A DNA stretch of 64,000 nucleotides, from the NCBI GenBank assembly GCA_013215385.1, contig JABSOY010000005.1, positions 248,001-312,000 on the forward strand. Reading direction: 5' to 3'. Both the position numbers and the translations under genes were made by a program. Numbering within the stretch: the stretch's first letter is position 1; every line of letters starts with the position of its first letter. This document shows positions 1-64,000 of the stretch, in pieces. The notes beneath the pieces are model-generated. The model did not search any database and had not been told where the DNA came from. It worked only from the letters and a program-made list of their open reading frames with translations. The stretch comes from Colwellia sp. (GTDB lineage Bacteria; Pseudomonadota; Gammaproteobacteria; Enterobacterales; Alteromonadaceae).

Positions 1-230
1 AGTTAGGTAATCCTTACCAGTTTTCAGCATTCGATGGCCAAGGTAAGTTGAGTGTAAATTTAGGGGTATATGCGGCGCCAGAAACATTTGTCGTTGATCA
101 TAATAATATTATCCGTAAACGATATGCAGGACCGCTTAACCCACAAGTTTGGCAAAATGAATTCGAGCCGCTTATTATGCAAATTGAAGCTGAGCACTTA
201 GCAATGGTAAATAACCAAGGAAGCAAATAA
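1..230 (+). CDS. ccmG: Thiol:disulfide interchange protein CcmG/DsbE, C-terminal part
   Basis: The 5' end lies outside the window. The reading frame is open from position 3 and gives about 75 C-terminal residues, including GNPYQFSAFDGQGKL and GVYAAPETFVVD. These match the region of CcmG/DsbE that contains the conserved cis-proline segment (GV-GAPETF-D). In the family, CcmG is a membrane-tethered periplasmic thioredoxin-like protein that reduces apocytochrome c cysteines before heme attachment. The CxxC active site would lie upstream and cannot be seen. The stop is 2 nt before the ccmH start, so the genes are probably cotranscribed. Identity rests on the motif plus the ccmH-ccmI neighbours. 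Confidence 0.88.
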   Translation, partial: LGNPYQFSAFDGQGKLSVNLGVYAAPETFVVDHNNIIRKRYAGPLNPQVWQNEFEPLIMQIEAEHLAMVNNQGSK

Positions 231-232
231 TC

Positions 233-703
233 ATGGTTAATAAATACTTAGTGGTTCTATTTGTTGCCATGGTGATTTTTTTCAGTTCACTAGCGACAGC
301 AAGTCCTGTTGATACTTATGTTTTTCAAGATAAAGTCACCGAAATTCGCTTCAACGCACTCAATAAAGAATTACGTTGCCCTAAGTGTCAAAATCAAAAC
401 TTAGCTGATTCAAACTCACCGATTGCTGCTGATTTACGCCGCGAAGTTTACGAATTATTACAGCAAGGCAAAGCAGACATTGAAATTGTCGACTTTATGG
501 TGGCGCGTTATGGTGAATTCGTTTTGTACCGTCCGCGAGTCTCAAGCCTAACCTATATATTATGGTACGGCCCGGCAGGGTTATTGTTTGTTGGTGTGAT
601 AGTTGTTGTGGTTATTCTTCGCAGAAAACCGGTTAAAAAAGCTCAACAAACATTAAACACTGCGCAAAAAAACAAACTTGAAAAAATACTGAAAAATAAA
701 TAA
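233..703 (+). CDS. ccmH: Cytochrome c-type biogenesis protein CcmH
   Basis: This 156-residue protein has an N-terminal signal peptide or membrane segment (about residues 5-24). The redox motif LRCPKCQNQN (CxxC) follows, with the conserved stretch NSPIAADLRREV, and a membrane anchor sits near residues 105-128. That is the CcmH/CycL/NrfF layout: a periplasmic oxidoreductase acting with CcmG and CcmF/CcmI to keep the apocytochrome CxxCH site reduced. Length is typical for the short form, with the TPR part encoded separately as ccmI. The start is 2 nt after ccmG, and ccmI follows after 9 nt. The tail is Lys-rich and cytoplasmic. Confidence 0.95.
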   Translation: MVNKYLVVLFVAMVIFFSSLATASPVDTYVFQDKVTEIRFNALNKELRCPKCQNQNLADSNSPIAADLRREVYELLQQGKADIEIVDFMVARYGEFVLYRPRVSSLTYILWYGPAGLLFVGVIVVVVILRRKPVKKAQQTLNTAQKNKLEKILKNK

Positions 704-712
704 GGTCATCTC

Positions 713-1978
713 ATGGAATTAATTTTTATCATCATCGCCTTTTTATTACTGATTTTAGTAGTCGTGTGGGCGCCATTTTTGAAACAGCATCAAACAGAAA
801 TTAGTATTGATGATAGCCAGCGTGATGAGACCAATGTCCGTTTATATCATGAGCATAAAGCTGAAATTGAAAAAGACTTTAAACAAAATAATATCGACGA
901 AGAAAGCTATCAGTATTTATTGACTGAGCTTGATAACACCTTATTGCAAGACATGGAGAATCAAGAGCTTGAAAGTAAAATACCACAAGAAACTAAAGCG
1001 TTAGCTATTATATGGCCAACAAGCCTAACACTATTTATTTTAGCCTTTAGTTTTTATATATACAGTAGCACAGGTACTTATGAAAAATTAACGACCATGA
1101 CTGCGCAAGACCCCATGCAGCAGTCGTCTGATAAGGAACAACAAACCTTTAACGAAATTAAACGATTAATGGCTGTTACTGAAAGTGAACCTGAAAACTC
1201 AGATGCTTGGTACAGCCTAGGGCAAGCACTTGTTTCAGTCGGCGATTTCGACAGTGCACTGCAAGCCTACGATCAAGTGCTAAGTATTGAAGGTCCTAAA
1301 GCAGATGTTTATGGTGCTAAAGCACAAGCGATATATTATAAAAACGAACAAAAAATTGATGCTACGGTGCAAGGCTTTATTGATCAAGCGTTAGCGATAG
1401 ACCCGAACGATCCGTCAACTAATATATTACTTGGTATGCATAGTTTTATTGCGGGCGACTATCAAGTAGCAATTAATTACTGGCAACGTGTTGTTGATTC
1501 AGACAAACAGAACGTTAATAAAGAAGCCTTAATTGAAGTGATTGACGAGGCGAAAAAGCGTTTAGCCCAGCCTAATGCTAATAGATCTGAGATGAGTCAA
1601 ACTGAGGTGACAACAACTGGCCCTCAGTTAAAGATTACCGTTGAACTAAGTACTGAGATATTAGAGAAATTAGCGCAAGGAAAAGACAAAACTGTCTTTA
1701 TATATGCAATACCCGCCGATAGAACTCGTGGGAGAATGCCGCTTGCCGCAGTGAAAATATTAGCAAGTGATTTGCCAATAACTATAATATTAAATGATTC
1801 TAGTGCGATGACGCCGGCAGCTAAATTAAGTGATGTTGATAGAGTGCACCTTTATGCTGTTGTTTCTGCTACTGGCGGTGTCGGTATAAAGCCAGGGGAC
1901 TTCAAGGCCGAGCTTAATGATGTTGCGGTAAACACAAAAGAACCATTGAACTTAATTGTAAGCACTGTCGTACACTAA
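713..1978 (+). CDS. ccmI: Cytochrome c maturation protein CcmI (TPR protein)
   Basis: The protein has 421 residues: an N-terminal transmembrane helix (about 2-20), a cytoplasmic segment, a second helix near residues 97-117, then tetratricopeptide repeats (residues about 155-285, for example SDAWYSLGQALVSVGDFDSA). A periplasmic domain of about 110 residues ends the protein. CcmI chaperones apocytochrome c and presents it to the CcmF/H ligation complex. The start lies 9 nt after ccmH. The C-terminal domain resembles the CcmI/NrfG C-terminal extension seen in marine gammaproteobacteria. This is the last gene of the ccm operon, and a strong hairpin follows. Confidence 0.9.
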   Translation: MELIFIIIAFLLLILVVVWAPFLKQHQTEISIDDSQRDETNVRLYHEHKAEIEKDFKQNNIDEESYQYLLTELDNTLLQDMENQELESKIPQETKALAIIWPTSLTLFILAFSFYIYSSTGTYEKLTTMTAQDPMQQSSDKEQQTFNEIKRLMAVTESEPENSDAWYSLGQALVSVGDFDSALQAYDQVLSIEGPKADVYGAKAQAIYYKNEQKIDATVQGFIDQALAIDPNDPSTNILLGMHSFIAGDYQVAINYWQRVVDSDKQNVNKEALIEVIDEAKKRLAQPNANRSEMSQTEVTTTGPQLKITVELSTEILEKLAQGKDKTVFIYAIPADRTRGRMPLAAVKILASDLPITIILNDSSAMTPAAKLSDVDRVHLYAVVSATGGVGIKPGDFKAELNDVAVNTKEPLNLIVSTVVH

Positions 1979-2005
1979 GCGAATAACTGCAGTGTCCTTA
2001 ATTTA

Positions 2006-2038
2006 GTCTCTAACTTGACAAAGTGTCAGCTTAGAGAC
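2006..2038. terminator. Strong nested hairpin between ccmI and hemH
   Basis: GTCTCTAA pairs with TTAGAGAC, and inside it TGACA pairs with TGTCA around a three-base loop. This gives about 13 paired bases just after the ccm operon. No U-run follows, so a terminator or mRNA-stabilising role is inferred only. Confidence 0.5.
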
Positions 2039-2096
2039 AAATTACAGCGAGTAACTAGATTAAACAATATAATAATAACAATAGAGGATCATATTT

Positions 2097-3125
2097 ATGC
2101 CTAAATTTTCTGGACGATTTCTTGGTCGTAACGAGAGCATTCATGAAAAAAAGGCAAAAATAGGCGTATTGCTGACCAATTTAGGAACGCCTGATGCGCC
2201 AACAGCATCTGCACTTAGGCGTTATTTACGAGAGTTTTTATCTGATCCACGTGTGGTTGAAATTCCTCGTTTAATTTGGTTAATTATTTTACACGCTATC
2301 ATATTACGTATTCGCCCAAAGAAGTCAGCCAAGTTATATGAGAGTATTTGGACCGAAGACGGCTCGCCATTGTTGGTTATTAGCCAACAGCAAAGAGAAA
2401 AAGTGGCCGAGCAACTTGCAAAAAAGTACGGCGATAATGTCCAAGTTGAATTGGCCATGCGTTACGGTACGCCTGCAATATCAAATGCTTTAGATAAACT
2501 ACAACTTGCCGGAGCCAATAAATTGGTTGTTTTGCCACTTTACCCTCAATATGCAGGGCCAACGGTAGGTTCAACTTTTGACGCTGTAGTGAGTCAATTA
2601 AAAACATGGCGTTGGGTGCCAAGTCTAAGTTTTATTAGTGGCTATCATGATAATGCTAATTATATAAGCGCACTGGCGCAAAGCATTAAGCAGCATATTC
2701 AAGTACATGGTAAACCTGACAAATTAGTTTTGTCCTTTCATGGCATGCCGAAGTATTTTTTAGAACAAGGTGATCCCTACTATTGTTTCTGCGAGAAAAC
2801 GACACGTTTATTAATGGAGTCTTTAGCGTTCTGTGAAGATGATTACGTGATGACTTTTCAATCACGTTTTGGTAAAGCCGAATGGTTAAAACCTTATACA
2901 GATGAAACACTCATTGATCTTGCTGAGAATCATAAACATGTTGCTGTTATCAGCCCTGCTTTTAGCGCTGATTGTTTAGAAACACTAGAAGAATTGGTAC
3001 ATGAAAATCGTGATTTGTTTTTGGCCGCGGGTGGCGAAAATTATCATTATATTGCGGCATTAAATAGCGATGAGCTTCATATCAAAACCATTGTAGATTT
3101 AATCTCTGCTGAAATTAATCATTAG
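2097..3125 (+). CDS. hemH: Ferrochelatase
   Basis: A 342-residue ferrochelatase, which inserts ferrous iron into protoporphyrin IX as the last step of heme synthesis. Visible family signatures are GVLLTNLGTPDAPTASALRR near the N-terminus, LPLYPQYAGPTVGSTFD in the middle, the catalytic-histidine segment LSFHGMPKYF, and FQSRFGKAEWLKPYTDE followed by ISPAFSADCLETLEE. Length is normal. An AGAGGA ribosome site precedes the ATG. Its position after the cytochrome c maturation genes makes functional sense, because both use heme. The first 20 residues extend slightly beyond the usual N-terminus. Confidence 0.97.
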   Translation: MPKFSGRFLGRNESIHEKKAKIGVLLTNLGTPDAPTASALRRYLREFLSDPRVVEIPRLIWLIILHAIILRIRPKKSAKLYESIWTEDGSPLLVISQQQREKVAEQLAKKYGDNVQVELAMRYGTPAISNALDKLQLAGANKLVVLPLYPQYAGPTVGSTFDAVVSQLKTWRWVPSLSFISGYHDNANYISALAQSIKQHIQVHGKPDKLVLSFHGMPKYFLEQGDPYYCFCEKTTRLLMESLAFCEDDYVMTFQSRFGKAEWLKPYTDETLIDLAENHKHVAVISPAFSADCLETLEELVHENRDLFLAAGGENYHYIAALNSDELHIKTIVDLISAEINH

Positions 3126-3154
3126 TTAACAAACGTAAAGGAAAAATATTTTCT

Positions 3155-3940
3155 GTGAAAAAACTGGCGCTAACTCAGAGAAAAATTCATAAGTTTTTAA
3201 TGCTCTTTTTAGGCGTTCAATTCCTTCTCTGGAGTCTGTCGGGTCTTTATATGGTCACCATGAATATGGACTTTATTCATGGTGACCATTTAGTTAAAGC
3301 ACCCGTCTTTGTTGATTTGCATTCAGAATCTTTATTATCTTTTCAAGAAATACTACAACTATATCCGCGAGCTAAAAAATTAAAGTTGGCCCAGTTAGCG
3401 CAGCAAAGTGTTTATCAATTTACACTCAATGGTCAACCTCAGCTGGTTTCAGCAAACAGCGGAAAAAGCTTGTTGCCTTTTACTCAACTCGATATTAAAC
3501 AGTTGGTTATTGCTCAAAGTAATATAGGTGACCAAACAAGTATTCAAAAAATTAGCTTGTTAACCGATAATGCTCCGTCAGAGCTTTCTTCTCGCCACTT
3601 ACCCGCTTGGCAAGTAACCTATGATAATTTTAGTGGCGACACTTTATACCTTAGTTCAGTAACTGGACAGGTAATTACTAAGCGTCATAACTATTGGCGG
3701 TTTTTTGATTTCGTTTGGATGTTACATATTATGGATTATGAAAACCGTGCAGATATCACCAATTGGTTATTGTTTATCTTTAGCTTAACCGGTATTTTTT
3801 CATGTTTATCTGGACTTTATTTAGTCGGGCATCGTTTCCGCTTCACAGCAAAGTTGAAAAAGCTTTTTACAAAAAATAAAAAAAATCCCTCAAGTACCAT
3901 TGACTGCCCAATAGTTAAGTCAGCAAAAGGTGCTCGTTAA
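3155..3940 (+). CDS. PepSY-domain membrane protein 1
   Basis: 261 residues, GTG start with an AAAGGAAA ribosome site. The layout is a cytoplasmic N-terminus, helix 1 at about 14-36, a periplasmic PepSY-like domain of about 150 residues, then a C-terminal helix near 200-222 and a basic tail. It resembles PepSY-associated transmembrane proteins, whose role is poorly defined; some act with iron transport or reductase systems. The next gene has the same architecture and shares motifs (HKxL near the N-terminus, a LHFMDY/LHIMDY segment before the last helix). The pair therefore looks like a tandem duplication. Stop and start overlap by one base (TAATG), indicating translational coupling. Substrate unknown. 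Confidence 0.8.
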   Translation: MKKLALTQRKIHKFLMLFLGVQFLLWSLSGLYMVTMNMDFIHGDHLVKAPVFVDLHSESLLSFQEILQLYPRAKKLKLAQLAQQSVYQFTLNGQPQLVSANSGKSLLPFTQLDIKQLVIAQSNIGDQTSIQKISLLTDNAPSELSSRHLPAWQVTYDNFSGDTLYLSSVTGQVITKRHNYWRFFDFVWMLHIMDYENRADITNWLLFIFSLTGIFSCLSGLYLVGHRFRFTAKLKKLFTKNKKNPSSTIDCPIVKSAKGAR

Positions 3941-4671
3941 TGGCTAAGATGGCATTATTAAGAAAAGCACATAAATGGCTAGCATTAATTGTTGGTGTAC
4001 AGTTTTTGATATGGATAACTACCGGGCTACTTTTTACTCTGGTGGACAGTGAAAAAAGTCATGGTCAAATATATCGCGCTAAGCAAAATATTGAACAAGC
4101 ACCAGCCCTACCTGAACAGTTATTGACCAATACTCAGCTAGTAGAAAAAATAGCGTTAAATATTGCAGAGCAAAGCATCCACAGCATACAATTAAAGGTT
4201 TTTCATCAGCAGTGGTATTATCATTTGAATACAACCACAGGTCGATATCTGTTTTCTGCGACAACGGGTGAGCAATTTAATGTAGAAGAAAACCTTGCAC
4301 TGTCTCTTATACTTGAAAGTTATCAAGGGCCAGGTAAATTAACCCAATTGGACCTATTAACCCCTCCGATCGCAGAATTTAGCCATATTAAAGGAAGACT
4401 TTGGCAAGCTCATTTTAGTGACGAAATAAATACCACCGTTTACCTTGAACAAAATACTGGTCGTATTCTTAGCCACACCAATGATACTAGTGATTATAAT
4501 GACATTTTAAAAATGCTACATTTTATGGATTATAATGACACTGGCCATTTTAATTCATGGTGGATCATAACGATGGCCATACTTGCTACGCTGCTTTCCC
4601 TTAGTGGATTATTTTGGCTTGTTAATAGTCATTATAGAAAGTTTAAAAATCGCTTCTTTAAAGCCGCTTAG
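3940..4671 (+). CDS. PepSY-domain membrane protein 2 (paralogue)
   Basis: 243 residues, same layout as the preceding gene: helix at about 12-32, a periplasmic region with two PepSY-like halves (for example GRYLFSATTGEQF and TVYLEQNTGRIL), and a C-terminal helix at about 209-229. The start overlaps the previous stop by one base. The 3' end overlaps the convergent lamin-tail gene by 14 nt. A heterodimeric membrane complex is a reasonable guess, but nothing in the sequence names the substrate. Nearness to hemH and ccm genes hints at heme or iron redox; this is inference only. Confidence 0.78.
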   Translation: MAKMALLRKAHKWLALIVGVQFLIWITTGLLFTLVDSEKSHGQIYRAKQNIEQAPALPEQLLTNTQLVEKIALNIAEQSIHSIQLKVFHQQWYYHLNTTTGRYLFSATTGEQFNVEENLALSLILESYQGPGKLTQLDLLTPPIAEFSHIKGRLWQAHFSDEINTTVYLEQNTGRILSHTNDTSDYNDILKMLHFMDYNDTGHFNSWWIITMAILATLLSLSGLFWLVNSHYRKFKNRFFKAA

Positions 4672-5344
4672 CAGGTCTATTCACTAAAAACATTAAGATG
4701 ATAATGGACAAAAATAGTATGGCTAAATTTGGTTCTGTGACTTGTACAGTAGGAGTATTTGTCTTTTGATTAAAGTGCTGCGAAATATTGCTACTGCCTA
4801 TGCTCCGATTGCCTAATATCCAGGTAAAGTCTTGATAATTATTACCCGTGCCCGATAGTTGTAGCGACATGCCTATAGGAGTACTGCTTTGAATAATGTT
4901 AATGTCATCGCTGAATATTCCTTGTGCAATGCCGTTTGTTGCTTCGAAGGCTCCTTCATAAGAAATAAACTGCTGTAATTGGTTATTGTTATCAATTAAC
5001 GCAATACCATCGCCAACGCCACCACTTGAGCCGTTTTGTATGCCGATAACACTTAAAGCATGAAAACCAAATCCCATCTCAGTATCATTTAACGATACAT
5101 CGCCAATATTTATGGTTTTATACACTTGGCCATTACTGCCATTATAAAACACTAACGACCAGTCCATTAAGCTTAACCCTGCGGTTCCGGCCAGTTCAAC
5201 GAACTCATTCTGGTCAGCGCCATTATTATCGTAATGAATTTCATTAATAAAAATTATTGAAGCATTACTGGCAAAAGAGAAAATGGGTAGCGTGATGAAA
5301 AAAAGTAAATAGATAGCGATTTTTTTTGCTGATAGCTGATTCAT
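4658..5344 (-). CDS. Exported lamin-tail-domain protein with PEP-CTERM-like C-terminus
   Basis: 228 residues. A signal peptide (about 1-28) is followed by a lamin-tail-domain-like segment: FINEIHYDNNGADQNEFVEL, then SLMDWSLVFYNGSNGQVY. The C-terminus reads VTEPNLAILF, a hydrophobic helix and a basic end (NRPAKRL). This matches the shape of PEP-CTERM sorting tails (short Pro motif, helix, Arg-rich end), though VTEP replaces the usual VPEP. In the family, such tails are processed by exosortase, and lamin-tail domains are found on secreted or surface proteins and nucleases. No nuclease domain is present. Likely a surface or extracellular-matrix protein. Confidence 0.72.
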   Translation of the reverse strand: MNQLSAKKIAIYLLFFITLPIFSFASNASIIFINEIHYDNNGADQNEFVELAGTAGLSLMDWSLVFYNGSNGQVYKTINIGDVSLNDTEMGFGFHALSVIGIQNGSSGGVGDGIALIDNNNQLQQFISYEGAFEATNGIAQGIFSDDINIIQSSTPIGMSLQLSGTGNNYQDFTWILGNRSIGSSNISQHFNQKTNTPTVQVTEPNLAILFLSIIILMFLVNRPAKRL

Positions 5345-5482
5345 ATAAAGTCCCTTTAGATTGCTTGTTAACTTTTTATTATCCTTTTTTTTACATTAAG
5401 GAGTTTAGCAGGGCTTTACGATTTTGCTTTGTATGAAGAGGTTTAATGATGAAAATTTGGTTAATGCTATGAATTTAAGCAT

Positions 5483-5520
5483 AAAAAAAAGCGCAACAAT
5501 ATTAATTGTTCCGCTCTTTT
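5483..5520 (-). terminator. Intrinsic terminator of the cold-shock gene
   Basis: Read on the minus strand, AGCGgAACAAT pairs with ATTGTTgCGCT around a four-base loop, with one mismatch, and an eight-base T-run follows. It lies about 45 nt downstream of the cold-shock stop codon. Confidence 0.85.
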
Positions 5521-5563
5521 GTCTTTGAGTCTTTAGACTCAGTTAATAACTACAAATGAGTTA

Positions 5564-5773
5564 TTAAGCAGCTAAAACGTTTTCAGCTTCAGGGCCTTTT
5601 TGACCTTGCTTGATAGTAAAAGTAACAGCTTGACCGTCAGTTAGTGTACGGAAACCGTCACCAGAGATAGCGCTGAAGTGAACAAAAACGTCTGGTCCAT
5701 TATCTTGCTCGATGAAACCGAAACCTTTAGATTCGTTAAAAAATTTTACTTTACCATTTACTGTATCAGACAT
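5564..5773 (-). CDS. Cold-shock protein, CspA family
   Basis: 69 residues forming a complete OB-fold cold-shock domain. RNP1 is KGFGFIEQD and RNP2 is VFVHFSAI, preceded by [11 protein letters not shown]. These proteins bind single-stranded RNA/DNA and act as RNA chaperones. The gene is monocistronic, with a GGGAA ribosome site, its own terminator, and a long AT-rich upstream region consistent with the long leaders of cold-inducible csp mRNAs. The C-terminus [10 protein letters not shown] is typical of marine gammaproteobacterial CspA/CspE paralogues. I cannot tell which paralogue this is. Confidence 0.96.
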
Positions 5774-6217
5774 GTGAACATTTCCCGTAGGTAGTTAATT
5801 ATAAAAAAAATAGTTGAAATGGATTGTTCCAAATCAATTTATACGGAGTAAATGCCCTCTATCTAAAATACAGACAGAGAAAGGTTTCCAATAACACAAA
5901 CTAGTAGCGTCTGAGGGTAATCAAATAAACACCTTAAAATTTAAGGTAGATAAATGAAATATCCTTTTCCCGAAACGCAAAAACTCAACGCAAAGACATA
6001 TTAACATAATATTTTATTGAGAACATAGTAAAACATAAAATTTTATGACTTTTTTGCTACATGATAAAATCAGCTAAGATGCTGGCTATATTCGATATTT
6101 ATAATTGATAATAATTCTATTTTCAAAAATAAATATATCAGCTCAATACTATTTAAAAATCGATTGAAAATAAGCTTGTATCGTATAAGAACTTTTTGCG
6201 TCTAGAAGGGTCATATA
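5774..6217 (-). promoter_or_regulatory. Long AT-rich region upstream of csp, likely long 5' leader
   Basis: 444 nt with no convincing gene on the minus strand. Near 5860-5885 the minus strand can fold CTCTGTCT with AGATAGAG (one G-U pair). Long structured leaders control cold-shock mRNA stability in this family. I could not place a confident promoter, and the RNA 5' end is unknown. Confidence 0.35.
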
Positions 6218-6346
6218 ATGTTAATCGTTATTCTATTCGTAGTTTATGCTGTACTGTCAAAAATTTACGGCAAATTTATTATTAGCGTGGTTTTAAAAAG
6301 CTTAACCTTGAACAAAATGGCAGGGGCTAAACAGAATTTCAAATGA
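6218..6346 (+). CDS. Putative 42-residue membrane peptide
   Basis: A short ORF with an AGAAGGG ribosome-binding site 7 nt before its ATG. It encodes 42 residues: a hydrophobic N-terminal helix (MLIVILFVVYAVLSKIYG), another apolar stretch (FIISVVLKSLTL), and a basic end. It lies alone between the divergent cold-shock leader and a convergent hydrolase gene. No family is recognised. Length and lack of comparison make the call tentative, but the ribosome site and membrane-peptide composition are better than chance. Confidence 0.4.
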   Translation: MLIVILFVVYAVLSKIYGKFIISVVLKSLTLNKMAGAKQNFK

Positions 6347-6433
6347 AATTGATAAGCTTTTCCTGTTTAGCTCGCTATGTATACAGGCTTTAAATTTAGC
6401 CCTGTGGAAACGACCAAAGGGCTTTCGAGCTCG

Positions 6434-7504
6434 CTACAATTTGGTGTACTTGGAATTTTTACTTAGGGTGCTACTCATTTCTTTAATATGATTAACAACC
6501 TGCAAAGCATGCTCTTTTTTAAAAATCAAGCTCAAGTGATCAGACCCTTCTATAATAACCATTTTACTATTTGTTGAAGAAAGTAGGTTTTTTTGCTGAA
6601 TTTCTTCATGAATTTTTGTCATTATATAGTCTAATTCAACAGGCGCTTTACCATTACGGCCCTCTACTTTACCTAGAGGTGTGGTAATAATAGTGAGTGG
6701 CATATTACCGAGATTTTCTGCTTTACTCGCTTGCTCAGAAGAAACCGATTTTGCACTGAATTCGCCACGTAATCCGGCTAATATTGTTCCTTTGTCATTA
6801 TAATAATGTATTTGTTGAGAAATATGCTCAGGAAAACCATCATCAAAAGGTGTACTAAATAAATTTAAAATACGAACTAATCCCAAATTTGCCACCACTT
6901 CCATAATATTCAACATGCTCATCATTTCTTTCATCCCTTCATTATTATATTGTGGAATGTGTGGTCGTTGTGCCGAAAATTGATCAGGATGAACAGCATC
7001 AATAAAAACCATACCGGCAACTTCATCAGGATATTTATGAGCATAAACCCGCATATGAAGCCCAGCAGCACTATGCCCAGCAAACATAAAAGGGCGCTTA
7101 ATATCACTTTTGTTAAGTAACATATGAAGCTGTGTAGCAATATTTATAGAGTCTGCATCGAAATCACCTATTTCACTCCAGCCCATGCCAGCTCTGTCAT
7201 AACTACATACACGGTCACTTTTTTCCAAAGCATTTTGTAGCCAGTAATATTCCATCGCCGAATTACCTAATCCTGTTTCAATAATAATGGTCGGGCGTTC
7301 ACTGGCAATACCGGTGCAATTGATATGCAATGAATGACCACCGACATTAATCATTTTCCCGGGAGGAGGAATGTCTTTTGCGAGCAGGTTAAGAAATTGA
7401 CCTAGTATAAGCGCGACAAAAATAATGACAGCAATTACGCTCAACAAAATTTTAAACGATTTTTTTACAGGTTGTTTTAAAGATTTATTTAACGATATGT
7501 TCAT
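6434..7504 (-). CDS. Membrane-anchored alpha/beta hydrolase
   Basis: 356 residues with an N-terminal transmembrane anchor (about 18-40) and an alpha/beta-hydrolase fold. The nucleophile elbow is GHSAAG with Ser145. The oxyanion-side strand reads PTIIIETGLG, followed by RVCSYDRAGMGWS, a very typical hydrolase segment. The catalytic acid is probably in VFIDAVHPD and the histidine in GSDHLSLI. The active site is predicted to face the periplasm. Substrate unknown. It lies 80 nt downstream of a histidine kinase gene on the same strand, so it may belong to that two-component operon and be its output or a signal-modifying enzyme. Confidence 0.85.
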   Translation of the reverse strand: MNISLNKSLKQPVKKSFKILLSVIAVIIFVALILGQFLNLLAKDIPPPGKMINVGGHSLHINCTGIASERPTIIIETGLGNSAMEYYWLQNALEKSDRVCSYDRAGMGWSEIGDFDADSINIATQLHMLLNKSDIKRPFMFAGHSAAGLHMRVYAHKYPDEVAGMVFIDAVHPDQFSAQRPHIPQYNNEGMKEMMSMLNIMEVVANLGLVRILNLFSTPFDDGFPEHISQQIHYYNDKGTILAGLRGEFSAKSVSSEQASKAENLGNMPLTIITTPLGKVEGRNGKAPVELDYIMTKIHEEIQQKNLLSSTNSKMVIIEGSDHLSLIFKKEHALQVVNHIKEMSSTLSKNSKYTKL

Positions 7505-7584
7505 ATGTATTTCTCATTTTTTCATTAGAGTTACATAGTAGCGACTGTTACCTTACTGCAACCTTTCTTAAATATTACCAAAAG

Positions 7585-8979
7585 TTAATCATCAGTCGAG
7601 TGGCTAATAATGGGAAGAATGAGTTGAATTTTCGTGCCCGGACAATTGTCAGTGATGCGAATTTTTCCGTGATGAATTTGTACAATTGCATTAACCAAAC
7701 TTAGCCCCAGACCATTGCCGGTAGTATGTCTGCTTTGTTCGACACGATAAAAACGCTGACAAACTTTTTCTCTATCGTCTTTGGGAATACCTATGCCATT
7801 ATCAGCAATCGTTATCGTTAAGTACTCAGCACTTGTTGCGGTAGAAATGATGATGTTACCGTTAGCAGGTGTATATTTAATCGCATTTTCAATACAGTTT
7901 GCCATTGCCTGAAAAAGTAAATCTACATCGCAGAGAAAAGCATATGATCGAGCGTGTACGCTTAATTGCTGATGTTTTTCAATGGCGAGTGGTTGATAAA
8001 ATTCGACAAGGTCAACAAGCAAGAGATTAATATCTATTGATGAAAAGTGTTTACGTTGCTCGCCATATTCTAGGTTTGCAATTCTCAGCAATGCATTAAA
8101 TATATTGATAATATCATCAAGTTCTTGCTTTAATTCAACATGAATATTCGTTATTTGTTCGGGTCTTAAAGACTGCAGTTCAACGGTCTCAAGTTTATTT
8201 CTTAACCGTGTTAAATGTGTGCGAAGATCGTGAGCAATGTTGTCGCTAACTTGCTTAACATCACTCATCAGTTGCTGAATATGAGTTAACATAATATTGA
8301 TGTTGCTTGATAATAAATCAAAATCTTTATTCGAATTATCGCAAGGTATACGAGCAGACAAGTCTCCTTGCTCGATAATATGTTTACACGATAGATTAAT
8401 TTGAGTCAGACGTTTCTTGACAAAATACCCGACAAATATACCTCCAATACCCGCTATAAAAAAAGTGAGAATAAACAGCCAAATCTGCCAAGGAAAACTA
8501 ACCAAGTCGTTATTAACATAGGTAATATCTTGAGCAACAACTAAACGTTTATTGTCATCGATATTACTGACCAAATATTTCACTTTGGTCTCGGGTTCCA
8601 TGATACTTTTGGACGGCTCACTTAAATACCTAAGGCTAGGCGAAGCGCCTTTATCGAGTTGCCAGTTTATATCTGCCGGTAAATGCCAGCTAGTGTCATT
8701 GCTATAGAGTAACCTGCCAGTGTTATCAAATAACATCACTTTAGTATTGGTGAATCTTGCTCTATTGACGCTTTTTTCTAAAGCTTTCAGGCCTGATAAT
8801 TGGTATATATCACGACACGTTTCTGTATATACAGCGAGTAAGCTATGATCTTCTGTGGTATCACTTACCTTACTCAATAGTGCGATCACTGAAATAAGCA
8901 GTGCAAAACAGAAAATACCGCCAAATAACCATGCTTGATAATATATCGGGAGACGTTGAAATTTAATGCTATTCATCAA
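7585..8979 (-). CDS. Two-component sensor histidine kinase (HAMP type)
   Basis: 464 residues: helix 1 at about 16-36, a periplasmic sensor of about 125 residues, helix 2 near 164-187, HAMP (about 188-240), a HisKA box with His250 (NIAHDLRTHLTRLR), then the ATPase domain with ENAIKYTP (N box), DNGIGIP (G1), and GNGLGLSLV (G2). The residue five after the phospho-His is His255, where most kinases of this subclass have Pro (HDLRTPL). That Pro affects phosphatase activity in the family, so the kinase/phosphatase balance may be unusual. The gene overlaps the upstream response regulator by 11 nt. Confidence 0.94.
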   Translation of the reverse strand: MMNSIKFQRLPIYYQAWLFGGIFCFALLISVIALLSKVSDTTEDHSLLAVYTETCRDIYQLSGLKALEKSVNRARFTNTKVMLFDNTGRLLYSNDTSWHLPADINWQLDKGASPSLRYLSEPSKSIMEPETKVKYLVSNIDDNKRLVVAQDITYVNNDLVSFPWQIWLFILTFFIAGIGGIFVGYFVKKRLTQINLSCKHIIEQGDLSARIPCDNSNKDFDLLSSNINIMLTHIQQLMSDVKQVSDNIAHDLRTHLTRLRNKLETVELQSLRPEQITNIHVELKQELDDIINIFNALLRIANLEYGEQRKHFSSIDINLLLVDLVEFYQPLAIEKHQQLSVHARSYAFLCDVDLLFQAMANCIENAIKYTPANGNIIISTATSAEYLTITIADNGIGIPKDDREKVCQRFYRVEQSRHTTGNGLGLSLVNAIVQIHHGKIRITDNCPGTKIQLILPIISHSTDD

Positions 8980-9643
8980 TCATATAACCTGAGCCACGGA
9001 CAGTCTTTAACAAAGGGGTATCAAAGCCCTTGTCTATTTTACCGCGTAATCGACTAACGTGGACATCAATCACATTCGTTTGCGGATCAAAGTGATAATC
9101 CCAGACACTTTCCAATAACATCGTTCTGGTGATAATTTGCCCTTTATGCCTCATTAAATACTCTAACAGTCGAAACTCTCGCGATTGTAAACTGATCGCT
9201 TTATTAGCACGCGTAACCTTTCTAGAAAGTAAATCAATATGTAAATCAGCTACAGTAATGCTTGTTTGTTCTTTATAATTATTATGAGCACGCCGAGAAA
9301 TAGCATCAATGCGTGCGAGTAGTTCGATAAAAGCAAAAGGTTTAACTAAGTAATCATCACAGCCTTGCGCTAAACCCTCAACGCGTTCATCAACACTACC
9401 CAGCGCACTAAGAATTAGAATAGGGGTGGTATTAGCTTGTGCTCGAATCGTTTTTATTAAGGTTAAACCATCAAGTAGGGGTAACATTCTATCAATGAGT
9501 AATACATCATAAATTTCAGTGGTTGCTAAAAATAAGCCATCACGACCATCGAAGGCTTGATCAACAGTATGACCCGCTTCCAATAGCCCCTTACTAATAT
9601 ATCTAGCAAGTTCTTTGTCATCTTCAATCACTAAAATTTTCAT
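8969..9643 (-). CDS. OmpR/PhoB-family response regulator
   Basis: 224 residues. The receiver has acidic pocket E7/D8/D9, phospho-acceptor Asp51 (LLIDRMLP), and Lys in YLVKPF. The winged-helix output domain (about 128-224) contains LQSREFRLLEYLMRHKGQIITR-type signatures and ends in HVSRLRGKID...VRGSGYMI. It is the cognate partner of the kinase that overlaps its 3' end. The sequence resembles QseB/PmrA-like regulators but target genes cannot be inferred, apart from likely autoregulation and the downstream hydrolase. Confidence 0.95.
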   Translation of the reverse strand: MKILVIEDDKELARYISKGLLEAGHTVDQAFDGRDGLFLATTEIYDVLLIDRMLPLLDGLTLIKTIRAQANTTPILILSALGSVDERVEGLAQGCDDYLVKPFAFIELLARIDAISRRAHNNYKEQTSITVADLHIDLLSRKVTRANKAISLQSREFRLLEYLMRHKGQIITRTMLLESVWDYHFDPQTNVIDVHVSRLRGKIDKGFDTPLLKTVRGSGYMIDE

Positions 9644-10112
9644 TGTTGCTCAGTAAACTTAAATCCACCTAGGTTATCTTACTAGCATAACAAAAATCTA
9701 TTTATCAAAACATTACCATTAATTAATGTTTAAACTCATAATTTATAATTTACTATTAAAAACTTATTTGTTCTTTTTATTTAATATTTTTATCGGCGCT
9801 TTATAAATAGATTGCTGATAAAATTTTAAAAAGAGTGTACCAAAATAATGGAAAGTAATACCAATGCATGAGGTCAACCACTAAAGAAGTAACGAATAGC
9901 AGGCTAGTATTGCCAACAGGGCACAGGCTTAACTCAGCTATAGCTAAATTTGACGGGCGTATGAAATGTAGAAAGATTAATTGTACCCTATGTTTTCAAG
10001 CCTATTATTTTCTCATCGTACCGTTAAAATAAGAGTTGAAAACTAACAATTTTAGTTATTCATAAAAGTGCAATAAAACTCCCTTAAACTCTAAAGATTA
10101 AGGAGTACAGCC
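9644..10112. other. Gene-free region between response regulator and EAL gene
   Basis: 469 nt of very AT-rich sequence holding the divergent promoters of the response regulator and the EAL gene. I find no ORF with a ribosome site and no RNA gene. The AAGGAG ribosome site of the EAL gene is at 10100-10105. Confidence 0.5.
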
Positions 10113-10910
10113 GTGCAACATAAACTTTTAGACATTATAAAAAACAAAGCCATTACTACGGTTTTTCAGCCTATATTTAATGTGCAAACAGAAACTATTC
10201 TTGGTTATGAGGCATTGACTCGTGGCCCTAATAATACCGAACTGTATTCACCTGACAAACTTTTCCATTATGCAACGCAGTATGATTTATTATCCGAGTT
10301 AGAAATATTGTGCCGAGATAAAGCGATTACTCGTTTTGCAGAGTTAAAGTTGCAAGGTAAACTCTTTCTAAATATCAGCCCTTTAGTCTTATTAAATAAC
10401 CATCATCCACAAGGCGAAACGATAAAATTTGTTCAGCAGGCAGGTCTAAGCTGCGACCAAATCGTCATCGAACTAAGCGAAAAATACCCAGTCCCCAACA
10501 ATACTATGCTCAGTGCTGCTTTGGCTAAATATCGCCAATTTGGTTTTGATGTCGCTATAGATGATTTAGGTTCAGGCTATTCAGGATTAAAATTATGGAG
10601 TCAGCTAAGACCTGACATTGTGAAAATAGATCGATATTTTGTCGAAAACTGCCATCAAGACAGTTTTAAGCGAAAATTTCTTAAAGCAATTTTTGACTTA
10701 GCACAATCGGCAAAAGCGCAAGTGGTTGTTGAAGGTATTGAAAACATAGATGAATTTGAATTATTGCAAAGGTTAGGCATGGTTTACGCACAAGGCTTTT
10801 ATTTGGCGAAACCAGTATTGGCACCAGCCAGAGCTTACCCCAAATACCTTGATGCTAACTATCAACACAACACACTTCCGGATAAGTTAAAATTTATAGC
10901 TAACGGTTAA
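10113..10910 (+). CDS. EAL-domain cyclic-di-GMP phosphodiesterase
   Basis: 265 residues, GTG start with AAGGAG 7 nt upstream. The protein is almost only an EAL domain. The signature reads YEALTRGP. Metal and catalytic residues are present in LFLNISP, VIELSEK, IDDLGSGYSG, DIVKIDR, VVVEGIEN, and AQGFYLAKP. With these residues intact, hydrolysis of cyclic-di-GMP to pGpG is expected. There is no sensor domain or membrane segment, so control is probably transcriptional. A perfect hairpin overlaps the stop codon. It sits next to, but points away from, the two-component operon. Confidence 0.93.
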   Translation: MQHKLLDIIKNKAITTVFQPIFNVQTETILGYEALTRGPNNTELYSPDKLFHYATQYDLLSELEILCRDKAITRFAELKLQGKLFLNISPLVLLNNHHPQGETIKFVQQAGLSCDQIVIELSEKYPVPNNTMLSAALAKYRQFGFDVAIDDLGSGYSGLKLWSQLRPDIVKIDRYFVENCHQDSFKRKFLKAIFDLAQSAKAQVVVEGIENIDEFELLQRLGMVYAQGFYLAKPVLAPARAYPKYLDANYQHNTLPDKLKFIANG

Positions 10911-10930
10911 GTAAGGTTGCACTTAACCGT
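10903..10930. terminator. Hairpin between EAL gene and convergent peptidase gene
   Basis: ACGGTTAAGT pairs perfectly with ACTTAACCGT across an 8-base loop. The stem includes the EAL stop codon, and TTTT occurs shortly after on the plus strand. It probably serves both convergent genes. Confidence 0.65.
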
Positions 10931-10938
10931 ATATGCTT

Positions 10939-11916
10939 TTATTGATGTGTTAAGCACCAAAAACTAAAGGTATTAGCTTTTAAGTCTGAGCTATTATCTG
11001 TTTGGCTCGTTGAGTATTTACCGGTAAAAAATTCGTAGGGCATATAGCAATAACCTTGGTCGCCAAATTCTTCTCCCCATGAATTCCTAACGATGAAATG
11101 TTTCTTGTCATCATTATAACCTACGGCTAATAATGCATGACCACCGAGCCTTGCTTCATCAGGGTTTGGCATAGTTACTACACCACTGGCGGGGGTTAAA
11201 TAAAAGCTTTTCGGTACCATCATGCCAAAAATAAACGGCATCCCTTTTGACAAAGCTAGCTTAAGTTCAGTAAGTTCGTCATCAAGTGTTAACTTACAAT
11301 AACGACTGATAATATGCTTTTGGGCTTGTGTAATGGCCTGTTTAGAAGGGGTTTCGGTAATAGCCGCCTGAATTTCGGCTTCGTGCTCTGTTAACACTCG
11401 CGTTAATTCGCTTTGTATTTCTGCCATGGTGCCGTTAGCTACGATGGTTTTTAGGCTTTTTGGCAGCAACATCTCAGGATATGGCCATGATTTTTCCGAA
11501 CAAATACCATTTTTAAATAACGATTTTATGCCATTGCGAATATATACAGGTGCATTTATATCTATTTTGTCTTCCATAACGCGTTCATTGTAATAAATAA
11601 ACATTTGTGACGCGTCGATATTACTCGCATTTTCATCGATAAAGGGTTGTGAATCTCTAATTAAATAGAGTTCAGAGGCCACCGCAATCGCACACGCTGA
11701 ACACGAATTAAGTAAACCTTGATTGATTATTTCAGAGGTCAGTTTTTCACGTAAATCTATTTTAGTTAAGCTATGTTCAGCTATTTTTTGTTTAGTCTCT
11801 ACGGGGCAATCAATGTGGCAGTAGTCTGAAGAGTTGCCACCGTGAATATCACAAAATTGATGATCGCGATGATCATGAGTATCAGGTTGAACGGTTCTTT
11901 GATGTAAGGCTTCCAT
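10939..11916 (-). CDS. Cytoplasmic papain-like (C1 family) cysteine peptidase of the RiPP locus
   Basis: 325 residues. The papain signature is recognisable as INQGLLNSCSAC: Gln66 (oxyanion hole) and Cys72 (nucleophile) have the papain Q19/C25 spacing. His260 sits in GGHALLAVGYN and Asn278 in FIVRNSWGEEFGDQGY, completing the triad. There is no signal peptide. Secreted papains have one plus a propeptide, so this enzyme should act in the cytoplasm. The first 40 residues are rich in His, Asp and Cys (DTHDHRDHQFCDIHGG, DYCHIDCP) and look metal-binding. It is divergent from the radical SAM gene, with only 71 nt between them, which suggests a role in processing the modified peptide, for example leader removal. 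That role is inference. Confidence 0.82.
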   Translation of the reverse strand: MEALHQRTVQPDTHDHRDHQFCDIHGGNSSDYCHIDCPVETKQKIAEHSLTKIDLREKLTSEIINQGLLNSCSACAIAVASELYLIRDSQPFIDENASNIDASQMFIYYNERVMEDKIDINAPVYIRNGIKSLFKNGICSEKSWPYPEMLLPKSLKTIVANGTMAEIQSELTRVLTEHEAEIQAAITETPSKQAITQAQKHIISRYCKLTLDDELTELKLALSKGMPFIFGMMVPKSFYLTPASGVVTMPNPDEARLGGHALLAVGYNDDKKHFIVRNSWGEEFGDQGYCYMPYEFFTGKYSTSQTDNSSDLKANTFSFWCLTHQ

Positions 11917-11987
11917 ATCTTTACTTTACTTTGTTAAATAATAACGATTAATCAACATACAATATTTATCTCGTTAGGTCGATACGA

Positions 11988-14027
11988 GTGTCGAAAGTTT
12001 TGTTATTTATACAAAAAATGACTAAAAGGAGCATGGAGTCATTTTACTTGCTAGTATGTCAGTATCTTCATTTTTCTAAGACTATTTATTTCATGCCATC
12101 AACTATCTATTTGATCAATATGCCTTATTCTTCAATTACTCTACCTTCTTTAGCGTTGGGACTTATTGAAAACTATATTAATAAATATGGCCACCAGGTT
12201 GAAACGATATATGGCAATGTTGAATTTTCGACTAAACTGGGTCTCGAACTTTATGCTCAAATAGACAACTCTTTTTTTGAGCATCTTATTGGTGAATGGA
12301 CATTTTCGCGTATCGCCTTTCCAGAAAAAAAGTTAAACGATGAAGGTTTTTTTGCTTTATTTACTGACTTATCCGACACCATAAAAAAACAACTATTATC
12401 GACCAGAGATAAAGCTGAAAACTATATTCACGAATTAGCTAATCGTTTACTAGCGCAGTCGCCGAAAATTGTTGCTTGCACCTCTACCTTCCAACAGAAT
12501 TGTGCGTCATTGGCGCTATTACGCGTGATTAAAGAAAAGAATCATAGCGTAATAACCATGATGGGCGGGGCGAATTGTGAAGGCATTATGGGACAAACCA
12601 TTAGTGAATCGTTCTCATGGGTTGATTATATTTTTTCAGGTGAGTGCGACGACGTTATCGGTAAATTCATCGACAAGTTAATGAAGGATGAATTTATTGG
12701 TGCGCATAATTTACCGCATGGTTTCATTTGCCAAAGAAACGAGGATTTATTGCTTTCACAAAACGAATTATCTGCAAAGCCACCACGTGGTTATATTGAA
12801 GATATGGCTCAGGTTGGTACTCCTATTTATGACAGTTATTTTAGTACACTAAATGATTTGCAATTAACAGAAAAAATTAAACCTGGCTTACTCGCTGAAA
12901 CTTCTCGTGGTTGTTGGTGGGGAGCCAAAAAGCATTGTACCTTTTGTGGCTTAAACGGTGCGAGCATGACCCATCGTGCAAAATCATCAGAGGCTGTGTT
13001 AGCTGAATTTCAAGAACTCCATCAAAAATACAAGATTAATAAATTAGAAATTGTTGATAACATTTTACCAATGGAATACATGAAAACCGTTTTACCGGCA
13101 TTAAGTAAAGAAAAAAAATATAATATATTTTATGAAACTAAGTCTAACCTAAAAAAAGAACATGTCGCACAACTTGCAGAGGCAGGGGTAAAATGGATAC
13201 AACCCGGTTTTGAAAGCCTACACGACGATTTTTTAAAGTTAGTGGCTAAAGGTGCTACGGGTATTCAGAATATTTCAGCACTCAAATGGTGTTTGAATTT
13301 TGGTGTAAGGGTATCGTGGAATTTATTATGCGGTGCACCTAACGAGAAAGCCCATTGGTATGAAGAAATGGCAGAAATAATACCGCTTATTGTGCACTTG
13401 CAGCCGCCACACCACGAACTGATCAAAATACGCTACCCGCGTTTCAGCCCTTATTTTAAAGATCCTGAAAAATACGGTTTAACACTTGCGCCATTACAAA
13501 GTTATCAACATGTTTACCCTTTAACCGGTCAAGCCCTTGCTAATATTGCTTATTTTTTTGATGAAAAATCAACAAAAGAAAAAGATGTTTTTAGCCTAAG
13601 TGTGGGTAATGTTCATGAAGTAGCTGGCCATAAATTACTGCAAGAGCAAGTAACACAATGGTCACAGCAGTGGAGTAGTAGTGCCGCACCTTTACTCTAC
13701 ATGAGTGATCAAGATGAAAGTATTGTTGTTATTGACACCCGAAAGGTGGCAACTAGTTTTACCCATCAGCTAACGGGGTTAACGGCGGTCATATATCGAC
13801 TATGCGAAGAGCCAGTATCAAAAAGCCGTTTGGTTAACAAACTAATTAAACTCGGACTTTCTAGTGATAAAATTGAAGTAAACGAAGCATTAGAAATTTT
13901 AGTGAAGAATAAGTTGTTGTTATCGTTAAGTAACTGCTATTTAGCCTTGGCATTAAAAGGGCCAGCGCCAGCGTTGCCTGAGACTAAAGATTACCCTGCA
14001 GGGTATTTAAATTTTAATGGCAACTAA
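11988..14027 (+). CDS. B12-binding radical SAM RiPP-maturation enzyme
   Basis: Up to 679 residues. The N-terminal part has the cobalamin-binding-like fold (YLINMPYSSITLPSLALGLI start, VACTSTFQQNCASLALL, MMGGANCEG). The radical SAM core carries RGCWWGAKKHCTFCGLNG, with cluster cysteines 309, 317 and 320. This is the CX7CX2C spacing that marks the 'RiPP maturation radical SAM protein 1' family, not the classic CX3CX2C. The C-terminus (about 580-665) is a winged-helix, RRE-like region. B12 radical SAM enzymes often methylate unactivated carbons. Start is uncertain: GTG at 11988 gives the longest form, but the family usually begins near MPSTIYLINMPYSS (12093). Confidence 0.88.
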   Translation: MSKVLLFIQKMTKRSMESFYLLVCQYLHFSKTIYFMPSTIYLINMPYSSITLPSLALGLIENYINKYGHQVETIYGNVEFSTKLGLELYAQIDNSFFEHLIGEWTFSRIAFPEKKLNDEGFFALFTDLSDTIKKQLLSTRDKAENYIHELANRLLAQSPKIVACTSTFQQNCASLALLRVIKEKNHSVITMMGGANCEGIMGQTISESFSWVDYIFSGECDDVIGKFIDKLMKDEFIGAHNLPHGFICQRNEDLLLSQNELSAKPPRGYIEDMAQVGTPIYDSYFSTLNDLQLTEKIKPGLLAETSRGCWWGAKKHCTFCGLNGASMTHRAKSSEAVLAEFQELHQKYKINKLEIVDNILPMEYMKTVLPALSKEKKYNIFYETKSNLKKEHVAQLAEAGVKWIQPGFESLHDDFLKLVAKGATGIQNISALKWCLNFGVRVSWNLLCGAPNEKAHWYEEMAEIIPLIVHLQPPHHELIKIRYPRFSPYFKDPEKYGLTLAPLQSYQHVYPLTGQALANIAYFFDEKSTKEKDVFSLSVGNVHEVAGHKLLQEQVTQWSQQWSSSAAPLLYMSDQDESIVVIDTRKVATSFTHQLTGLTAVIYRLCEEPVSKSRLVNKLIKLGLSSDKIEVNEALEILVKNKLLLSLSNCYLALALKGPAPALPETKDYPAGYLNFNGN

Positions 14028-14123
14028 GATTATTGTTATCTATTAAAGTAAATAACCGCCTTAAATATTTATCAACTAAAATACCTAAGGCTCTTTTGCA
14101 TATGACTAACAATGTCTGGATAT

Positions 14124-14816
14124 TTAAACTGCATTCGCTAATTTAGTGGGAGCAGATTTACAAATATCATCAACCATCAAGGCACTGTAACGAAATGTTT
14201 GAAATGCTGTCATTTCTATAATTCTTAAATGCTGCTCAGTAAGCGGTAAATTATTGATTAAATTTTTAATATCTTGCCCGTGAGCAATATCTATACGAGA
14301 GTGCATTAATATAGTGTCAAATGCTTTGGCAGGCAGGTTTGAGTCTTTAATCATGTCTTTAACAAACTGTTCTGACGATGGGTAAGTTTCAACTGAGCCC
14401 ATATACCCCAAGAAGGCAACGGGGTGATAATGTTTAAGCCAATAATAAACAGAGCCTATCATTGCCGCCGTATGAGGAGAAGGGATACGATTAACAATAT
14501 CATTACGACTAAAACCAAGCACTGCGAGATCATCAATATACCATTCATCGTGATCTGTTTCTTCTGCGATATGTTGCTTCATATATTTGATTAAAGGTGC
14601 ACTTATGGGATCATTAGGCAATTGTTCTGAACACCGTACTACTTCTTCCATCATCGGCACGGTTGCTCTTGCAACACTTTGGTTCATATAAATATATTCA
14701 CTAATAAGTGATGGGAATTCAGAGTGGTTTCTAAATTCATTAAAAGCATTAAATGCTTTTAAACGCATAAAGTGTACGCTTTTTTCAATGCGCTCAAAAT
14801 GAGTTGGCTGAGTCAA
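14124..14816 (-). CDS. Heme-oxygenase-like di-metal oxidase of the RiPP locus
   Basis: 230 residues, TTG start with AAGGAG 7 nt upstream. All-helical, with the ligand pattern of heme-oxygenase-like diiron oxidases (HDO; UndA/BesC/CADD relatives): Glu57/Glu58, His82, Glu85/Glu86 and His89 (HIAEETDHDEWYIDDL), Glu143, and His172-Asp176-His179 (HSRIDIAHGQD). Annotators often call these 'iron-containing redox enzymes'. Known HDOs use O2 for C-C or C-N cleavage, hydroxylation or desaturation. It lies 84 nt downstream of the candidate precursor gene on the same strand, behind a terminator, and is convergent with the radical SAM gene. A second tailoring step on the peptide is inferred. Confidence 0.8.
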   Translation of the reverse strand: MTQPTHFERIEKSVHFMRLKAFNAFNEFRNHSEFPSLISEYIYMNQSVARATVPMMEEVVRCSEQLPNDPISAPLIKYMKQHIAEETDHDEWYIDDLAVLGFSRNDIVNRIPSPHTAAMIGSVYYWLKHYHPVAFLGYMGSVETYPSSEQFVKDMIKDSNLPAKAFDTILMHSRIDIAHGQDIKNLINNLPLTEQHLRIIEMTAFQTFRYSALMVDDICKSAPTKLANAV

Positions 14817-14850
14817 TTTTTAACTCCTTAAAGATGATGGGATTTTAATC

Positions 14851-14883
14851 AAAAAAAAGTTGATGTTACTTTATAACATCAAC
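14851..14883 (-). terminator. Perfect intrinsic terminator between precursor and oxidase genes
   Basis: On the minus strand GTTGATGTTA pairs perfectly with TAACATCAAC around a 5-base loop, followed by eight T residues. It sits in the 84-nt gap after the 57-residue peptide gene. Partial read-through would give much precursor mRNA and little enzyme mRNA, the usual RiPP arrangement. Confidence 0.9.
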
Positions 14884-14900
14884 CTGAAATCAATAATAAA

Positions 14901-15074
14901 TTAAAATATTACGCCTGTGGTAGAAGGAACATCTTTTAATTTTTCGGAGATATTGATGGCATGTTTTACTTCTTCTTCGGATAAACTTTCTATCGCTTTA
15001 ATATTGTCATCATTTAGCTGTGTTTTATCTAAAACTTTAGCGTTATGTAATTTATCGGTATTAGGTGTATTCAT
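14901..15074 (-). CDS. Candidate RiPP precursor peptide, 57 residues
   Basis: The ATG is preceded by an AAGGGA ribosome site. The peptide is acidic and charged over most of its length (for example NIKAIESLSEEEVKHAINI, predicted helical, leader-like). It ends in the short uncharged tail DVPSTTGVIF. There are no cysteines, so lanthionine, sactipeptide or heterocycle chemistry at Cys is excluded. The likely core is the Ser/Thr/Val/Ile-rich tail. The gene has its own terminator and is followed by the di-metal oxidase. Its distance from the radical SAM gene is under 1 kb. I know no named family for it. That it is the substrate is inferred from position, size, terminator and leader-like composition. 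Confidence 0.68.
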   Translation of the reverse strand: MNTPNTDKLHNAKVLDKTQLNDDNIKAIESLSEEEVKHAINISEKLKDVPSTTGVIF

Positions 15075-15324
15075 GGTATTTCCCTTATTAAAATTTAAAT
15101 TGTTAAAGTAATTTTAACCCATTGTCTTTAATCACTTTAATTAAAAAGTAATTATGACTAGAGTAGTACTGTGATAATTGAACATCAAGGTATATTTAAA
15201 AAATAATGCATAAATAACAATTATACTTTGTTTGCTTCTTACTATTCGTTACTATTATTTTATTCGCATTTAAATAATTCAAAACGTTGAACTATTTTTC
15301 CCAAAACAAAAAGAAATTAAAACA

Positions 15325-18300
15325 ATGAAATTTATTTTTTGGATTGTATTTTGTTTATCTTCATTACCCAGCTTGGGGAAAGATTATAATGATTTTAATC
15401 AACTCTCAGTTGAAAATGTTGTAGAACTCGTTTCTACAAAAAGTATTTTAAAAGATAAGCAAGGTTACATGTGGTTTGCTACTGAAAACGGTTTAAATCG
15501 TTACGATGGTTATCAGCTGAAAACATTCCGTCATGAGCCCAATAATAACCACTCAATATCAAATAATTGGATTACATTCATATTTGAAACTAGGCAAGGG
15601 GTGTTATGGCTTGGGACTTCAAATAGCGGCATAAATATTTTTGATAAAAAAACTAATTCGTTTCGTAAATTCAAATATTCCCCAACGGATACTTCCACAA
15701 TCACAAAAGGATCTATAAATAATATCTTCCAAGATAGTAACGGTATTATATGGATAGCCACTACCACTGGTTTAAATAAATACGACTCAGACAAAGGGAA
15801 TTTTCAACGCTTTGTTCATCAAGAAAACAAGCCAAACAGCCTAGCTCATAATAATGTTAGTAATATAATAGAAGGAAAGAAAGGTGTTTTATGGCTTTCT
15901 AGTAAAGCAGATGGACTGAATCGGTTTGATACTCAAACAGAAAACTTTACTTATTTTTCGGAAAATAAAGAGTTTAATAACAACTCAGATAATGAAAGTA
16001 ATGCTTTATTAAAAGTATCTTCTGATGAATTTTGGCTCGGAACACCGGCAGGAATAACAGTATTTAACCCGATTATTGAAAAGTTTGTTCACTCATTGGT
16101 TCTTCCAGCAAACCACTTAAAGATTAATAGTCTTTATCAAGACAGTAATAGTGATATATGGATCGGAACCAATAACGGTTTATATCAATATAATATTCAA
16201 TCTAAAACATTTTTACATTATATTGCTGAAGCAACTAATCCCAATAGCCTAAGTAAAAATATTATTTCTTCTATTTATGAAGATGATAATAAAACCCTTT
16301 GGATAGCGACTTGGGATGGAGGGATTAACCGGTTCAATATTGATGGTTACAAGTTCTCTACGGTAAAAAATAATACTCAACTCAGTAATACTCTCAGCGA
16401 AAATATGATTTTTTCTCTGTCTGAATTTCAGGACGATTTATGGATTGGCACCTTCGGTGGAGGGGTTAATATACTAAATAAAAAAACCAAGGTTTTTTCT
16501 TTTTTGAATAACAAAACTTCAGATGAGCATAGTTTAAGTGGTGACTTAGTGCTGTCTGTTTTTCATGAAAAAAATAATATTACTTGGATCGGTACTTCTG
16601 GAGCAGGGCTCAATAAGTACAATCGAAAAAGTGATGAATTTACGGTATTCACAAATAAAAAAGATGATAAGCAAAGTATTAGCAATAACAGCATTTTATC
16701 TATTGATAAAGATAACAACGGAGACCTTTGGTTTGGTACTTGGGGAGGGGGCGTAAATAAATTTGATGAAGCAAGTCAAACTTTTTTACAGTTTAAGCAC
16801 GACGATAATAATACTAGCTCTTTAGCTAATGATATTGTTTGGGACATATATCGCGATAATAAAGATCGACTTTGGTTTGCTACTAATGATGGTTTAAGTC
16901 GTTATGAACCTAAATCAAAAGGGTTTACTAATTTCAAAAGTAATTCAAAAGATAACAACAGCTTAAGTAACAATACCGTACTAACCTTGCATCAGAGTTC
17001 AGATGGAATATTGTGGATTGGTACAGGTGGAGGGCTAAACAAGTACAACGAAAAGAATAAAACATTTACTCATTATCGTGAGACAAATGGCTTAGCCAGT
17101 GACACTGTTTACGGGATATTGGAAGATAATCAAGGATATCTCTGGATAAGCACCAACAAAGGGATTTCGCGCTTTAATCCTCAAACCGAGGTGTTTAAAA
17201 ACTATGATGTGACCGACGGTTTACAAAAAAATGGATTTAATGGCGGTGCATACTTTAAAAGTAAATCTGGTGAATTGTTTTTTGGCGGTACTGATGGATA
17301 TAACCACTTTTATCCTGAAAATATTAAAGACGATACCACTTTGCCTAACATCGTTTTAACCGATTTTAGAGTCCATAATATGCCGGTAAGCCTCAGACAA
17401 AGTGAAACCAATACTACTGAATTTACTATTGATACAGTTATTAATGAATTAAGCGTATTAAACTTAACCCATAACGAAAAACTGATTTCATTTGAATTTT
17501 CCGCTTTACACTTTGCCGAGCCAATAAATAATAAGTACGCTTATATGCTAAAGGGCTTTGATGAAGATTGGGTTTATACCGACGCAAAAAACCGTCGAGC
17601 AACTTATACCAATCTTCCTGCCGGTGATTATGTTTTTCATGTCAAAGCGAGTAACGGTGACGGTTATTGGGATGAACAAGGAAAATCGCTAAAGGTTACC
17701 GTATTACCTGCACCATGGCTTTCTTGGTGGGCGTTCACGCTTTATTTTCTTGCCTGTATTGGCGCATTGGTCACTTATATTTATCGCTTAAATTATCAAC
17801 GTTTAAAAGAGCAAGCGATTAATTTACGTTTAACCCGTGTCGATAAATTAAAAGATGAATTTTTAGCCAATACTTCCCACGAGTTACGTACACCATTAAA
17901 CGGTATTATTGGTTTGGCCGAGTCGTTAATTGACGGTGTCGCAGGCGAGTTACCGGATAAAGCCAATCATGATTTATCTATGGTAGTGGCAAGTGGCAGA
18001 CGTTTGTCTAATTTAGTTAACGATATTTTAGATTTTTCTAAATTAAAAAATCATGGTTTGGAAATTCAGACTAGCGCTATTGATATTAACAGCATGATTG
18101 ATGTGGTTTTTACGCTTTCTCGACCTACGTTGCAAACAAAAAACTTAAGTCTAATTAATAATATACCGAATGATTTCCCGATGGTGAAAGCCGATGAAGA
18201 TCGTTTGCAACAGATCCTTTTTAATCTTATTGGTAATGCAATTAAATTTACTCAATCAGGCTCTATTACTATCTCGGCACATTTAGTTGGCAATAGTGAA

Positions 18301-21300
18301 AATAATGAACAAGAATTTGTTTGTGTAGATATTACCGATACTGGCATCGGGATAGCGATTGAGAATATTACAACTATTTTTGAATCATTTGAACAAGTCA
18401 GTGGTAATGAAGCCCGAAGTGAAAGTGGTACAGGTCTAGGTTTAGCGGTAACCAAACAACTTGTTGAACTACACGGGGGTAAAGTCACTGTCAGTTCAAA
18501 GCCTAACATAGGCAGTACTTTTAGCTTTACTTTACCGATTTATGTAATCGATGATAGCGAGGAAAATGAATTTTCGAGTACTATAAACGGTATTAGTGAA
18601 CGCACTAAGCAGCAATTGTCTCGGTTACAGACGTTAGATGACACCGTGGACTATTTCCCTGTTGAAGAGAGCGAAAATAGCTACCTTGTAGACGAAAATA
18701 GAAACGCAAAAAATCGTGACTTTAGGGTGTTAATTGTCGATGACGATCCTATTAACAGGCAAGTACTTAATAACCATTTATTTCCCCTTGATTATACGTT
18801 ATTCCAAGCCAGTGGCGGTGAGGAAGCATTAAACATTATTAGTAAAGCGAGCGAAGGATTAGCGGATGGAGAGCGTCCGTTTGATTTGATCTTACTCGAT
18901 ATTATGATGCCCAAAGTCTCTGGTTATGAAGTATGTAGAAAACTTCGTGAAAAATATTCAGTAAATGAATTACCGGTAATTTTCTTGACGGCTAAAAATC
19001 AAGTTGTCGATTTAGTTGAAAGCTTCTCGTCTGGCGGTAACGATTACCTAACCAAACCTATTTCAAAGCATGAGCTTTTATCTCGGGTAGAAACTCACCT
19101 AAAATTATTGGATATCAACCGTAGTTTAGAACAAAAAGTGGCTGAACGTACCGAAGAGCTTGAACATGCCATGCAAGCTAAAAGTGAATTTTTAGCGAAA
19201 ATGAGTCATGAAATTCGCACGCCGATGAATGCGATTATAGGATTAGGCTATTTAACTCTAAAAACTGATTTAGATAGAAATCAAAAGGATTTAATAGAAA
19301 AAACCCAAGATGCTTCGCAAGCGTTATTAGGCTTGATTAACGACATTCTCGATTTCTCTAAAATTGAAGCCGGTAAGATGACAATAGAGTCTGTGACAAT
19401 GAATATGGGTGGATTGATTAAGAAAACGAATAATATTTGTGCGTTACGTGCCCATGCGAAAAATTTAGAACTCATTGTTAAAGTGCACAGTAATGTACCC
19501 AAGCAAATAAAGTCTGATCCAATACGTTTACAGCAAATTCTCGTTAACCTGGTCAGTAATGCAATTAAATTTACTGACCAAGGCCACATTCTTATAGAAG
19601 TAGGTTTAGCTGACAAGCAAGTAGTGGATGTAGGCAGCAAGCAATTAACCTTAGAATTTAGTGTCACAGATACTGGTATTGGCTTGGCTGAGTCGACAAT
19701 GAGCAACCTCTTCCAGTCTTTCACTCAGGCCGATAGTTCAATTACGCGAAAATTTGGAGGTACAGGCTTAGGTTTATCCATTTGTAAGGAGCTTAGCGGC
19801 TTAATGGGCGGTGAAGTTTGGGTTGAGAGTAAATTAGGTGAAGGCAGTAAATTTAGTTTTAATATCGTTTGTGAAGAAGTTATTTCACCTATTAACGATA
19901 TAACTAATACTTCAGCAATTAAAGGCTTGAATGTCTTAGTTGTTGACGATAATAAACTTTGTCTGAATGTTATTACAGAATTATTACAAGAATTTGATTG
20001 TGAAATTACCGCTGCTGACAGTGCCAAAACTGCACTAAATTTGTTATCCGAAACCAAGAAAAATAATCAAGCCTTTGATTTGGTGATAACTGATTGGCGG
20101 ATGCCAAAAATGGATGGCATAGCATTTGCAAAAGCCATTCAAAGCGATACCAATCAATACGATATTCGAGCCGTATTAATGGTAACCGCCTTTGATAAAA
20201 ATGACGTTATGCCATTAGCCCATTCTGCTGGTATTGACGGCTTCTTAGAAAAACCAGTAAATGCAACTTTGCTGCTTGAGTCGATGATGGATGTGCTGAA
20301 AATTGATCCCGATGAAGACTTCTATAGTATGAAAAATGCCAGCTTAATGGATTTTTCAACGGCGGACATATTATTGGTTGAAGACAACGAACTAAATCAA
20401 CAAGTCGTGCTAGGGTTTTTAGAAGATACCAAAGCAAAAGTTGACGTTGCCAATAATGGTTTGGTTGCGTTAGAAAAACTTGCTGACAAAAATTATGATC
20501 TTGTGCTAATGGATATACAAATGCCTGAAATGGATGGAGTAACCGCGACACAAGAAATTCGGAAACAAGCTAAGTATAAGGATTTACCGATTATTGCTAT
20601 GACCGCGCATGCGATGCCCGACGAGCTTAACAAGTGTTTAGAAGCGGGCATGAATGAATACTTTACTAAGCCTATCGATCCCAATGCTTTATTTAGCTTA
20701 ATGGCAAGATATTTAAGTGATAAAACTCATGGTATTCAACGAGAAACAGATGTATCTGAATTAACAATTGTTGAGCTTGAAAAACCATTGATGGAGCGTA
20801 TTACCGATTTAGGTTGCTTAGATAGTGAGAAAGCATTGGCGGCAATGGGTGGACGTAATCACATATATGAAAAACTTGTCATAGATTTTTGTGCTACTAC
20901 TCAAGGATTTAATAAGCAAGTTCAGCAAGTCTATCAGGATAAAGACTTTGAAACCTTATATCGTATAGTACATTCTTTTAGATCTAATTCAGCTTACATA
21001 GGAGCACAGCGCTTAACTGAACTTTCGGCTGAATTAGAGCGTGCGATAACCACGCAACCCGAAACTATATTTTCTCTTCTTGATGCATTCACGGCTGAAC
21101 ATCAGCGAATACTTGACATTCTAGCCCATCTTACAGAAGTAAAAGATGCTAGGCTTGATAACGCACCCGCTAGTGAACCCGTTAACAAAGAGCTACTGAT
21201 AGTGCTGCTAAACTCTATTATTCATTTACTTGAACAAGAAGATGCAGAAGCAGAAGACTTACTACCGCAGTTACAAGAATTCACTAAAGGCACTGAGCAT

Positions 21301-21399
21301 AGTGAAAAGGCTGAGACCATTGTTGAGTTAGTTGAAGATATTGAATATGCTAGTGCTATAAAAAATATTACTCGTTTAAAAAATAAACTGCTCGCATAG
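15325..21399 (+). CDS. Giant hybrid two-component sensor with two kinase cores, three receivers and HPt
   Basis: 2024 residues. Order: signal peptide (1-19); periplasmic propeller of many WxGT..GGLN-type repeats (about 25-690); Y_Y_Y domain (about 710-790); helix (about 800-820); HisKA-1 with His852 ([12 protein letters not shown]) and ATPase; receiver 1 with Asp1192; coiled coil; HisKA-2 with His1295 ([12 protein letters not shown]) and ATPase; receiver 2 with Asp1590; receiver 3 with Asp1730; HPt with His1883 ([15 protein letters not shown]). Propeller/Y_Y_Y sensors commonly respond to polysaccharide breakdown products, but ligand here is unknown. It lacks the AraC output domain of Bacteroidetes versions, so phosphate must pass on, probably to the next gene. 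Confidence 0.95.
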
Positions 21400-21471
21400 T
21401 TCAACCTTAGCCTGACAGCTAAAGTAAATAATCTAACTCCAATAAAAAATATAAGATGTTACTGGCGACTA

Positions 21472-22383
21472 ATGAAAACTTTAGACCAAACAATTTTAAT
21501 TGTTGATGACGACAAGCCTAACCGTAAAATGCTCAAGGAATTATTGCAAGAGCAGGCAAAAATTATATTTGCTAAAAACGGTGAACAGGCGAAAAAACTT
21601 GCCCGAAAGCATCATCCTGATCTTATTTTGATGGATGTGATCATGCCTGATCTTTCAGGTTTTGATGTCATAGATACCTTAAAAAACGATGCTGAAACCA
21701 TGAATATATCAGTCATTTTTATCACAGGCCTGGCCAACGATGACGATGAAGCACGAGGTTTTGATCTCGGGGGCTGTGATTATATCTATAAGCCTTTTAA
21801 GTCTAATATCGTGATTGCACGAGTCATGATGCATTTGGAGCTTATTCGTCAGCGAAAATTGTTAGATGAGATAGCCCATATTGACGCTTTAACTGGGGTC
21901 AATAACCGTCGTAAAATGGACATCGTTTTAGCCGAAGAAGTCGATGTAAATAAACAGGAAAATACCAGCTTAGTCGTTGCTATTATTGATATTGATTTCT
22001 TCAAGCAATTTAACGACAACTATGGTCATGGTGCGGGAGATGTAGCCTTAAGACAAGTCGGGCAGGCATTGTGTGAAGTTTGTCAACGTCCTCGAGACTT
22101 TGTTGCCCGCTATGGTGGTGAGGAGTTTGTGGTTATATTGCCTGACTGTGATCAAGTTAACGCTGAAAATATACTTAATAATCTTACTCAAGCAATTGAT
22201 GATAAAATGATTAGGCATGAGTTCTCTAGTATATCAAAATTACTCACCATTAGTATTGGCGCAATTGTGGTTAAATCGTCAGTATCATCGTCGGTGGCTA
22301 ATATAATGAAACAAGCTGACAGCTTATTATATCAAGCCAAAAATAATGGTCGGGATCAATGGAGTATTGCAAATTTAATTTAG
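21472..22383 (+). CDS. Response regulator with GGDEF diguanylate cyclase domain
   Basis: 303 residues. The receiver (1-120) has VDDDKPNRK, phospho-acceptor Asp in LILMDVIMPD, and Lys in YIYKPF. The GGDEF domain (about 135-300) starts DALTGVNNRRKMD and has the active-site loop RYGGEEFVVILP. GGEEF is the catalytically competent form, so it should make cyclic-di-GMP on phosphorylation. There is no obvious RxxD inhibitory site (KNGRD is elsewhere). It begins 72 nt after the giant hybrid sensor and is the natural recipient of its HPt phosphate. Confidence 0.94.
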   Translation: MKTLDQTILIVDDDKPNRKMLKELLQEQAKIIFAKNGEQAKKLARKHHPDLILMDVIMPDLSGFDVIDTLKNDAETMNISVIFITGLANDDDEARGFDLGGCDYIYKPFKSNIVIARVMMHLELIRQRKLLDEIAHIDALTGVNNRRKMDIVLAEEVDVNKQENTSLVVAIIDIDFFKQFNDNYGHGAGDVALRQVGQALCEVCQRPRDFVARYGGEEFVVILPDCDQVNAENILNNLTQAIDDKMIRHEFSSISKLLTISIGAIVVKSSVSSSVANIMKQADSLLYQAKNNGRDQWSIANLI

Positions 22384-22458
22384 AAACTCTGCCTGAACAT
22401 TACCTTTAATCCAATATTTTACTAAGCTTAGTGCAATGTAATTAAACAGGATTGACCT

Positions 22459-23925
22459 TTGCCTAATTCAAGTAACAATCTATCTACTCATAAAGAAACC
22501 TCAGAAACTCAGCAGTATATCCGCCAGCTTGAGCAAGAACTCGAAGAAAGAAAACGCGCGGAAAAGCTACAACATGCCCTGTTTAAAATAGCCTCAATCG
22601 GTTACGACAATAATGATTTAAGTGCATTTTATGAAGAAGTTCATAAAATTATTTACGACTTAATATACGCAAAAAACTTCTTTATTGCCTTGTACGATGA
22701 AGAAAGCCAAAGTATTACCATCCCCTATTTTATTGACGAAAAAGATCAGCAGGGCTTCAAAGATAAAGTTTTACCTATTGGCAAAGGAGTAACGTCTTAT
22801 GTTTTAAGGACCAAAAAAGCGCAATTATTAAGTATTGCACAAGTAAATACACTTATTGATAACGGAGATATTGACGAGGTGCTGGGCTCTGCCGATTTTA
22901 AATCATGGATGGGGGCACCGATGATCTCAGCCAATTTTTTACATGGTTTGATTGTTGTACAAAGTTATGATGAAAATATTATTTATACGGATGATGATCT
23001 AAAGCTACTTAACTTTGTTGCTAAGCATGTCGCTAATGCGATTGAAACCGTAGTGAATACTATTCAGCGCAAAGAATCTCAATTAAAAATGGCAAAACAA
23101 CATAGGTTATTGGAGCAAAAAAATAGCGATTTGAACCATGTAATAGAACAACTAAAAGCTACCCAAAAAGAATTAATACAAAAGGAAAAAATGGCATCTT
23201 TAGGCGGACTTGTCGCCGGTATTGCTCATGAAATTAATACACCACTCGGTATTTGTGTGACAGGCGTCAGCCATCTACAAGAAGAGTATCGAATCATTAA
23301 ACAGGCAGTTGAAAGTAATACATTAACAGAGGAAAAGTTAATGGATTTCTTTGAGGACATTGAAGAAGTTCTTACCATTTTAGCAACTAATACTCAACGC
23401 GGTGCTTCATTAGTCAATAGCTTTAAGCAAGTAGCAGTAGACCAGTCTTCGAATGAAATCAGAAAAATAAACTTTCACCAATATCTCGATGAAGTTATTT
23501 TATCACTTAGGCCCACTTTAAAGAGGACACAAATTACCATTAAGGTCGATTGCGATGCGACCTTGGCTATTTCTGTAGATGCAGGAGCTATATCACAAAT
23601 ATTCACTAATCTCATTCTAAACTCGGTTAAGCACGGTTTCAGTCAAACCGCTAAAGGCTCAATACTCATTGAGGCCTATGAAAAAAATAATAATATAATT
23701 CTTCGGTATCGGGATGATGGTATTGGTATTGACGATAAAGCTTTAGGACTTTTATTTGAGCCTTTTTATACGACAAAACGTGGGGAAGGCGGCAGTGGTT
23801 TAGGGACCCATTTAGTCTATAATTTAGTAACTGGTTCACTGAAAGGAAAAATAACCGTTAAAAGCCAAGTCGGTAAAGGTTTAGCTTATTTGATTAAATT
23901 TCCTATTACAGGAGATAAATGTTAG
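22459..23925 (+). CDS. Soluble GAF-domain sensor histidine kinase
   Basis: 488 residues, TTG start with an AGGA ribosome site. A short coiled coil (QYIRQLEQELEERKRAEKLQ) leads to a GAF domain (about 45-195), then a second coiled coil. HisKA carries KMASLGGLVAGIAHEINTPL and the ATPase carries NLILNSVKHGF, RDDGIGID and GGSGLGTHLVYNLV. No membrane segment is present, so it senses a cytoplasmic signal. It follows the GGDEF regulator by 75 nt and probably forms a three-gene signalling operon with it and the hybrid sensor. The 3' end overlaps convergent degS by 4 nt. Confidence 0.92.
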   Translation: MPNSSNNLSTHKETSETQQYIRQLEQELEERKRAEKLQHALFKIASIGYDNNDLSAFYEEVHKIIYDLIYAKNFFIALYDEESQSITIPYFIDEKDQQGFKDKVLPIGKGVTSYVLRTKKAQLLSIAQVNTLIDNGDIDEVLGSADFKSWMGAPMISANFLHGLIVVQSYDENIIYTDDDLKLLNFVAKHVANAIETVVNTIQRKESQLKMAKQHRLLEQKNSDLNHVIEQLKATQKELIQKEKMASLGGLVAGIAHEINTPLGICVTGVSHLQEEYRIIKQAVESNTLTEEKLMDFFEDIEEVLTILATNTQRGASLVNSFKQVAVDQSSNEIRKINFHQYLDEVILSLRPTLKRTQITIKVDCDATLAISVDAGAISQIFTNLILNSVKHGFSQTAKGSILIEAYEKNNNIILRYRDDGIGIDDKALGLLFEPFYTTKRGEGGSGLGTHLVYNLVTGSLKGKITVKSQVGKGLAYLIKFPITGDKC

Positions 23926-24974
23926 TTGTTTCTCTTTTCAACTATGGTAACAGGAAGCTCTAATTGTTGCTTGTCTCTTAATAGTTTAAAAGACAAAGTG
24001 GTACCAGGTAGAGTGTCCGCTACGATGTCTAATGCATGAGTAAATGAAGTAATAGTAACTTCATTGATTTGATAGACAATATCATTTGCTTTAAGACCCG
24101 CTTTTTTGGCTGGACTATGTTCAGCGACACTGCCAATAGTAAAACCTTTTATTGTGTCTTGTAGTGAATGTACCGTAACACCTAAATAGCCACGTATGAC
24201 TCGACCATTAGCGATTATTTTACGCATCACTTTATGTGCAAGTGTGTAAGGAACAGCAAAAAATATTCCTTGAATCCTATTATTATTATTACTCGTATAT
24301 TTCTTTGAGTTAATCCCGACAAGTTCACCGTTAGTATTAATAAGCGCACCACCAGAGTTCCCCTCATTAATCGCCGCGTCCATTTGCAGTAACTCCAGAT
24401 AATTGATAACACTTAAACCACTACGACCGGTTGCGCTTATTACGCCTTGGGTAACAGTTTGGCCTAAATTAAACGGATTACCGATCGCTAGTACTACATC
24501 TCCAGCTAAAGACTGCAAGTTAGCTCTCTGGGGGATAACGGGTAAGTTAGTTGTTTCAACTTTCAATACGGCTAAATCGGTCTCATTATCAAAGCCGATT
24601 AATTCAGCCGAAAAATGTTGGCCATTTTGTAATAATACCGTAATTAAATCGGCATCTTCTACCACATGATAATTGGTCAAAAGGTAGCCCGCTGCATCCA
24701 TAATAACCCCTGAACCTAAACGAGTGGGTCTTCTCGCATTAGTGCCATATTTTGGGCTTGATGTAATTTCTTCCGAATAAATATTTACCACCGAAGGGCT
24801 AGCAATACTTACCGCTCTAGCATAAGACAAAGCTTGCTGCGGGGCTGAGCTATTTTCAAGTACTTGTAGGGTATTAGTGCGCCACTCGGGTATTAACAGT
24901 AGTAAAACTACAGCTATCATCACACCATAACTGGCTGGACGTACAATGTATTTTAGTAGATTGATTATTTTCAA
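23922..24974 (-). CDS. degS: Periplasmic serine protease DegS
   Basis: 350 residues: one N-terminal membrane anchor (about 11-29), a trypsin-like domain and a single PDZ domain. The triad is visible as His (LLTNYHVVEDAD), Asp (NETDLAVLKVE) and Ser (INEGNSGGALIN). One PDZ domain plus an uncleaved anchor separates DegS from DegP/Q. In gammaproteobacteria DegS is activated by unfolded outer-membrane porins and makes the first cut in RseA, releasing sigma-E. It lies downstream of degQ on the same strand, the usual order, but an intrinsic terminator separates them. Confidence 0.95.
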   Translation of the reverse strand: MKIINLLKYIVRPASYGVMIAVVLLLLIPEWRTNTLQVLENSSAPQQALSYARAVSIASPSVVNIYSEEITSSPKYGTNARRPTRLGSGVIMDAAGYLLTNYHVVEDADLITVLLQNGQHFSAELIGFDNETDLAVLKVETTNLPVIPQRANLQSLAGDVVLAIGNPFNLGQTVTQGVISATGRSGLSVINYLELLQMDAAINEGNSGGALINTNGELVGINSKKYTSNNNNRIQGIFFAVPYTLAHKVMRKIIANGRVIRGYLGVTVHSLQDTIKGFTIGSVAEHSPAKKAGLKANDIVYQINEVTITSFTHALDIVADTLPGTTLSFKLLRDKQQLELPVTIVEKRNN

Positions 24975-25062
24975 AATAAACTTTTATTATAGAATTTTAT
25001 ACAAGGAAGAATAGCATAAATAATTCTAGGCAACTTATAGTTTAACAACATTTTTTAACAAT

Positions 25063-25086
25063 AAAAAAGGCTCCTAAGGAGCCTTT
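25063..25086 (-). terminator. Intrinsic terminator after degQ
   Basis: AAAGGCTCC pairs perfectly with GGAGCCTTT around a three-base loop, with a six-base T-run on the minus strand. It sits between degQ and degS and limits read-through into degS. Confidence 0.9.
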
Positions 25087-25133
25087 GTTTAATAGATTTT
25101 TAGCCGTTGAACGTTTTATTAGACATCATTTTA

Positions 25134-26489
25134 CTATCTAATCATTAAAAATAATGTGTTGTTTCCTCTCATCACATTCAAAGCAAAAACACCTTTGTTA
25201 TCATTTAAGTAACTGCGTAATTCGCCTATGCTTTTAATACCCGTGCGATTGATACCAGTGATCACATCTCCTGCTTTTAAACCTACTATAGCGGCGGGAC
25301 TATCTTCTTCTACTGATTTTATATTAATCCCTAGACTATTGGCATTATTTTCAAGTTCAGCACCATCAAGCATTCTATGAATACTGGCAGCTTCAATTTT
25401 AGCTGTTTCAGCCTTCTTTAAGGTCACGTCATAGTTGATTAAAGAGCCATCTTTTTTGATCACCGAAAGCTGCACGTTCTTACCTGCGCCAATCGAGCCT
25501 ATTTTACCACGAATTTGAGCAAAAGTTTTCACCATTTTACCATTTACTTTTACTATAACATCTCCGGCTTCAATGCCTGCATCAGCAGCTGCTGAATTAG
25601 GCTCAACTTGCTCAATAAAGCCACCTTGACTTGACTCTAACTCTAAAGCTTTAGCAATTTCACTATTGACACTACGACCATAAATGCCTAGTTTTCCACG
25701 ACGAACTTCGCCAAACTCAATAATTTGTTTTACCAAGTTGTCGACCATATTACTAGGGATAGCAAAACCAATACCAACATTACCGCCATTAGGACCTAAT
25801 ATCGCGGTATTAATGCCGACAAGTTCACCGCGTAAATTAATTAATGCGCCACCAGAATTACCACTATTTATCGCGGCATCCGTTTGAATAAAATCTTCAT
25901 AATTTTGGCTGTTTAATCCACTACGACCTAATGCACTGATGATGCCAGAGGTAACAGTTTGTCCTAAACCAAAAGGGCTACCAATAGCGACCGCAAAATC
26001 ACCCACTCGTATGCTGTCAGAATCAGCCAGTTTTACTTCGGTTAAGTTTGCTGCGTCAATTTGTAATAACGCTATATCACTGTTTTCATCAGCACCAATT
26101 TTCTTTGCTTTAATTTGGCGACCATCTTTTAGCGTAATTTGAATTTCATCTGCTTCGCTTATTACATGATTATTAGTAACGATGTAACCTTTCTCAGCAT
26201 TAATAATTACACCTGAACCTAGACCACGAAATTCCCTTTGTCTCGGTTGACCTTGATTTGGATTACCAAAGAAAAATTTAAAGGCGTCAGGAATTTTTTG
26301 TTTTTCAGCATGGGTTCCCGTCACCGAAATTAATACGACACCAGGCGTAACCTTAGCTAGCATTGGCGCTAAGCTTGGCAGTTGTTGACCGCCAACGGAA
26401 AAAGGTAAGTTCGCTTGGACAGGTAAACTGGCAAAGGCAACAGAACAGGAAAGTAAGATACTTGTAGTTAACACAGACAGTTTTTTCAT
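25134..26489 (-). CDS. degQ: Periplasmic protease/chaperone DegQ (DegP/HtrA family)
   Basis: 451 residues: a cleavable signal peptide (about 1-26, ending VQANL), a trypsin-like domain with His (VTNNHVISEAD), Asp (SDIALLQID) and Ser (INSGNSGGALIN), then two PDZ domains (about 260-350 and 370-451). Two PDZ domains and a shortish LA loop fit DegQ better than DegP. It degrades and refolds misfolded envelope proteins. The tandem with degS supports the call. The choice between DegP and DegQ rests on loop length and context. Confidence 0.92.
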   Translation of the reverse strand: MKKLSVLTTSILLSCSVAFASLPVQANLPFSVGGQQLPSLAPMLAKVTPGVVLISVTGTHAEKQKIPDAFKFFFGNPNQGQPRQREFRGLGSGVIINAEKGYIVTNNHVISEADEIQITLKDGRQIKAKKIGADENSDIALLQIDAANLTEVKLADSDSIRVGDFAVAIGSPFGLGQTVTSGIISALGRSGLNSQNYEDFIQTDAAINSGNSGGALINLRGELVGINTAILGPNGGNVGIGFAIPSNMVDNLVKQIIEFGEVRRGKLGIYGRSVNSEIAKALELESSQGGFIEQVEPNSAAADAGIEAGDVIVKVNGKMVKTFAQIRGKIGSIGAGKNVQLSVIKKDGSLINYDVTLKKAETAKIEAASIHRMLDGAELENNANSLGINIKSVEEDSPAAIVGLKAGDVITGINRTGIKSIGELRSYLNDNKGVFALNVMRGNNTLFLMIR

Positions 26490-26580
26490 AAATGAGATAA
26501 CCTCTTTCTAAACATAATAATTAATGTAACTTTCGTACCTAATTAGAGACCTACACTTTATCCGTTAGTTCCCTTATCCG

Positions 26581-27036
26581 TCAGTCTACACTTGTAACAC
26601 TTTGTTTCTTGTCAGTAAAAAGACCGCTGGCTTCATTTGAATAATCAAGTGGAGGTTCGGTGATTACCGCTTCGTCTTTTCTTTCGTTGCGGTTATGACG
26701 CAAGGCGACGGTTTGCGCTAGTTGTTCTTGTGTCTCTTTAGAAAAGAATGGCATACCGTCAACTTCGACAGGTGTTGCTTGATTAAGTAACTGCGTACTT
26801 TTTTCCATTTGCTTCATGGCGTTTTGACAAGTGCTATTCATTTGTTCAAGGAGTCTTTTTGAATCATCTAAATGTTCGGCAACGTCGAGTTTATATTGCG
26901 CTAAATTTGCTTCACTATGATTTACCTGTTCACTCAGTTTCTGATTGTCTTTTACTGACGCAGATAAAAAGCGGCTCACGAAAAAGCCAATTGCGGCACC
27001 AACTAATAAAAGAATAATTGCTAAAACTACATCCAT
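26581..27036 (-). CDS. zapG: Z-ring-associated protein ZapG (YhcB, DUF1043)
   Basis: 151 residues: an N-terminal transmembrane helix (MDVVLAIILLLVGAAIGFFV), then a cytoplasmic coiled coil (about 30-85), then a low-complexity tail. This is the YhcB/ZapG layout. The protein links cell-envelope synthesis and division in gammaproteobacteria. It sits divergently from zapE and beside degQ-degS, a gene order conserved in this class. The helical part carries the typical NLAQYKLDVAEHLDDSKRLL stretch. Confidence 0.9.
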   Translation of the reverse strand: MDVVLAIILLLVGAAIGFFVSRFLSASVKDNQKLSEQVNHSEANLAQYKLDVAEHLDDSKRLLEQMNSTCQNAMKQMEKSTQLLNQATPVEVDGMPFFSKETQEQLAQTVALRHNRNERKDEAVITEPPLDYSNEASGLFTDKKQSVTSVD

Positions 27037-27222
27037 AATCTGAAACCCTCGTTGTATTCGATAAATTAATGAAAATATAGAAAACTATTTCATTAGGTCT
27101 TGGTATAATAGCGCTTCTATTCACGCTTACCTAATGAATATGATTGCGAATTTGTAATTTTCAAGTAAATATTACTTTAGTCGCTAAAAGGCATAGTAAA
27201 ACAAAATATAAGTGACCGTAAA

Positions 27223-28338
27223 ATGATCAAGCTTTCACCTTTAGATAAGTATAACCAAGATTTAACACGTGATGATTTCTTACATGACGAAGCACAAGAA
27301 AATGCTGTAAAAAACTTACAGCGTCTTTATGAAGACTTGCAAAATAAACCATTACCTACCACAGGGTTTAAGAAAGTATTGAACCGTTGGAAGCGTATTG
27401 TTGCTAAATCTGAAAATCATACCATTCAAGGTCTCTATTTTTGGGGCGGTGTCGGGCGCGGAAAAACTTATTTGGTTGATACCTTCTACGACTGTCTGCC
27501 ATTTGAAAATAAAATGCGTGTTCATTTTCATCGTTTTATGCACCGTGTCCATCAAGAATTAGCAACCTTAACAGGGCAGGTTGACCCACTAAAAATAATT
27601 GCTAAACGCTTTGCTGATGAAACCTGTATTATTTGTTTTGACGAGTTTTTTGTTTCAGATATTACCGATGCGATGATTTTAGGCGCTTTGTTCGAAGAGT
27701 TGTTTGCCCACAATGTTACATTGGTTGCCACTTCAAATATTATTCCTGACCAACTTTATCGTAATGGTTTGCAACGCGAACGTTTTTTACCCGCAATTAA
27801 ATTAATTAATCAGCATTGTCACGTAGTAAATGTTGATAGCGGTATCGATTATCGCTTACGTACGTTAGAGCAGGCTGAAATTTACCACTTTCCACTAGAT
27901 AATAAAGCCAGTGAAAACTTACAGCAATATTTTAAGCAGCTTTCAGTGGAGGTTGGCAGAAAGTCTGTTGATATAGAAATAAATAATAGATCTTTAACTA
28001 CAATTGAAGAATCTGATGGTGTCGTGCATTTCGATTTTTCAGTTTTATGTGAGTCAGCGAGAAGCCAAACAGATTACATGGAGTTAAGTCGTTTATATCA
28101 TACGGTGTTATTGGCGAACGTTAAACAAATGAGCGTTGAACGTGAAGATGCTGCGCGGCGTTTTATCGCCTTAGTCGATGAATTTTACGAACGTAACGTT
28201 AAGCTTATTATTTCTGCTGAAGTCGCTATGGAAAATTTATACAGCCATGGCGGATTAGAATTTGAGTTCAAGCGTTGTTTAAGTCGTTTACAAGAAATGC
28301 AATCGCATGATTATTTAGCAAGTGAGCACTTACCTTAG
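27223..28338 (+). CDS. zapE: Cell division ATPase ZapE (AFG1-like)
   Basis: 371 residues. AAA+ features are Walker A GGVGRGKTYLVD, Walker B CFDEFFVSDITDAM and sensor-like VATSNIIPDQLYRNGLQR. That combination (GVGRGKT with FDEF-V-DI-DA) is specific to the AFG1/ZapE family. ZapE binds FtsZ and helps late constriction, especially under stress. The length is normal. It diverges from zapG across about 190 nt, so the two division-linked genes may share a regulatory region. Confidence 0.94.
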   Translation: MIKLSPLDKYNQDLTRDDFLHDEAQENAVKNLQRLYEDLQNKPLPTTGFKKVLNRWKRIVAKSENHTIQGLYFWGGVGRGKTYLVDTFYDCLPFENKMRVHFHRFMHRVHQELATLTGQVDPLKIIAKRFADETCIICFDEFFVSDITDAMILGALFEELFAHNVTLVATSNIIPDQLYRNGLQRERFLPAIKLINQHCHVVNVDSGIDYRLRTLEQAEIYHFPLDNKASENLQQYFKQLSVEVGRKSVDIEINNRSLTTIEESDGVVHFDFSVLCESARSQTDYMELSRLYHTVLLANVKQMSVEREDAARRFIALVDEFYERNVKLIISAEVAMENLYSHGGLEFEFKRCLSRLQEMQSHDYLASEHLP

Positions 28339-28719
28339 TAAAAATTTGATGGCACTAGAGAAATTAAGCAAAGCTCGCTATTTCCTAAAACGGTAAATAA
28401 GTGTAATTAACATCAACAAAAAAGCAGTAGTTTTACGTGAAGGTTGGGCAACTCGTCTAAATTGTAATGACCCTAACGGCAGTTAAGGTAAAATAAGCAC
28501 AAAAAAATGCTTTTGATTGATATTTATGCGTGATCTTACTAAATAACTTCTGTATAATGCGCGCTCCCTGCGTTACAAATGCCTACTGTTTTTGACTTTT
28601 GTGAAAAGTAGTGGCGATGGACTCGATGCTCGAAGGGGTGGTGCGTAGTCTTTTTAACCGGTGATGTTAATTTTTAACATTCATCATTTAAAGTAACATA
28701 ATAAATATTGGGTTTTTTA
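28339..28719 (+). promoter_or_regulatory. Promoter and structured leader of rplM-rpsI
   Basis: 381 nt without a gene. A perfect -10 TATAAT is at 28553-28558, but no good -35 lies at the right distance. The transcript would have a leader of about 155 nt. In it CCTACT at about 28582 can pair with AGTAG about 20 nt later. Ribosomal protein L13 represses its own mRNA through the leader in related bacteria, so this leader may be the target. I see no good match to a published structure from sequence alone. Confidence 0.5.
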
Positions 28720-29148
28720 ATGAAAACTTTTGTAGCAAAACCAGAAAGCGTACAACGCGAATGGTTCTTAGTGGACGCCGAAGATAAAACTTTAGGTCGT
28801 ATCGCTACTGAAATTGCAAGCCGTTTACGCGGAAAGCATAAAGCAGAATATACTCCTCACGTAGATACTGGCGATTACATCGTTGTTATCAATGCTGAGA
28901 AAGTAAAAGTAACTGGTAATAAAGCGAAAGGTAAAATTTACTACTCGCATACAGAATTCCCAGGCGGTCTTAAGCAAATTAGCTTTGAAAAGTTAATTGA
29001 AAAAGCTCCAGAACGTGTTTTAGAATTCGCTGTTAAAGGTATGTTACCTAAAGGACCTTTAGGTCGTGAAATGTTCCGTAAGCTTAAAGTTTACGCTGGC
29101 ACTGAACACAAACATACTGCACAACAACCACAACTTTTGGAGCTTTAA
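28720..29148 (+). CDS. rplM: 50S ribosomal protein L13
   Basis: 142 residues from the ATG at 28720 ([11 protein letters not shown]), which is the conserved start. A TTG four codons upstream is ignored. Family signatures are [50 protein letters not shown] and [21 protein letters not shown]13 binds 23S rRNA early in 50S assembly. rpsI follows after 3 nt, the universal rplM-rpsI operon. Confidence 0.99.
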
Positions 29149-29151
29149 GCA

Positions 29152-29544
29152 ATGGCTGATAATCAATATTACGGTACTGGTCGTCGCAAGAGCTCAACTG
29201 CTCGTGTGTTCATGAAAGCTGGTAACGGTGCAATTACAATTAACAAGCGTGACATTTCTGAATATTTTAGTCGTCCAACGGCTCGTATGGTTGTTCGTCA
29301 ACCATTAGAATTAGTTGAAATGGTTGAAAAGTTTGACTTTAACATCACTGTAGTTGGTGGTGGTATTTCTGGTCAAGCTGGCGCAATTCGTCACGGTATT
29401 ACTCGTGCATTAATGGAGTTTGATGAAACTTTACGTGGTGCTTTACGTGCTGCTGGTTTCGTTACTCGTGATGCTCGTAAAGTTGAACGTAAGAAAGTTG
29501 GTTTACACAAGGCTCGTAAAAAGCCACAATTTTCAAAACGTTAA
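29152..29544 (+). CDS. rpsI: 30S ribosomal protein S9
   Basis: 130 residues. [15 protein letters not shown] opens the protein, [21 protein letters not shown] is in the middle, and [17 protein letters not shown] ends it. The basic C-terminal tail reaches the P-site tRNA in the 30S subunit. It is cotranscribed with rplM, and an intrinsic terminator follows within 25 nt. Confidence 0.99.
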
Positions 29545-29564
29545 TATTTACCTTATACGTTTTC

Positions 29565-29592
29565 AAAAAACCGACTTTATGTCGGTTTTTTT
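29565..29592 (+). terminator. Intrinsic terminator of rplM-rpsI
   Basis: CCGAC pairs with GTCGG around a 5-base loop. The stem is extended by A-run/T-run pairing and followed by seven T residues. Confidence 0.92.
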
Positions 29593-29707
29593 ATGCCTGT
29601 TATTTTATTTATCTTGAAACATTTTTTTACATTTCCTGTTTTTATTCTACGCTAAGAGGGTAACGAGACAAAAGTTTCGTTTTACCAATCATTCTTAAGG
29701 TGTAAAT

Positions 29708-30172
29708 ATGAATAAAATATTAATGTTAATATTTGTAACTTTTTTCGCTGGGTATGCTTTTGCAACTAATGTTAAGTTTACCAATGCAGATGGCTCTGCA
29801 CATACTGATATTTGTATTGCGGCAGCAACATCAAAAGTTGCGCTAGATAAAAAAGCAAAAGAGCATGGTTTTTCTAAGTCTGAATTATCAAAGTTCAATT
29901 GTAATGGTTTACCGCTGAAAAAGTTTGTCAAAAAGTATAATTCGAAAGCATTAGCGGCTTTAAATAAACCATTAAAAGTATTTTCATTTGATAATAATGT
30001 CGGCAATGTTGAAGCGGATATTTGTATTGCAGCAGCAAGATCAAATGAAAGCTTTGAAATGATAAAAACTGAGTTAGCTAAACCTAGATCGTATTATAAA
30101 AGCATTACATGCAATAATATGCCACTAGATAAATTTGCTAGAAAGTATGGGAATAAAAAATTTAGAATTTAA
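29708..30172 (+). CDS. Exported DUF3718-type protein with two internal repeats
   Basis: 154 residues with a signal peptide (MNKILMLIFVTFFAGYAFA). The mature part consists of two copies of one motif: DICIAAATSKVAL...CNGLPLKKFVKKY and DICIAAARSNESF...CNNMPLDKFARKY. Each copy has two cysteines that could form a disulfide. This resembles the DUF3718 family of marine gammaproteobacteria, whose function is unknown. Single-copy versions are what I recall as common, so the tandem form is notable. The gene is monocistronic and a hairpin follows it. Confidence 0.75.
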   Translation: MNKILMLIFVTFFAGYAFATNVKFTNADGSAHTDICIAAATSKVALDKKAKEHGFSKSELSKFNCNGLPLKKFVKKYNSKALAALNKPLKVFSFDNNVGNVEADICIAAARSNESFEMIKTELAKPRSYYKSITCNNMPLDKFARKYGNKKFRI

Positions 30173-30491
30173 CGTGATTTTATCGTTTTAAGATGGCGTA
30201 TCGACAACCATACGTCATTATTTACTCTCCTTCTTCTCGATTGATTTATTTCTAAATAATAACCTTTCTTATTTAGCCGAGTGAAAATTTATCAATGTAG
30301 TTAAATTAGCATATATAACTGATGTTTCGCTTATTTTTACTTGTAAAAAAGAGCGTATTTCTTTATTATCAGAAAAATTTTTTGTCGCAAGTTTGGGCAA
30401 ACAATTGGAAGGTATTTACTCACACAACTAGCTGTTAACGTGAGAATAATAATTCGAATTTGTTTGAAACAATGTTATTTGGAGATTTTGA
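30173..30491. other. Gene-free region with hairpin, upstream of petA
   Basis: 319 nt. At 30193-30218 ATGGCGTAT pairs with ATACGTCAT (one G-U pair) around an 8-base loop, with a weak T-rich tail; it is probably the terminator of the preceding gene. The rest is AT-rich, must hold the petABC promoter, and ends in a TTGGAG ribosome site for petA. No small gene found. Confidence 0.55.
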
Positions 30492-31082
30492 ATGAGCAAT
30501 GCGCCCGTTAATAACGGCCGTCGACGCTTTTTAACCGCTGCTACTTCGGTAGTTGGTGGTGTTGGTGTTGTCGGTTTGGCTGTGCCTTTCATTGGTTCTT
30601 GGAACCCTAGTGCTAAAGCGAAAGCTGCTGGTGCTCCGGTTGAAGTCAATGTAAGTAAAATAGAACCTGGTCAATTAATCCGCGCTGAATGGCGAGGAAA
30701 ACCTGTTTATGTCGTACGTAGAACAAAAGAAATTTTGTCAACGTTAGCGGCACATGACGGTCAATTGAAAGATCCTAGTTCTGCAGAGCCACAACAACCT
30801 GTTTATGCAACGAATGAATATCGTTCTATTAATCCTGAAATTTTGGTTGCATTAGGCGTTTGTACTCATTTAGGTTGTGCTCCTACTCATCATAAAGGTG
30901 ATTTCGAACAGCATGTTTCAGGTGTTAAAGACGGTTTCTTTTGTCCTTGTCACGGTTCTAAGTTTGATATGGCGGGTCGAGTTTTTCAAAGTGTACCAGC
31001 GCCAACAAACCTAGTTATTCCAGAGCATTCTTTCCCAACTGATGGCACCTTGCTTATCGGTATAAGTCCAGGAGAAGCATAA
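30492..31082 (+). CDS. petA: Ubiquinol-cytochrome c reductase Rieske iron-sulfur subunit
   Basis: 196 residues. The N-terminus carries a twin-arginine-like signal (GRRRFLTAATSVVGGVG) and serves as membrane anchor. The [2Fe-2S] ligands are in CTHLGCAP and CPCHGSKFD, the standard Rieske pair. It accepts electrons from ubiquinol in complex III and passes them to cytochrome c1. The stop overlaps the cytochrome b start (TAATG), so translation is coupled. Confidence 0.98.
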   Translation: MSNAPVNNGRRRFLTAATSVVGGVGVVGLAVPFIGSWNPSAKAKAAGAPVEVNVSKIEPGQLIRAEWRGKPVYVVRRTKEILSTLAAHDGQLKDPSSAEPQQPVYATNEYRSINPEILVALGVCTHLGCAPTHHKGDFEQHVSGVKDGFFCPCHGSKFDMAGRVFQSVPAPTNLVIPEHSFPTDGTLLIGISPGEA

Positions 31083-32347
31083 TGATTGCAAATTTTATGG
31101 CTTGGATAGAAAAACGTTTACCGCTAATGGATGCGATGAACAAACATGCAGCTCAATATCCGGCACCAAAGAACTTTAACTTTTGGTATGTTTTCGGAAT
31201 TTTAGCCTCTGTAGTTTTAGTTAACCAAATTCTTACCGGAATATGGTTAACAATGAGTTACGAACCTACTGGTGAAGGTGCGTTTGCTTCAATCGAATAC
31301 ATTATGCGTGATGTAGATTATGGTTGGTTACTGCGTTATATGCACTCAACCGGCGCTTCTGCGTTCTTTATTGTTGTTTATATGCATATGTTCCGTGGCA
31401 TGATGTACGGTTCATACCAAAAGCCTCGTGAGTTACTTTGGATCTTCGGTATGTTGATCTTTTTAGTGCTTATGGCTGAAGCCTTTATGGGTTACTTATT
31501 ACCTTGGGGTAATATGTCTTACTGGGGCGCACAGGTTATTATTTCTCTGTTTGGCGCTATTCCCATCATTGGTGATGACTTAACACTATGGATACGTGGT
31601 GATTATGTTATTTCTGGCGCTACGTTAAATCGCTTTTTTGCCTTGCACGTTATTGCAATGCCGCTTGTTCTCGTTATTTTAGTTTTCTTACATATTCTTG
31701 CACTTCACGAAGTGGGCTCTAATAACCCTGAAGGCACTGACATTAAGAAGAAAAAAGGCAGTATTAAGCCTGAAGAATTAAGTAAGTTTACTTTCCACAA
31801 ACAGTATTCAGAAAAATACGATATTGTGGATGCGATACCATTCCATCCTTATTACACAGTGAAAGACTTAGTTGCTGTTGTTATTTTCTTAATTGTTTTT
31901 TGTTGGGTATTGTTTTTTGCGCCAGAAGGCGGTGGTTACTTTATTGAGGCGCCGAATTTTGAACCTGCTAATAATTTAAAGACTCCTGAGCATATTGTAC
32001 CTGTATGGTATTTTGGACCATTTTTCACTATTCTACGTGTTGTACCTGATAAGTTACTTGGTATGATCACTATGTTTGCTGCTATCGGCGTATTATTTGC
32101 ACTGCCTTGGTTTGACAGAGGAACGGTTAAGTCTCTTCGTTTTCGTAGCAAAGCGCATATGATTAATCTAACTCAATTTGTTATTTGTTTTGTCGCTCTA
32201 GGTGTTTTAGGTACAATGGCAGGAACGGAATTAACCAATTTCATCGGTCGAATTGCAACACTCGGTTATTTCGGTTTCTTTGTAGCCATTTGGTTCTACA
32301 GTAAGAACGAAAAAACCAAGCCAGTTCCAGAGAGGGTATCAGGATAA
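31082..32347 (+). CDS. petB: Cytochrome b subunit of the bc1 complex
   Basis: 421 residues with eight or more transmembrane helices. Heme-ligand regions are visible as RYMHSTGASAFFIVVYMHMFRG and FALHVIAMPLVLVILVFLH. The Qo-site motif is the usual PEW variant region (GYLLPWGNMSYWGA). It is a full-length cytochrome b and not the split b6/subunit IV form. It oxidises ubiquinol and pumps protons by the Q cycle. Its ends overlap petA and petC by one base each. Confidence 0.98.
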   Translation: MIANFMAWIEKRLPLMDAMNKHAAQYPAPKNFNFWYVFGILASVVLVNQILTGIWLTMSYEPTGEGAFASIEYIMRDVDYGWLLRYMHSTGASAFFIVVYMHMFRGMMYGSYQKPRELLWIFGMLIFLVLMAEAFMGYLLPWGNMSYWGAQVIISLFGAIPIIGDDLTLWIRGDYVISGATLNRFFALHVIAMPLVLVILVFLHILALHEVGSNNPEGTDIKKKKGSIKPEELSKFTFHKQYSEKYDIVDAIPFHPYYTVKDLVAVVIFLIVFCWVLFFAPEGGGYFIEAPNFEPANNLKTPEHIVPVWYFGPFFTILRVVPDKLLGMITMFAAIGVLFALPWFDRGTVKSLRFRSKAHMINLTQFVICFVALGVLGTMAGTELTNFIGRIATLGYFGFFVAIWFYSKNEKTKPVPERVSG

Positions 32348-33057
32348 TGAATAAATTTATTAGAGCTTTTACTTTTGGAATTTTTGCGCTTGTCCCAATG
32401 TTAACACTGGCTTCTAGCGGCGGTGTTCATTTAGACAAAGCAGGCAATGATTTAACGGATAAAGAGTCGCTGAAACGTGGTTTTGAGTCTTATATAAATT
32501 ATTGTTTAGGCTGTCACCAACTACAGTATCAACGTTACGGTCGCACTTTTGCTGATTTAGGTATTAGTGACGCAGACGGCGTAGCTAATTTCATGTATAC
32601 GGGTGAAAAAGTAGGTGACCATATTACCAATACTATGCCAGCTAAAGAAGCGGCTAAGTGGTTCGGTAGCGCGCCACCGGATTTAACGTTAGAAGCACGC
32701 TTGCGTAGTCCAGACTGGATATACACATACTTGCGTTCTTTCTATGTTGACCCTTCACGTCCATTTGGCGTTAATAACACCGTATTTAAAGACGTCGGTA
32801 TGCCACATGTATTACAAGGTTTACAGGGTATTCGTACTATGGACGAACATGGTAAACTAAGTGAAGCAACAGGCGGTTCTATGACTGTTGAAGAATACGA
32901 TGCTTTTGCACGTGACTTAGCAAACTTTTTAGAATATACCGCTGAGCCAAGTAAGCTTGAGCGTCAAGCAATGGGTTATTGGGTAATAGGCTTCTTATTT
33001 ATTTTCCTAATCTTTGCTTACTTACTTAAAGTTGAATATTGGAAAGATGTACATTAA
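32347..33057 (+). CDS. petC: Cytochrome c1
   Basis: 236 residues: a signal peptide (1-23), heme-binding CLGCHQ (CxxCH), a methionine-ligand region near GMPHVLQGLQG, and a C-terminal membrane anchor (about 212-230). Cytochrome c1 passes electrons from the Rieske protein to soluble cytochrome c. Its heme is attached by the Ccm system encoded at the left end of this window. A G+C-rich intrinsic terminator follows. Confidence 0.98.
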   Translation: MNKFIRAFTFGIFALVPMLTLASSGGVHLDKAGNDLTDKESLKRGFESYINYCLGCHQLQYQRYGRTFADLGISDADGVANFMYTGEKVGDHITNTMPAKEAAKWFGSAPPDLTLEARLRSPDWIYTYLRSFYVDPSRPFGVNNTVFKDVGMPHVLQGLQGIRTMDEHGKLSEATGGSMTVEEYDAFARDLANFLEYTAEPSKLERQAMGYWVIGFLFIFLIFAYLLKVEYWKDVH

Positions 33058-33088
33058 CAATTATTGTTAATGTCTGAGTTTTATTTAT

Positions 33089-33118
33089 GGGGGCTTTGGC
33101 CCCCTTTATTAGTTTTTT
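33089..33118 (+). terminator. Intrinsic terminator of petABC
   Basis: GGGGGC pairs perfectly with GCCCCC around TTTG, followed by a T-rich run. It separates the petABC operon from sspAB. Confidence 0.92.
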
Positions 33119-33140
33119 ATTATAGATTTTTGGAGGCATT

Positions 33141-33782
33141 ATGGCCGTAGCAGCAAACAAGCGTTCAGTGATGAATTTATATTCTCACGCTGATGATATG
33201 TATAGTCATCAAACACGAATCGTACTCGCTGAAAAAGGTGTTGGCGTTGATATTCACTTAGTTGATTTGGCTAACTTACCAGAAGATTTATTAGACCTAA
33301 ATCCTTATGGAACAGTGCCAACTTTAATTGACCGTGAATTAGCATTATACGAAGCATCAATAATTATTGAATACTTAGATGAACGTTTTCCTCATCCACC
33401 ATTGATGCCGGTATATCCTGTATCACGTGGTCGTAGTCGTTTAATGATGCATCGTGTTGAGCAAGACTGGTATAGCCTTGCAAAAATCATTATAAATGGT
33501 CCTGCAGCTGCAGCTGGCAAAGCTCGTCAAGAATTAAAAGAGAGTTTGTTAAGTGTTGCACCGATCCTAAACGAAGCACCTTACTTTATGAGTGAAGAGT
33601 TTAGTTTAGTTGATTGTTATTTAGCACCGCTATTATGGCGTTTACCAGTTTTTGGTATTGAGCTAGAAGGCGAAGGTTCTAAAGAGCTTAAAGGATACAT
33701 GCTGAAATTATTCGAGCGTGAATCATTTCAAGCATCTTTAACTGAAGCTGAACGTGAATTACGCTTTGGATTACCGGTTTAG
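33141..33782 (+). CDS. sspA: Stringent starvation protein A
   Basis: 213 residues with a glutathione-S-transferase fold. The N-terminal thioredoxin-like half contains MNLYSHADDMYSHQTRIVLAEKG, LNPYGTVPTLIDRELALYEASIIIEYLDERFPHPPLMP-type segments. The C-terminal half is helical. SspA binds RNA polymerase, inhibits some sigma-70 initiation, and supports starvation and acid responses. The Tyr/Ser/Cys active site of real GSTs is absent. It is coupled with sspB downstream and follows petABC, an order common in gamma- and betaproteobacteria. Confidence 0.96.
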   Translation: MAVAANKRSVMNLYSHADDMYSHQTRIVLAEKGVGVDIHLVDLANLPEDLLDLNPYGTVPTLIDRELALYEASIIIEYLDERFPHPPLMPVYPVSRGRSRLMMHRVEQDWYSLAKIIINGPAAAAGKARQELKESLLSVAPILNEAPYFMSEEFSLVDCYLAPLLWRLPVFGIELEGEGSKELKGYMLKLFERESFQASLTEAERELRFGLPV

Positions 33783-33787
33783 TCTTG

Positions 33788-34255
33788 ATGTCTCAAGATA
33801 TGACTTCTAATAAGCCCTACATTGTTAGGGCTTTTTATCAGTGGATTTCTGATAATGAACTTACTCCTTACATTGCTGTAGATGTGAATGTTTTTGGCGT
33901 GTTAGTTCCTATGGCATATGTAACTGATGGCCAAATCGTGCTGAATGTTTCGATGGGAGCTGTTGGTTCTATTTCTTTAGCGGATGACGCCATAGAGCTT
34001 AGCGCACGTTTCGGCGGCAAGCTTGAGCACATTGTTGTGCCTTATGGCGCCATAGCCGCTATTTATGCGAAAGAAAACGGTGCAGGCACCTCACTTGCCA
34101 TAGAGCATCCAGAACCAGAGATAAGCGAAGAATTAACGATTAAACCAGCAAGTTTGTCTAGTGTCGAATCGAACCGCTCTAATGTTGAACAAGCTAAGCT
34201 TGGTGCTGAAAAACCTAAAGTGAAAGGTAAGCCAAGCTTAACAGTGATTAAATAA
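33788..34255 (+). CDS. sspB: ClpXP adaptor, stringent starvation protein B
   Basis: 155 residues from the ATG at 33788. A TTG one codon upstream is less likely. The N-terminal SspB domain contains KPYIVRAFYQWISDNELTPYI and NVSMGAVGSISLADDAIELSARFGGK, and IVVPYGAIAAIYAKENG. A flexible linker leads to the basic C-terminal KGKPSLTVIK, the short peptide that docks on ClpX. SspB delivers ssrA-tagged proteins and RseA fragments to ClpXP, which links it functionally to degS in this window. It starts 5 nt after sspA. Confidence 0.95.
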   Translation: MSQDMTSNKPYIVRAFYQWISDNELTPYIAVDVNVFGVLVPMAYVTDGQIVLNVSMGAVGSISLADDAIELSARFGGKLEHIVVPYGAIAAIYAKENGAGTSLAIEHPEPEISEELTIKPASLSSVESNRSNVEQAKLGAEKPKVKGKPSLTVIK

Positions 34256-34328
34256 ATAACATTGTTAATCACTGTTTAACCTGCTCAATACGAAGTTTAA
34301 GTAAATGAGCATTTCACATTATAAATAC

Positions 34329-34368
34329 AAAAAAGCTTCACTAGTGAATAACCAGTGAAGCTTTTTTT
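34329..34368. terminator. Bidirectional terminator between sspB and dolP
   Basis: AAAAGCTTCACT pairs perfectly with AGTGAAGCTTTT around an 11-base loop, with A and T runs on both sides. It can serve sspAB on plus and dolP on minus. Confidence 0.92.
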
Positions 34369-34391
34369 GTCATAAAGTGAATTATTTACAG

Positions 34392-34961
34392 CTAAATATA
34401 TTCAAATATTTTAAATACGCGATTCACACCATTAATATTTCGAGCGATATTAACTGCTTCGTTTGCTTGTGCTTCGGTGATCAATCCTAATAAAAATACT
34501 TCACCATTTTCAGTAACCACTTTAATGTTTGTCGCATCTAGCTGATCACTGCCAAAAAGTGCTGTTTTAACTTTGGTTGTTAACCAAATATCATTACTTT
34601 TCGTTGTTATGGAAATTGTATTACTAATGCGTATTTGGTTATGCAGTTGTACTATTTGCTTAACCTCATTAATCGACTTTATTGCTAGATCGCGTAAGTA
34701 GGTATTAGGTGCTTGGCCAACAACTAAGACACTGCCGTTAACACTAATCACTTGTAGGTTGGTATGCTCATTTAACGCTTCTTGCTGAGATAACTTCGCA
34801 TAAGCTTCAAACTCAATTTTTTGATCATCCATTTGCGTGCCGAGACTACGTTCATCGGTAGCAGCAGATGCGCCACTAATAATTGTCACTACGGCAGCTG
34901 CTACACAGCCTTGTAATAGTATTGCAGCACTTAGCGTAATAAATAACTTTTTAGTTAACAT
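34392..34961 (-). CDS. dolP: Outer-membrane lipoprotein DolP (YraP), dual BON domain
   Basis: 189 residues. The lipobox LLQGC puts the lipidated cysteine at residue 19. Two BON domains follow (about 45-112 and 120-189), with NGSVLVVGQAP and NGEVFLLGLIT as the matching beta-hairpins. DolP binds anionic phospholipid at the division site and supports the BAM complex and envelope integrity. The gene follows lpoA-yraN-diaA, as in E. coli, with 1 nt between diaA stop and its start. The call rests on domains plus this synteny. Confidence 0.94.
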   Translation of the reverse strand: MLTKKLFITLSAAILLQGCVAAAVVTIISGASAATDERSLGTQMDDQKIEFEAYAKLSQQEALNEHTNLQVISVNGSVLVVGQAPNTYLRDLAIKSINEVKQIVQLHNQIRISNTISITTKSNDIWLTTKVKTALFGSDQLDATNIKVVTENGEVFLLGLITEAQANEAVNIARNINGVNRVFKIFEYI

Positions 34962-34962
34962 A

Positions 34963-35580
<618 letters not shown>

Positions 35581-35985
35581 TTAAAAGGCGTTTTTTAGCC
35601 AGGTAATTTCGGGATTGTTTATATTACCTTGTAGGGCAATAACATCAAATCGACATGGGGTATTATATTCGTTTAAACTACATTGTTGCAGATAAAATGC
35701 AGCTGTTTTCCTAATTTTTTGCTGTTTTTTTGCTGAAATAGCGGAAATAGCACCACCGAAGTTCGTCGATGAACGATATTTAACTTCAATGAACACTAAT
35801 GTGTCGTCGTCTTTCATGATCAAATCAATTTCGCCAAGTCGACTATATTGATTTTTTTCTTGATAAATCAATCCCTGCTTCGCCAGATATTCGGCGGCGA
35901 ATGCTTCAGTTGACAGACCAATATCACGAGAAGTAGGCTTACTATTCCATGGTAGTTTCAGCGACTTTATCCTTTTGGTAAACAC
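35581..35985 (-). CDS. yraN: UPF0102 family protein YraN
   Basis: 134 residues. The restriction-endonuclease-like core shows GEIDLIMKDDDTLVFIEVKYRSS, which is the PD-(D/E)xK pattern (E-D...E-K). The family resembles Holliday-junction resolvases, but its role is not established. An N-terminal basic extension (MFTKRIKSLKLPW) overlaps lpoA by 44 nt, so the real start may be an internal one nearer GLSTEAFAAEYL. The lpoA-yraN-diaA order is conserved. Confidence 0.9.
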   Translation of the reverse strand: MFTKRIKSLKLPWNSKPTSRDIGLSTEAFAAEYLAKQGLIYQEKNQYSRLGEIDLIMKDDDTLVFIEVKYRSSTNFGGAISAISAKKQQKIRKTAAFYLQQCSLNEYNTPCRFDVIALQGNINNPEITWLKNAF

Positions 35986-37816
35986 CCCAAAGCAAACTTC
36001 TTGATAACGTATTATTACTATTGAGTTTTAATGTCCCAGTTTGACCATAATAACGCACATAGGGACGCAGCTTCATTATACTAATATTATCAACTAAGTA
36101 TAAACTATCGTAACCCATGGCGAAAATTCGCTGTAAGGAGTCACTACGGCTAGGCCATAAACTTTTACTGAGCGCGGCTAGTTGTGAGTTCTGCTGTTGG
36201 CTTTTTAACAGCCAGGGAATTTCAGTAAAGACCATATTGCGTAAATCTGTATTTTTACTACTATCTTGCTTGCTACTATGACTTCTAGAGCTGGCATACA
36301 CAGGGATTATTTTAGCGAAAGGGCTGGTATTAACATCGATATAAGGTTTTAGTAGCTTGATTTGATTTGGTGAGCCGACTAAATAAAACATATCTACATC
36401 ACGTCGGTTTCTCGTTTGTGTTTTTAAACTTTGCTTTAATCTTCTTTTTAAATCATTGATACGGGCTTGGCTACTATTGATATCGAGGCTAGATTTTAAT
36501 TGTGCTTGCATGTTCTTCCCTGTCTCGAAATAAACAATCTCGGGAGAATAGCCGGTAACTTGTTGCCATTGTTCAGTGAAAGTTTGTGCAATTCTTTTAC
36601 TGGTCTTATCGCGATGGCTTAAGACGACTGGCATTTGATAATTTTTTCGACTTAATGTCGTTGCCGCTTGAATAGCTTCATCTTCTGGGCGCATTGAAAA
36701 AATAACTTGCTCTGCTGTTCGTTGCGCTGTTTCTGGTGTGTTAAGTAATAAACTGGGCAGCGTTATTGCTGTGTTTGCTAAATATTTATCCACATTGCTT
36801 TTTAATAATGGCCCAATGACAAAGTGACTATCAAGGGAAATAAGTCGTTGGCTCAGGGTGGCCCAATCAAGTGTGTCTGCATCGATAAAGTATAGGTTTT
36901 TATCAGCATTGTTTTTATAAGCAGCTAAGACACCTTGCTGAGCGGCTTTTCCTGCTGCAGCTTGTTCACCAGAAAGTGGTAAAATAACCGCAATATTTTG
37001 TAATTCTTGATCTACATATTCTGGTGTTATCCGTAGGGACTCGATAACAACTTGGGCTGGATGAGCAGGGAAATTACGTTGCCATTGTGTAAGATATCTA
37101 TTAAAGCGATTTGAGTCATTACCAAATTTATGTGCATAACTTAACAATTGCTGCCAGCCTTTAAAATGAGGTGGTTTTTGTTTGGCGAGTTGCGTAACTT
37201 GCCAAGTGGAAAGTAAGCTTAATTCTTGCCATAACTGGTGGCTATCGTCACTGTTGGCTTGTGAACTTAACGAAAACCATTGTAATTTGGCATTTAACGA
37301 GCTGATTGGTAATTGTCTTTGTTTTTGTACTTTTGACAATAATAAGTAGTAATTTTCTTTATGGTTTACTTTGGTGTTTTTTAGGTAGACATCAGCTAAC
37401 TTAAGTTGATTAAAGGCTAATTCAATCTTATTCATTATCAATAAACTGTGAGCGTTAACTAATACTAATCGGTAGCTCTGTTGACTGTCGCTTGTCATCA
37501 CTAACAATTGCTCAGCGAGCCATAATGCCTGTGGATAGTTTTCTTCAACGATTAGTAATTCACTGGCATCGACCAATGTTGCCACTTGCGGAATAAACGT
37601 TTGAGTTTCTGCTTTTGTTATTAATTGTTGTGCAGTCACTGCGTGACTAGTCGATGATTTAGCGTTTTTTGTTGATTCAAGATCTTTTGTCACCGTAAGT
37701 TTTTTAGGCGCACTACAGCTTGATAGGAAAAATGCTATTAAGAAAATAGTAATAAATGATGGAAAAGAGCGAAAAAGTGCACTTTTATTGAACAATGAAG
37801 AATTAGTTTGGTTCAC
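35942..37816 (-). CDS. lpoA: Penicillin-binding protein activator LpoA
   Basis: 624 residues. The long N-terminus has a signal helix and lipobox AFFLSSC with Cys34. The N-terminal half is TPR-like helical, and the C-terminal half has a type-I periplasmic-binding-protein fold (IAVILPLSGEQAAAGKAAQQGVLAAY is the hallmark; also VIGPLLKSNVDKYL). LpoA is an outer-membrane lipoprotein that reaches through the peptidoglycan to activate PBP1A. Length fits the family. The gene is divergent from rsmI, as in E. coli. Confidence 0.95.
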   Translation of the reverse strand: MNQTNSSLFNKSALFRSFPSFITIFLIAFFLSSCSAPKKLTVTKDLESTKNAKSSTSHAVTAQQLITKAETQTFIPQVATLVDASELLIVEENYPQALWLAEQLLVMTSDSQQSYRLVLVNAHSLLIMNKIELAFNQLKLADVYLKNTKVNHKENYYLLLSKVQKQRQLPISSLNAKLQWFSLSSQANSDDSHQLWQELSLLSTWQVTQLAKQKPPHFKGWQQLLSYAHKFGNDSNRFNRYLTQWQRNFPAHPAQVVIESLRITPEYVDQELQNIAVILPLSGEQAAAGKAAQQGVLAAYKNNADKNLYFIDADTLDWATLSQRLISLDSHFVIGPLLKSNVDKYLANTAITLPSLLLNTPETAQRTAEQVIFSMRPEDEAIQAATTLSRKNYQMPVVLSHRDKTSKRIAQTFTEQWQQVTGYSPEIVYFETGKNMQAQLKSSLDINSSQARINDLKRRLKQSLKTQTRNRRDVDMFYLVGSPNQIKLLKPYIDVNTSPFAKIIPVYASSRSHSSKQDSSKNTDLRNMVFTEIPWLLKSQQQNSQLAALSKSLWPSRSDSLQRIFAMGYDSLYLVDNISIMKLRPYVRYYGQTGTLKLNSNNTLSRSLLWGVYQKDKVAETTME

Positions 37817-37892
37817 CAGCGATAAATCCGTGCTTTATTAGTTAGGTTTATAATAAACTTCATCTCCATCAGTCACAACTTAAGTATTCATT

Positions 37893-38741
37893 ATGTCGTC
37901 AGTATTTGTCGAACCAGGCACGCTTTACATTGTAGCAACTCCTATCGGAAATTTATCAGATCTTAGTCAGCGCGCTATCGAGGTGTTAACTCAGGTTGAT
38001 ATTATTGCTTGTGAAGATACTAGACATACCCAAAGATTACTTTCGGCATACTCAATAAAGAACAGAACCTTGTCTATGCACGACCATAATGAGCGCCAAC
38101 GGCAAGATTACATCGCAACTCTTTTGCAAGAGGGGAAAAGTCTTGCACTGGTTTCTGATGCAGGAACACCCTTGATCAGCGATCCTGGTTTTCACTTAGT
38201 ACGTCATTGTCGGCAGTTAGGTTTAAGCGTTTCTCCTGTGCCAGGTGCATGTGCTGCTATTGCTGCATTATCGGTTGCGGGTTTACCAACTGACCGTTTT
38301 ACTTTTGAAGGTTTTCTTCCATCTAAATCTGGTGCAAGACAAGCAACCTTAGCTAACTTACTTGAAGAACCGCGTACTATGGTTTTTTATGATGCACCAC
38401 GTCGAGCTATAGATACCGTAGCAGACATTGTTAAAGTACTCGGTGGTGAGCGTTATGTGGTTATTGCCCGTGAATTAACAAAAACCTTCGAAACGGTTCA
38501 TTCAGACACCGCTGCTAATTTATTAGCTTGGCTGCAAGAAGACCCAAATCAGCTTAAAGGTGAAATGGTGTTAATTATCGAAGGCCATAAAGTGGATGCC
38601 AACGAGATCCCAGCAAAAGCCATCGCGACATTAAAATTATTACTAGCTGAAATGAAGCCGAAAACAGCCTGTGCTATCACAGCTGAAATCTATGGTGTGA
38701 AAAAAAACGCCCTTTATGAGATAGCATTATCTTTTAAGTAG
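37893..38741 (+). CDS. rsmI: 16S rRNA 2'-O-ribose C1402 methyltransferase RsmI
   Basis: 282 residues of the tetrapyrrole-methylase-like fold. Signatures: GTLYIVATPIGNLSDLSQRA at the N-terminus, ACEDTRHTQRLL, LVSDAGTPLISDPG (SAM-binding region) and PVPGACAAIAALSVAGLPTD. With RsmH it modifies C1402 in the ribosomal P site. It is divergent from lpoA with 76 nt between them. A perfect hairpin lies downstream. Confidence 0.97.
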   Translation: MSSVFVEPGTLYIVATPIGNLSDLSQRAIEVLTQVDIIACEDTRHTQRLLSAYSIKNRTLSMHDHNERQRQDYIATLLQEGKSLALVSDAGTPLISDPGFHLVRHCRQLGLSVSPVPGACAAIAALSVAGLPTDRFTFEGFLPSKSGARQATLANLLEEPRTMVFYDAPRRAIDTVADIVKVLGGERYVVIARELTKTFETVHSDTAANLLAWLQEDPNQLKGEMVLIIEGHKVDANEIPAKAIATLKLLLAEMKPKTACAITAEIYGVKKNALYEIALSFK

Positions 38742-38776
38742 TGATTAAACAATTTACAACTAGGTGAGTAACAATA

Positions 38777-38804
38777 AAAATAGCTTGATACCTCAAGCTA
38801 TTTT
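38777..38804. terminator. Bidirectional terminator between rsmI and a small secreted peptide gene
   Basis: AAAATAGCTTGA pairs perfectly with TCAAGCTATTTT around TACC. It can end rsmI on plus and the 55-residue gene on minus. Confidence 0.9.
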
Positions 38805-38819
38805 CGTTTAATGATTTAG

Positions 38820-38987
38820 TTAAAGTCCAAACGGATCAATACACTCATCATCTTCTTCGTTCGATGTTGGAAGAGGAATACATATCTGTAAGGTATATTC
38901 TATTGGGGTTACTTGTGGGGTTGGCTCCACAGCTACAGGAGAGATAAGTAAAATAACCGTTGTGAATAAGCTTGTTAACAATTCCAT
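38820..38987 (-). CDS. Putative 55-residue exported acidic peptide
   Basis: An ORF with an AAGGGA ribosome site 7 nt upstream of its ATG. The N-terminal 19 residues (MELLTSLFTTVILLISPVA) look like a signal peptide or membrane segment. The rest is Pro-rich then acidic (SNEEDDECIDPFGL) with two cysteines (residues 36 and 49) that could pair. It lies alone between the rsmI terminator and the rnpB promoter. No family recognised. The ribosome site, exported character and adjoining terminator support it as a real gene. Confidence 0.55.
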   Translation of the reverse strand: MELLTSLFTTVILLISPVAVEPTPQVTPIEYTLQICIPLPTSNEEDDECIDPFGL

Positions 38988-39148
38988 AATTCATTCCCTT
39001 TGATTTGTGTTAATATTTTGCGTGTAAAATGTTTACACGATGTTAATATATACAGCTTTTCTTTATCCGTCAATATTAACTATTTCAAGTATATTCAATT
39101 AGTTAAAATTAAAAGTTGGTCTAACTTTGAGCTTTATCTATATTAATA

Positions 39149-39177
39149 TTGGCGAATTGTTTGTGTTCAGGTAGAAT
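39149..39177 (+). promoter_or_regulatory. rnpB promoter
   Basis: -35 TTGGCG (39149-39154) and -10 TAGAAT (39172-39177) with 17-bp spacing. They sit 6-7 nt before the predicted RNase P RNA 5' end, which is where a sigma-70 promoter should be. Confidence 0.75.
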
Positions 39178-39183
39178 ACGCCG

Positions 39184-39600
39184 CGAGTTGACCAGACAAT
39201 CGCTGCTTTATTCTTGTATCTCTTATTTTAATAAGGAATATATGGATAGGGGGGAGGAAAGTCCGGGCTCCAATGAGCAGGGTGCCAGGTAACGCCTGGG
39301 CGGCGTGAGCCGACGACAAGTGCAGCAGAGAGAAGACCGCCGATGGTTGTTGTTTTTATTTATAAGAATAACTTCACAGGTAAGGCTGAAAGGGTGCGGT
39401 AAGAGCGCACCGGATTACTGGTAACAGTAATTGCAGGGTAAACTCCACCCGGAGCAAGACCAAATAGGGTTTCATATGGCGTGGCTCGCGTTGAAACCGG
39501 GTAGGTTGCTTGAGCCTTAGAGCGATTTAAGGCCTAGACGAATGATTGTCACTCTTCCTCGGAAGAGATACAAAACCCGGCTTATGTGGTCAACTCAACT
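39184..39600 (+). ncRNA. rnpB: RNase P RNA, bacterial type A
   Basis: The P4 5' strand region GAGGAAAGTCCGGGCTCC is present near 39254, followed by CAGGGTGCCAGGTAACGCCT. GTGCAGCAGAGAG, AAGGGTGCGGTAAGAGCGCACC, AAACTCCACCCGGAGCAAG and GAATGATTGTC...AACCCGGCTTA occur in the right order. The ends pair as P1: GAGTTGACCA (39185-39194) with TGGTCAACTC (39587-39596). This RNA is the catalytic subunit that matures tRNA 5' ends. Ends are set by P1 and are accurate to a few bases. Confidence 0.98.
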
Positions 39601-39601
39601 A

Positions 39602-39932
39602 CTTTAGTAACCGCTTGATTATCTAATAAGTAATCAAGCGGCGCGCTAAAATTATTTCATATCAATATCTTAAATTAAAAACATGGTATACGGTTACTTA
39701 GACGTTACTGATTTTTACCGTCATCTCTCTACTCTAAAATCTACATTTGAAATTCATCTTCTAAATATATTTAGACTTAACTTTTTAGCTGATAAACTTT
39801 TTGCTCACCATTAATTTCAATGCTATAAAATCTTATCAAGTTAGATATACTGAACGTTATAAGCTTTTAAAAATTGGCCAATTCGACTACGTAACTTTCA
39901 GTCAGCACAATGTTAAGTTATTTTATTTGTTA
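39602..39932. other. Gene-free region with perfect inverted repeat after rnpB
   Basis: 331 nt between rnpB and the 3' end of the lanthipeptide exporter gene. CCGCTTGATTA (39611-39621) pairs perfectly with TAATCAAGCGG (39631-39641) across a 9-base loop. It has no U-run, so it could be a terminator or RNA-stabilising stem for rnpB. A plus-strand ORF here has no ribosome site and runs into the exporter gene. Confidence 0.6.
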
Positions 39933-42101
39933 TTAAACCGAGACATTTTCGGTTTCTATTTCAGTTGTTTTTTGTTCAAAGGGCAACTTTATTTCTCTGT
40001 CAGCGGAAGCGATAGTTTCTTTTCTATGTGCAATAATCACACGGGTAATATCTAAACGTTTTATTGCTTGATTAATATCAACCTCAAGCGCTGTATCAAG
40101 ATGGCTAGTTGCTTCATCCATAAAGAGAATCTTAGGTTTTTTATACAAAGCACGCGCTAAAATAAGTCGCTGCTTTTGTCCTCCTGACAAGCTAGAACCC
40201 ATATCACCAATTAAGCTGTCGTAACCCATCGGCATTTTGCTTATATCATCATGAATGGCTGCAAGTTCAGCGCAGTACACTACTAATTCCATGTCGATTT
40301 TAGTATCAAAAAAGGCAATGTTATCTGCTACAGAGCCAGATAAAAGTTCATCATTTTGCATCACTGCTGATATTTGTTGTCGATATTGACTCTTACCCAA
40401 TTGCTTTAGCGGGATACCATCAATAAGAATTTCACCGGAATTAAGTTGATTTAAGCCCAGCATTAATTTTAACAGTGTCGATTTCCCACAACCAGAAGGG
40501 CCGGTAATAGCGACAGACTCGCCGGCTTTTATTTCCAAGCTAAGATTGTTAATTACATTAGGCGTGGCATCACTGTATTTAAATGAGATGTTTTTAATGG
40601 ATATGCCGCCTTTAACCGTATGAGCTTTCACGTGTTGTGGCTGCAACTCTTCTTTTTCTGTCAAGGCGATATCGGCGAGACGCTCTAAATGTAAGCTCAG
40701 CATTTTAAATTCAATTAATTTGTCGATTAAGTTTGCCATCTTAGTCATGAATTGATTTTTATACGCCATGAAAGCAAACAGCATACCGGTACTAAAACCG
40801 CCTTGAATAACCAATGATGCCGCTAAATAAATTACTACTATATTTTCTAAACCAAACATTAATCGATTCATCGCAGAAAAAGATAAGCTGAAATGTCCTA
40901 AACGAATATTTTGATTAATAGCTTCAGCATAACTATTTTGCCATTGCCCTTCACGTTTAACTTCAGAGCCAAATAATTTTATTGTTTGAATCGCTCTTAC
41001 ACTTTCCATGAAGTTACTATTTTCTTTTGCTTTAGCAATGATTTCCTGCTCACTAATATTTCGAAACGGACGATACATCAATAAACGCATTAACGCGTAT
41101 AACACTACAGCTATCAATACTACAACCGACAATAATGGACTATAAAAAAATATCATTGCTAACGTAATTAAGGCCATCAAACCATCAATAATTGTTTCGA
41201 TAACACCTGTCGTCAGTAACCGTTTAACTTGCTGTAATGAATCAAAACGCGAAACAACGTCACCCATATGGCGTTTTTCAAAGTAATTTAATGGCAAACG
41301 AATAAGATGATGAAATAAATTAGCACCGAGCTGAATGCTCATCAAATTTCCAAAGTGCAATAAGGTTAACCCCCTCAAGCCATTGGTAATAATTTCAAAG
41401 ATTAAAACTAATGCAAACCCAACGGCCAGCACCGTTAATAATGAAGTATCCGCAGTTAAAATTACATCATCAATAACTAATTGAATGTAGTAAGGGCTAG
41501 CAAGGGCAAATACTTGTAATAAAAGCGATAAAGAAAAAATGAGAATAAGCGAGCTTTTTAAACCGGTAATCCTAGTCCAAAAGTCTGAAAATTTAAGGCT
41601 GGGTGCTTTCTTTTTTTCGGTGAATTCTTTTGTCGGTATTAGCTCTAAAACAACACCAGTAAAATGAGCTGAAGCTTCTTTCAAGGTTAATCGTTTTGCT
41701 CCTGAAGCTGGGTCATGGATCACAACCGACTTATCAGTGGCAGATTTTAGTACCACAAAATGATTCAAATCCCAATGTAATATACAAGGTGTTTGTAAAT
41801 TTTCTAAGTCTTCCAGCTCAATGCGTAGTGGTCGAGACGTTAAAGATAATCTCTCAGAAAAATTCATAATATCGAGTAATGTCGCACCTTCAAGCGACAA
41901 AACGAATTTCTTTCTCAGTGCTAACAAGTCAGTTTGATAACCATGAAAACCAGCAACCATGGCTAAACAGGCTAAACCACACTCAGTAGCTTCTGATTGC
42001 AATATTAACGGTAAACTTTTTCTATGCCAAAATTGCAGTTTTTTGGCCGGATTTAGCTCATCCTGACTTTGTTCATTAATAGATTGTTCGTTTTCAGACA
42101 T
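39933..42101 (-). CDS. Lanthipeptide exporter: C39 peptidase-ABC transporter (LanT/CvaB type)
   Basis: 722 residues. Residues about 28-160 are a C39 peptidase: Gln35 and Cys41 in LQSEATECGLACLAMVA, His114 in NHFVVL and Asp130 in HDPASG. Six membrane helices (about 175-470) follow. The ABC domain has GPSGCGKSTLL (Walker A), LSGGQKQRLILARAL (signature) and ILFMDEATSHLD (Walker B). Such transporters cut double-glycine leaders and export the product in one step. The precursor encoded at 48261 has a poly-Gly cleavage site. It is the last gene of the lanC-lanB-adaptor-exporter unit, 53 nt after the adaptor. Confidence 0.94.
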   Translation of the reverse strand: MSENEQSINEQSQDELNPAKKLQFWHRKSLPLILQSEATECGLACLAMVAGFHGYQTDLLALRKKFVLSLEGATLLDIMNFSERLSLTSRPLRIELEDLENLQTPCILHWDLNHFVVLKSATDKSVVIHDPASGAKRLTLKEASAHFTGVVLELIPTKEFTEKKKAPSLKFSDFWTRITGLKSSLILIFSLSLLLQVFALASPYYIQLVIDDVILTADTSLLTVLAVGFALVLIFEIITNGLRGLTLLHFGNLMSIQLGANLFHHLIRLPLNYFEKRHMGDVVSRFDSLQQVKRLLTTGVIETIIDGLMALITLAMIFFYSPLLSVVVLIAVVLYALMRLLMYRPFRNISEQEIIAKAKENSNFMESVRAIQTIKLFGSEVKREGQWQNSYAEAINQNIRLGHFSLSFSAMNRLMFGLENIVVIYLAASLVIQGGFSTGMLFAFMAYKNQFMTKMANLIDKLIEFKMLSLHLERLADIALTEKEELQPQHVKAHTVKGGISIKNISFKYSDATPNVINNLSLEIKAGESVAITGPSGCGKSTLLKLMLGLNQLNSGEILIDGIPLKQLGKSQYRQQISAVMQNDELLSGSVADNIAFFDTKIDMELVVYCAELAAIHDDISKMPMGYDSLIGDMGSSLSGGQKQRLILARALYKKPKILFMDEATSHLDTALEVDINQAIKRLDITRVIIAHRKETIASADREIKLPFEQKTTEIETENVSV

Positions 42102-42154
42102 GAAAAACAGCTCTTTTTATTATTAATATGTGAATACGGTATTACGGGTAAAAA

Positions 42155-43402
42155 CTACAATTGACCTTGTATACTAAAGACAGGGTCAAATAACCAACGT
42201 AATAATGAACGCTGTTCAATGACAATATCGGCATCGAGTTTCATACCCGAGCGCAGTGGAATATTTCGCCCGTAAGCTTGTATCATTTGCTTATTCAAGG
42301 CGACTACCACACGATAAGAAGGCACAGTAATTAAGCCAGGGATATCTGTCTCTTCAGGTAAAATTACATTAGCACTGATTTCCGATAATAAACCCTCGTA
42401 AATACCAAAACGTTGATAGGGAAACGCATGATAGCGCAACCGTGTTTCTTGACCCGTTTCAATAAAACCAAATGCAGAAGTTGGTACATAAATCACCGCT
42501 TGCATTACACTTCCTTCGGGCAAAATGCTCAGTAAATTTTGATTCATATTTACCGACTTCCCTTCTTTAACCAATATACCGGTAACAATTCCGTCTGCGG
42601 GTGCCCTAAGTTCACTAAGTCTTTGCTGCTTAATCGTAGCAAGTTGAGTGTTTACTTGTGCTAACTGGGTTGTTAACAGGTCAGTTTCCTTAGCTTGAAC
42701 AATAGGCAATAGTGCTAATTGGTTGTTTATTTGCTTAATTTGATTATCAATAGAGATCCGTTCTGAGTTCATTGCCGATGTTTGCTGCTCTAGCGCTAAT
42801 AAACTATCTTTTTGCTTATTAAGATCTAGCTCAGAGATAAAACCAGTTCCTGACAATAAACCCACTTGTTTCACTATTTTTTGATTGATTTCAACACGTT
42901 TGTTAAAAATATCACTTTGTAGCTTAAGTTGAGCTAAGCGTTGCACTAGGCTAGAGTGATTTTCATTAAGTGCTTGAGTTTCAAGTAAATGTTTATCCTT
43001 TTGATTTTTTAGCTGATGGTTAAGGATATTAAGCTGCATATCATATTGATTAATTAACGATTGATTCAGCTCAAAGCCCTCAATGCCATGTTTTTCAGAT
43101 TTAACTCGTAAGATAGGTTGATTCTTTTTTACTACTTGACCTTCATGCACTAATAATTCGGTTACGACTCCAGCTTGGGGGGCACTTAATCTTAACAATC
43201 CCGTATTGGGCTGCAATATTCCACTGACCGTTTCTTTTCGGGTGTAACTTCCTGCTGACAAGAAAATAAGGCTAGTTATCACTACAGCTATAAGGAGCAA
43301 AGCTAAAGATTTGAAAATAGGCGGTTGAACTAAACTAATAGTACCCGATAATCTATTTTTCTTATTATCTATAACTTCTTGTCTAAATAGTTGCTTCATC
43401 AA
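42155..43402 (-). CDS. HlyD-family secretion adaptor of the lanthipeptide cluster
   Basis: 415 residues: one membrane helix (about 31-50), a biotinyl-lipoyl-like half (LSAPQAGVVTELLVHEGQVVKKNQPIL), a long coiled coil (about 115-245), the second lipoyl half (ELRAPADGIVTGILVKEGKSV) and a beta-barrel C-terminus. This is the CvaA/MchE type of periplasmic adaptor that connects a C39-ABC exporter to an outer-membrane channel. No TolC-like gene is in the cluster, so a housekeeping TolC is probably used. The start overlaps the end of the lanB gene by 20 nt. Confidence 0.92.
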   Translation of the reverse strand: MMKQLFRQEVIDNKKNRLSGTISLVQPPIFKSLALLLIAVVITSLIFLSAGSYTRKETVSGILQPNTGLLRLSAPQAGVVTELLVHEGQVVKKNQPILRVKSEKHGIEGFELNQSLINQYDMQLNILNHQLKNQKDKHLLETQALNENHSSLVQRLAQLKLQSDIFNKRVEINQKIVKQVGLLSGTGFISELDLNKQKDSLLALEQQTSAMNSERISIDNQIKQINNQLALLPIVQAKETDLLTTQLAQVNTQLATIKQQRLSELRAPADGIVTGILVKEGKSVNMNQNLLSILPEGSVMQAVIYVPTSAFGFIETGQETRLRYHAFPYQRFGIYEGLLSEISANVILPEETDIPGLITVPSYRVVVALNKQMIQAYGRNIPLRSGMKLDADIVIEQRSLLRWLFDPVFSIQGQL

Positions 43403-46400
43403 CCTTTACCTGTGTTATTTTATTGTTCGTTGGTATCTTACTTTGTGAGAAATAATATCGTCTTAAAAAGTCATGCATCACTAATTCATGCTCTCTGCCA
43501 TATGCTTTAAACATCCGGTTATTGTGCATATGTAATAATGAACTAAGCAAGGTGTTTTTACTGCAATTAATGCCACTTTCTGTGGCTATTAACTGTTTTA
43601 AATCATTTATAATGGCTGAAGATTTTTGCTGCCAATTACTGACTAAAGCGAAAACTTGCCGTGTTATATTATCAACTTCAATAGTGGCGTCTTTTGCCGC
43701 AATATTTCGCTGATGATAATACGAAAAATCTGTATTAGTGGTTGCCTGAACAGGTTTGAATTTCGCCCCCAACTGTTTTCTAAGCAAACTTGACTCATTG
43801 AATTCTCTGCCAAATCCCGCTCTAAGGCCAGTGATAAACTCTAACTTTTCTTCTTCAGCATAATCAAAAGCAGTTAATAGGGTATCCGTCATTAACAGTG
43901 TAACCCTACTGCGTAATTCTTCGCCTGTTTCAGCTTCGAGTTGCACCGTTTTAGCAATTAAGCTGCTATCTGTCATAAATAAGCTTTCTACCAATGCCAT
44001 TGAGTCGGCGCCGCCATATCGCTCAACTTCTCTTTCATAAGTAAAAACTTCAGCTTTATGAATTTCGCCATGCTCTACCATGGGATCAAGTAGCTGATTG
44101 AGTTTAGGTAATAATTCCCCCCATAACAGCGCGGGCTCACCATAAAATCTAAGTCTTAAATGCCATTTTGGGTCGCCATAACGTATAAAGAACCACTTGT
44201 CATATAAAGGTGCGCACTGTTCAATAAGTGGTAACAACTGCTCAAATAATAATGCATCGACAGCGGTGTTACCTGAATAAATTTTTAAGCTCAGCCATTC
44301 TGACCCCGGTGAAAAACGACGTTTAATTTGCTTTAGCGCCACCTTATCTTGTGGTTTGTCAGTAATATGTTGATGAACTTTTGCTCCGGAATTAAAAAAT
44401 GGCACAATCAATTCATTCGCATAATATTGGCCATCGGGTGATTTAACCGGCGTTGAAAATTGAGAGGTTAATACTTCTTTTAATTCAACTTGCATTTGGC
44501 CTTTTGTTTCTGCCAGTAATATCTCTAACATCACAGGGTTGGTAATATTCAGTTGTAATACATTATCACTAAACGCATAAGCTAAATGGTCATCTAACTG
44601 ATATTTAGTCTTTAATGCTTGCCATTTTTGTTCATCTATTGCTGTAATGTTTGTCGCTTCACTCTCAGACCAGTGAATATTTAGCAGCTCAGCTAATGCT
44701 TTACGCGGAATACGCCACGTTTTAACCGATAAAATTAAATTATCCAGCATGATCCTTGGCACAAAACAGCTACTATTTTGACTATCAGGCAATGAAAAAC
44801 TTGGTGGCGATGCACCTTGATGCTGTAATTGGCTTAAAAATCTATAGGCACTTAAACTACGTGAAGAGGTATTATGAGCTGAAGATAAACGTGGAATAAC
44901 CTGTTTTTCAAGTCGTTTAGACCAAAGCTTAATTTGACCAGCTTCAATCCATACATAAAGATCACTGATCGGTATTTGAAATTGATCAGGTAAACTTGAG
45001 TCGGCCAAAAAGACAATTTCATATTTTCGTAAATGAGGCCTAGCAATAACATTGCCGGGACGTCCCTCTGGCATGTGTACTATTTCAGCAAAAATAACAT
45101 CGGGTGAGTGCTCACTCTCTTTATTTAGGTGCTCGACGACATTATTTTTTAAGTCATCATTTAAATGACAAAATCGTCCTAATAAATTAGCGGCGGAAGG
45201 ACCATAACAACCATTAAGTTTAATCAACAGCTTATCTTGTTGTTGCGACTCATCTTCAAAGAGTGAAATCATTGCGGCAAAAGAAGCCGGAAATTCACTG
45301 TCATCTATGGGGGTACTTATGTATTCATTCAATTCTTTTGATGTTAATTGAATAACTGACTTATCTCTATTCTCAGGTAGGCTAATTGTTTGGCTAATGA
45401 TATGATCTAACGACGAAGTTTCCTTAGCTTGCCCATTGCCAGCTGCGCTTTTTCTTAAGTGTAACCCCGATAGTAATGGCGCCTCGTAACCTGTTTCATT
45501 AGAAAAGCCAATACCTGACTCTTCATCTAATAATTTATCTAACTGAACAAATTGACCTTCAAACCTTTGATTAAACTGGCTAATGAAATCAGTGAAAATT
45601 TCACCACGTTGTGCCGATAAACTTTTGATTAATTTCAATTGTTTTAGCAATTTGTTTAATTGCTGTTCATCTAAGCTGCACTCTTTAAATGATCGATAAA
45701 TGTCTGTTTGGAAAAGTTTGTTTTCTTCGGTTTTAACCGGTAACTTATTTAATTGCGCCATTATTTTTCGATAATCAGCTGCCGCACCTAGCTTTTTATT
45801 ATCCACTTGTTGCAGTTGATGCAATACCGTAGATAAATGATCGGCCATCTCTGTTTGTGCTATGTTATTAAGAGAATTTATTAAGGCTTTATCTGGGGCA
45901 TCACCCGTTAGCGGTAAAGGGATATCGGCTAATAGAATAGATTCATCAATCAATTGTTGTAGATAACCCTCAACCTGATCTCGCTCTTCTTTTGTATAAT
46001 CGCTATTGTTATTAGTGTCGGTATTAGTGAGGGGATCAGTGACTGGCTTTGTGTTGCTTGAATCAGAAAAGCGCTTTAAAAAAGTATTTACTAGCTGGTT
46101 AAAACTTAGCCCTTGCTTGGCTTGCTCTAACATAAAACAAAAGTGCTCATCACTTTCAATCGCACTTAATCGGTACTGACGTGTTTTATCTGATTGATAT
46201 GCTTCAATATAGCGACAGTGCTCGCCGACAAAATAATGGCTAGAATTTGGATAATATTTTAACTGTTCACTACGAACGTTATTTTTTAATAAATATTCTT
46301 TAATGGCAGATAAATAGAAAATATCTAAACGTGTTGTCCGTGAATCATCGGTTAAAGTATTACTTAATAATTGGGTCTCTGTGCCAATTTCACCCATACG

Positions 46401-46769
46401 AATACCTGAAAACAAACCAAAAGGTGTTGGCCTGCTGCACATACGGATCATATATTTCAGCAATGCTTGTTGTTGTTTTTTTTCTTGTTTAGCGGCAGAT
46501 TTTTTTTGCTTGGCGGTTAAAGGTTTTACGGTAGTTGGCGCTAAGTTACTAGCAGAGGAAACATCAGCTTGTTCGAGGGTTTCAATGCGTTCGAACAGGG
46601 AAGGGCTGGCCAAATACAAAGCTTCTTTCACTGTTGGTTGTGCTAACCACGCGTTTATTGCTTGAGTTGTTTGCTGTTTATTTTTCCCTAATGCCAGTAA
46701 TTGGTTTACTGGCATTCTTGGTGTTCTGATCACAAAAAAATCTTGGTGCTTAATACTACTCTTTGACAT
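43383..46769 (-). CDS. Class I lanthipeptide dehydratase LanB, full length
   Basis: 1128 residues. The N-terminal glutamylation domain shows RMCSRPTPFGLFSG (Arg109-Gly122), the family hallmark. The C-terminal part from about residue 813 is the SpaB_C elimination domain (SEWLSLKIYSGNTAVDALL, then WFFIRYGDPKWHLRLRFYG). A single polypeptide with both domains is a full-length LanB. The family uses glutamyl-tRNA to glutamylate Ser/Thr of the precursor, then removes glutamate to give dehydroalanine or dehydrobutyrine. It starts 25 nt after lanC and overlaps the adaptor gene. Length is somewhat above NisB (about 990) because of Gln/Asn/Thr-rich insertions. Confidence 0.93.
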   Translation of the reverse strand: MSKSSIKHQDFFVIRTPRMPVNQLLALGKNKQQTTQAINAWLAQPTVKEALYLASPSLFERIETLEQADVSSASNLAPTTVKPLTAKQKKSAAKQEKKQQQALLKYMIRMCSRPTPFGLFSGIRMGEIGTETQLLSNTLTDDSRTTRLDIFYLSAIKEYLLKNNVRSEQLKYYPNSSHYFVGEHCRYIEAYQSDKTRQYRLSAIESDEHFCFMLEQAKQGLSFNQLVNTFLKRFSDSSNTKPVTDPLTNTDTNNNSDYTKEERDQVEGYLQQLIDESILLADIPLPLTGDAPDKALINSLNNIAQTEMADHLSTVLHQLQQVDNKKLGAAADYRKIMAQLNKLPVKTEENKLFQTDIYRSFKECSLDEQQLNKLLKQLKLIKSLSAQRGEIFTDFISQFNQRFEGQFVQLDKLLDEESGIGFSNETGYEAPLLSGLHLRKSAAGNGQAKETSSLDHIISQTISLPENRDKSVIQLTSKELNEYISTPIDDSEFPASFAAMISLFEDESQQQDKLLIKLNGCYGPSAANLLGRFCHLNDDLKNNVVEHLNKESEHSPDVIFAEIVHMPEGRPGNVIARPHLRKYEIVFLADSSLPDQFQIPISDLYVWIEAGQIKLWSKRLEKQVIPRLSSAHNTSSRSLSAYRFLSQLQHQGASPPSFSLPDSQNSSCFVPRIMLDNLILSVKTWRIPRKALAELLNIHWSESEATNITAIDEQKWQALKTKYQLDDHLAYAFSDNVLQLNITNPVMLEILLAETKGQMQVELKEVLTSQFSTPVKSPDGQYYANELIVPFFNSGAKVHQHITDKPQDKVALKQIKRRFSPGSEWLSLKIYSGNTAVDALLFEQLLPLIEQCAPLYDKWFFIRYGDPKWHLRLRFYGEPALLWGELLPKLNQLLDPMVEHGEIHKAEVFTYEREVERYGGADSMALVESLFMTDSSLIAKTVQLEAETGEELRSRVTLLMTDTLLTAFDYAEEEKLEFITGLRAGFGREFNESSLLRKQLGAKFKPVQATTNTDFSYYHQRNIAAKDATIEVDNITRQVFALVSNWQQKSSAIINDLKQLIATESGINCSKNTLLSSLLHMHNNRMFKAYGREHELVMHDFLRRYYFSQSKIPTNNKITQVKVDEATI

Positions 46770-46793
46770 TTATCTTCCTTTATTTTTTAAGCG

Positions 46794-48014
46794 CTAAGAC
46801 ATCAATAAACAATCTGTCCAATCGGCTTGCTCACCTAAGGCAGCGAGCAGGCATAAACCTATGCCACTATAACCCATTAAAAAACTGCTATCTTCTTGAT
46901 GTTTTTTCGTTACTGATGAATACATATACAAGCCTTGCAAGCCTTTTTCTCTATATAGATCTAAGGTGTATAACAACCAATTATTGGCCGCTTGTAATAA
47001 TTTTGGTTCATCAAGTTGCTGATGTAATAATTGAAAAATCAAAGCTAAACCTGCGCTACCGTGACATAGCCCAGCATCATAAACCATGCCTTGGCTACTA
47101 TTTCTTTTAGCCGCATGCAGGCTTATTTTTCTCGCTTTATCAATATAAGAGGGTAGTTCTAAGGCTTTACCCACTCGAACTAAAGTTAAAGCGATCGTTA
47201 AGTCGCCATAACACCAACCTAAGCGAGAGCCGTTGTCATCATTACATGATGCGGCAAAACAACTAACACTTTGTGGCGCGGTTAACTCTTGTTGCAGTAA
47301 CCAATCGCAACTTTGTATTAATAAACGTTTGGTTCGTTTGAATAACGTTGGAATTTTTAAAGCGGGTAAAATAGCGGCAATAATACTCGGCACGCCATGG
47401 GCCAAGCCTAGATTATACTCAGCTGCGACAGGAGTCTCTTTATTAAAACGATAAACCGAATCGGCGGGTTGCGACCAACTTAAGGTATTCTCGGTAACTT
47501 GAGTTGCGGTATTTTCAAAGTGGCTGATAATTTTTTCAAATAAAGCAGTGGTATCAGAGGTTAACTGGCGCCGAGCAGCGTACATGGCAATGCCACCTAG
47601 CCCCAGTACCATTTCAATTTCACCTTGCCAACGATCAATTGAAAGGCTGTTCAGTAAAATGTCATCAATGTCTTCACATAACTCGCTATCATAATCTGCA
47701 CCTTGAGCTTGATTAATGAATTCTAAAAACCAACCTTGACCGCTCAAACCAGAGTTTAAGTCAGGTCGGTTGATTGCATTGGGCAGCTGTTGTTGCAAAT
47801 ACTCAAGTTTGTCGTTAAATAAACTGTCGTTAACCAGTGTTGGTTGAAATTGGCTCAATTTAAATAAAAATAGTAACTCGCCCGCTAAGCCGCTCAGCAA
47901 ACCACAAGGCTGAGTAGTTTTGCTTAAAGGGGTAATACGGGCAACAAATTGTTCAAGTATTTTATCAATAAGTTCACGGTTTTCACTGGCTAAAGTTAAG
48001 CACGATGACATCAA
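46794..48014 (-). CDS. Lanthipeptide cyclase LanC
   Basis: 406 residues of alpha-toroid repeats. Zinc ligands are Cys268 in LGWCYGD and Cys317-His318 in GLCHGSAG, with LAHGVPSI as the other conserved Gly-rich turn. The 49-residue spacing between the first and second cysteine is like that of nisin cyclase. LanC adds Cys thiols to dehydrated residues, forming lanthionine rings. It is the first gene of the minus-strand operon and is divergent from the precursor gene, 246 nt away. The C-terminus is short (TDCLLMS), ending just before lanB. Confidence 0.93.
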   Translation of the reverse strand: MMSSCLTLASENRELIDKILEQFVARITPLSKTTQPCGLLSGLAGELLFLFKLSQFQPTLVNDSLFNDKLEYLQQQLPNAINRPDLNSGLSGQGWFLEFINQAQGADYDSELCEDIDDILLNSLSIDRWQGEIEMVLGLGGIAMYAARRQLTSDTTALFEKIISHFENTATQVTENTLSWSQPADSVYRFNKETPVAAEYNLGLAHGVPSIIAAILPALKIPTLFKRTKRLLIQSCDWLLQQELTAPQSVSCFAASCNDDNGSRLGWCYGDLTIALTLVRVGKALELPSYIDKARKISLHAAKRNSSQGMVYDAGLCHGSAGLALIFQLLHQQLDEPKLLQAANNWLLYTLDLYREKGLQGLYMYSSVTKKHQEDSSFLMGYSGIGLCLLAALGEQADWTDCLLMS

Positions 48015-48260
48015 AACATCCTTATTTTTATTTTTATAGTTTTATTTTTCTAATAATACAAATCGTAAATAAAATGTAACAAAAGTACAAGCTAGTACCA
48101 TCTTAATTTAACGTAAAAAATAAAAATTAACCATTGTTTTTTATGATAAATAAAATATTGACTTTTAAATATTTACTCAGTACTTTATTGGACGTTGGTG
48201 TAAATACCACCATTAATTAACAATATTTCAACAAGTAACTTTACTAATATGGATGTAATA
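48015..48260. promoter_or_regulatory. Divergent promoter region of lanC operon and precursor gene
   Basis: 246 nt, about 80 percent A+T, with no ORF. It must hold both the lanC-B-adaptor-exporter promoter and the precursor promoter. A GGTG(N)nCACC inverted element is at about 48197-48213 (TTGGTG...CACCAT-like), a possible operator. I could not assign -35/-10 boxes firmly, and no regulator gene is intact in the cluster. Confidence 0.45.
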
Positions 48261-48509
48261 ATGAAACTTAAGTTAAATAAAAAAAAGTTAAAAAACTTAT
48301 CAAAAGATAGCAATATTTTACCAGCAGATATGACACCTCAAATAGGTGGTGGTGGCCATACATTGTGGTGCCCCCCAATGCCTAAAAATACAGCGATGTG
48401 CTCTGGCGATGGCAATTACACTCCTCCAGGTGACTGGAATGAGCCACCACTTACTGTAGTCGGGAACTGCTCACCTTCAGATTTTGGCAGCTGCGGTGTT
48501 AACTGTTAA
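48261..48509 (+). CDS. Class I lanthipeptide precursor, 82 residues
   Basis: The leader begins MKLKLNKKKLKNLSKD, like the LxLxKKxLxxL leaders of Bacteroidetes and related class I lanthipeptides, and ends in GGGG at residues 29-32, the C39 cleavage site. The 50-residue core starts HTLWCPPMPK and has Cys at core positions 5, 15, 38, 46 and 50, and eight Ser/Thr (2, 12, 16, 22, 33, 39, 41, 45). It is Pro- and Gly-rich and ends DFGSCGVNC. An ATG at 48249 would add four residues, but GGAT before 48261 and the leader pattern favour the later start. Divergent from lanC. A terminator follows about 90 nt later. Confidence 0.88.
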   Translation: MKLKLNKKKLKNLSKDSNILPADMTPQIGGGGHTLWCPPMPKNTAMCSGDGNYTPPGDWNEPPLTVVGNCSPSDFGSCGVNC

Positions 48510-48818
48510 TTAGTTTGGTAACTAGCTGAAGTTGTATGAGGTTATCTGACTTTGTGCTCATTATATATACTCTCAGCTTAAATCAGTAAATACTAATAAG
48601 GACAGTGCTAAATATTGATAAACTTAATGTTTTAGTGCTGTTTTTTTATTCTCTAAGTCAGCTCTCTCTATTTAGTGCCAAAGTTAATTCATTCATATTT
48701 ATATTCCTTTTATTAATGCTACTGTTATCTCTTTTGATAAAATTATGTCAACGGAAAGTATTTTCTTGATTCTATGCATGCTATTTAACTAAATAATGCC
48801 GACTGTTTGGAGTTAACC
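48510..48818 (+). terminator. Region after precursor gene with terminator at 48602-48647
   Basis: 309 nt without a convincing gene. ACAGTGCTAAA pairs with TTTAGTGCTGT (two G-U pairs) and is followed by seven T residues: an intrinsic terminator for the precursor mRNA. A hydrophobic ORF fragment near 48690-48770 has no ribosome site. Confidence 0.75.
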
Positions 48819-49010
48819 TTGAAAACTATCTCTTGCTTTAACTTAGCAATGCGCAAATCAAGCCGTTTGATTACACGGTTCTCCGAAGAGCGATTAAGTG
48901 CAGTAGGCCTACAGTTAGGTAGTTTTCTATCTTAAAAGCAGACCTCTAATAAAGAATTACAGAGGGTTTCGATTTTAGACCAAACAACCTTATCAAGAAA
49001 CTTGCATTAA
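48819..49010 (+). pseudogene. MarR-family regulator remnant
   Basis: One frame reads ISCFNLAMRKSSRLITRF then EERLSAVGLQLGSFLS, a stop (48933-48935), and then KELQRVSILDQTTLSRNLH and a second stop. These two pieces match the start and the winged-helix recognition part of MarR regulators (CxNLALRxASR, LxxLGLxxxQF, ELAxxLxLDQTTLxRNL). The rest of the domain is missing. A stop in the middle, the truncation and the lack of an ATG mark it as decayed. It may once have regulated the neighbouring region. Confidence 0.7.
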
Positions 49011-49170
49011 AGTCGTGGCAAAGATAGATGGCTTTGAAAATTCAGGTGTCTTTATTGTTTATCCTAAACGAGAGTACCTACCGAAACGAAGCAAAGTCTT
49101 TATCAAGTTTGTTAAAGATTACCTTGAGAAAATAGGAGGGACGCCAACGCAAACTTGGTTAAAAGAGTAA
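49006..49170 (+). pseudogene. LysR-family regulator C-terminal remnant
   Basis: 54 residues ending in a stop: KIDGFENSGVFIVYPKREYL, then KVFIKFVKDYLEKI. This is the very end of a LysR-type effector domain (FxVYPxRRYLPxxxRxFIDFL). There is no start codon or DNA-binding domain. It abuts the MarR remnant, so the two appear joined by a deletion. No role expected. Confidence 0.72.
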
Positions 49171-49199
49171 GGTAATTTGTAACCGTTAGTATGCTATAT

Positions 49200-49226
49200 A
49201 AAAAACCTCTACAGTTTGTATAGAGG
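49200..49226 (-). terminator. Intrinsic terminator of hmp
   Basis: On the minus strand CCTCTA pairs with TAGAGG around a 9-base loop, followed by a T-run. It lies 60 nt after the hmp stop. Confidence 0.8.
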
Positions 49227-49285
49227 CTTTTATATCGGGGATTTACTATTGGTAAATCTACAAAAGTTGCTGGACTCTAGCCATA

Positions 49286-50467
49286 TTATAAAGACTGATG
49301 AGGACCAAATACTTCGTAATGAATGCGAGTTTCAGTTACGCCTGAAGTCAGTAATTTATTCTTAGCAAATTGCATAAAGCCAATCGGGCCACACAAATAA
49401 AAATCGCCATCGTGTATTGGTAAAGTAAGCTTGGTGAAATCCATAACACCCTGAGAAATATGTGGCTGTGCTTGTGCTTTATTTTGATACCAAATATGCT
49501 GTTGCCAGTCATTCTTCTTGATTATTTCAGTGGTTCGCGGTGCAAAAGAATGTTGTTCGCTACTTTCACAAGCATGTAAATAATGTACATCTTCTTGATA
49601 GTTTTGCTCAGCTAACGTTTCTAACATGGCTTGCATTGGGGTAATACCGACACCGGCAGAAATTAATACCACGGGCTTTTTACGGTTAACAAAGAAAAAA
49701 TCACCTGCTGGCGCGTATAGATTAACTTCATCACCAATATTAATAACATCATGTAAGTAGTTCGACACTTTACCTGGAATACCGTTGGTTTCACGCTTAA
49801 CTGAAATACGATAAGTCTCGCCATTAGGTTGAGCTGATAATGAGTATTGACGAATTTCTTTATATTCACCATCAATAGGGGTTACTTCAATACCTAAGTA
49901 TTGACCCGGCGAATAACTAATAACACCTTGTTGGTCTACCGGAGCAAATATAAAGCTTTTTACCAGCTCAGACTCAACAATTTTATCAATAACTTTGAAC
50001 GCTCTAGCATCTCGCCAGCCGCCCGTACTCGCTGCTCGTTGCTGATAAAGTTCGGTTTCTCTATCGATAAAAATTTGCGCTAAAAATTGGTAAGCCGCTA
50101 CCCAAGCTTCTTCTACTTCAAGACTAAAGGCATCACCAGTGAGTTCACGAAGCGTTTCTATCAAATGGTGACCGACCACTTGATAATGTTCAGGTTGAAT
50201 ATTTAAACTGGTATGTTTTTGTGCAATTCGCTCTACGGCGCTTTTTAATACCGAGACATTTTCAATGTTTTTTGCATAGGCCGCTATCGCTTCAAAAAGT
50301 GCGACTTGTTGCTTGCCGTTAGCTTGATTCGACATATTGAAAATATCTTGTAACTCAGGTTCATGGGAGAACAAGCGTTGATAAAAGTATTTAGTTAAGG
50401 CAGGTCCGGCATTTTCTAGCAGTGGGATAGTGCTTTTTATTATCTGTATATGTTGTTCAGTTAACAT
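49286..50467 (-). CDS. hmp: Flavohemoprotein, nitric oxide dioxygenase
   Basis: 393 residues. The globin domain (1-140) includes IAQKHTSLNIQPEHYQVVGHHL, with the proximal heme His in that helix. The FAD domain has RQYSLSAQPNGETYRISVKRE. The NAD domain has LISAGVGITPMQAMLETL and ends YLCGPIGFMQF...HYEVFGP. Hmp oxidises nitric oxide to nitrate using O2 and NADH. It is the third gene of a minus-strand set behind a sigma-54 promoter and NorR sites, which fits nitric-oxide induction. It has its own terminator. Confidence 0.97.
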   Translation of the reverse strand: MLTEQHIQIIKSTIPLLENAGPALTKYFYQRLFSHEPELQDIFNMSNQANGKQQVALFEAIAAYAKNIENVSVLKSAVERIAQKHTSLNIQPEHYQVVGHHLIETLRELTGDAFSLEVEEAWVAAYQFLAQIFIDRETELYQQRAASTGGWRDARAFKVIDKIVESELVKSFIFAPVDQQGVISYSPGQYLGIEVTPIDGEYKEIRQYSLSAQPNGETYRISVKRETNGIPGKVSNYLHDVINIGDEVNLYAPAGDFFFVNRKKPVVLISAGVGITPMQAMLETLAEQNYQEDVHYLHACESSEQHSFAPRTTEIIKKNDWQQHIWYQNKAQAQPHISQGVMDFTKLTLPIHDGDFYLCGPIGFMQFAKNKLLTSGVTETRIHYEVFGPHQSL

Positions 50468-50593
50468 TATTATTCCTAATTTAAATTCAATTGATTCTTA
50501 TGGCTAACAAATGGCAAGACCATTTTTATTGTTATGGGTAAGTGAAATTGGGGCTTCCCCCGTTGTAAAAATGTAAAGTCATCAGCTTAATAA

Positions 50594-50770
50594 TCAGCTG
50601 CTACAACCAGCACCTATAGTTAGCGCGATGATGAAAAACGAAGTTGATAATATCAATGAACCTTTAAAGGTCGAATCAACTATAGGCTGCTGGTTTACTT
50701 GGTTCAGCCAACGAGGTGATTTTTGTTCATGTATTAAATTAATTAACTCTGAATCTTGAATCGGTAGCAT
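50594..50770 (-). CDS. Small membrane protein upstream of hmp (58 residues)
   Basis: ATG at 50770 is chosen because AAAGGGA lies upstream and it begins 1 nt after the previous stop. The longer ORF to 50827 would run inside the upstream gene. The soluble N-terminal half (MLPIQDSELINLIHEQKSPR) is followed by a membrane helix (SLILSTSFFIIALTIGAG) and ends CSS. It is tightly coupled to the 90-residue gene and lies behind the same predicted NO-responsive promoter. No family recognised. A role in nitric-oxide stress is inferred from context. Confidence 0.65.
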   Translation of the reverse strand: MLPIQDSELINLIHEQKSPRWLNQVNQQPIVDSTFKGSLILSTSFFIIALTIGAGCSS

Positions 50771-50771
50771 A

Positions 50772-51044
50772 TTAAAAGTCCCTTTTGCCAAAACCGTGCA
50801 AAGCAATACAGCGCAATACATAACCAATTTTTAATAGACCCGCAAAAATGATCGTGGCGATATGTGCAGATATTTGTACTGACATCGCGAATAGTTCATC
50901 GAAAGCAAAGTTGATAGCAATACTTGAGGTAACCACAAGAAAAGAAAATATCATCAGGTAGTTTCCTAAAATTAAACACTTTTGATAGTTCAAAGCATAC
51001 GGTGTTAGCGGTAACTGGTTAGCGATAGTAAATTGTGAATACAT
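50772..51044 (-). CDS. Small two-helix membrane protein, first gene of the hmp operon (90 residues)
   Basis: Start set at 51044 (MYSQFTIANQ) with GGAG 6 nt upstream. The longest ORF starts at 51092, but that lies in and before the sigma-54 promoter (51076-51091), so it would not be on the mRNA. Two membrane helices are predicted (about 24-44 and 53-72), with YQKCLILGNYLMIFSFLV between the soluble N-terminus and first helix. The C-terminus is basic. No family recognised. Being promoter-proximal in a NorR-type operon with hmp suggests it helps handle nitric oxide at the membrane. Confidence 0.68.
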   Translation of the reverse strand: MYSQFTIANQLPLTPYALNYQKCLILGNYLMIFSFLVVTSSIAINFAFDELFAMSVQISAHIATIIFAGLLKIGYVLRCIALHGFGKRDF

Positions 51045-51075
51045 ACTTGACTCCATATTTGCGTAGTTATGTAAT

Positions 51076-51091
51076 TGCAAAGTAAGTGCCA
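51076..51091 (-). promoter_or_regulatory. Sigma-54 (-24/-12) promoter of the hmp operon
   Basis: On the minus strand the sequence is TGGCAC-N5-TTGCA, a full match to the sigma-54 consensus. The GG and GC dinucleotides are correctly spaced. Predicted transcription start is near 51065, 20 nt before the chosen first start codon. NorR is a sigma-54 activator and is encoded next door. Confidence 0.88.
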
Positions 51092-51145
51092 AATTGTTTA
51101 TTTGTTTATAATCAATGGTATAGGTTTGATGTTGTATTTAGTGTA

Positions 51146-51181
51146 GTCTATATGACTCTTTATTTGTGTAGTCTTAATGAC
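51146..51181. promoter_or_regulatory. Two NorR-type enhancer sites (GT-N7-AC)
   Basis: GTCTATATGAC (51146-51156) and GTCTTAATGAC (51171-51181) both match the GT-N7-AC core of NorR sites, centred 25 bp apart. Both are preceded by GTGTA. They lie 55-105 bp upstream of the sigma-54 promoter and just upstream of norR, as an enhancer should. E. coli has three such sites; I see two. Confidence 0.78.
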
Positions 51182-51219
51182 ACGTTAGTGTTATTGTGTA
51201 GGTGGATAAGGAGATTAAA

Positions 51220-52800
51220 ATGAGCCAAATATCATCAAGTGCAATTATCGAATTAGCACTTAACCTAGCGGGTAGCTTAAATACCAAAGATAGATTTGAC
51301 CGACTATTAGATACCGTAAGAAAAACCATTGTTTGTGATGCCGTTGCCTTGTTGTCTTATCATGGTGATATTCTCAAACCTATCGCATTACAGGGCTTGA
51401 GCAGAGATACTTTAGGGCGACGATTTAGTGTCGCTGAGCACCCAAGATTTACCGCTTTGTGTAAATCAAAAGCGCCGATCCGTTTTGCTGCAGACTCACC
51501 ATTACCCGATCCCTATGATGGTTTATTAGTTGACCGCAGCGGAGATTTACCCGTTCATTCCTGCATGGGTTTACCCCTTTATTATGATGATAAATTACTA
51601 GGTTTGTTAACCATAGATAGCTTAACGCCATATGTTTTTGAAGATATTCCAGAGCGAACTTTAGAAGTTATTTCAGCAATGGCATCGGCAACACTTAATA
51701 CCGCTTTTTTAATTGAGCAATTAGAAAATCAGGCCGATCACTCTAAACGAGTAGTCACCGAGTTAACCGAAGAAGCATGGAAACGTGATGGCGGTGAATT
51801 GATCGGCGAAAGTCAGGTCATGCAGCAGCTTAAACAGGAAATAGCTATTGTTGCGCCGTCAGATTTTAATATTCTTGTTTATGGTGATACGGGCGTTGGT
51901 AAAGAACTGGTCGCTCGTACGCTACATCATAAGTCGTTACGAAAAAATGGCCCTATGGTTTATGTTAACTGTGCCGCTTTACCCGAAAACTTAATAGAAA
52001 GTGAACTTTTTGGCCATGTGAAGGGCGCTTTTACCGGCGCAGATAAAAACCGTGCCGGCAAATTTTCTTTGGCTAACGGTGGCACCTTGTTCTTAGATGA
52101 AATAGGGGAGCTGCCGATTGCTGCACAAAGTAAAATTTTGCGTGCCATACAAAGTAACGAAATTCAGCCTGTAGGGCAAGATAACGTTGAAGAAGTGAAT
52201 GTACGTATCGTTGCTGCCACCAATCGAGACTTAAAAGAAGAAGTTAAAGGCGGCCGCTTTCGAGCCGACTTATATCATCGACTGAGCGTTTATCCGATAC
52301 GAGTACCGCAATTACGAGAACGAGTCGGAGATGTACAATTACTCAGTGGCTACTTTGTCGAACAAACAAAACAAAAGTTAGGTATCAGTCAATTAAAAAT
52401 AACCAAAGAAGCGATTGTGCATTTAGAACAATACAGCTGGCCAGGCAATGTTCGTGAACTCGAACATGTCATTAGCCGAGCAGCATTAAAAGCAAGAGCA
52501 CGGCAAAAGCATAAAACAATTATCGCCATTGAAAGTGCTGACTGTGGATCACTGGACATGCTCGTAAATGAAAAAACAGCCCAAATAACAGAGACCACTT
52601 CGGCGAGTATAGAATTTACTGATATTAACCTAAGAGACGAAACAGATCGTTTTCAACGTCAACTCATTAGCCAAACACTCAGCCAAGAAGGAGGTAACTG
52701 GGCTGCTGCGGCAAGAAGATTAACCACTGATAGAGCCAATTTAAATCGTATTGCTAAGCGGTTAAATATTCAAGTGGTTAAATCTGTCATTGATAATTAA
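51220..52800 (+). CDS. norR: Nitric-oxide-responsive sigma-54 activator NorR
   Basis: 526 residues from the ATG at 51220 (AAGGAG 6 nt upstream). An in-frame GTG at 51202 is rejected because it lies before that site. The N-terminal GAF domain, which carries the NO-sensing non-heme iron, has SLNTKDRFDRLLDTVRKTIVC-like opening. The AAA+ domain has GDTGVGKELVART, ELFGHVKGAFTGADKNRAGKF (the GAFTGA sigma-54 contact loop) and NGGTLFLDEIGELP. The Fis-type helix-turn-helix is at the C-terminus. It should activate the divergent operon with hmp when NO is bound. Confidence 0.95.
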   Translation: MSQISSSAIIELALNLAGSLNTKDRFDRLLDTVRKTIVCDAVALLSYHGDILKPIALQGLSRDTLGRRFSVAEHPRFTALCKSKAPIRFAADSPLPDPYDGLLVDRSGDLPVHSCMGLPLYYDDKLLGLLTIDSLTPYVFEDIPERTLEVISAMASATLNTAFLIEQLENQADHSKRVVTELTEEAWKRDGGELIGESQVMQQLKQEIAIVAPSDFNILVYGDTGVGKELVARTLHHKSLRKNGPMVYVNCAALPENLIESELFGHVKGAFTGADKNRAGKFSLANGGTLFLDEIGELPIAAQSKILRAIQSNEIQPVGQDNVEEVNVRIVAATNRDLKEEVKGGRFRADLYHRLSVYPIRVPQLRERVGDVQLLSGYFVEQTKQKLGISQLKITKEAIVHLEQYSWPGNVRELEHVISRAALKARARQKHKTIIAIESADCGSLDMLVNEKTAQITETTSASIEFTDINLRDETDRFQRQLISQTLSQEGGNWAAAARRLTTDRANLNRIAKRLNIQVVKSVIDN

Positions 52801-53192
52801 TACCAGCTTTGGCTGGCGTTTATAACTTAATAATTTAAGTTTAGTGTCGCTATTGTTTTGTGTTAAATGTTCTAGGTTAATTTATTCAAATAAAGCTTTG
52901 CTTTGCCCTACAGTGTTGATTGCTGTAGTTGTTATCGAAGCTGCTATTTTTTCTGCAATATCCGACGCTGAATTTACTTAAGTCGCGAGGAAACTAAGAT
53001 CGTTGCTTCGTATTATAGATATTAGCTACAAATATATTGGCCCGTTATCTAATGTCAGACACAAAGTTGAATAGCGAAATAATTGCTGCTAACGTACTAA
53101 ACATATTATAAAAATGCAAAGCCTGAAAAGTTGTTATTGAAGTTGTCGATATTTCAACCTTAAATGCACACTAATTAAGCCGTTAGGTATTT
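52801..53192 (+). terminator. Region after norR with hairpin at 52803-52816
   Basis: CCAGC pairs with GCTGG around TTTG, followed by CGTTTATAA. This is a weak intrinsic terminator for norR. The remaining 370 nt to the PAS gene is AT-rich, with no ORF that has a ribosome site and no RNA gene visible. Confidence 0.55.
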
Positions 53193-53576
53193 ATGTTTAC
53201 TGAAAATCCTGAAGAATTCATTGATAACTCATCAATTGGTATCCACGCAGTGTCACCGGAAGGCATTATTATTTATGCTAATATGTGCGAACTTGAGGTG
53301 TTAGGCTATACAAGAAGTCAATATGTTGGTCATCACGTTTCAGAGTTTCAGATGGATGAAACTTGCTTATCTGACATGATGATGCGTTTAGGTCGTTTAG
53401 ATAAATTAAAGAATTATCCAGCAAGAGTGCAAGGAAAAGAGGGTATTAAATATATCATTTATAACTCAAGTGTTTATGAGGAAGATGGTGAATTTAAACA
53501 TACTCGTTGTTATGGGACTGAGGTTGATAAAGTTATTTATGATGTTTTATTTAAACATTTTAATTTTTCCGGATAA
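53193..53576 (+). CDS. Single PAS-domain protein
   Basis: 127 residues. A PAS fold is indicated by SSIGIHAVSPEGIIIYANMC, ELEVLGYTRSQYVGHHVSEF and YIIYNSSVYEEDGEFKHTRC, with YGTEVDK at the end. There is no output domain, membrane segment or signal peptide. Single-domain PAS proteins may bind a ligand or heme and pass the signal by contact. It lies alone between norR and the chemoreceptor. Cofactor and partner are not visible, and the ribosome site is weak. Confidence 0.72.
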   Translation: MFTENPEEFIDNSSIGIHAVSPEGIIIYANMCELEVLGYTRSQYVGHHVSEFQMDETCLSDMMMRLGRLDKLKNYPARVQGKEGIKYIIYNSSVYEEDGEFKHTRCYGTEVDKVIYDVLFKHFNFSG

Positions 53577-53926
53577 AGTCACTTATAAAACATTTAAAAT
53601 GCCGAACAGGTAAAACTTGCTCGCTTTCACTGCGTTCCATCTTTTAGCAAGCTACCCTCAGCTGTTTATTGCGATGTTATCGATATAAAATTTAACCCAA
53701 CCTATCCAATCAGCTGTAATAGCTAATCTATCTTTTGTGGTAACAGTGAGCATAAGAGGTCAATCTCATTTGGTAATTAGCAGTCTCAACCATTATGTGT
53801 AGTCACACATCCACCTAAAGACAGTAAATAAAATGTTAAATTCCCTCTTTGGTTGACGCATTGCTCATTATTTGTGGCGTTCCACACATCTCAGCTGAGA
53901 TTATCCTTATAAATCTTATCGTTAAG
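53577..53926. other. Gene-free region upstream of the Pho-like array
   Basis: 350 nt of AT-rich sequence between the PAS gene and the 11-bp repeats. AACTTGCT near 53615 and AGCAAGCT near 53649 can pair loosely. No supported ORF or RNA. Confidence 0.5.
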
Positions 53927-53992
53927 CTGTAATAAATTTGTAACATAACTGTATTAATATCGACACATAACTGTAATAAGCCTGTAATAAAG
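53927..53992 (+). promoter_or_regulatory. Six in-phase 11-bp repeats resembling consecutive Pho boxes
   Basis: Six units begin at 53927, 53938, 53949, 53960, 53971 and 53982. Five follow CTGTAAtaA or TTGTAAcAT, while the fourth, TCGACACATAA, is the weakest. A PhoB site in E. coli is CTGTCAT repeated at 11-bp spacing with AT-rich filler. The exact 11-bp phase and strong first-seven match suggest two or three PhoB dimer sites. The array ends 24 nt before the chemoreceptor ATG. Confidence 0.7.
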
Positions 53993-54015
53993 ACAGGTTA
54001 ATAAAGGAATGTACG

Positions 54016-55917
54016 ATGGGTAGTTTGAATATAAAGTGGAAGTTGAGTTTATTAGCAATCTTAGCGGCAGTGGGCTTCGTGGTATTGATTGCCTATAATT
54101 ACTCAGCAACTTCAACCCTAATGGAGTTCAATAATATTGCTCGACAAACGGTGCAGCTTGAAGCTGACATGTTGATGTTGAGACGACATGAAAAAGACTT
54201 TATTGCGAGAAAAGATCTAAAGTATTCTGTCAAATTTAAACAAACATTTGCCGAAGTTTCCACGACATTAAACCAAATTGAAAAACAACTACTGTCAGTT
54301 AAACTTACCAATAACCATATTACTCAGCTGAGAGTTTTGCTAACTACTTATCAGCGCACTTTTTCTCTACTTGTTAAGCAACAGCAACGAGTTGGTCTTC
54401 ATGCAAAAGATGGCTTATACGGCTCTTTAAGAAGTGAAGTGCATCAAATAGAAAACTTACTCCTTGAGCGGGAAAATTTATCTGGTTCAACTTTAGAGTT
54501 AAATAGCTTAATGCGAACAATGTTGATGTTACGCCGGCATGAAAAAGACTTCATGCTCAGGCGCGATGTTAAGTATGTTGATAAATTTAATAAGCGTATC
54601 GATGTGATGCAGCTTAAATTAGCCAATAGTATCACTGCGGGAAATTTTAACCGGGTATCAAAACGGGCTTTAGGTAATTATCAACAACAATTCTTACAGC
54701 TGGTAGCAGGTGAGCAGAAGCTGGGGTTAACAAGTACCCATGGTCTACTCGGCGCGATGAGAAAAAATATTCACCAAGCTGAAGTGCGGTTAAAATTATT
54801 TAATAAATTTGCATTAGAAAATGTAGAACAACACATTGCTAAGAAAGAGTTAACCGATATTTTTGTCGGTCTTAGCTTGATGGTATTTATTATGTTGGCG
54901 TTGATTCTTATCGCTAATAATATTTCTAAGCGTATAACTCAATTATCGAAGTTAATGGTTTTAGTGGCCAGTTCAAAGAACTTGAGTTTACGTGCAAAGA
55001 TTTCAGGGCAAGACGAAATTGGTGAAATGGCTCAGATTTATAATGAAATGATGGCAGAGTTTGAAAGTTTAATGAAAGAAGTAAAACTTTCATCTTTAGA
55101 GTTAGATCAAGCCTCTAAGGACTTAAAAGCGTCAAGTTTGCAAACCACGATAGGTGTCAATCGTCAATTAAGTGATAGTGAACAAGTGGTCGCTGCCATG
55201 ACTCAAGTGAGTGACTCGGTTGCAGAAGTTGCTTTTAATGCCTCTGAAGCCGCCAATGCTTCTCTGTCTGCTGAGCAAGCATCAATGAGTGGGCATCAAT
55301 TGGTTCAAGAAAATAGAAAAAGTTTTGAAAAGTTGGTTACTGATATTGAAAAGTCAGGGGCAATAATTCAAGATTTAAATAAAGAAAGTAACAATATTGA
55401 AGCTATGCTTAACGATATTCGTAGTATCGCCGACCAAACCAATTTACTTGCGCTTAATGCGGCGATAGAAGCGGCTAGAGCCGGTGAACAAGGTCGAGGT
55501 TTTGCCGTCGTCGCTGACGAAGTAAGAACACTTGCTCAACGTTCAGCGGCATCAACTCAAGAAATAGAAAATGTCGTTGTGCGCCTACAATCATTGGCTG
55601 CAGACGCGGTATCAGCGATGAATTTAGGAAAGGTTCAAGCAGAAAATAGTGTCATTGATACTAAGAATGTTGAACTAGCATTGCGTGATATTAGAAATTA
55701 CAGTGAAACTGTCAATAGTATGAACCGACACATTGCAACAGCGGCAGAGGAGCAATCGACGGTGGTACAAGAAATAAATCGCAACTTAATGTCGATTACC
55801 GAAGTGGCAGGGGATACATCAAGGCTTACCGAAACAATATCTGTCTCAGGTGAGCAATTACGGAATCTATCTAAACAGCTTGGTTTGCGAGTAGAAAAAT
55901 TTACCTTATCGAATTAA
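54016..55917 (+). CDS. Methyl-accepting chemotaxis protein with HBM-type sensor
   Basis: 633 residues: helix 1 (about 8-28), an all-helical periplasmic sensor (29-280), helix 2 (about 281-303), HAMP (304-357), and a signalling domain with hairpin tip [38 protein letters not shown]-type sequence. The sensor has an internal repeat: [19 protein letters not shown] and [19 protein letters not shown], the mark of helical bimodular (HBM) sensors. Known HBM receptors bind small organic acids, but this ligand is unknown. The Pho-like array upstream suggests phosphate-starvation control. A terminator follows. Confidence 0.93.
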
Positions 55918-55982
55918 GTGCCTAACAGAGATATTTTTCTTTTGGATACACAGTATTAAATTATTCGCTATAAGTAGAAAAT

Positions 55983-56007
55983 AGCCCAGCGTTTCTGGGC
56001 TTTTTTG
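55983..56007 (+). terminator. Intrinsic terminator of the chemoreceptor gene
   Basis: AGCCCAG pairs perfectly with CTGGGCT around a 5-base loop, followed by TTTTT. Confidence 0.92.
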
Positions 56008-56013
56008 TGACAA

Positions 56014-56041
56014 AATAATCAATAATCAATAATCAATAATT
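56014..56041. repeat. Four tandem 7-bp units
   Basis: AATAATC occurs three times in a row, plus one imperfect fourth unit, between the chemoreceptor terminator and the stop of the convergent PhoX gene. It is probably slippage-generated filler. Confidence 0.8.
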
Positions 56042-56046
56042 AAAGA

Positions 56047-57762
56047 CTATTCACCCTTAGGATTGTAAATCCAAAGCGCGTTATTAACATGCTTACTGGT
56101 ATCTTCCCCAATGAAAACACGACCATCGTCCATAACGGCTAAGTTATCAGGGTTGGATATAGCGTTAACATCACACTTGTTACCATTTTCATCGCCGTTA
56201 GCATTATACGCACCACCAACAACTACGGACTCCATACGATTAACGTTAAAGTCTGTTTGTACACCAAAACGATAAACCGCACCACAATAGGCTGATGAAT
56301 CAAGCTGTATATCACCTTCTTCGTCAACCATGCCTTTTCCTACCGAAGACATAGCAACATACATATAGGGTACTGCACCACTTGCCACGCCATCGTAATT
56401 AATGACCACGCCTTCCATTTTACGAAATTCAGTGGTTGCACCTTTGGCTTTAGCGGCGCGTAATGTTTCTAAAAAAGCATAACGGTCATCACCAGTACCG
56501 TTTGTTGCCCAGTCATCAATTTCTGATTGAGCTATGTAACTTGTTTCACCTTCAATATAATCGGCTTCAGTAATACCGTTATATGAATTAATCCAGGTTT
56601 TTATTTCAGTGTTGTTACTGCTACCTAATTTAATCCACTGAATATCAAAACCAGCTTTAGCAGGATCGCTCGTGGCATCTTGAGTTAACTTGGCCGCAAA
56701 TAAAGTACCGGCACTTAAATCTCCTGCGGTCGTTGCGACAAATTTATAAAACGCTTTATTTGAACCATCATCGGTTGTGTAAACTGTTTTCCAGTCTGGC
56801 ATTACTACTGAGTTTTCATGTGCAACTCGCCCTAAGGTAAAGTGTTTAACCGGTGTTGGACTTGTTGACGTTGGATCCGTTATTTCCACTATATAGCCGT
56901 AGTCATAAGGATTAGGTAATGTAGAGCTGCCCAAATAAGTTTGCAAGTTTTTAACATCGGGGTAGCTAGGGTAACCGTCTACATATGCGGTATTATTCCA
57001 CTGTTCGGTATTTTCAGCTTCATAATTTTCTTCAGAAGTTAACGGGGTATTCCAAGGAGATAACGTACCAAAACAATTAATAATCGTACCGAGTACCGCT
57101 GAAAAATCAATATTTATTGCATCACCAGTTAGCCAGTTACCAGAGTCTTCTTTCGTTAATTCGATACGACTCATTGCCCCAGGACGGTCTTCCCATGCCG
57201 TGAATAAATAGCCAGCATCGCCATTTGCAGACGTTGGCACAAAGGCATTGAAATCAGGATCTTGAGATTGTTTAATTGCAGTTGCTGAATCAGCAGTGGT
57301 AATTGAACCTAAACCCTGGGGTAAATTATTATCAAAGGTATCGCCCGCTTTACCAATGATTTGATAATGACCTGCTATCAAACGTACTGTCAATTTTTCT
57401 TCATCTGTTGCTGGTACTGACAATTCTTCAGCCATTGGGTCGAACTTACTCCAATCAAACCCGGTAACAACGCCAACTTGTGCTGGCGTTTCATTACCAG
57501 ATAAATCAGCGGGGTGCTGAACATTGAAGAAAAGCTCATCATTATCAGTTAGAAATAGACCGGTAATTTCTGCACCGACAGGAACGGTAGCTATGCGTGT
57601 TAATTTTGCGGCTACTGTGAGGTTGCTGCCATTGGTACCGTCAGCTCCATGCGAACCGTTTGCCCCATTTGAACCGTCATCTCCACCACATGCTGTTAAC
57701 ATTGATGAACCAAGTATTACTGATATTAATGCGGCAATTTTTCTTTTTCTTAGATTGAGCAT
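56047..57762 (-). CDS. PhoX-family (DUF839) lipoprotein, putative alkaline phosphatase
   Basis: 571 residues. Lipobox MLTAC has lipidated Cys25. Then comes a collagen-like run of G-x-x units (GSNGANGSHGADGTNGSN, residues about 30-47). The PhoX-like propeller is marked by GRVAHENSVVMPDWKTVYTT, DDGSNKAFYKFVATTAGDLS and DNLAVMDDGRVFIGEDTS. PhoX enzymes are Ca/Fe-dependent phosphatases of marine bacteria; a Tat signal is usual there, but this one has a Sec-type lipoprotein signal. A Pho-like box lies upstream. I call it PhoX-like by family features and cannot confirm the metal ligands or activity. Confidence 0.82.
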   Translation of the reverse strand: MLNLRKRKIAALISVILGSSMLTACGGDDGSNGANGSHGADGTNGSNLTVAAKLTRIATVPVGAEITGLFLTDNDELFFNVQHPADLSGNETPAQVGVVTGFDWSKFDPMAEELSVPATDEEKLTVRLIAGHYQIIGKAGDTFDNNLPQGLGSITTADSATAIKQSQDPDFNAFVPTSANGDAGYLFTAWEDRPGAMSRIELTKEDSGNWLTGDAINIDFSAVLGTIINCFGTLSPWNTPLTSEENYEAENTEQWNNTAYVDGYPSYPDVKNLQTYLGSSTLPNPYDYGYIVEITDPTSTSPTPVKHFTLGRVAHENSVVMPDWKTVYTTDDGSNKAFYKFVATTAGDLSAGTLFAAKLTQDATSDPAKAGFDIQWIKLGSSNNTEIKTWINSYNGITEADYIEGETSYIAQSEIDDWATNGTGDDRYAFLETLRAAKAKGATTEFRKMEGVVINYDGVASGAVPYMYVAMSSVGKGMVDEEGDIQLDSSAYCGAVYRFGVQTDFNVNRMESVVVGGAYNANGDENGNKCDVNAISNPDNLAVMDDGRVFIGEDTSKHVNNALWIYNPKGE

Positions 57763-57799
57763 TTCTATTTCCTAAAATTATGAGTAAAAACGCTATTAA

Positions 57800-57831
57800 A
57801 GTAATACTGGGCTGTGACAGTTCAATGACTA
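57800..57831 (-). promoter_or_regulatory. Pho-box-like site and -10 for the PhoX gene
   Basis: On the minus strand TAGTCAT and CTGTCAC sit 11 bp apart (57831-57814), close to the CTGTCAT repeat. A -10-like TATTAC is at 57806-57801, 7 nt further on. Confidence 0.6.
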
Positions 57832-57867
57832 CTTTTTTACGTAATTGTTAAGGAAATATGAAGGCAG

Positions 57868-57901
57868 GATTCAAATAACTGTAATAAATGACTCGTATAA
57901 T
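57868..57901 (+). promoter_or_regulatory. Pho half-site and perfect -10 for the CxxCH protein gene
   Basis: CTGTAAT (57879-57885) is one strong half-site; the unit 11 bp upstream is weak. TATAAT (57896-57901) follows after 10 bp, the Pho-promoter spacing. Transcription would start near 57908, downstream of the ATG at 57888 and before the one at 57936. Confidence 0.58.
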
Positions 57902-57935
57902 TTACGACATATATTATCGCAGCAGTGAACAGTTT

Positions 57936-59576
57936 ATGAAAAATCATGTCTTAGTTTTTGGTGTATTTATTTTGGTTGTTTATATAGGTTTATCAAGTAA
58001 CGGCAATACAAAAGAAGAAGAATTATTACCTGGTGTAGCGTTAGGGGAAATAATTACACCAACCGCGCACGGAAGCTTTAACGAAGAAGCCCCGATTCCA
58101 TCGCAGTGCTACACAAAAACCCAAGGCAGTAATAATCCTTGTTATACCTGTCATCAAACTTATCCGCAGTCTGATAATAAAGTCTATCGCACTAATTTAC
58201 GTAATGATGGCGTTAATCAGGGGGTGTATAATTTTTCTGATGAAGGCGAGCTTAATAGTTGGAAAAACCTCTTTGTTAATCGCCAGCCTTGGCTGGAAAA
58301 AATCTCGGATCAACAAATAATAAAATATGTCGACCAAGATAATTACAGCAAGCTACCGAAAAAGTTGCTTAAAAATGGCTGGAAAGGCTTTATTCCTGAT
58401 TTGAAAGATTATCATCTAGCAGGCGAAGCCTTTAATAAGAAAGGCATAGCAAAAGATGGCAGTGCGTGGGTCGCTTTTAATTACAAACCATTTCCCGGTA
58501 CTTTTTGGCCAACAAACGGGGCAACTGATGATGTGTTGATTCGATTAGCGCCTGAATTTAGGCAACTCAATGGTGAATATAATGAAAATGTTTATTTAAT
58601 TAATCTCTCATTGGTTGAAATGAGCATTAAAGTCTTAGCCGATATAGATATTTTTCCAGCGAATGAAAGAGCATTGAACAGAGATTTGAACCTCGATGGA
58701 AAGTTAACTGAACATGTTGAATTATTAGTTACTCAAGCATACTTTGTTGGTGACGCAGAGCAAATTAAAGTACCTCGTCAGCAATATCCGGTTAATACCG
58801 AAATTATGCACTCAGTGCGTTATGTTGGTATTAATGAAAAAGGAGAAACTTATATCCCCAAGCGTATGAAAGAATTACGTTATATGACCAAAACTAAGTT
58901 GTTAAATGATGGTGCCATTGATAGTGCTTATCGTCGAGAACGTAAAGAGAAACTTGATGAACAATTACCAAGCTATATATGGGTTAAAGATAAAGGTTTT
59001 AATAATAAATTTGGTTGGCTTATACAAGGTTACATCGAAGATTATAACGGGGAGTTGAGGGTTCAGTCTTATGAAGAAACCTTTTATTGTATGGGCTGTC
59101 ATTCTGCTATCGGCACAACCATAGATCAAACATTCGCTTTCCCACGAAAAGTAACCGGTCGGGCAGGATGGGGCTATATCAATTTAAAAGGTATGGAAGA
59201 CGTGCCATCGCAAGGTCAAGATGAAGGTGAAATTTTACAATACTTACAAATTAATGGTGGTGGCAATGAGTTCCGTGAAAATATGGAAATGCTAAGCAAG
59301 TGGTATAAACCGGATGGTACTGTTGATAAAGAAAAGGTTAAACGTGCCGATGTTTATCAGTTAATTACGCCATCAAAACAACGTGCCTATGCGATGAATA
59401 AAGCCTATACCCAAATTGTTCGAACACAGAGCTTTATTCATGGGCGTGATGTGAATATTACGCCTGCAATTAATGTTCACAAAAAAATAGATGAGACAGT
59501 TGCTCCTTTAAAACCGGAATACCGCTTAGAAGGCTGGGATATTCGTTTAGATTGGTCAAAGCTGACGACGAAATAA
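57936..59576 (+). CDS. Exported protein with two CxxCH heme-binding motifs
   Basis: 546 residues from the ATG at 57936. The 57888 ATG is rejected because a perfect -10 overlaps that region. Signal peptide: about 1-22 (MKNHVLVFGVFILVVYIGLS). CYTCH (69-73) and CMGCH (385-389) are covalent heme c sites, so the protein probably carries two hemes, attached by Ccm. Between them lies a long soluble region with no other domain I recognise. It is divergent from the PhoX gene and shares its intergenic region. Function unknown; a periplasmic redox role is likely. Confidence 0.78.
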   Translation: MKNHVLVFGVFILVVYIGLSSNGNTKEEELLPGVALGEIITPTAHGSFNEEAPIPSQCYTKTQGSNNPCYTCHQTYPQSDNKVYRTNLRNDGVNQGVYNFSDEGELNSWKNLFVNRQPWLEKISDQQIIKYVDQDNYSKLPKKLLKNGWKGFIPDLKDYHLAGEAFNKKGIAKDGSAWVAFNYKPFPGTFWPTNGATDDVLIRLAPEFRQLNGEYNENVYLINLSLVEMSIKVLADIDIFPANERALNRDLNLDGKLTEHVELLVTQAYFVGDAEQIKVPRQQYPVNTEIMHSVRYVGINEKGETYIPKRMKELRYMTKTKLLNDGAIDSAYRRERKEKLDEQLPSYIWVKDKGFNNKFGWLIQGYIEDYNGELRVQSYEETFYCMGCHSAIGTTIDQTFAFPRKVTGRAGWGYINLKGMEDVPSQGQDEGEILQYLQINGGGNEFRENMEMLSKWYKPDGTVDKEKVKRADVYQLITPSKQRAYAMNKAYTQIVRTQSFIHGRDVNITPAINVHKKIDETVAPLKPEYRLEGWDIRLDWSKLTTK

Positions 59577-59610
59577 GCGATCCACTGAACTAACTGTACT
59601 TATTCAGCAG

Positions 59611-59642
59611 CAAAGACCTTTACAGGGCTGCAGAGGTCTTTG
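59611..59642. terminator. Inverted repeat between convergent genes
   Basis: CAAAGACCT pairs perfectly with AGGTCTTTG around a 14-base loop. It lies between the CxxCH protein gene and the convergent MATE transporter and probably ends both. Confidence 0.65.
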
Positions 59643-59665
59643 GCGATGAGGATAATAACCATTGT

Positions 59666-61132
59666 TTATTTACAATTTACCTGAGTCTGCGCTTCGCTAT
59701 TAGGAATTTTACATAGCACATAAGGAGTTTGAGCTTTGTTTTCATCTTGCCACCATATTTTTCGAATGAATAGTTTAGACACTAAAACCAAAGATACGAT
59801 GTGAGCCAGTGCTATACCGATAAACAGACCAGGAATTGATGCAGTCCAACCACCTATAATTGCAAAGACTAGTATCAGTATTATTTTATGGCCAAAACCT
59901 AAAATACTGGCATTGGCTGATTTTCCAATGGCATTTAAGCTCGATATTGCCAGCATGGTACACCCGGCACCGATAAAGCTAATAGGTACATAAATTAAGT
60001 AATGTTTAATGTACTGTTGCAAGTTAGTACTCTGGCTAATTTCAGCGGCAATGCTTTCAGCATAAAAGTACAGAACACCAGCAAGCAATATCTGGGTGAC
60101 GGTAATTATAATAACCCCTTGAATGATTAACGCTTTAACACGATCAATTTTTCCTGCCCACCAATTCGCGGCGATTAAGCCGGGCAGAGAAGCAGTAAAT
60201 ACCATAGGAATGAATAACCCGAGTGTTTCTATGCGGAATATTATACTCAATAGTGCGACTTTATCTTCCGCAATACTGGCAATATAGAAGGTAAGTATAC
60301 CAATAGTAATAGGTAAGTATAATTGCTGTAGGCTGGCATTTAGGCCGGTAACCGACATTTGTTTTAGCGTGCTTCGCCATTGCATCGCTAAAATTTGATG
60401 TTTATCGATGCCTAATTCACGAATAATAATGCCTAAGGAAATAAGTGCAAATACGGTATCTGAAATCAAGTGCGCATAACCCGCGCCGATAATCCCCGTT
60501 TCTAAAAGTTGAGAACACTGTCCGTCGCCGATCAAACTATAGCTTAAAGCTGACTTGGTTATCATCCAAGTAACGAGCAGTATACTTGCTTGTTTTATAT
60601 GGCCAAAGCTACGTAATATGCCATTAATTTGCCAAACAAGTATCAGCGGGATCCAGCCAATCAATCTAATTTCGGTGTAGGTGGTTACCAAAGAGGTCAT
60701 ACCTAATTCTATCGCAGGTTGAGACGACGATTGTGTACCGAGTAAAAAATAAAGCGTCGGCGAGATAAAATATAATAGTATCGATAAGATAAAGGTTAAT
60801 GTTGTCGCTAAGACGAGTGCTCTTATTACGTTACTTTTTAATTCATTTTTGTCAGTAATACAGCTGTTTGGGGTAACGCTTGATTTAATCCGACAAATCC
60901 AACTATTTGTTGCAATAGAAAGTGCAATGGCTACACCTGTCATTGCCGTTGTAATAGGCGCACTAAAGCTTAATGCCGCAAGATGAGTAGAGCAAAGCCT
61001 GGCTATAAGACCTGTCTCAAATAAGTCATAAGCACTTAATAAAAAAACAGCCGGTAGTATCGGTAAAGAACATGACAATATCAGCCTAAGAATTGGCGTA
61101 TTAAGCATCCAGTGTTGCTTGCAATGTTCCAT
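59666..61132 (-). CDS. MATE-family efflux transporter
   Basis: 488 residues with about 12 membrane helices and two matching halves, as in MATE (multidrug and toxic compound extrusion) exchangers. The N-terminal half has LSCSLPILPAVFLLSAYDLFETG and LSFSAPITTAMTGVAIALSIA, and the second half begins near LNASLQQLYLPITIGIL. Family members export cationic drugs in exchange for Na+ or H+. The substrate cannot be read from the sequence. A Cys/Lys-rich insertion (about 80-98) and a tail ending QTQVNCK are unusual. Monocistronic. Confidence 0.88.
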   Translation of the reverse strand: MEHCKQHWMLNTPILRLILSCSLPILPAVFLLSAYDLFETGLIARLCSTHLAALSFSAPITTAMTGVAIALSIATNSWICRIKSSVTPNSCITDKNELKSNVIRALVLATTLTFILSILLYFISPTLYFLLGTQSSSQPAIELGMTSLVTTYTEIRLIGWIPLILVWQINGILRSFGHIKQASILLVTWMITKSALSYSLIGDGQCSQLLETGIIGAGYAHLISDTVFALISLGIIIRELGIDKHQILAMQWRSTLKQMSVTGLNASLQQLYLPITIGILTFYIASIAEDKVALLSIIFRIETLGLFIPMVFTASLPGLIAANWWAGKIDRVKALIIQGVIIITVTQILLAGVLYFYAESIAAEISQSTNLQQYIKHYLIYVPISFIGAGCTMLAISSLNAIGKSANASILGFGHKIILILVFAIIGGWTASIPGLFIGIALAHIVSLVLVSKLFIRKIWWQDENKAQTPYVLCKIPNSEAQTQVNCK

Positions 61133-61176
61133 TTACGATCCTTTCTATTATATAACTTGCTTAACATTCAATATTT

Positions 61177-61204
61177 TTGATGGGAAATTTTCATTCCCCA
61201 TCAA
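61177..61204. repeat. Inverted repeat between MATE and methyltransferase genes
   Basis: TTGATGGGAA pairs with TTCCCCATCAA (one bulge) around a 6-7 base loop. There is no U-run on either strand, so it may end the methyltransferase transcript on minus or be an operator. Confidence 0.5.
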
Positions 61205-61231
61205 TAGACCTGAGATCAAGCAAAAAAATTT

Positions 61232-61954
61232 TTACTCAGGTTTTTTAAATAATAAAGTGAAACGATCTGAGTTGCCTTGTACGGTTTTACGGCCGACCTC
61301 AAAACGTAATTCATCGTCTATTTTGTAATGCAGGTTTGAATAGTCGACTAAAACAAAACCGGCTTGCTGAATTTCTTTTATCGCTAGTACCGGATCAAAG
61401 CGTCGACCATTTTCGTCATTTTTTTTCTGCATATGACGGCGTGTATGATCAACAACACCATAGATACCACCAGGTTTTAACGCTTTAAAAGCGGCATTAT
61501 TAACACTGCTACGTTCGACTTCATCAAAATTATGATAATTACGGAAAGTAAGCACAGCATCAAGATCGCTAACGTTAAAATTGAGATCTTTGAATTCATA
61601 ATCGTCACTGCCGACGAGCTTTACTTTATCAAAAGGCTTTTGGGTTAGTAGCGACTCTTTTAGTCTTTTTGTACCAAGACTTAAATAGAACTGCCCGTTA
61701 TCACGAAGTGCTGGCGCAAGTAACTTTGTATACCAACCACCGCCAGGCACAATTTCTAATACTTTCATATCATCTTCGATACCGAAAAATTTTAACGTCT
61801 CTACTGGTTTTCTATTTCTATCGCGTTTTGTTTCTCTATCACTACGAATATCTGATGCCATCGCTTGTTTAATACTTTCAGAAAAATCAGCAGCAATAAG
61901 TGCTGGTGAACTAAATGTTGCAGCAACCAACAAGGGTAATAATAATTTTCTCAT
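61232..61954 (-). CDS. Exported SAM-dependent methyltransferase-like protein
   Basis: 240 residues with a clear signal peptide (MRKLLLPLLVAATFSSPALIAA). The rest is a Rossmann methyltransferase: motif I VLEIVPGGGWYTKLLAPAL, then YEFKDLNFNVSDLDAVLTFR (motif IV region) and LKPGGIYGVVDHTRR. It matches the predicted-methyltransferase group found with signal peptides in gammaproteobacteria. SAM is not known in the periplasm, so catalysis there is unclear. The protein may bind another ligand or act before export. Substrate unknown. Confidence 0.83.
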   Translation of the reverse strand: MRKLLLPLLVAATFSSPALIAADFSESIKQAMASDIRSDRETKRDRNRKPVETLKFFGIEDDMKVLEIVPGGGWYTKLLAPALRDNGQFYLSLGTKRLKESLLTQKPFDKVKLVGSDDYEFKDLNFNVSDLDAVLTFRNYHNFDEVERSSVNNAAFKALKPGGIYGVVDHTRRHMQKKNDENGRRFDPVLAIKEIQQAGFVLVDYSNLHYKIDDELRFEVGRKTVQGNSDRFTLLFKKPE

Positions 61955-62345
61955 GAATACTTCCTATACTTTGTTATTTTAGATTTTAAAGTTAATCGCT
62001 TTCACATGACGACAGATTTAAATAAATTTAAACAAAACAGCTAAAAATAGTCTTATAAAAAATCTATTATTTAACGTTATAGATTTATTATAGATATTTT
62101 GATCATTACTTAACTGCATATTTACTAGCTTTGCACGGAGAAATGTTAGTTTCATGAGACAAAAATGGCGATAAATTATCATCATCGATAAATTGGCTAT
62201 TTACATTTAGACACACTGTTTGTTCATTTAAACGCCTAATAATAGCCATTCAGCTTTATCTGTAACAAATCAGTAACTCTTTAAACAGTGATACGATAAG
62301 ATAGGTAGTAGAATGAAAGATAATTATTTTTAAGTATGAAAAACA
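61955..62345. other. Gene-free region between methyltransferase and CadC-like gene
   Basis: 391 nt, strongly AT-rich, holding the divergent promoters. ATAGATTTATTATAGAT near 62080 is a short repeated element. No ORF with a ribosome site and no RNA gene seen. Confidence 0.45.
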
Positions 62346-64000
62346 ATGCGTTATAAAATTAAAGAATTCGACTTTGACAGTGACAGCCTAGTACTAATGA
62401 AAAATGGTGAGCCAATCGCCATTCGTCATAACGAAGCTAAAGTTTTAGCGCTATTACTTGAAAATCTTGATACCGTCTTAAGTAAAGAAAATATTTTATC
62501 TGCAGTTTGGCAAGATAAAGTTGTTTCAGAACAAGCTGTTTTTCAAAATATTAGCCACTTACGAGTTCTGTTTGGCAATCATGCCATTAAAACTTTCTCT
62601 AAACGCGGTTACCAATGGCAACTCAAGGTAGCTACACAAGAAGAGACTTTATCATTTACTGAAAGCCCACTAACCGCTGAGCCAGCAGAGAAAACTATCG
62701 TTCGAGCTAAGTCGGCATTACTGGGCAACTGGCCTTATGTTTTATTGATGAGTATGTTTGTCTTTATTTTTGCTGTTATTAATTGGCCAAATCCCTCTAC
62801 TGGAGAGGGCGGACTTCCGATTATTAAACTCGCCTATATTCCCTTTGTTGATCAACAAGCGACGACGACTCTTACATTAGATGATAACAATAACTTTGAT
62901 TTTTCTGAGTTAACAGACTTAGACTCGGCAACATTCTTAACCTCTGCTGAGCTTGAGTATCCAAATTTATCTGAGCAGCACCCTTTTGTTTTAGCGGGTA
63001 TATTGCGAAGCCATCAGCAAAAAGTGTATCTGGATTTTGTCTTAAAGGGTCCTTACGCCGATTGGAAAGGACAGCTTCATGCTGATTCTACCCAAGCACT
63101 TGTTCAACAGTTAGAGCAGCATTTACGCCAACCTTTTATTTATCAATTTTTAAGTAGCCCGCAATCACCTGAGTTTAAGAAATCGAGTTTGTCGATTGCC
63201 CATCAACAATCCCCGCAAGATAGTATTATTCTTGGTCAGCTGATTAAAGCATACATTGAAACTACAGAGCTCGACAAAGCAATGGTGTTAGCTGAAAAGC
63301 TCGCCACAAATGCTAATGCTCAAAAAGATTGGCAACAACTAGGCAATGCACTGCTTTATCAAAGCACAATATTAACGAGAAAAGAACTCTATGAACTCAG
63401 TGAAAAAAAATTGGCATTAGCGATTAAGTCTTTTGAACACATTAATGACTTACCCAGACAAGCTGATGCTTGGAATGCACAATCTTGGCTTGATCATCAG
63501 TATGACGATTATTCTGCGGTTAAAGCGAGTTTACTTAAATCGGCTCAATTAGCATTTGATGCGGGCGATCAATTACGTGAGCTTCATGCGCTCACTTACC
63601 TTTCAGTTTTGGCGCATAAGCACAAACAAGAGAATGATAAATACGGCTATCTTCGTCAAGCTGAAAATAAAATGACAGCCTATAAGTTACCTATTTACCA
63701 CTTTGCAAAAGTGCCCTTTCATTATGCTATTTTTGCCAAAACGCCGTTGGGAAAAGAGCCTCATTTAAAGCAAGTGTTAGCCTTTACCCAGTTAACGCCA
63801 GACCATTGGGTGGCACAGTCGAGTCGTGAACAGTTGGTTGTTCAATACCTCAAACAAGAACGATTGGCAGAAGCACAGACGCTTGTTGAAAGTGTTAAAA
63901 CTGATAATGCGAGAAATTCTTACCTTAAAACGTTATTGGCAAAAGCTAAAGGTGAAAATGAAAGCTTTATTCGTCATGCTAAGCGTACTTTCGAACAAGC
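62346..64000 (+). CDS. CadC/ToxR-like transmembrane transcriptional regulator, truncated by window end
   Basis: At least 551 residues; the stop is outside the window. The N-terminal winged helix (1-95) has AIRHNEAKVLALLLENLDTVLS, then ILSAVWQDKVVSEQAVFQNISHLR and TFSKRGYQWQL, typical of CadC/ToxR DNA-binding domains. A membrane helix (about 128-147, WPYVLLMSMFVFIFAVINW) follows, then a periplasmic region that becomes TPR-like from about residue 290. Regulators of this type sense an envelope signal and bind DNA from the membrane. Targets are unknown; the divergent methyltransferase is a candidate. Confidence 0.88.
   Translation, partial: MRYKIKEFDFDSDSLVLMKNGEPIAIRHNEAKVLALLLENLDTVLSKENILSAVWQDKVVSEQAVFQNISHLRVLFGNHAIKTFSKRGYQWQLKVATQEETLSFTESPLTAEPAEKTIVRAKSALLGNWPYVLLMSMFVFIFAVINWPNPSTGEGGLPIIKLAYIPFVDQQATTTLTLDDNNNFDFSELTDLDSATFLTSAELEYPNLSEQHPFVLAGILRSHQQKVYLDFVLKGPYADWKGQLHADSTQALVQQLEQHLRQPFIYQFLSSPQSPEFKKSSLSIAHQQSPQDSIILGQLIKAYIETTELDKAMVLAEKLATNANAQKDWQQLGNALLYQSTILTRKELYELSEKKLALAIKSFEHINDLPRQADAWNAQSWLDHQYDDYSAVKASLLKSAQLAFDAGDQLRELHALTYLSVLAHKHKQENDKYGYLRQAENKMTAYKLPIYHFAKVPFHYAIFAKTPLGKEPHLKQVLAFTQLTPDHWVAQSSREQLVVQYLKQERLAEAQTLVESVKTDNARNSYLKTLLAKAKGENESFIRHAKRTFEQ

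What the first reader, a model, noticed from the sequence alone, without database searches (positions are those of the whole stretch)
10939..15074. RiPP locus pairing a B12 radical SAM enzyme with a heme-oxygenase-like di-metal oxidase and a cytoplasmic papain
The genes pack into 4.1 kb: papain-like peptidase (Cys72/His260/Asn278, no signal peptide), B12 radical SAM enzyme (CX7CX2C, Cys309/317/320, RRE-like C-terminus), HDO-type oxidase (HxxxDxxH plus Glu/His ligands) and a 57-residue precursor candidate. The radical SAM family is known for RiPP maturation. Its combination with an HDO and a papain-type peptidase is not a pathway I recognise. I infer two tailoring steps (radical methylation or epimerisation, then oxidation) and proteolytic release, but no exporter gene is visible.
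Basis: partly seen in the sequence, partly recalled or inferred. Interest (0 to 1): 0.9.

Follow-up and report, generated by a model that had tools for sequence, protein, structure and literature searches.

The report
Modified-peptide gene cluster with swappable sensor
Some Colwelliaceae (marine bacteria) carry a gene set that probably makes a chemically altered short peptide, and between close relatives the peptide gene, its tailoring oxidase and the outer half of a neighbouring sensor protein have been exchanged as one block, which suggests a peptide signal and its receptor.

Summary
The four genes are real and belong together. In 147 family genomes rSAM and HDO co-occur (14 both, 1 HDO only, 132 neither); intact papain was found in 11 of 108, all precursor-positive. 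The 57-residue ORF is a true precursor: 17 units, each just upstream of an HDO, dN far below dS. All end Gly-x-x-(Phe/Leu/Ile/Val), and that last residue follows the HDO clade. The HDO has the six-ligand set of MboA, which holds its peptide by the C-terminal carboxylate, so the last residue is the likely oxidation site. In two close pairs, precursor, HDO and sensor half of the kinase are replaced as one block while flanks stay 73-90% identical. I infer a RiPP sensed by its own kinase, like Gram-positive pherotypes, with c-di-GMP output. No paper found describes it. Against: one genome keeps the peptide core but has another sensor; sensors also vary where no peptide exists; no exporter is linked; no chemistry is shown.

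The parts
14901..15074 (-). Precursor peptide, 57 aa; leader about 1-50, C-terminal core ...STTGVIF
   Evidence: 17 homologous units; dN far below dS; sub-threshold match to NF045560 leader domain (E 0.004 here, 5.4e-5 for the L036 homologue)
14904..14915 (-). Codons of the last four residues Gly-Val-Ile-Phe; Gly invariant in 14 rows, last residue F/L/I/V in 17 of 17
14857..14885 (-). Terminator-like hairpin (13 pairs, T run) between precursor and HDO
   Evidence: one of 4 terminator-like sites in 14050-15400 against 0.6 expected; fold z only -1.63
14124..14816 (-). HDO (heme-oxygenase-like dimetal oxidase), 3H/3C ligand set
11988..14027 (+). B12 radical SAM enzyme, RiPP C-methyltransferase family (start may be 12093)
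10939..11916 (-). Papain-type (C1) peptidase without signal peptide, likely leader peptidase
   Evidence: PF00112; catalytic residues conserved; intact copies only in precursor-positive genomes
15325..21399 (+). Hybrid sensor kinase: signal peptide and TM by eye, ten Reg_prop, Y_Y_Y, two HisKA/HATPase units, three REC, Hpt; divergent from precursor
   Evidence: Pfam; divergent from the precursor at 14 of 14 loci with a full kinase, 118-281 bp gap
21472..22383 (+). REC-GGDEF response regulator with RYGGEEF motif
   Evidence: Pfam, motif, close homologue beside the kinase in relatives
10113..10910 (+). EAL phosphodiesterase beside the papain, shared with L130 and L162 (88 and 84% identity)
   Evidence: PF00563
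14018..17059 (.). Block replaced relative to Colwellia DT_21 (L030): HDO, precursor, first ~578 codons of the kinase; flanks 77% and 73% DNA identity

Best explanation
This is a RiPP pathway with its own sensor. The 57-residue precursor is made in the cytoplasm. The HDO binds the free C-terminal carboxylate of the precursor at its di-iron site and oxidises the last residue (Phe here), starting most likely from the C-beta hydrogen: desaturation or oxidative decarboxylation to an enamide, less likely hydroxylation. The B12 radical SAM enzyme adds a methyl group to an unactivated carbon of a nearby core residue. The papain removes the leader. The short, hydrophobic, Cys-free product leaves the cytoplasm by an unlinked route and is sensed by the periplasmic propeller of the divergent hybrid kinase, whose phosphorelay feeds the REC-GGDEF protein (c-di-GMP). 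Precursor, HDO and propeller form one specificity cassette that is exchanged as a unit. Shown by sequence: the genes, their co-occurrence, co-variation and block exchange. Inferred: all chemistry, the order of steps, export, and sensing.
For: Co-occurrence in family genomes: rSAM/HDO 14/0/1/132, HDO/precursor 13/2/0/132. Papain at E <= 1e-30 in 11 of 108, all precursor-positive; where it is missing from the locus (genus g22) a homologue lies elsewhere in the genome in 5 of 5. HDO follows the precursor at 0-92 nt in 17 of 17 units. Last residue F / L / I,V maps on three HDO clades with 2 changes, as low in 0 of 200 shuffles; five HDO columns split I/V from L/F without exception, four of them within four residues of a metal ligand. 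The leader tree rejects the I/V group as one clade (p-AU 0.011), and its 2 independent contrasts both follow the HDO type. MboA uses the corresponding ligand set and binds a tripeptide by its C-terminal carboxylate (PMC13185094 section 10). L022 vs L023: 87-90% DNA identity over 16 kb and 85% on the other side, but HDO + precursor + kinase codons 1-605 replaced; same block window vs L030. Kinase halves 97% and sensor (25-600) 26% in that pair; L023 vs L025, same core, 82% and 79%. Partial Mantel sensor-HDO given kinase r 0.55, 3 of 5000.
Against: L161 has the same last seven residues (PGVGIML) and an HDO 83-85% identical to L023/L025, but its sensor is only 33% identical. Sensor-precursor partial correlation is weak (r 0.31, 303 of 5000). 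L157 and L158, both without precursor, differ in the sensor half, so the sensor varies without the peptide. Adjacent genes recombine together, so block exchange alone does not prove function. Only 2 independent contrasts; the HDO of L022 sits on a long branch whose place is unsure. No exporter among the seven genes. 6 of 16 kinase-positive genomes lack the precursor. G130 has no radical SAM hit at E <= 1e-20. True heme oxygenases and TenA match the HDO fold almost as well as UndA.
Confidence: 0.5

Rival explanations
1. The RiPP is an antimicrobial or anti-competitor compound; the kinase is an autoregulatory or stress sensor of the cluster, and the block varies because such compounds diversify.
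For: Lantibiotic kinases that sense their own product are known (recalled). The HDO-precursor block and sensor vary strongly between close relatives.
Against: No immunity gene or exporter among the seven genes of 10.1-22.4 kb; genes further out were not all searched. The conserved end is short and hydrophobic without Cys. The linked output gene is a REC-GGDEF protein.
Confidence: 0.2
2. The kinase has nothing to do with the peptide: it is an old divergent neighbour whose hypervariable propeller is dragged along in recombination because the divergent promoter lies in the middle.
For: The kinase occurs in genomes without the precursor (G025, G101, G080, G107, and G029/G073 with another precursor); L157/L158 sensors differ with no peptide; L161 mismatch.
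Against: Divergent adjacency at 14 of 14 loci with a full kinase, also in G039, where the rSAM is about 80 kb away, and in G130, which has no rSAM hit. G101 has a papain remnant beside its kinase, so it probably lost the cluster. Replacement ends inside the kinase gene near codon 580-605 and just outside the HDO.
Confidence: 0.25
3. The HDO modifies an internal core residue and only uses the C-terminal tail as a handle; its clade-specific match to the last residue is recognition, not reaction site.
For: The invariant Gly at -4 could be the reactive or docking site; tail recognition apart from the reaction site is possible in RiPP enzymes (recalled).
Against: In MboA, AetD, UndA, HrmI and PolF the substrate itself ligates Fe1 (papers read). 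Four of five splitting columns sit beside the ligands.
Confidence: 0.25
4. The papain is the target or self-resistance copy of a protease-inhibitor peptide, not the leader peptidase.
For: MboA makes an alkyne proposed as an electrophilic warhead; a short hydrophobic peptide with such an end could inhibit cysteine proteases (inference).
Against: Papain found in all 15 precursor-positive genomes seen and not in G029/G073, which have another precursor type, as expected of a maturase, though a target copy would look the same.
Confidence: 0.1

Closest known systems
Aminopyruvatides (apy; ApyA, MNIO ApyHI, B12-rSAM ApyD, P450, methyltransferase)
   Same: A metalloenzyme oxidises the C-terminal residue and a B12-rSAM C-methylates a nearby residue (penultimate Tyr) (PMC10635010, passages read).
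   Different: There an MNIO acts on a conserved C-terminal Asp; here an HDO and a hydrophobic last residue; no P450 or methyltransferase among the seven genes; the window enzyme matches the ApyD model only at E 4.3e-12, far below its cut-off.
Thiovarsolins (VarO)
   Same: The HDO VarO is needed for dehydrogenation of the Arg of a RiPP-derived tripeptide (PMC6511847, passages read).
   Different: YcaO/TfuA thioamidation and a repeat precursor; the seven-gene minimal cluster there has no B12-rSAM, papain or kinase.
MboA of mangotoxin biosynthesis
   Same: Six-ligand set E86/H89/E143/H172/D176/H181, an Asp after His89, peptide substrate bound by its C-terminal carboxylate (PMC13185094 section 10 read).
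   Different: Substrate is a ligase-made tripeptide, not a ribosomal precursor; sequence similarity weak (E 0.0027).
ComQXPA pherotypes of Bacillus
   Same: Peptide precursor, its modifying enzyme and the histidine kinase are linked and highly polymorphic between close strains (PMC4408185, passages read).
   Different: Gram-positive; isoprenyl transferase ComQ (abstract); membrane sensor and transcriptional output (recalled). That the ComP variation lies in its sensor half is recalled, not read.
rSAM_ocin_1 (TIGR03975) RiPP loci
   Same: The window enzyme scores far above the family cut-off.
   Different: None of 38 more distant loci (L037-L074) has an HDO on the DNA held (E < 0.1), and none of 6 other class genomes with the enzyme has one at E <= 1e-15.

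Membership tests
RiPP pathway | Small ribosomal precursor gene linked to tailoring enzymes, under purifying selection | tested here: met
   17 units, HDO adjacent in all; dN << dS
RiPP pathway | Leader belongs to a known leader family | tested here: inconclusive
   NF045560 aroma-sacti domain E 0.004 (window) and 5.4e-5 (L036), both below cut-off
RiPP pathway | Peptide shown to be modified and released | not testable with these tools
   needs expression and mass spectrometry
TIGR03975 B12 radical SAM C-methyltransferase | Score above curated cut-off over full length | tested here: met
   660.7 vs 281.85 bits, positions 1-606 of 606
TIGR03975 B12 radical SAM C-methyltransferase | Cobalamin-radical SAM fold and three-Cys cluster motif | tested here: met
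   OxsB, TokK, AprD4, TsrM, CysS are the top structural matches; the three Cys are invariant in 18 rows; Pfam B12-binding only E 0.059
TIGR03975 B12 radical SAM C-methyltransferase | C-methylation activity | not testable with these tools
   -
HDO superfamily | Heme-oxygenase-like helical fold | tested here: met
HDO superfamily | 3-His/3-carboxylate metal ligands | tested here: met
   E86 H89 E143 H172 D176 H179 invariant in 16 rows; MboA alignment
HDO superfamily | Di-metal O2-activating activity | not testable with these tools
   -
Papain (C1) peptidase | Gln-Cys-His-Asn active site | tested here: met
Peptide pheromone/pherotype system (ComQXPA-like); considered, not filed | Precursor, modifying enzyme and histidine kinase linked | tested here: met
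Peptide pheromone/pherotype system (ComQXPA-like); considered, not filed | Sensor half varies together with precursor and modifying enzyme while kinase half is conserved | tested here: met
   L022/L023 and window/L030 block replacement; sensor-HDO partial Mantel 3 of 5000, sensor-precursor only 303 of 5000
Peptide pheromone/pherotype system (ComQXPA-like); considered, not filed | Same peptide goes with same sensor type | tested here: inconclusive
   L023/L025 agree; L161 has the same core but a 33% sensor
Peptide pheromone/pherotype system (ComQXPA-like); considered, not filed | Peptide is exported and activates the kinase | not testable with these tools
   no exporter among the seven genes of 10.1-22.4 kb
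Aminopyruvatide | MNIO plus conserved C-terminal Asp in the precursor | tested here: not met
   last residue F/L/I/V in 17 of 17; oxidase is PF14518

The most novel reading that the evidence does not exclude
A Gram-negative pherotype system: a RiPP whose C-terminal residue is oxidised by an HDO (perhaps decarboxylated to an uncharged, membrane-permeant enamide, which would explain the missing exporter) is the dedicated ligand of a periplasmic propeller hybrid kinase that controls c-di-GMP, and strains change dialect by exchanging the precursor-HDO-propeller cassette.
Probability: 0.33. Interest if true: 0.92.

Novelty: new variant of a known kind. Interest (0 to 1): 0.78.

Why it matters
HDOs in RiPP pathways are nearly uncharted (one precedent met here, VarO), and no RiPP in the passages read pairs one with a B12 radical SAM enzyme. 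The match of HDO clade to the last residue of the precursor makes the reaction site directly testable with point changes. If the kinase reads the product, this would be a modified-peptide signal in Gammaproteobacteria with exchangeable specificity cassettes, wired to c-di-GMP.

Tried and rejected
The search for related loci with the HDO protein alone found no relative in genome contigs, so the radical SAM enzyme was used. Weak precursor hits in G091 and in G069 contig 91 lie inside 359- and 377-aa ORFs (a receiver-domain protein and an ATPase by eye) and were dropped before counting. The 712-aa neighbour in four loci is polynucleotide phosphorylase and the 320-aa neighbour matches SAM decarboxylase below cut-off, so neither was taken as a pathway gene. 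The surroundings of the stand-alone papain in three g22 genomes showed no second precursor by eye; the neighbours were not searched against families. L157 and L158 hold no precursor match. PHROGs: no match for precursor or HDO. PDB by sequence for the radical SAM enzyme: only weak matches. MboA does not appear in the VIA-align table of 50 rows, which is not evidence against; it was matched by sequence. Paper searches for HDO + RiPP + radical SAM + cobalamin, HDO + ribosomally synthesized, TIGR03975/aroma-sacti, RiPP + HDO, Colwellia + RiPP + quorum sensing, and RiPP + diguanylate cyclase + hybrid kinase gave listings with no description of this system; the library is open-licence only. Searches were for background, and most papers they list were not opened (for example the RiPP methyltransferase review PMC11285071). 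Rows dropped as the same genome or an identical unit: L031, L032, L034, L035, L145/L162 and L083/L132. In one search only the first unit of the two-unit loci L163 and L027 was used.
Full report
Observation. Families: papain PF00112, HDO PF14518, radical SAM enzyme TIGR03975 at 660.7 bits against a cut-off of 281.85. The 57-residue ORF has only a sub-threshold family match, the NF045560 'aroma-sacti' domain (E 0.004; its L036 homologue 5.4e-5, plus the StsA-related model at 0.058).

Is the set real? In 147 genomes of the family the radical SAM enzyme occurs in 14 (E <= 1e-20) and the precursor in 13, after I dropped G091, a weak hit in an unrelated ORF. The HDO subfamily (E <= 1e-40) occurs in 17 of 395 family genomes, 15 of them among those 147 by handle. 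Tables: rSAM/HDO 14 both, 0 rSAM only, 1 HDO only, 132 neither; HDO/precursor 13, 2, 0, 132 (Fisher p 1.1e-18 and 7.5e-17, kinship not corrected). The genome with HDO and precursor but no rSAM is G130. The two with HDO and rSAM but another precursor are G029 and G073 (81 and 87% complete), whose 86-94-residue ORF beside the HDO matches the NHLP-clan model NF038399 below cut-off.

Papain. It was found in 11 of 108 family genomes at E <= 1e-30, all 11 precursor-positive (I take the 108 to lie within the 147). The threshold just excludes G101, precursor-negative, which has a 79-residue remnant at E 2.1e-30. In genus g22 the papain is not in the locus but a 42-44% homologue stands elsewhere in the genome, 5 of 5 tested; G514 also keeps a remnant in the locus. 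Adding G128, G130, G514 and G516, 15 of 15 precursor-positive genomes have one.

Outside the family. In 369 class genomes the HDO profile hits 33 at E <= 1e-15 and TIGR03975 hits 7 at E <= 1e-60; only the window's own genome is in both lists. In 299 phylum genomes only its own has the HDO at E <= 1e-22. None of 38 more distant rSAM loci (L037-L074) has an HDO on the DNA held. One 5.1-kb contig labelled Flavobacteriaceae (L036) carries the whole set; it may be mis-binned.

Precursor. Seventeen precursor-HDO units from 15 loci were compared. The HDO follows at 0-92 nt in 17 of 17. In ten pairs dN was 0.04-0.27; dS was 0.19-2.5 in seven and not calculable in three. Besides Met1, Asn5, Leu9, His10, Lys17, Ile28, Leu31, Ser32, Glu35 and Gly54 are invariant in the 14 rows aligned first. 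All 17 end three residues after this Gly, with Phe (4), Leu (7), Ile (4) or Val (2) last. In the window a 13-pair hairpin with a T run sits between precursor and HDO (fold z -1.63). L017 and L020 have stronger hairpins there (z -4.6 and -3.9); that of L087 is no better than shuffles (z -0.84).

The last residue and the HDO. On the HDO tree the classes Phe, Leu and Ile/Val are each one side of a branch (supports 100/99, 70/86, 99/99), 2 changes in all, as low in 0 of 200 shuffles. L022 sits on a long branch and its place is unsure. Columns 42, 84, 93, 168 and 171 separate Ile/Val units from Leu/Phe units without exception; the last four are within four residues of a ligand. Because this is one deep split, columns alone prove nothing. 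The better test is the precursor tree without the last four residues: it pairs L020b (Ile) with L027b (Leu) at 98/97 and rejects the Ile/Val group as one clade (p-AU 0.011). The two independent contrasts on it both follow the HDO type, too few for significance. G130, without rSAM, is the only one of 17 units with Ala after the Gly (GAPF); one case, but it hints at that residue as the rSAM site.

Sensor. A 2024-residue protein (signal peptide and TM stretch by eye; ten Reg_prop repeats, Y_Y_Y, two HisKA/HATPase units, three receivers, Hpt) starts 251 bp from the precursor on the other strand. It is divergent from the precursor at 14 of 14 loci with a full kinase, gaps 118-281 bp; L030 and L162 are one species, so 13 distinct. 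In L017 and L132 it is cut or broken by the end of the DNA but lies in the same place. A REC-GGDEF protein with RYGGEEF follows. The arrangement holds in G039, where the rSAM is about 80 kb away, and in G130.

Cassette exchange. L022 and L023: DNA 87-90% identical from L022 position 3242 to 19495 and 85% over 1-348. Between, the first BLAST found nothing and the second one 68% piece (427-724, in the HDO); this stretch holds HDO, precursor and kinase codons 1-605. Their cores differ (KPVGIGI, PGVGIML); kinase halves are 97% identical, sensors 26% over residues 25-600 or 42% over 25-780. L023 and L025 share a core and have 82% and 79%, so in L022/L023 the sensor is replaced, not merely fast. The window and L030 show the same block: 77% identity over 10060-14017, 73% over 17060-24048, and between them one 84-bp match. 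Across 13 loci, sensor identity follows HDO identity once kinase identity is removed (r 0.55, 3 of 5000 permutations) and HDO follows precursor (r 0.57, 2 of 5000); sensor against precursor is weak (r 0.31, 303 of 5000).

Results against. L161 has the core and HDO type of L023 but a different sensor (33%). L157 and L158 have no precursor, kinase halves 90% and sensors 44% identical; L157 has a papain remnant beside the kinase, so it probably once had the cluster, but L158 shows no trace. The kinase occurs in 6 precursor-negative genomes among 16 at E <= 1e-150. Linked genes recombine together. Hence the sensing step is inference, about even odds.

Comparison with the known. Functionally nearest is the aminopyruvatide pathway, where an oxidase alters the C-terminal Asp and a B12-rSAM methylates the penultimate Tyr (PMC10635010, passages). 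VarO is the one HDO in a RiPP pathway that I met (PMC6511847, passages; the 2026 HDO review PMC13108848, passages, cites that paper for ribosomal peptide modification). The block exchange resembles ComQXPA pherotypes (PMC4408185, passages). The set HDO + TIGR03975 + papain + propeller kinase was not found in print in the searches named under Tried and rejected.

Noticed in passing
L157:3236-5423 (G101), beside the same kinase: Where the RiPP block is missing, genes resembling a DUF692 (MNIO) enzyme, its partner protein and a DoxX-like protein lie upstream of the papain remnant; named by eye, not searched.
   Followed up: no
L028:2869-3910 and L029:3696-4706: A second, NHLP-like precursor type (ending RTSLKIT) is paired with a divergent HDO and the same radical SAM family; no papain found in these two genomes.
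   Followed up: partly
L163/L020 and L027/L035: Two precursor-HDO units in one locus; in L020 they end in Phe and Ile and carry the matching HDO types.
   Followed up: yes
L038, L047, L053, L054, L057, L061, L062: Two to five radical SAM genes of the TIGR03975 type within one held stretch in distant phyla.
   Followed up: no
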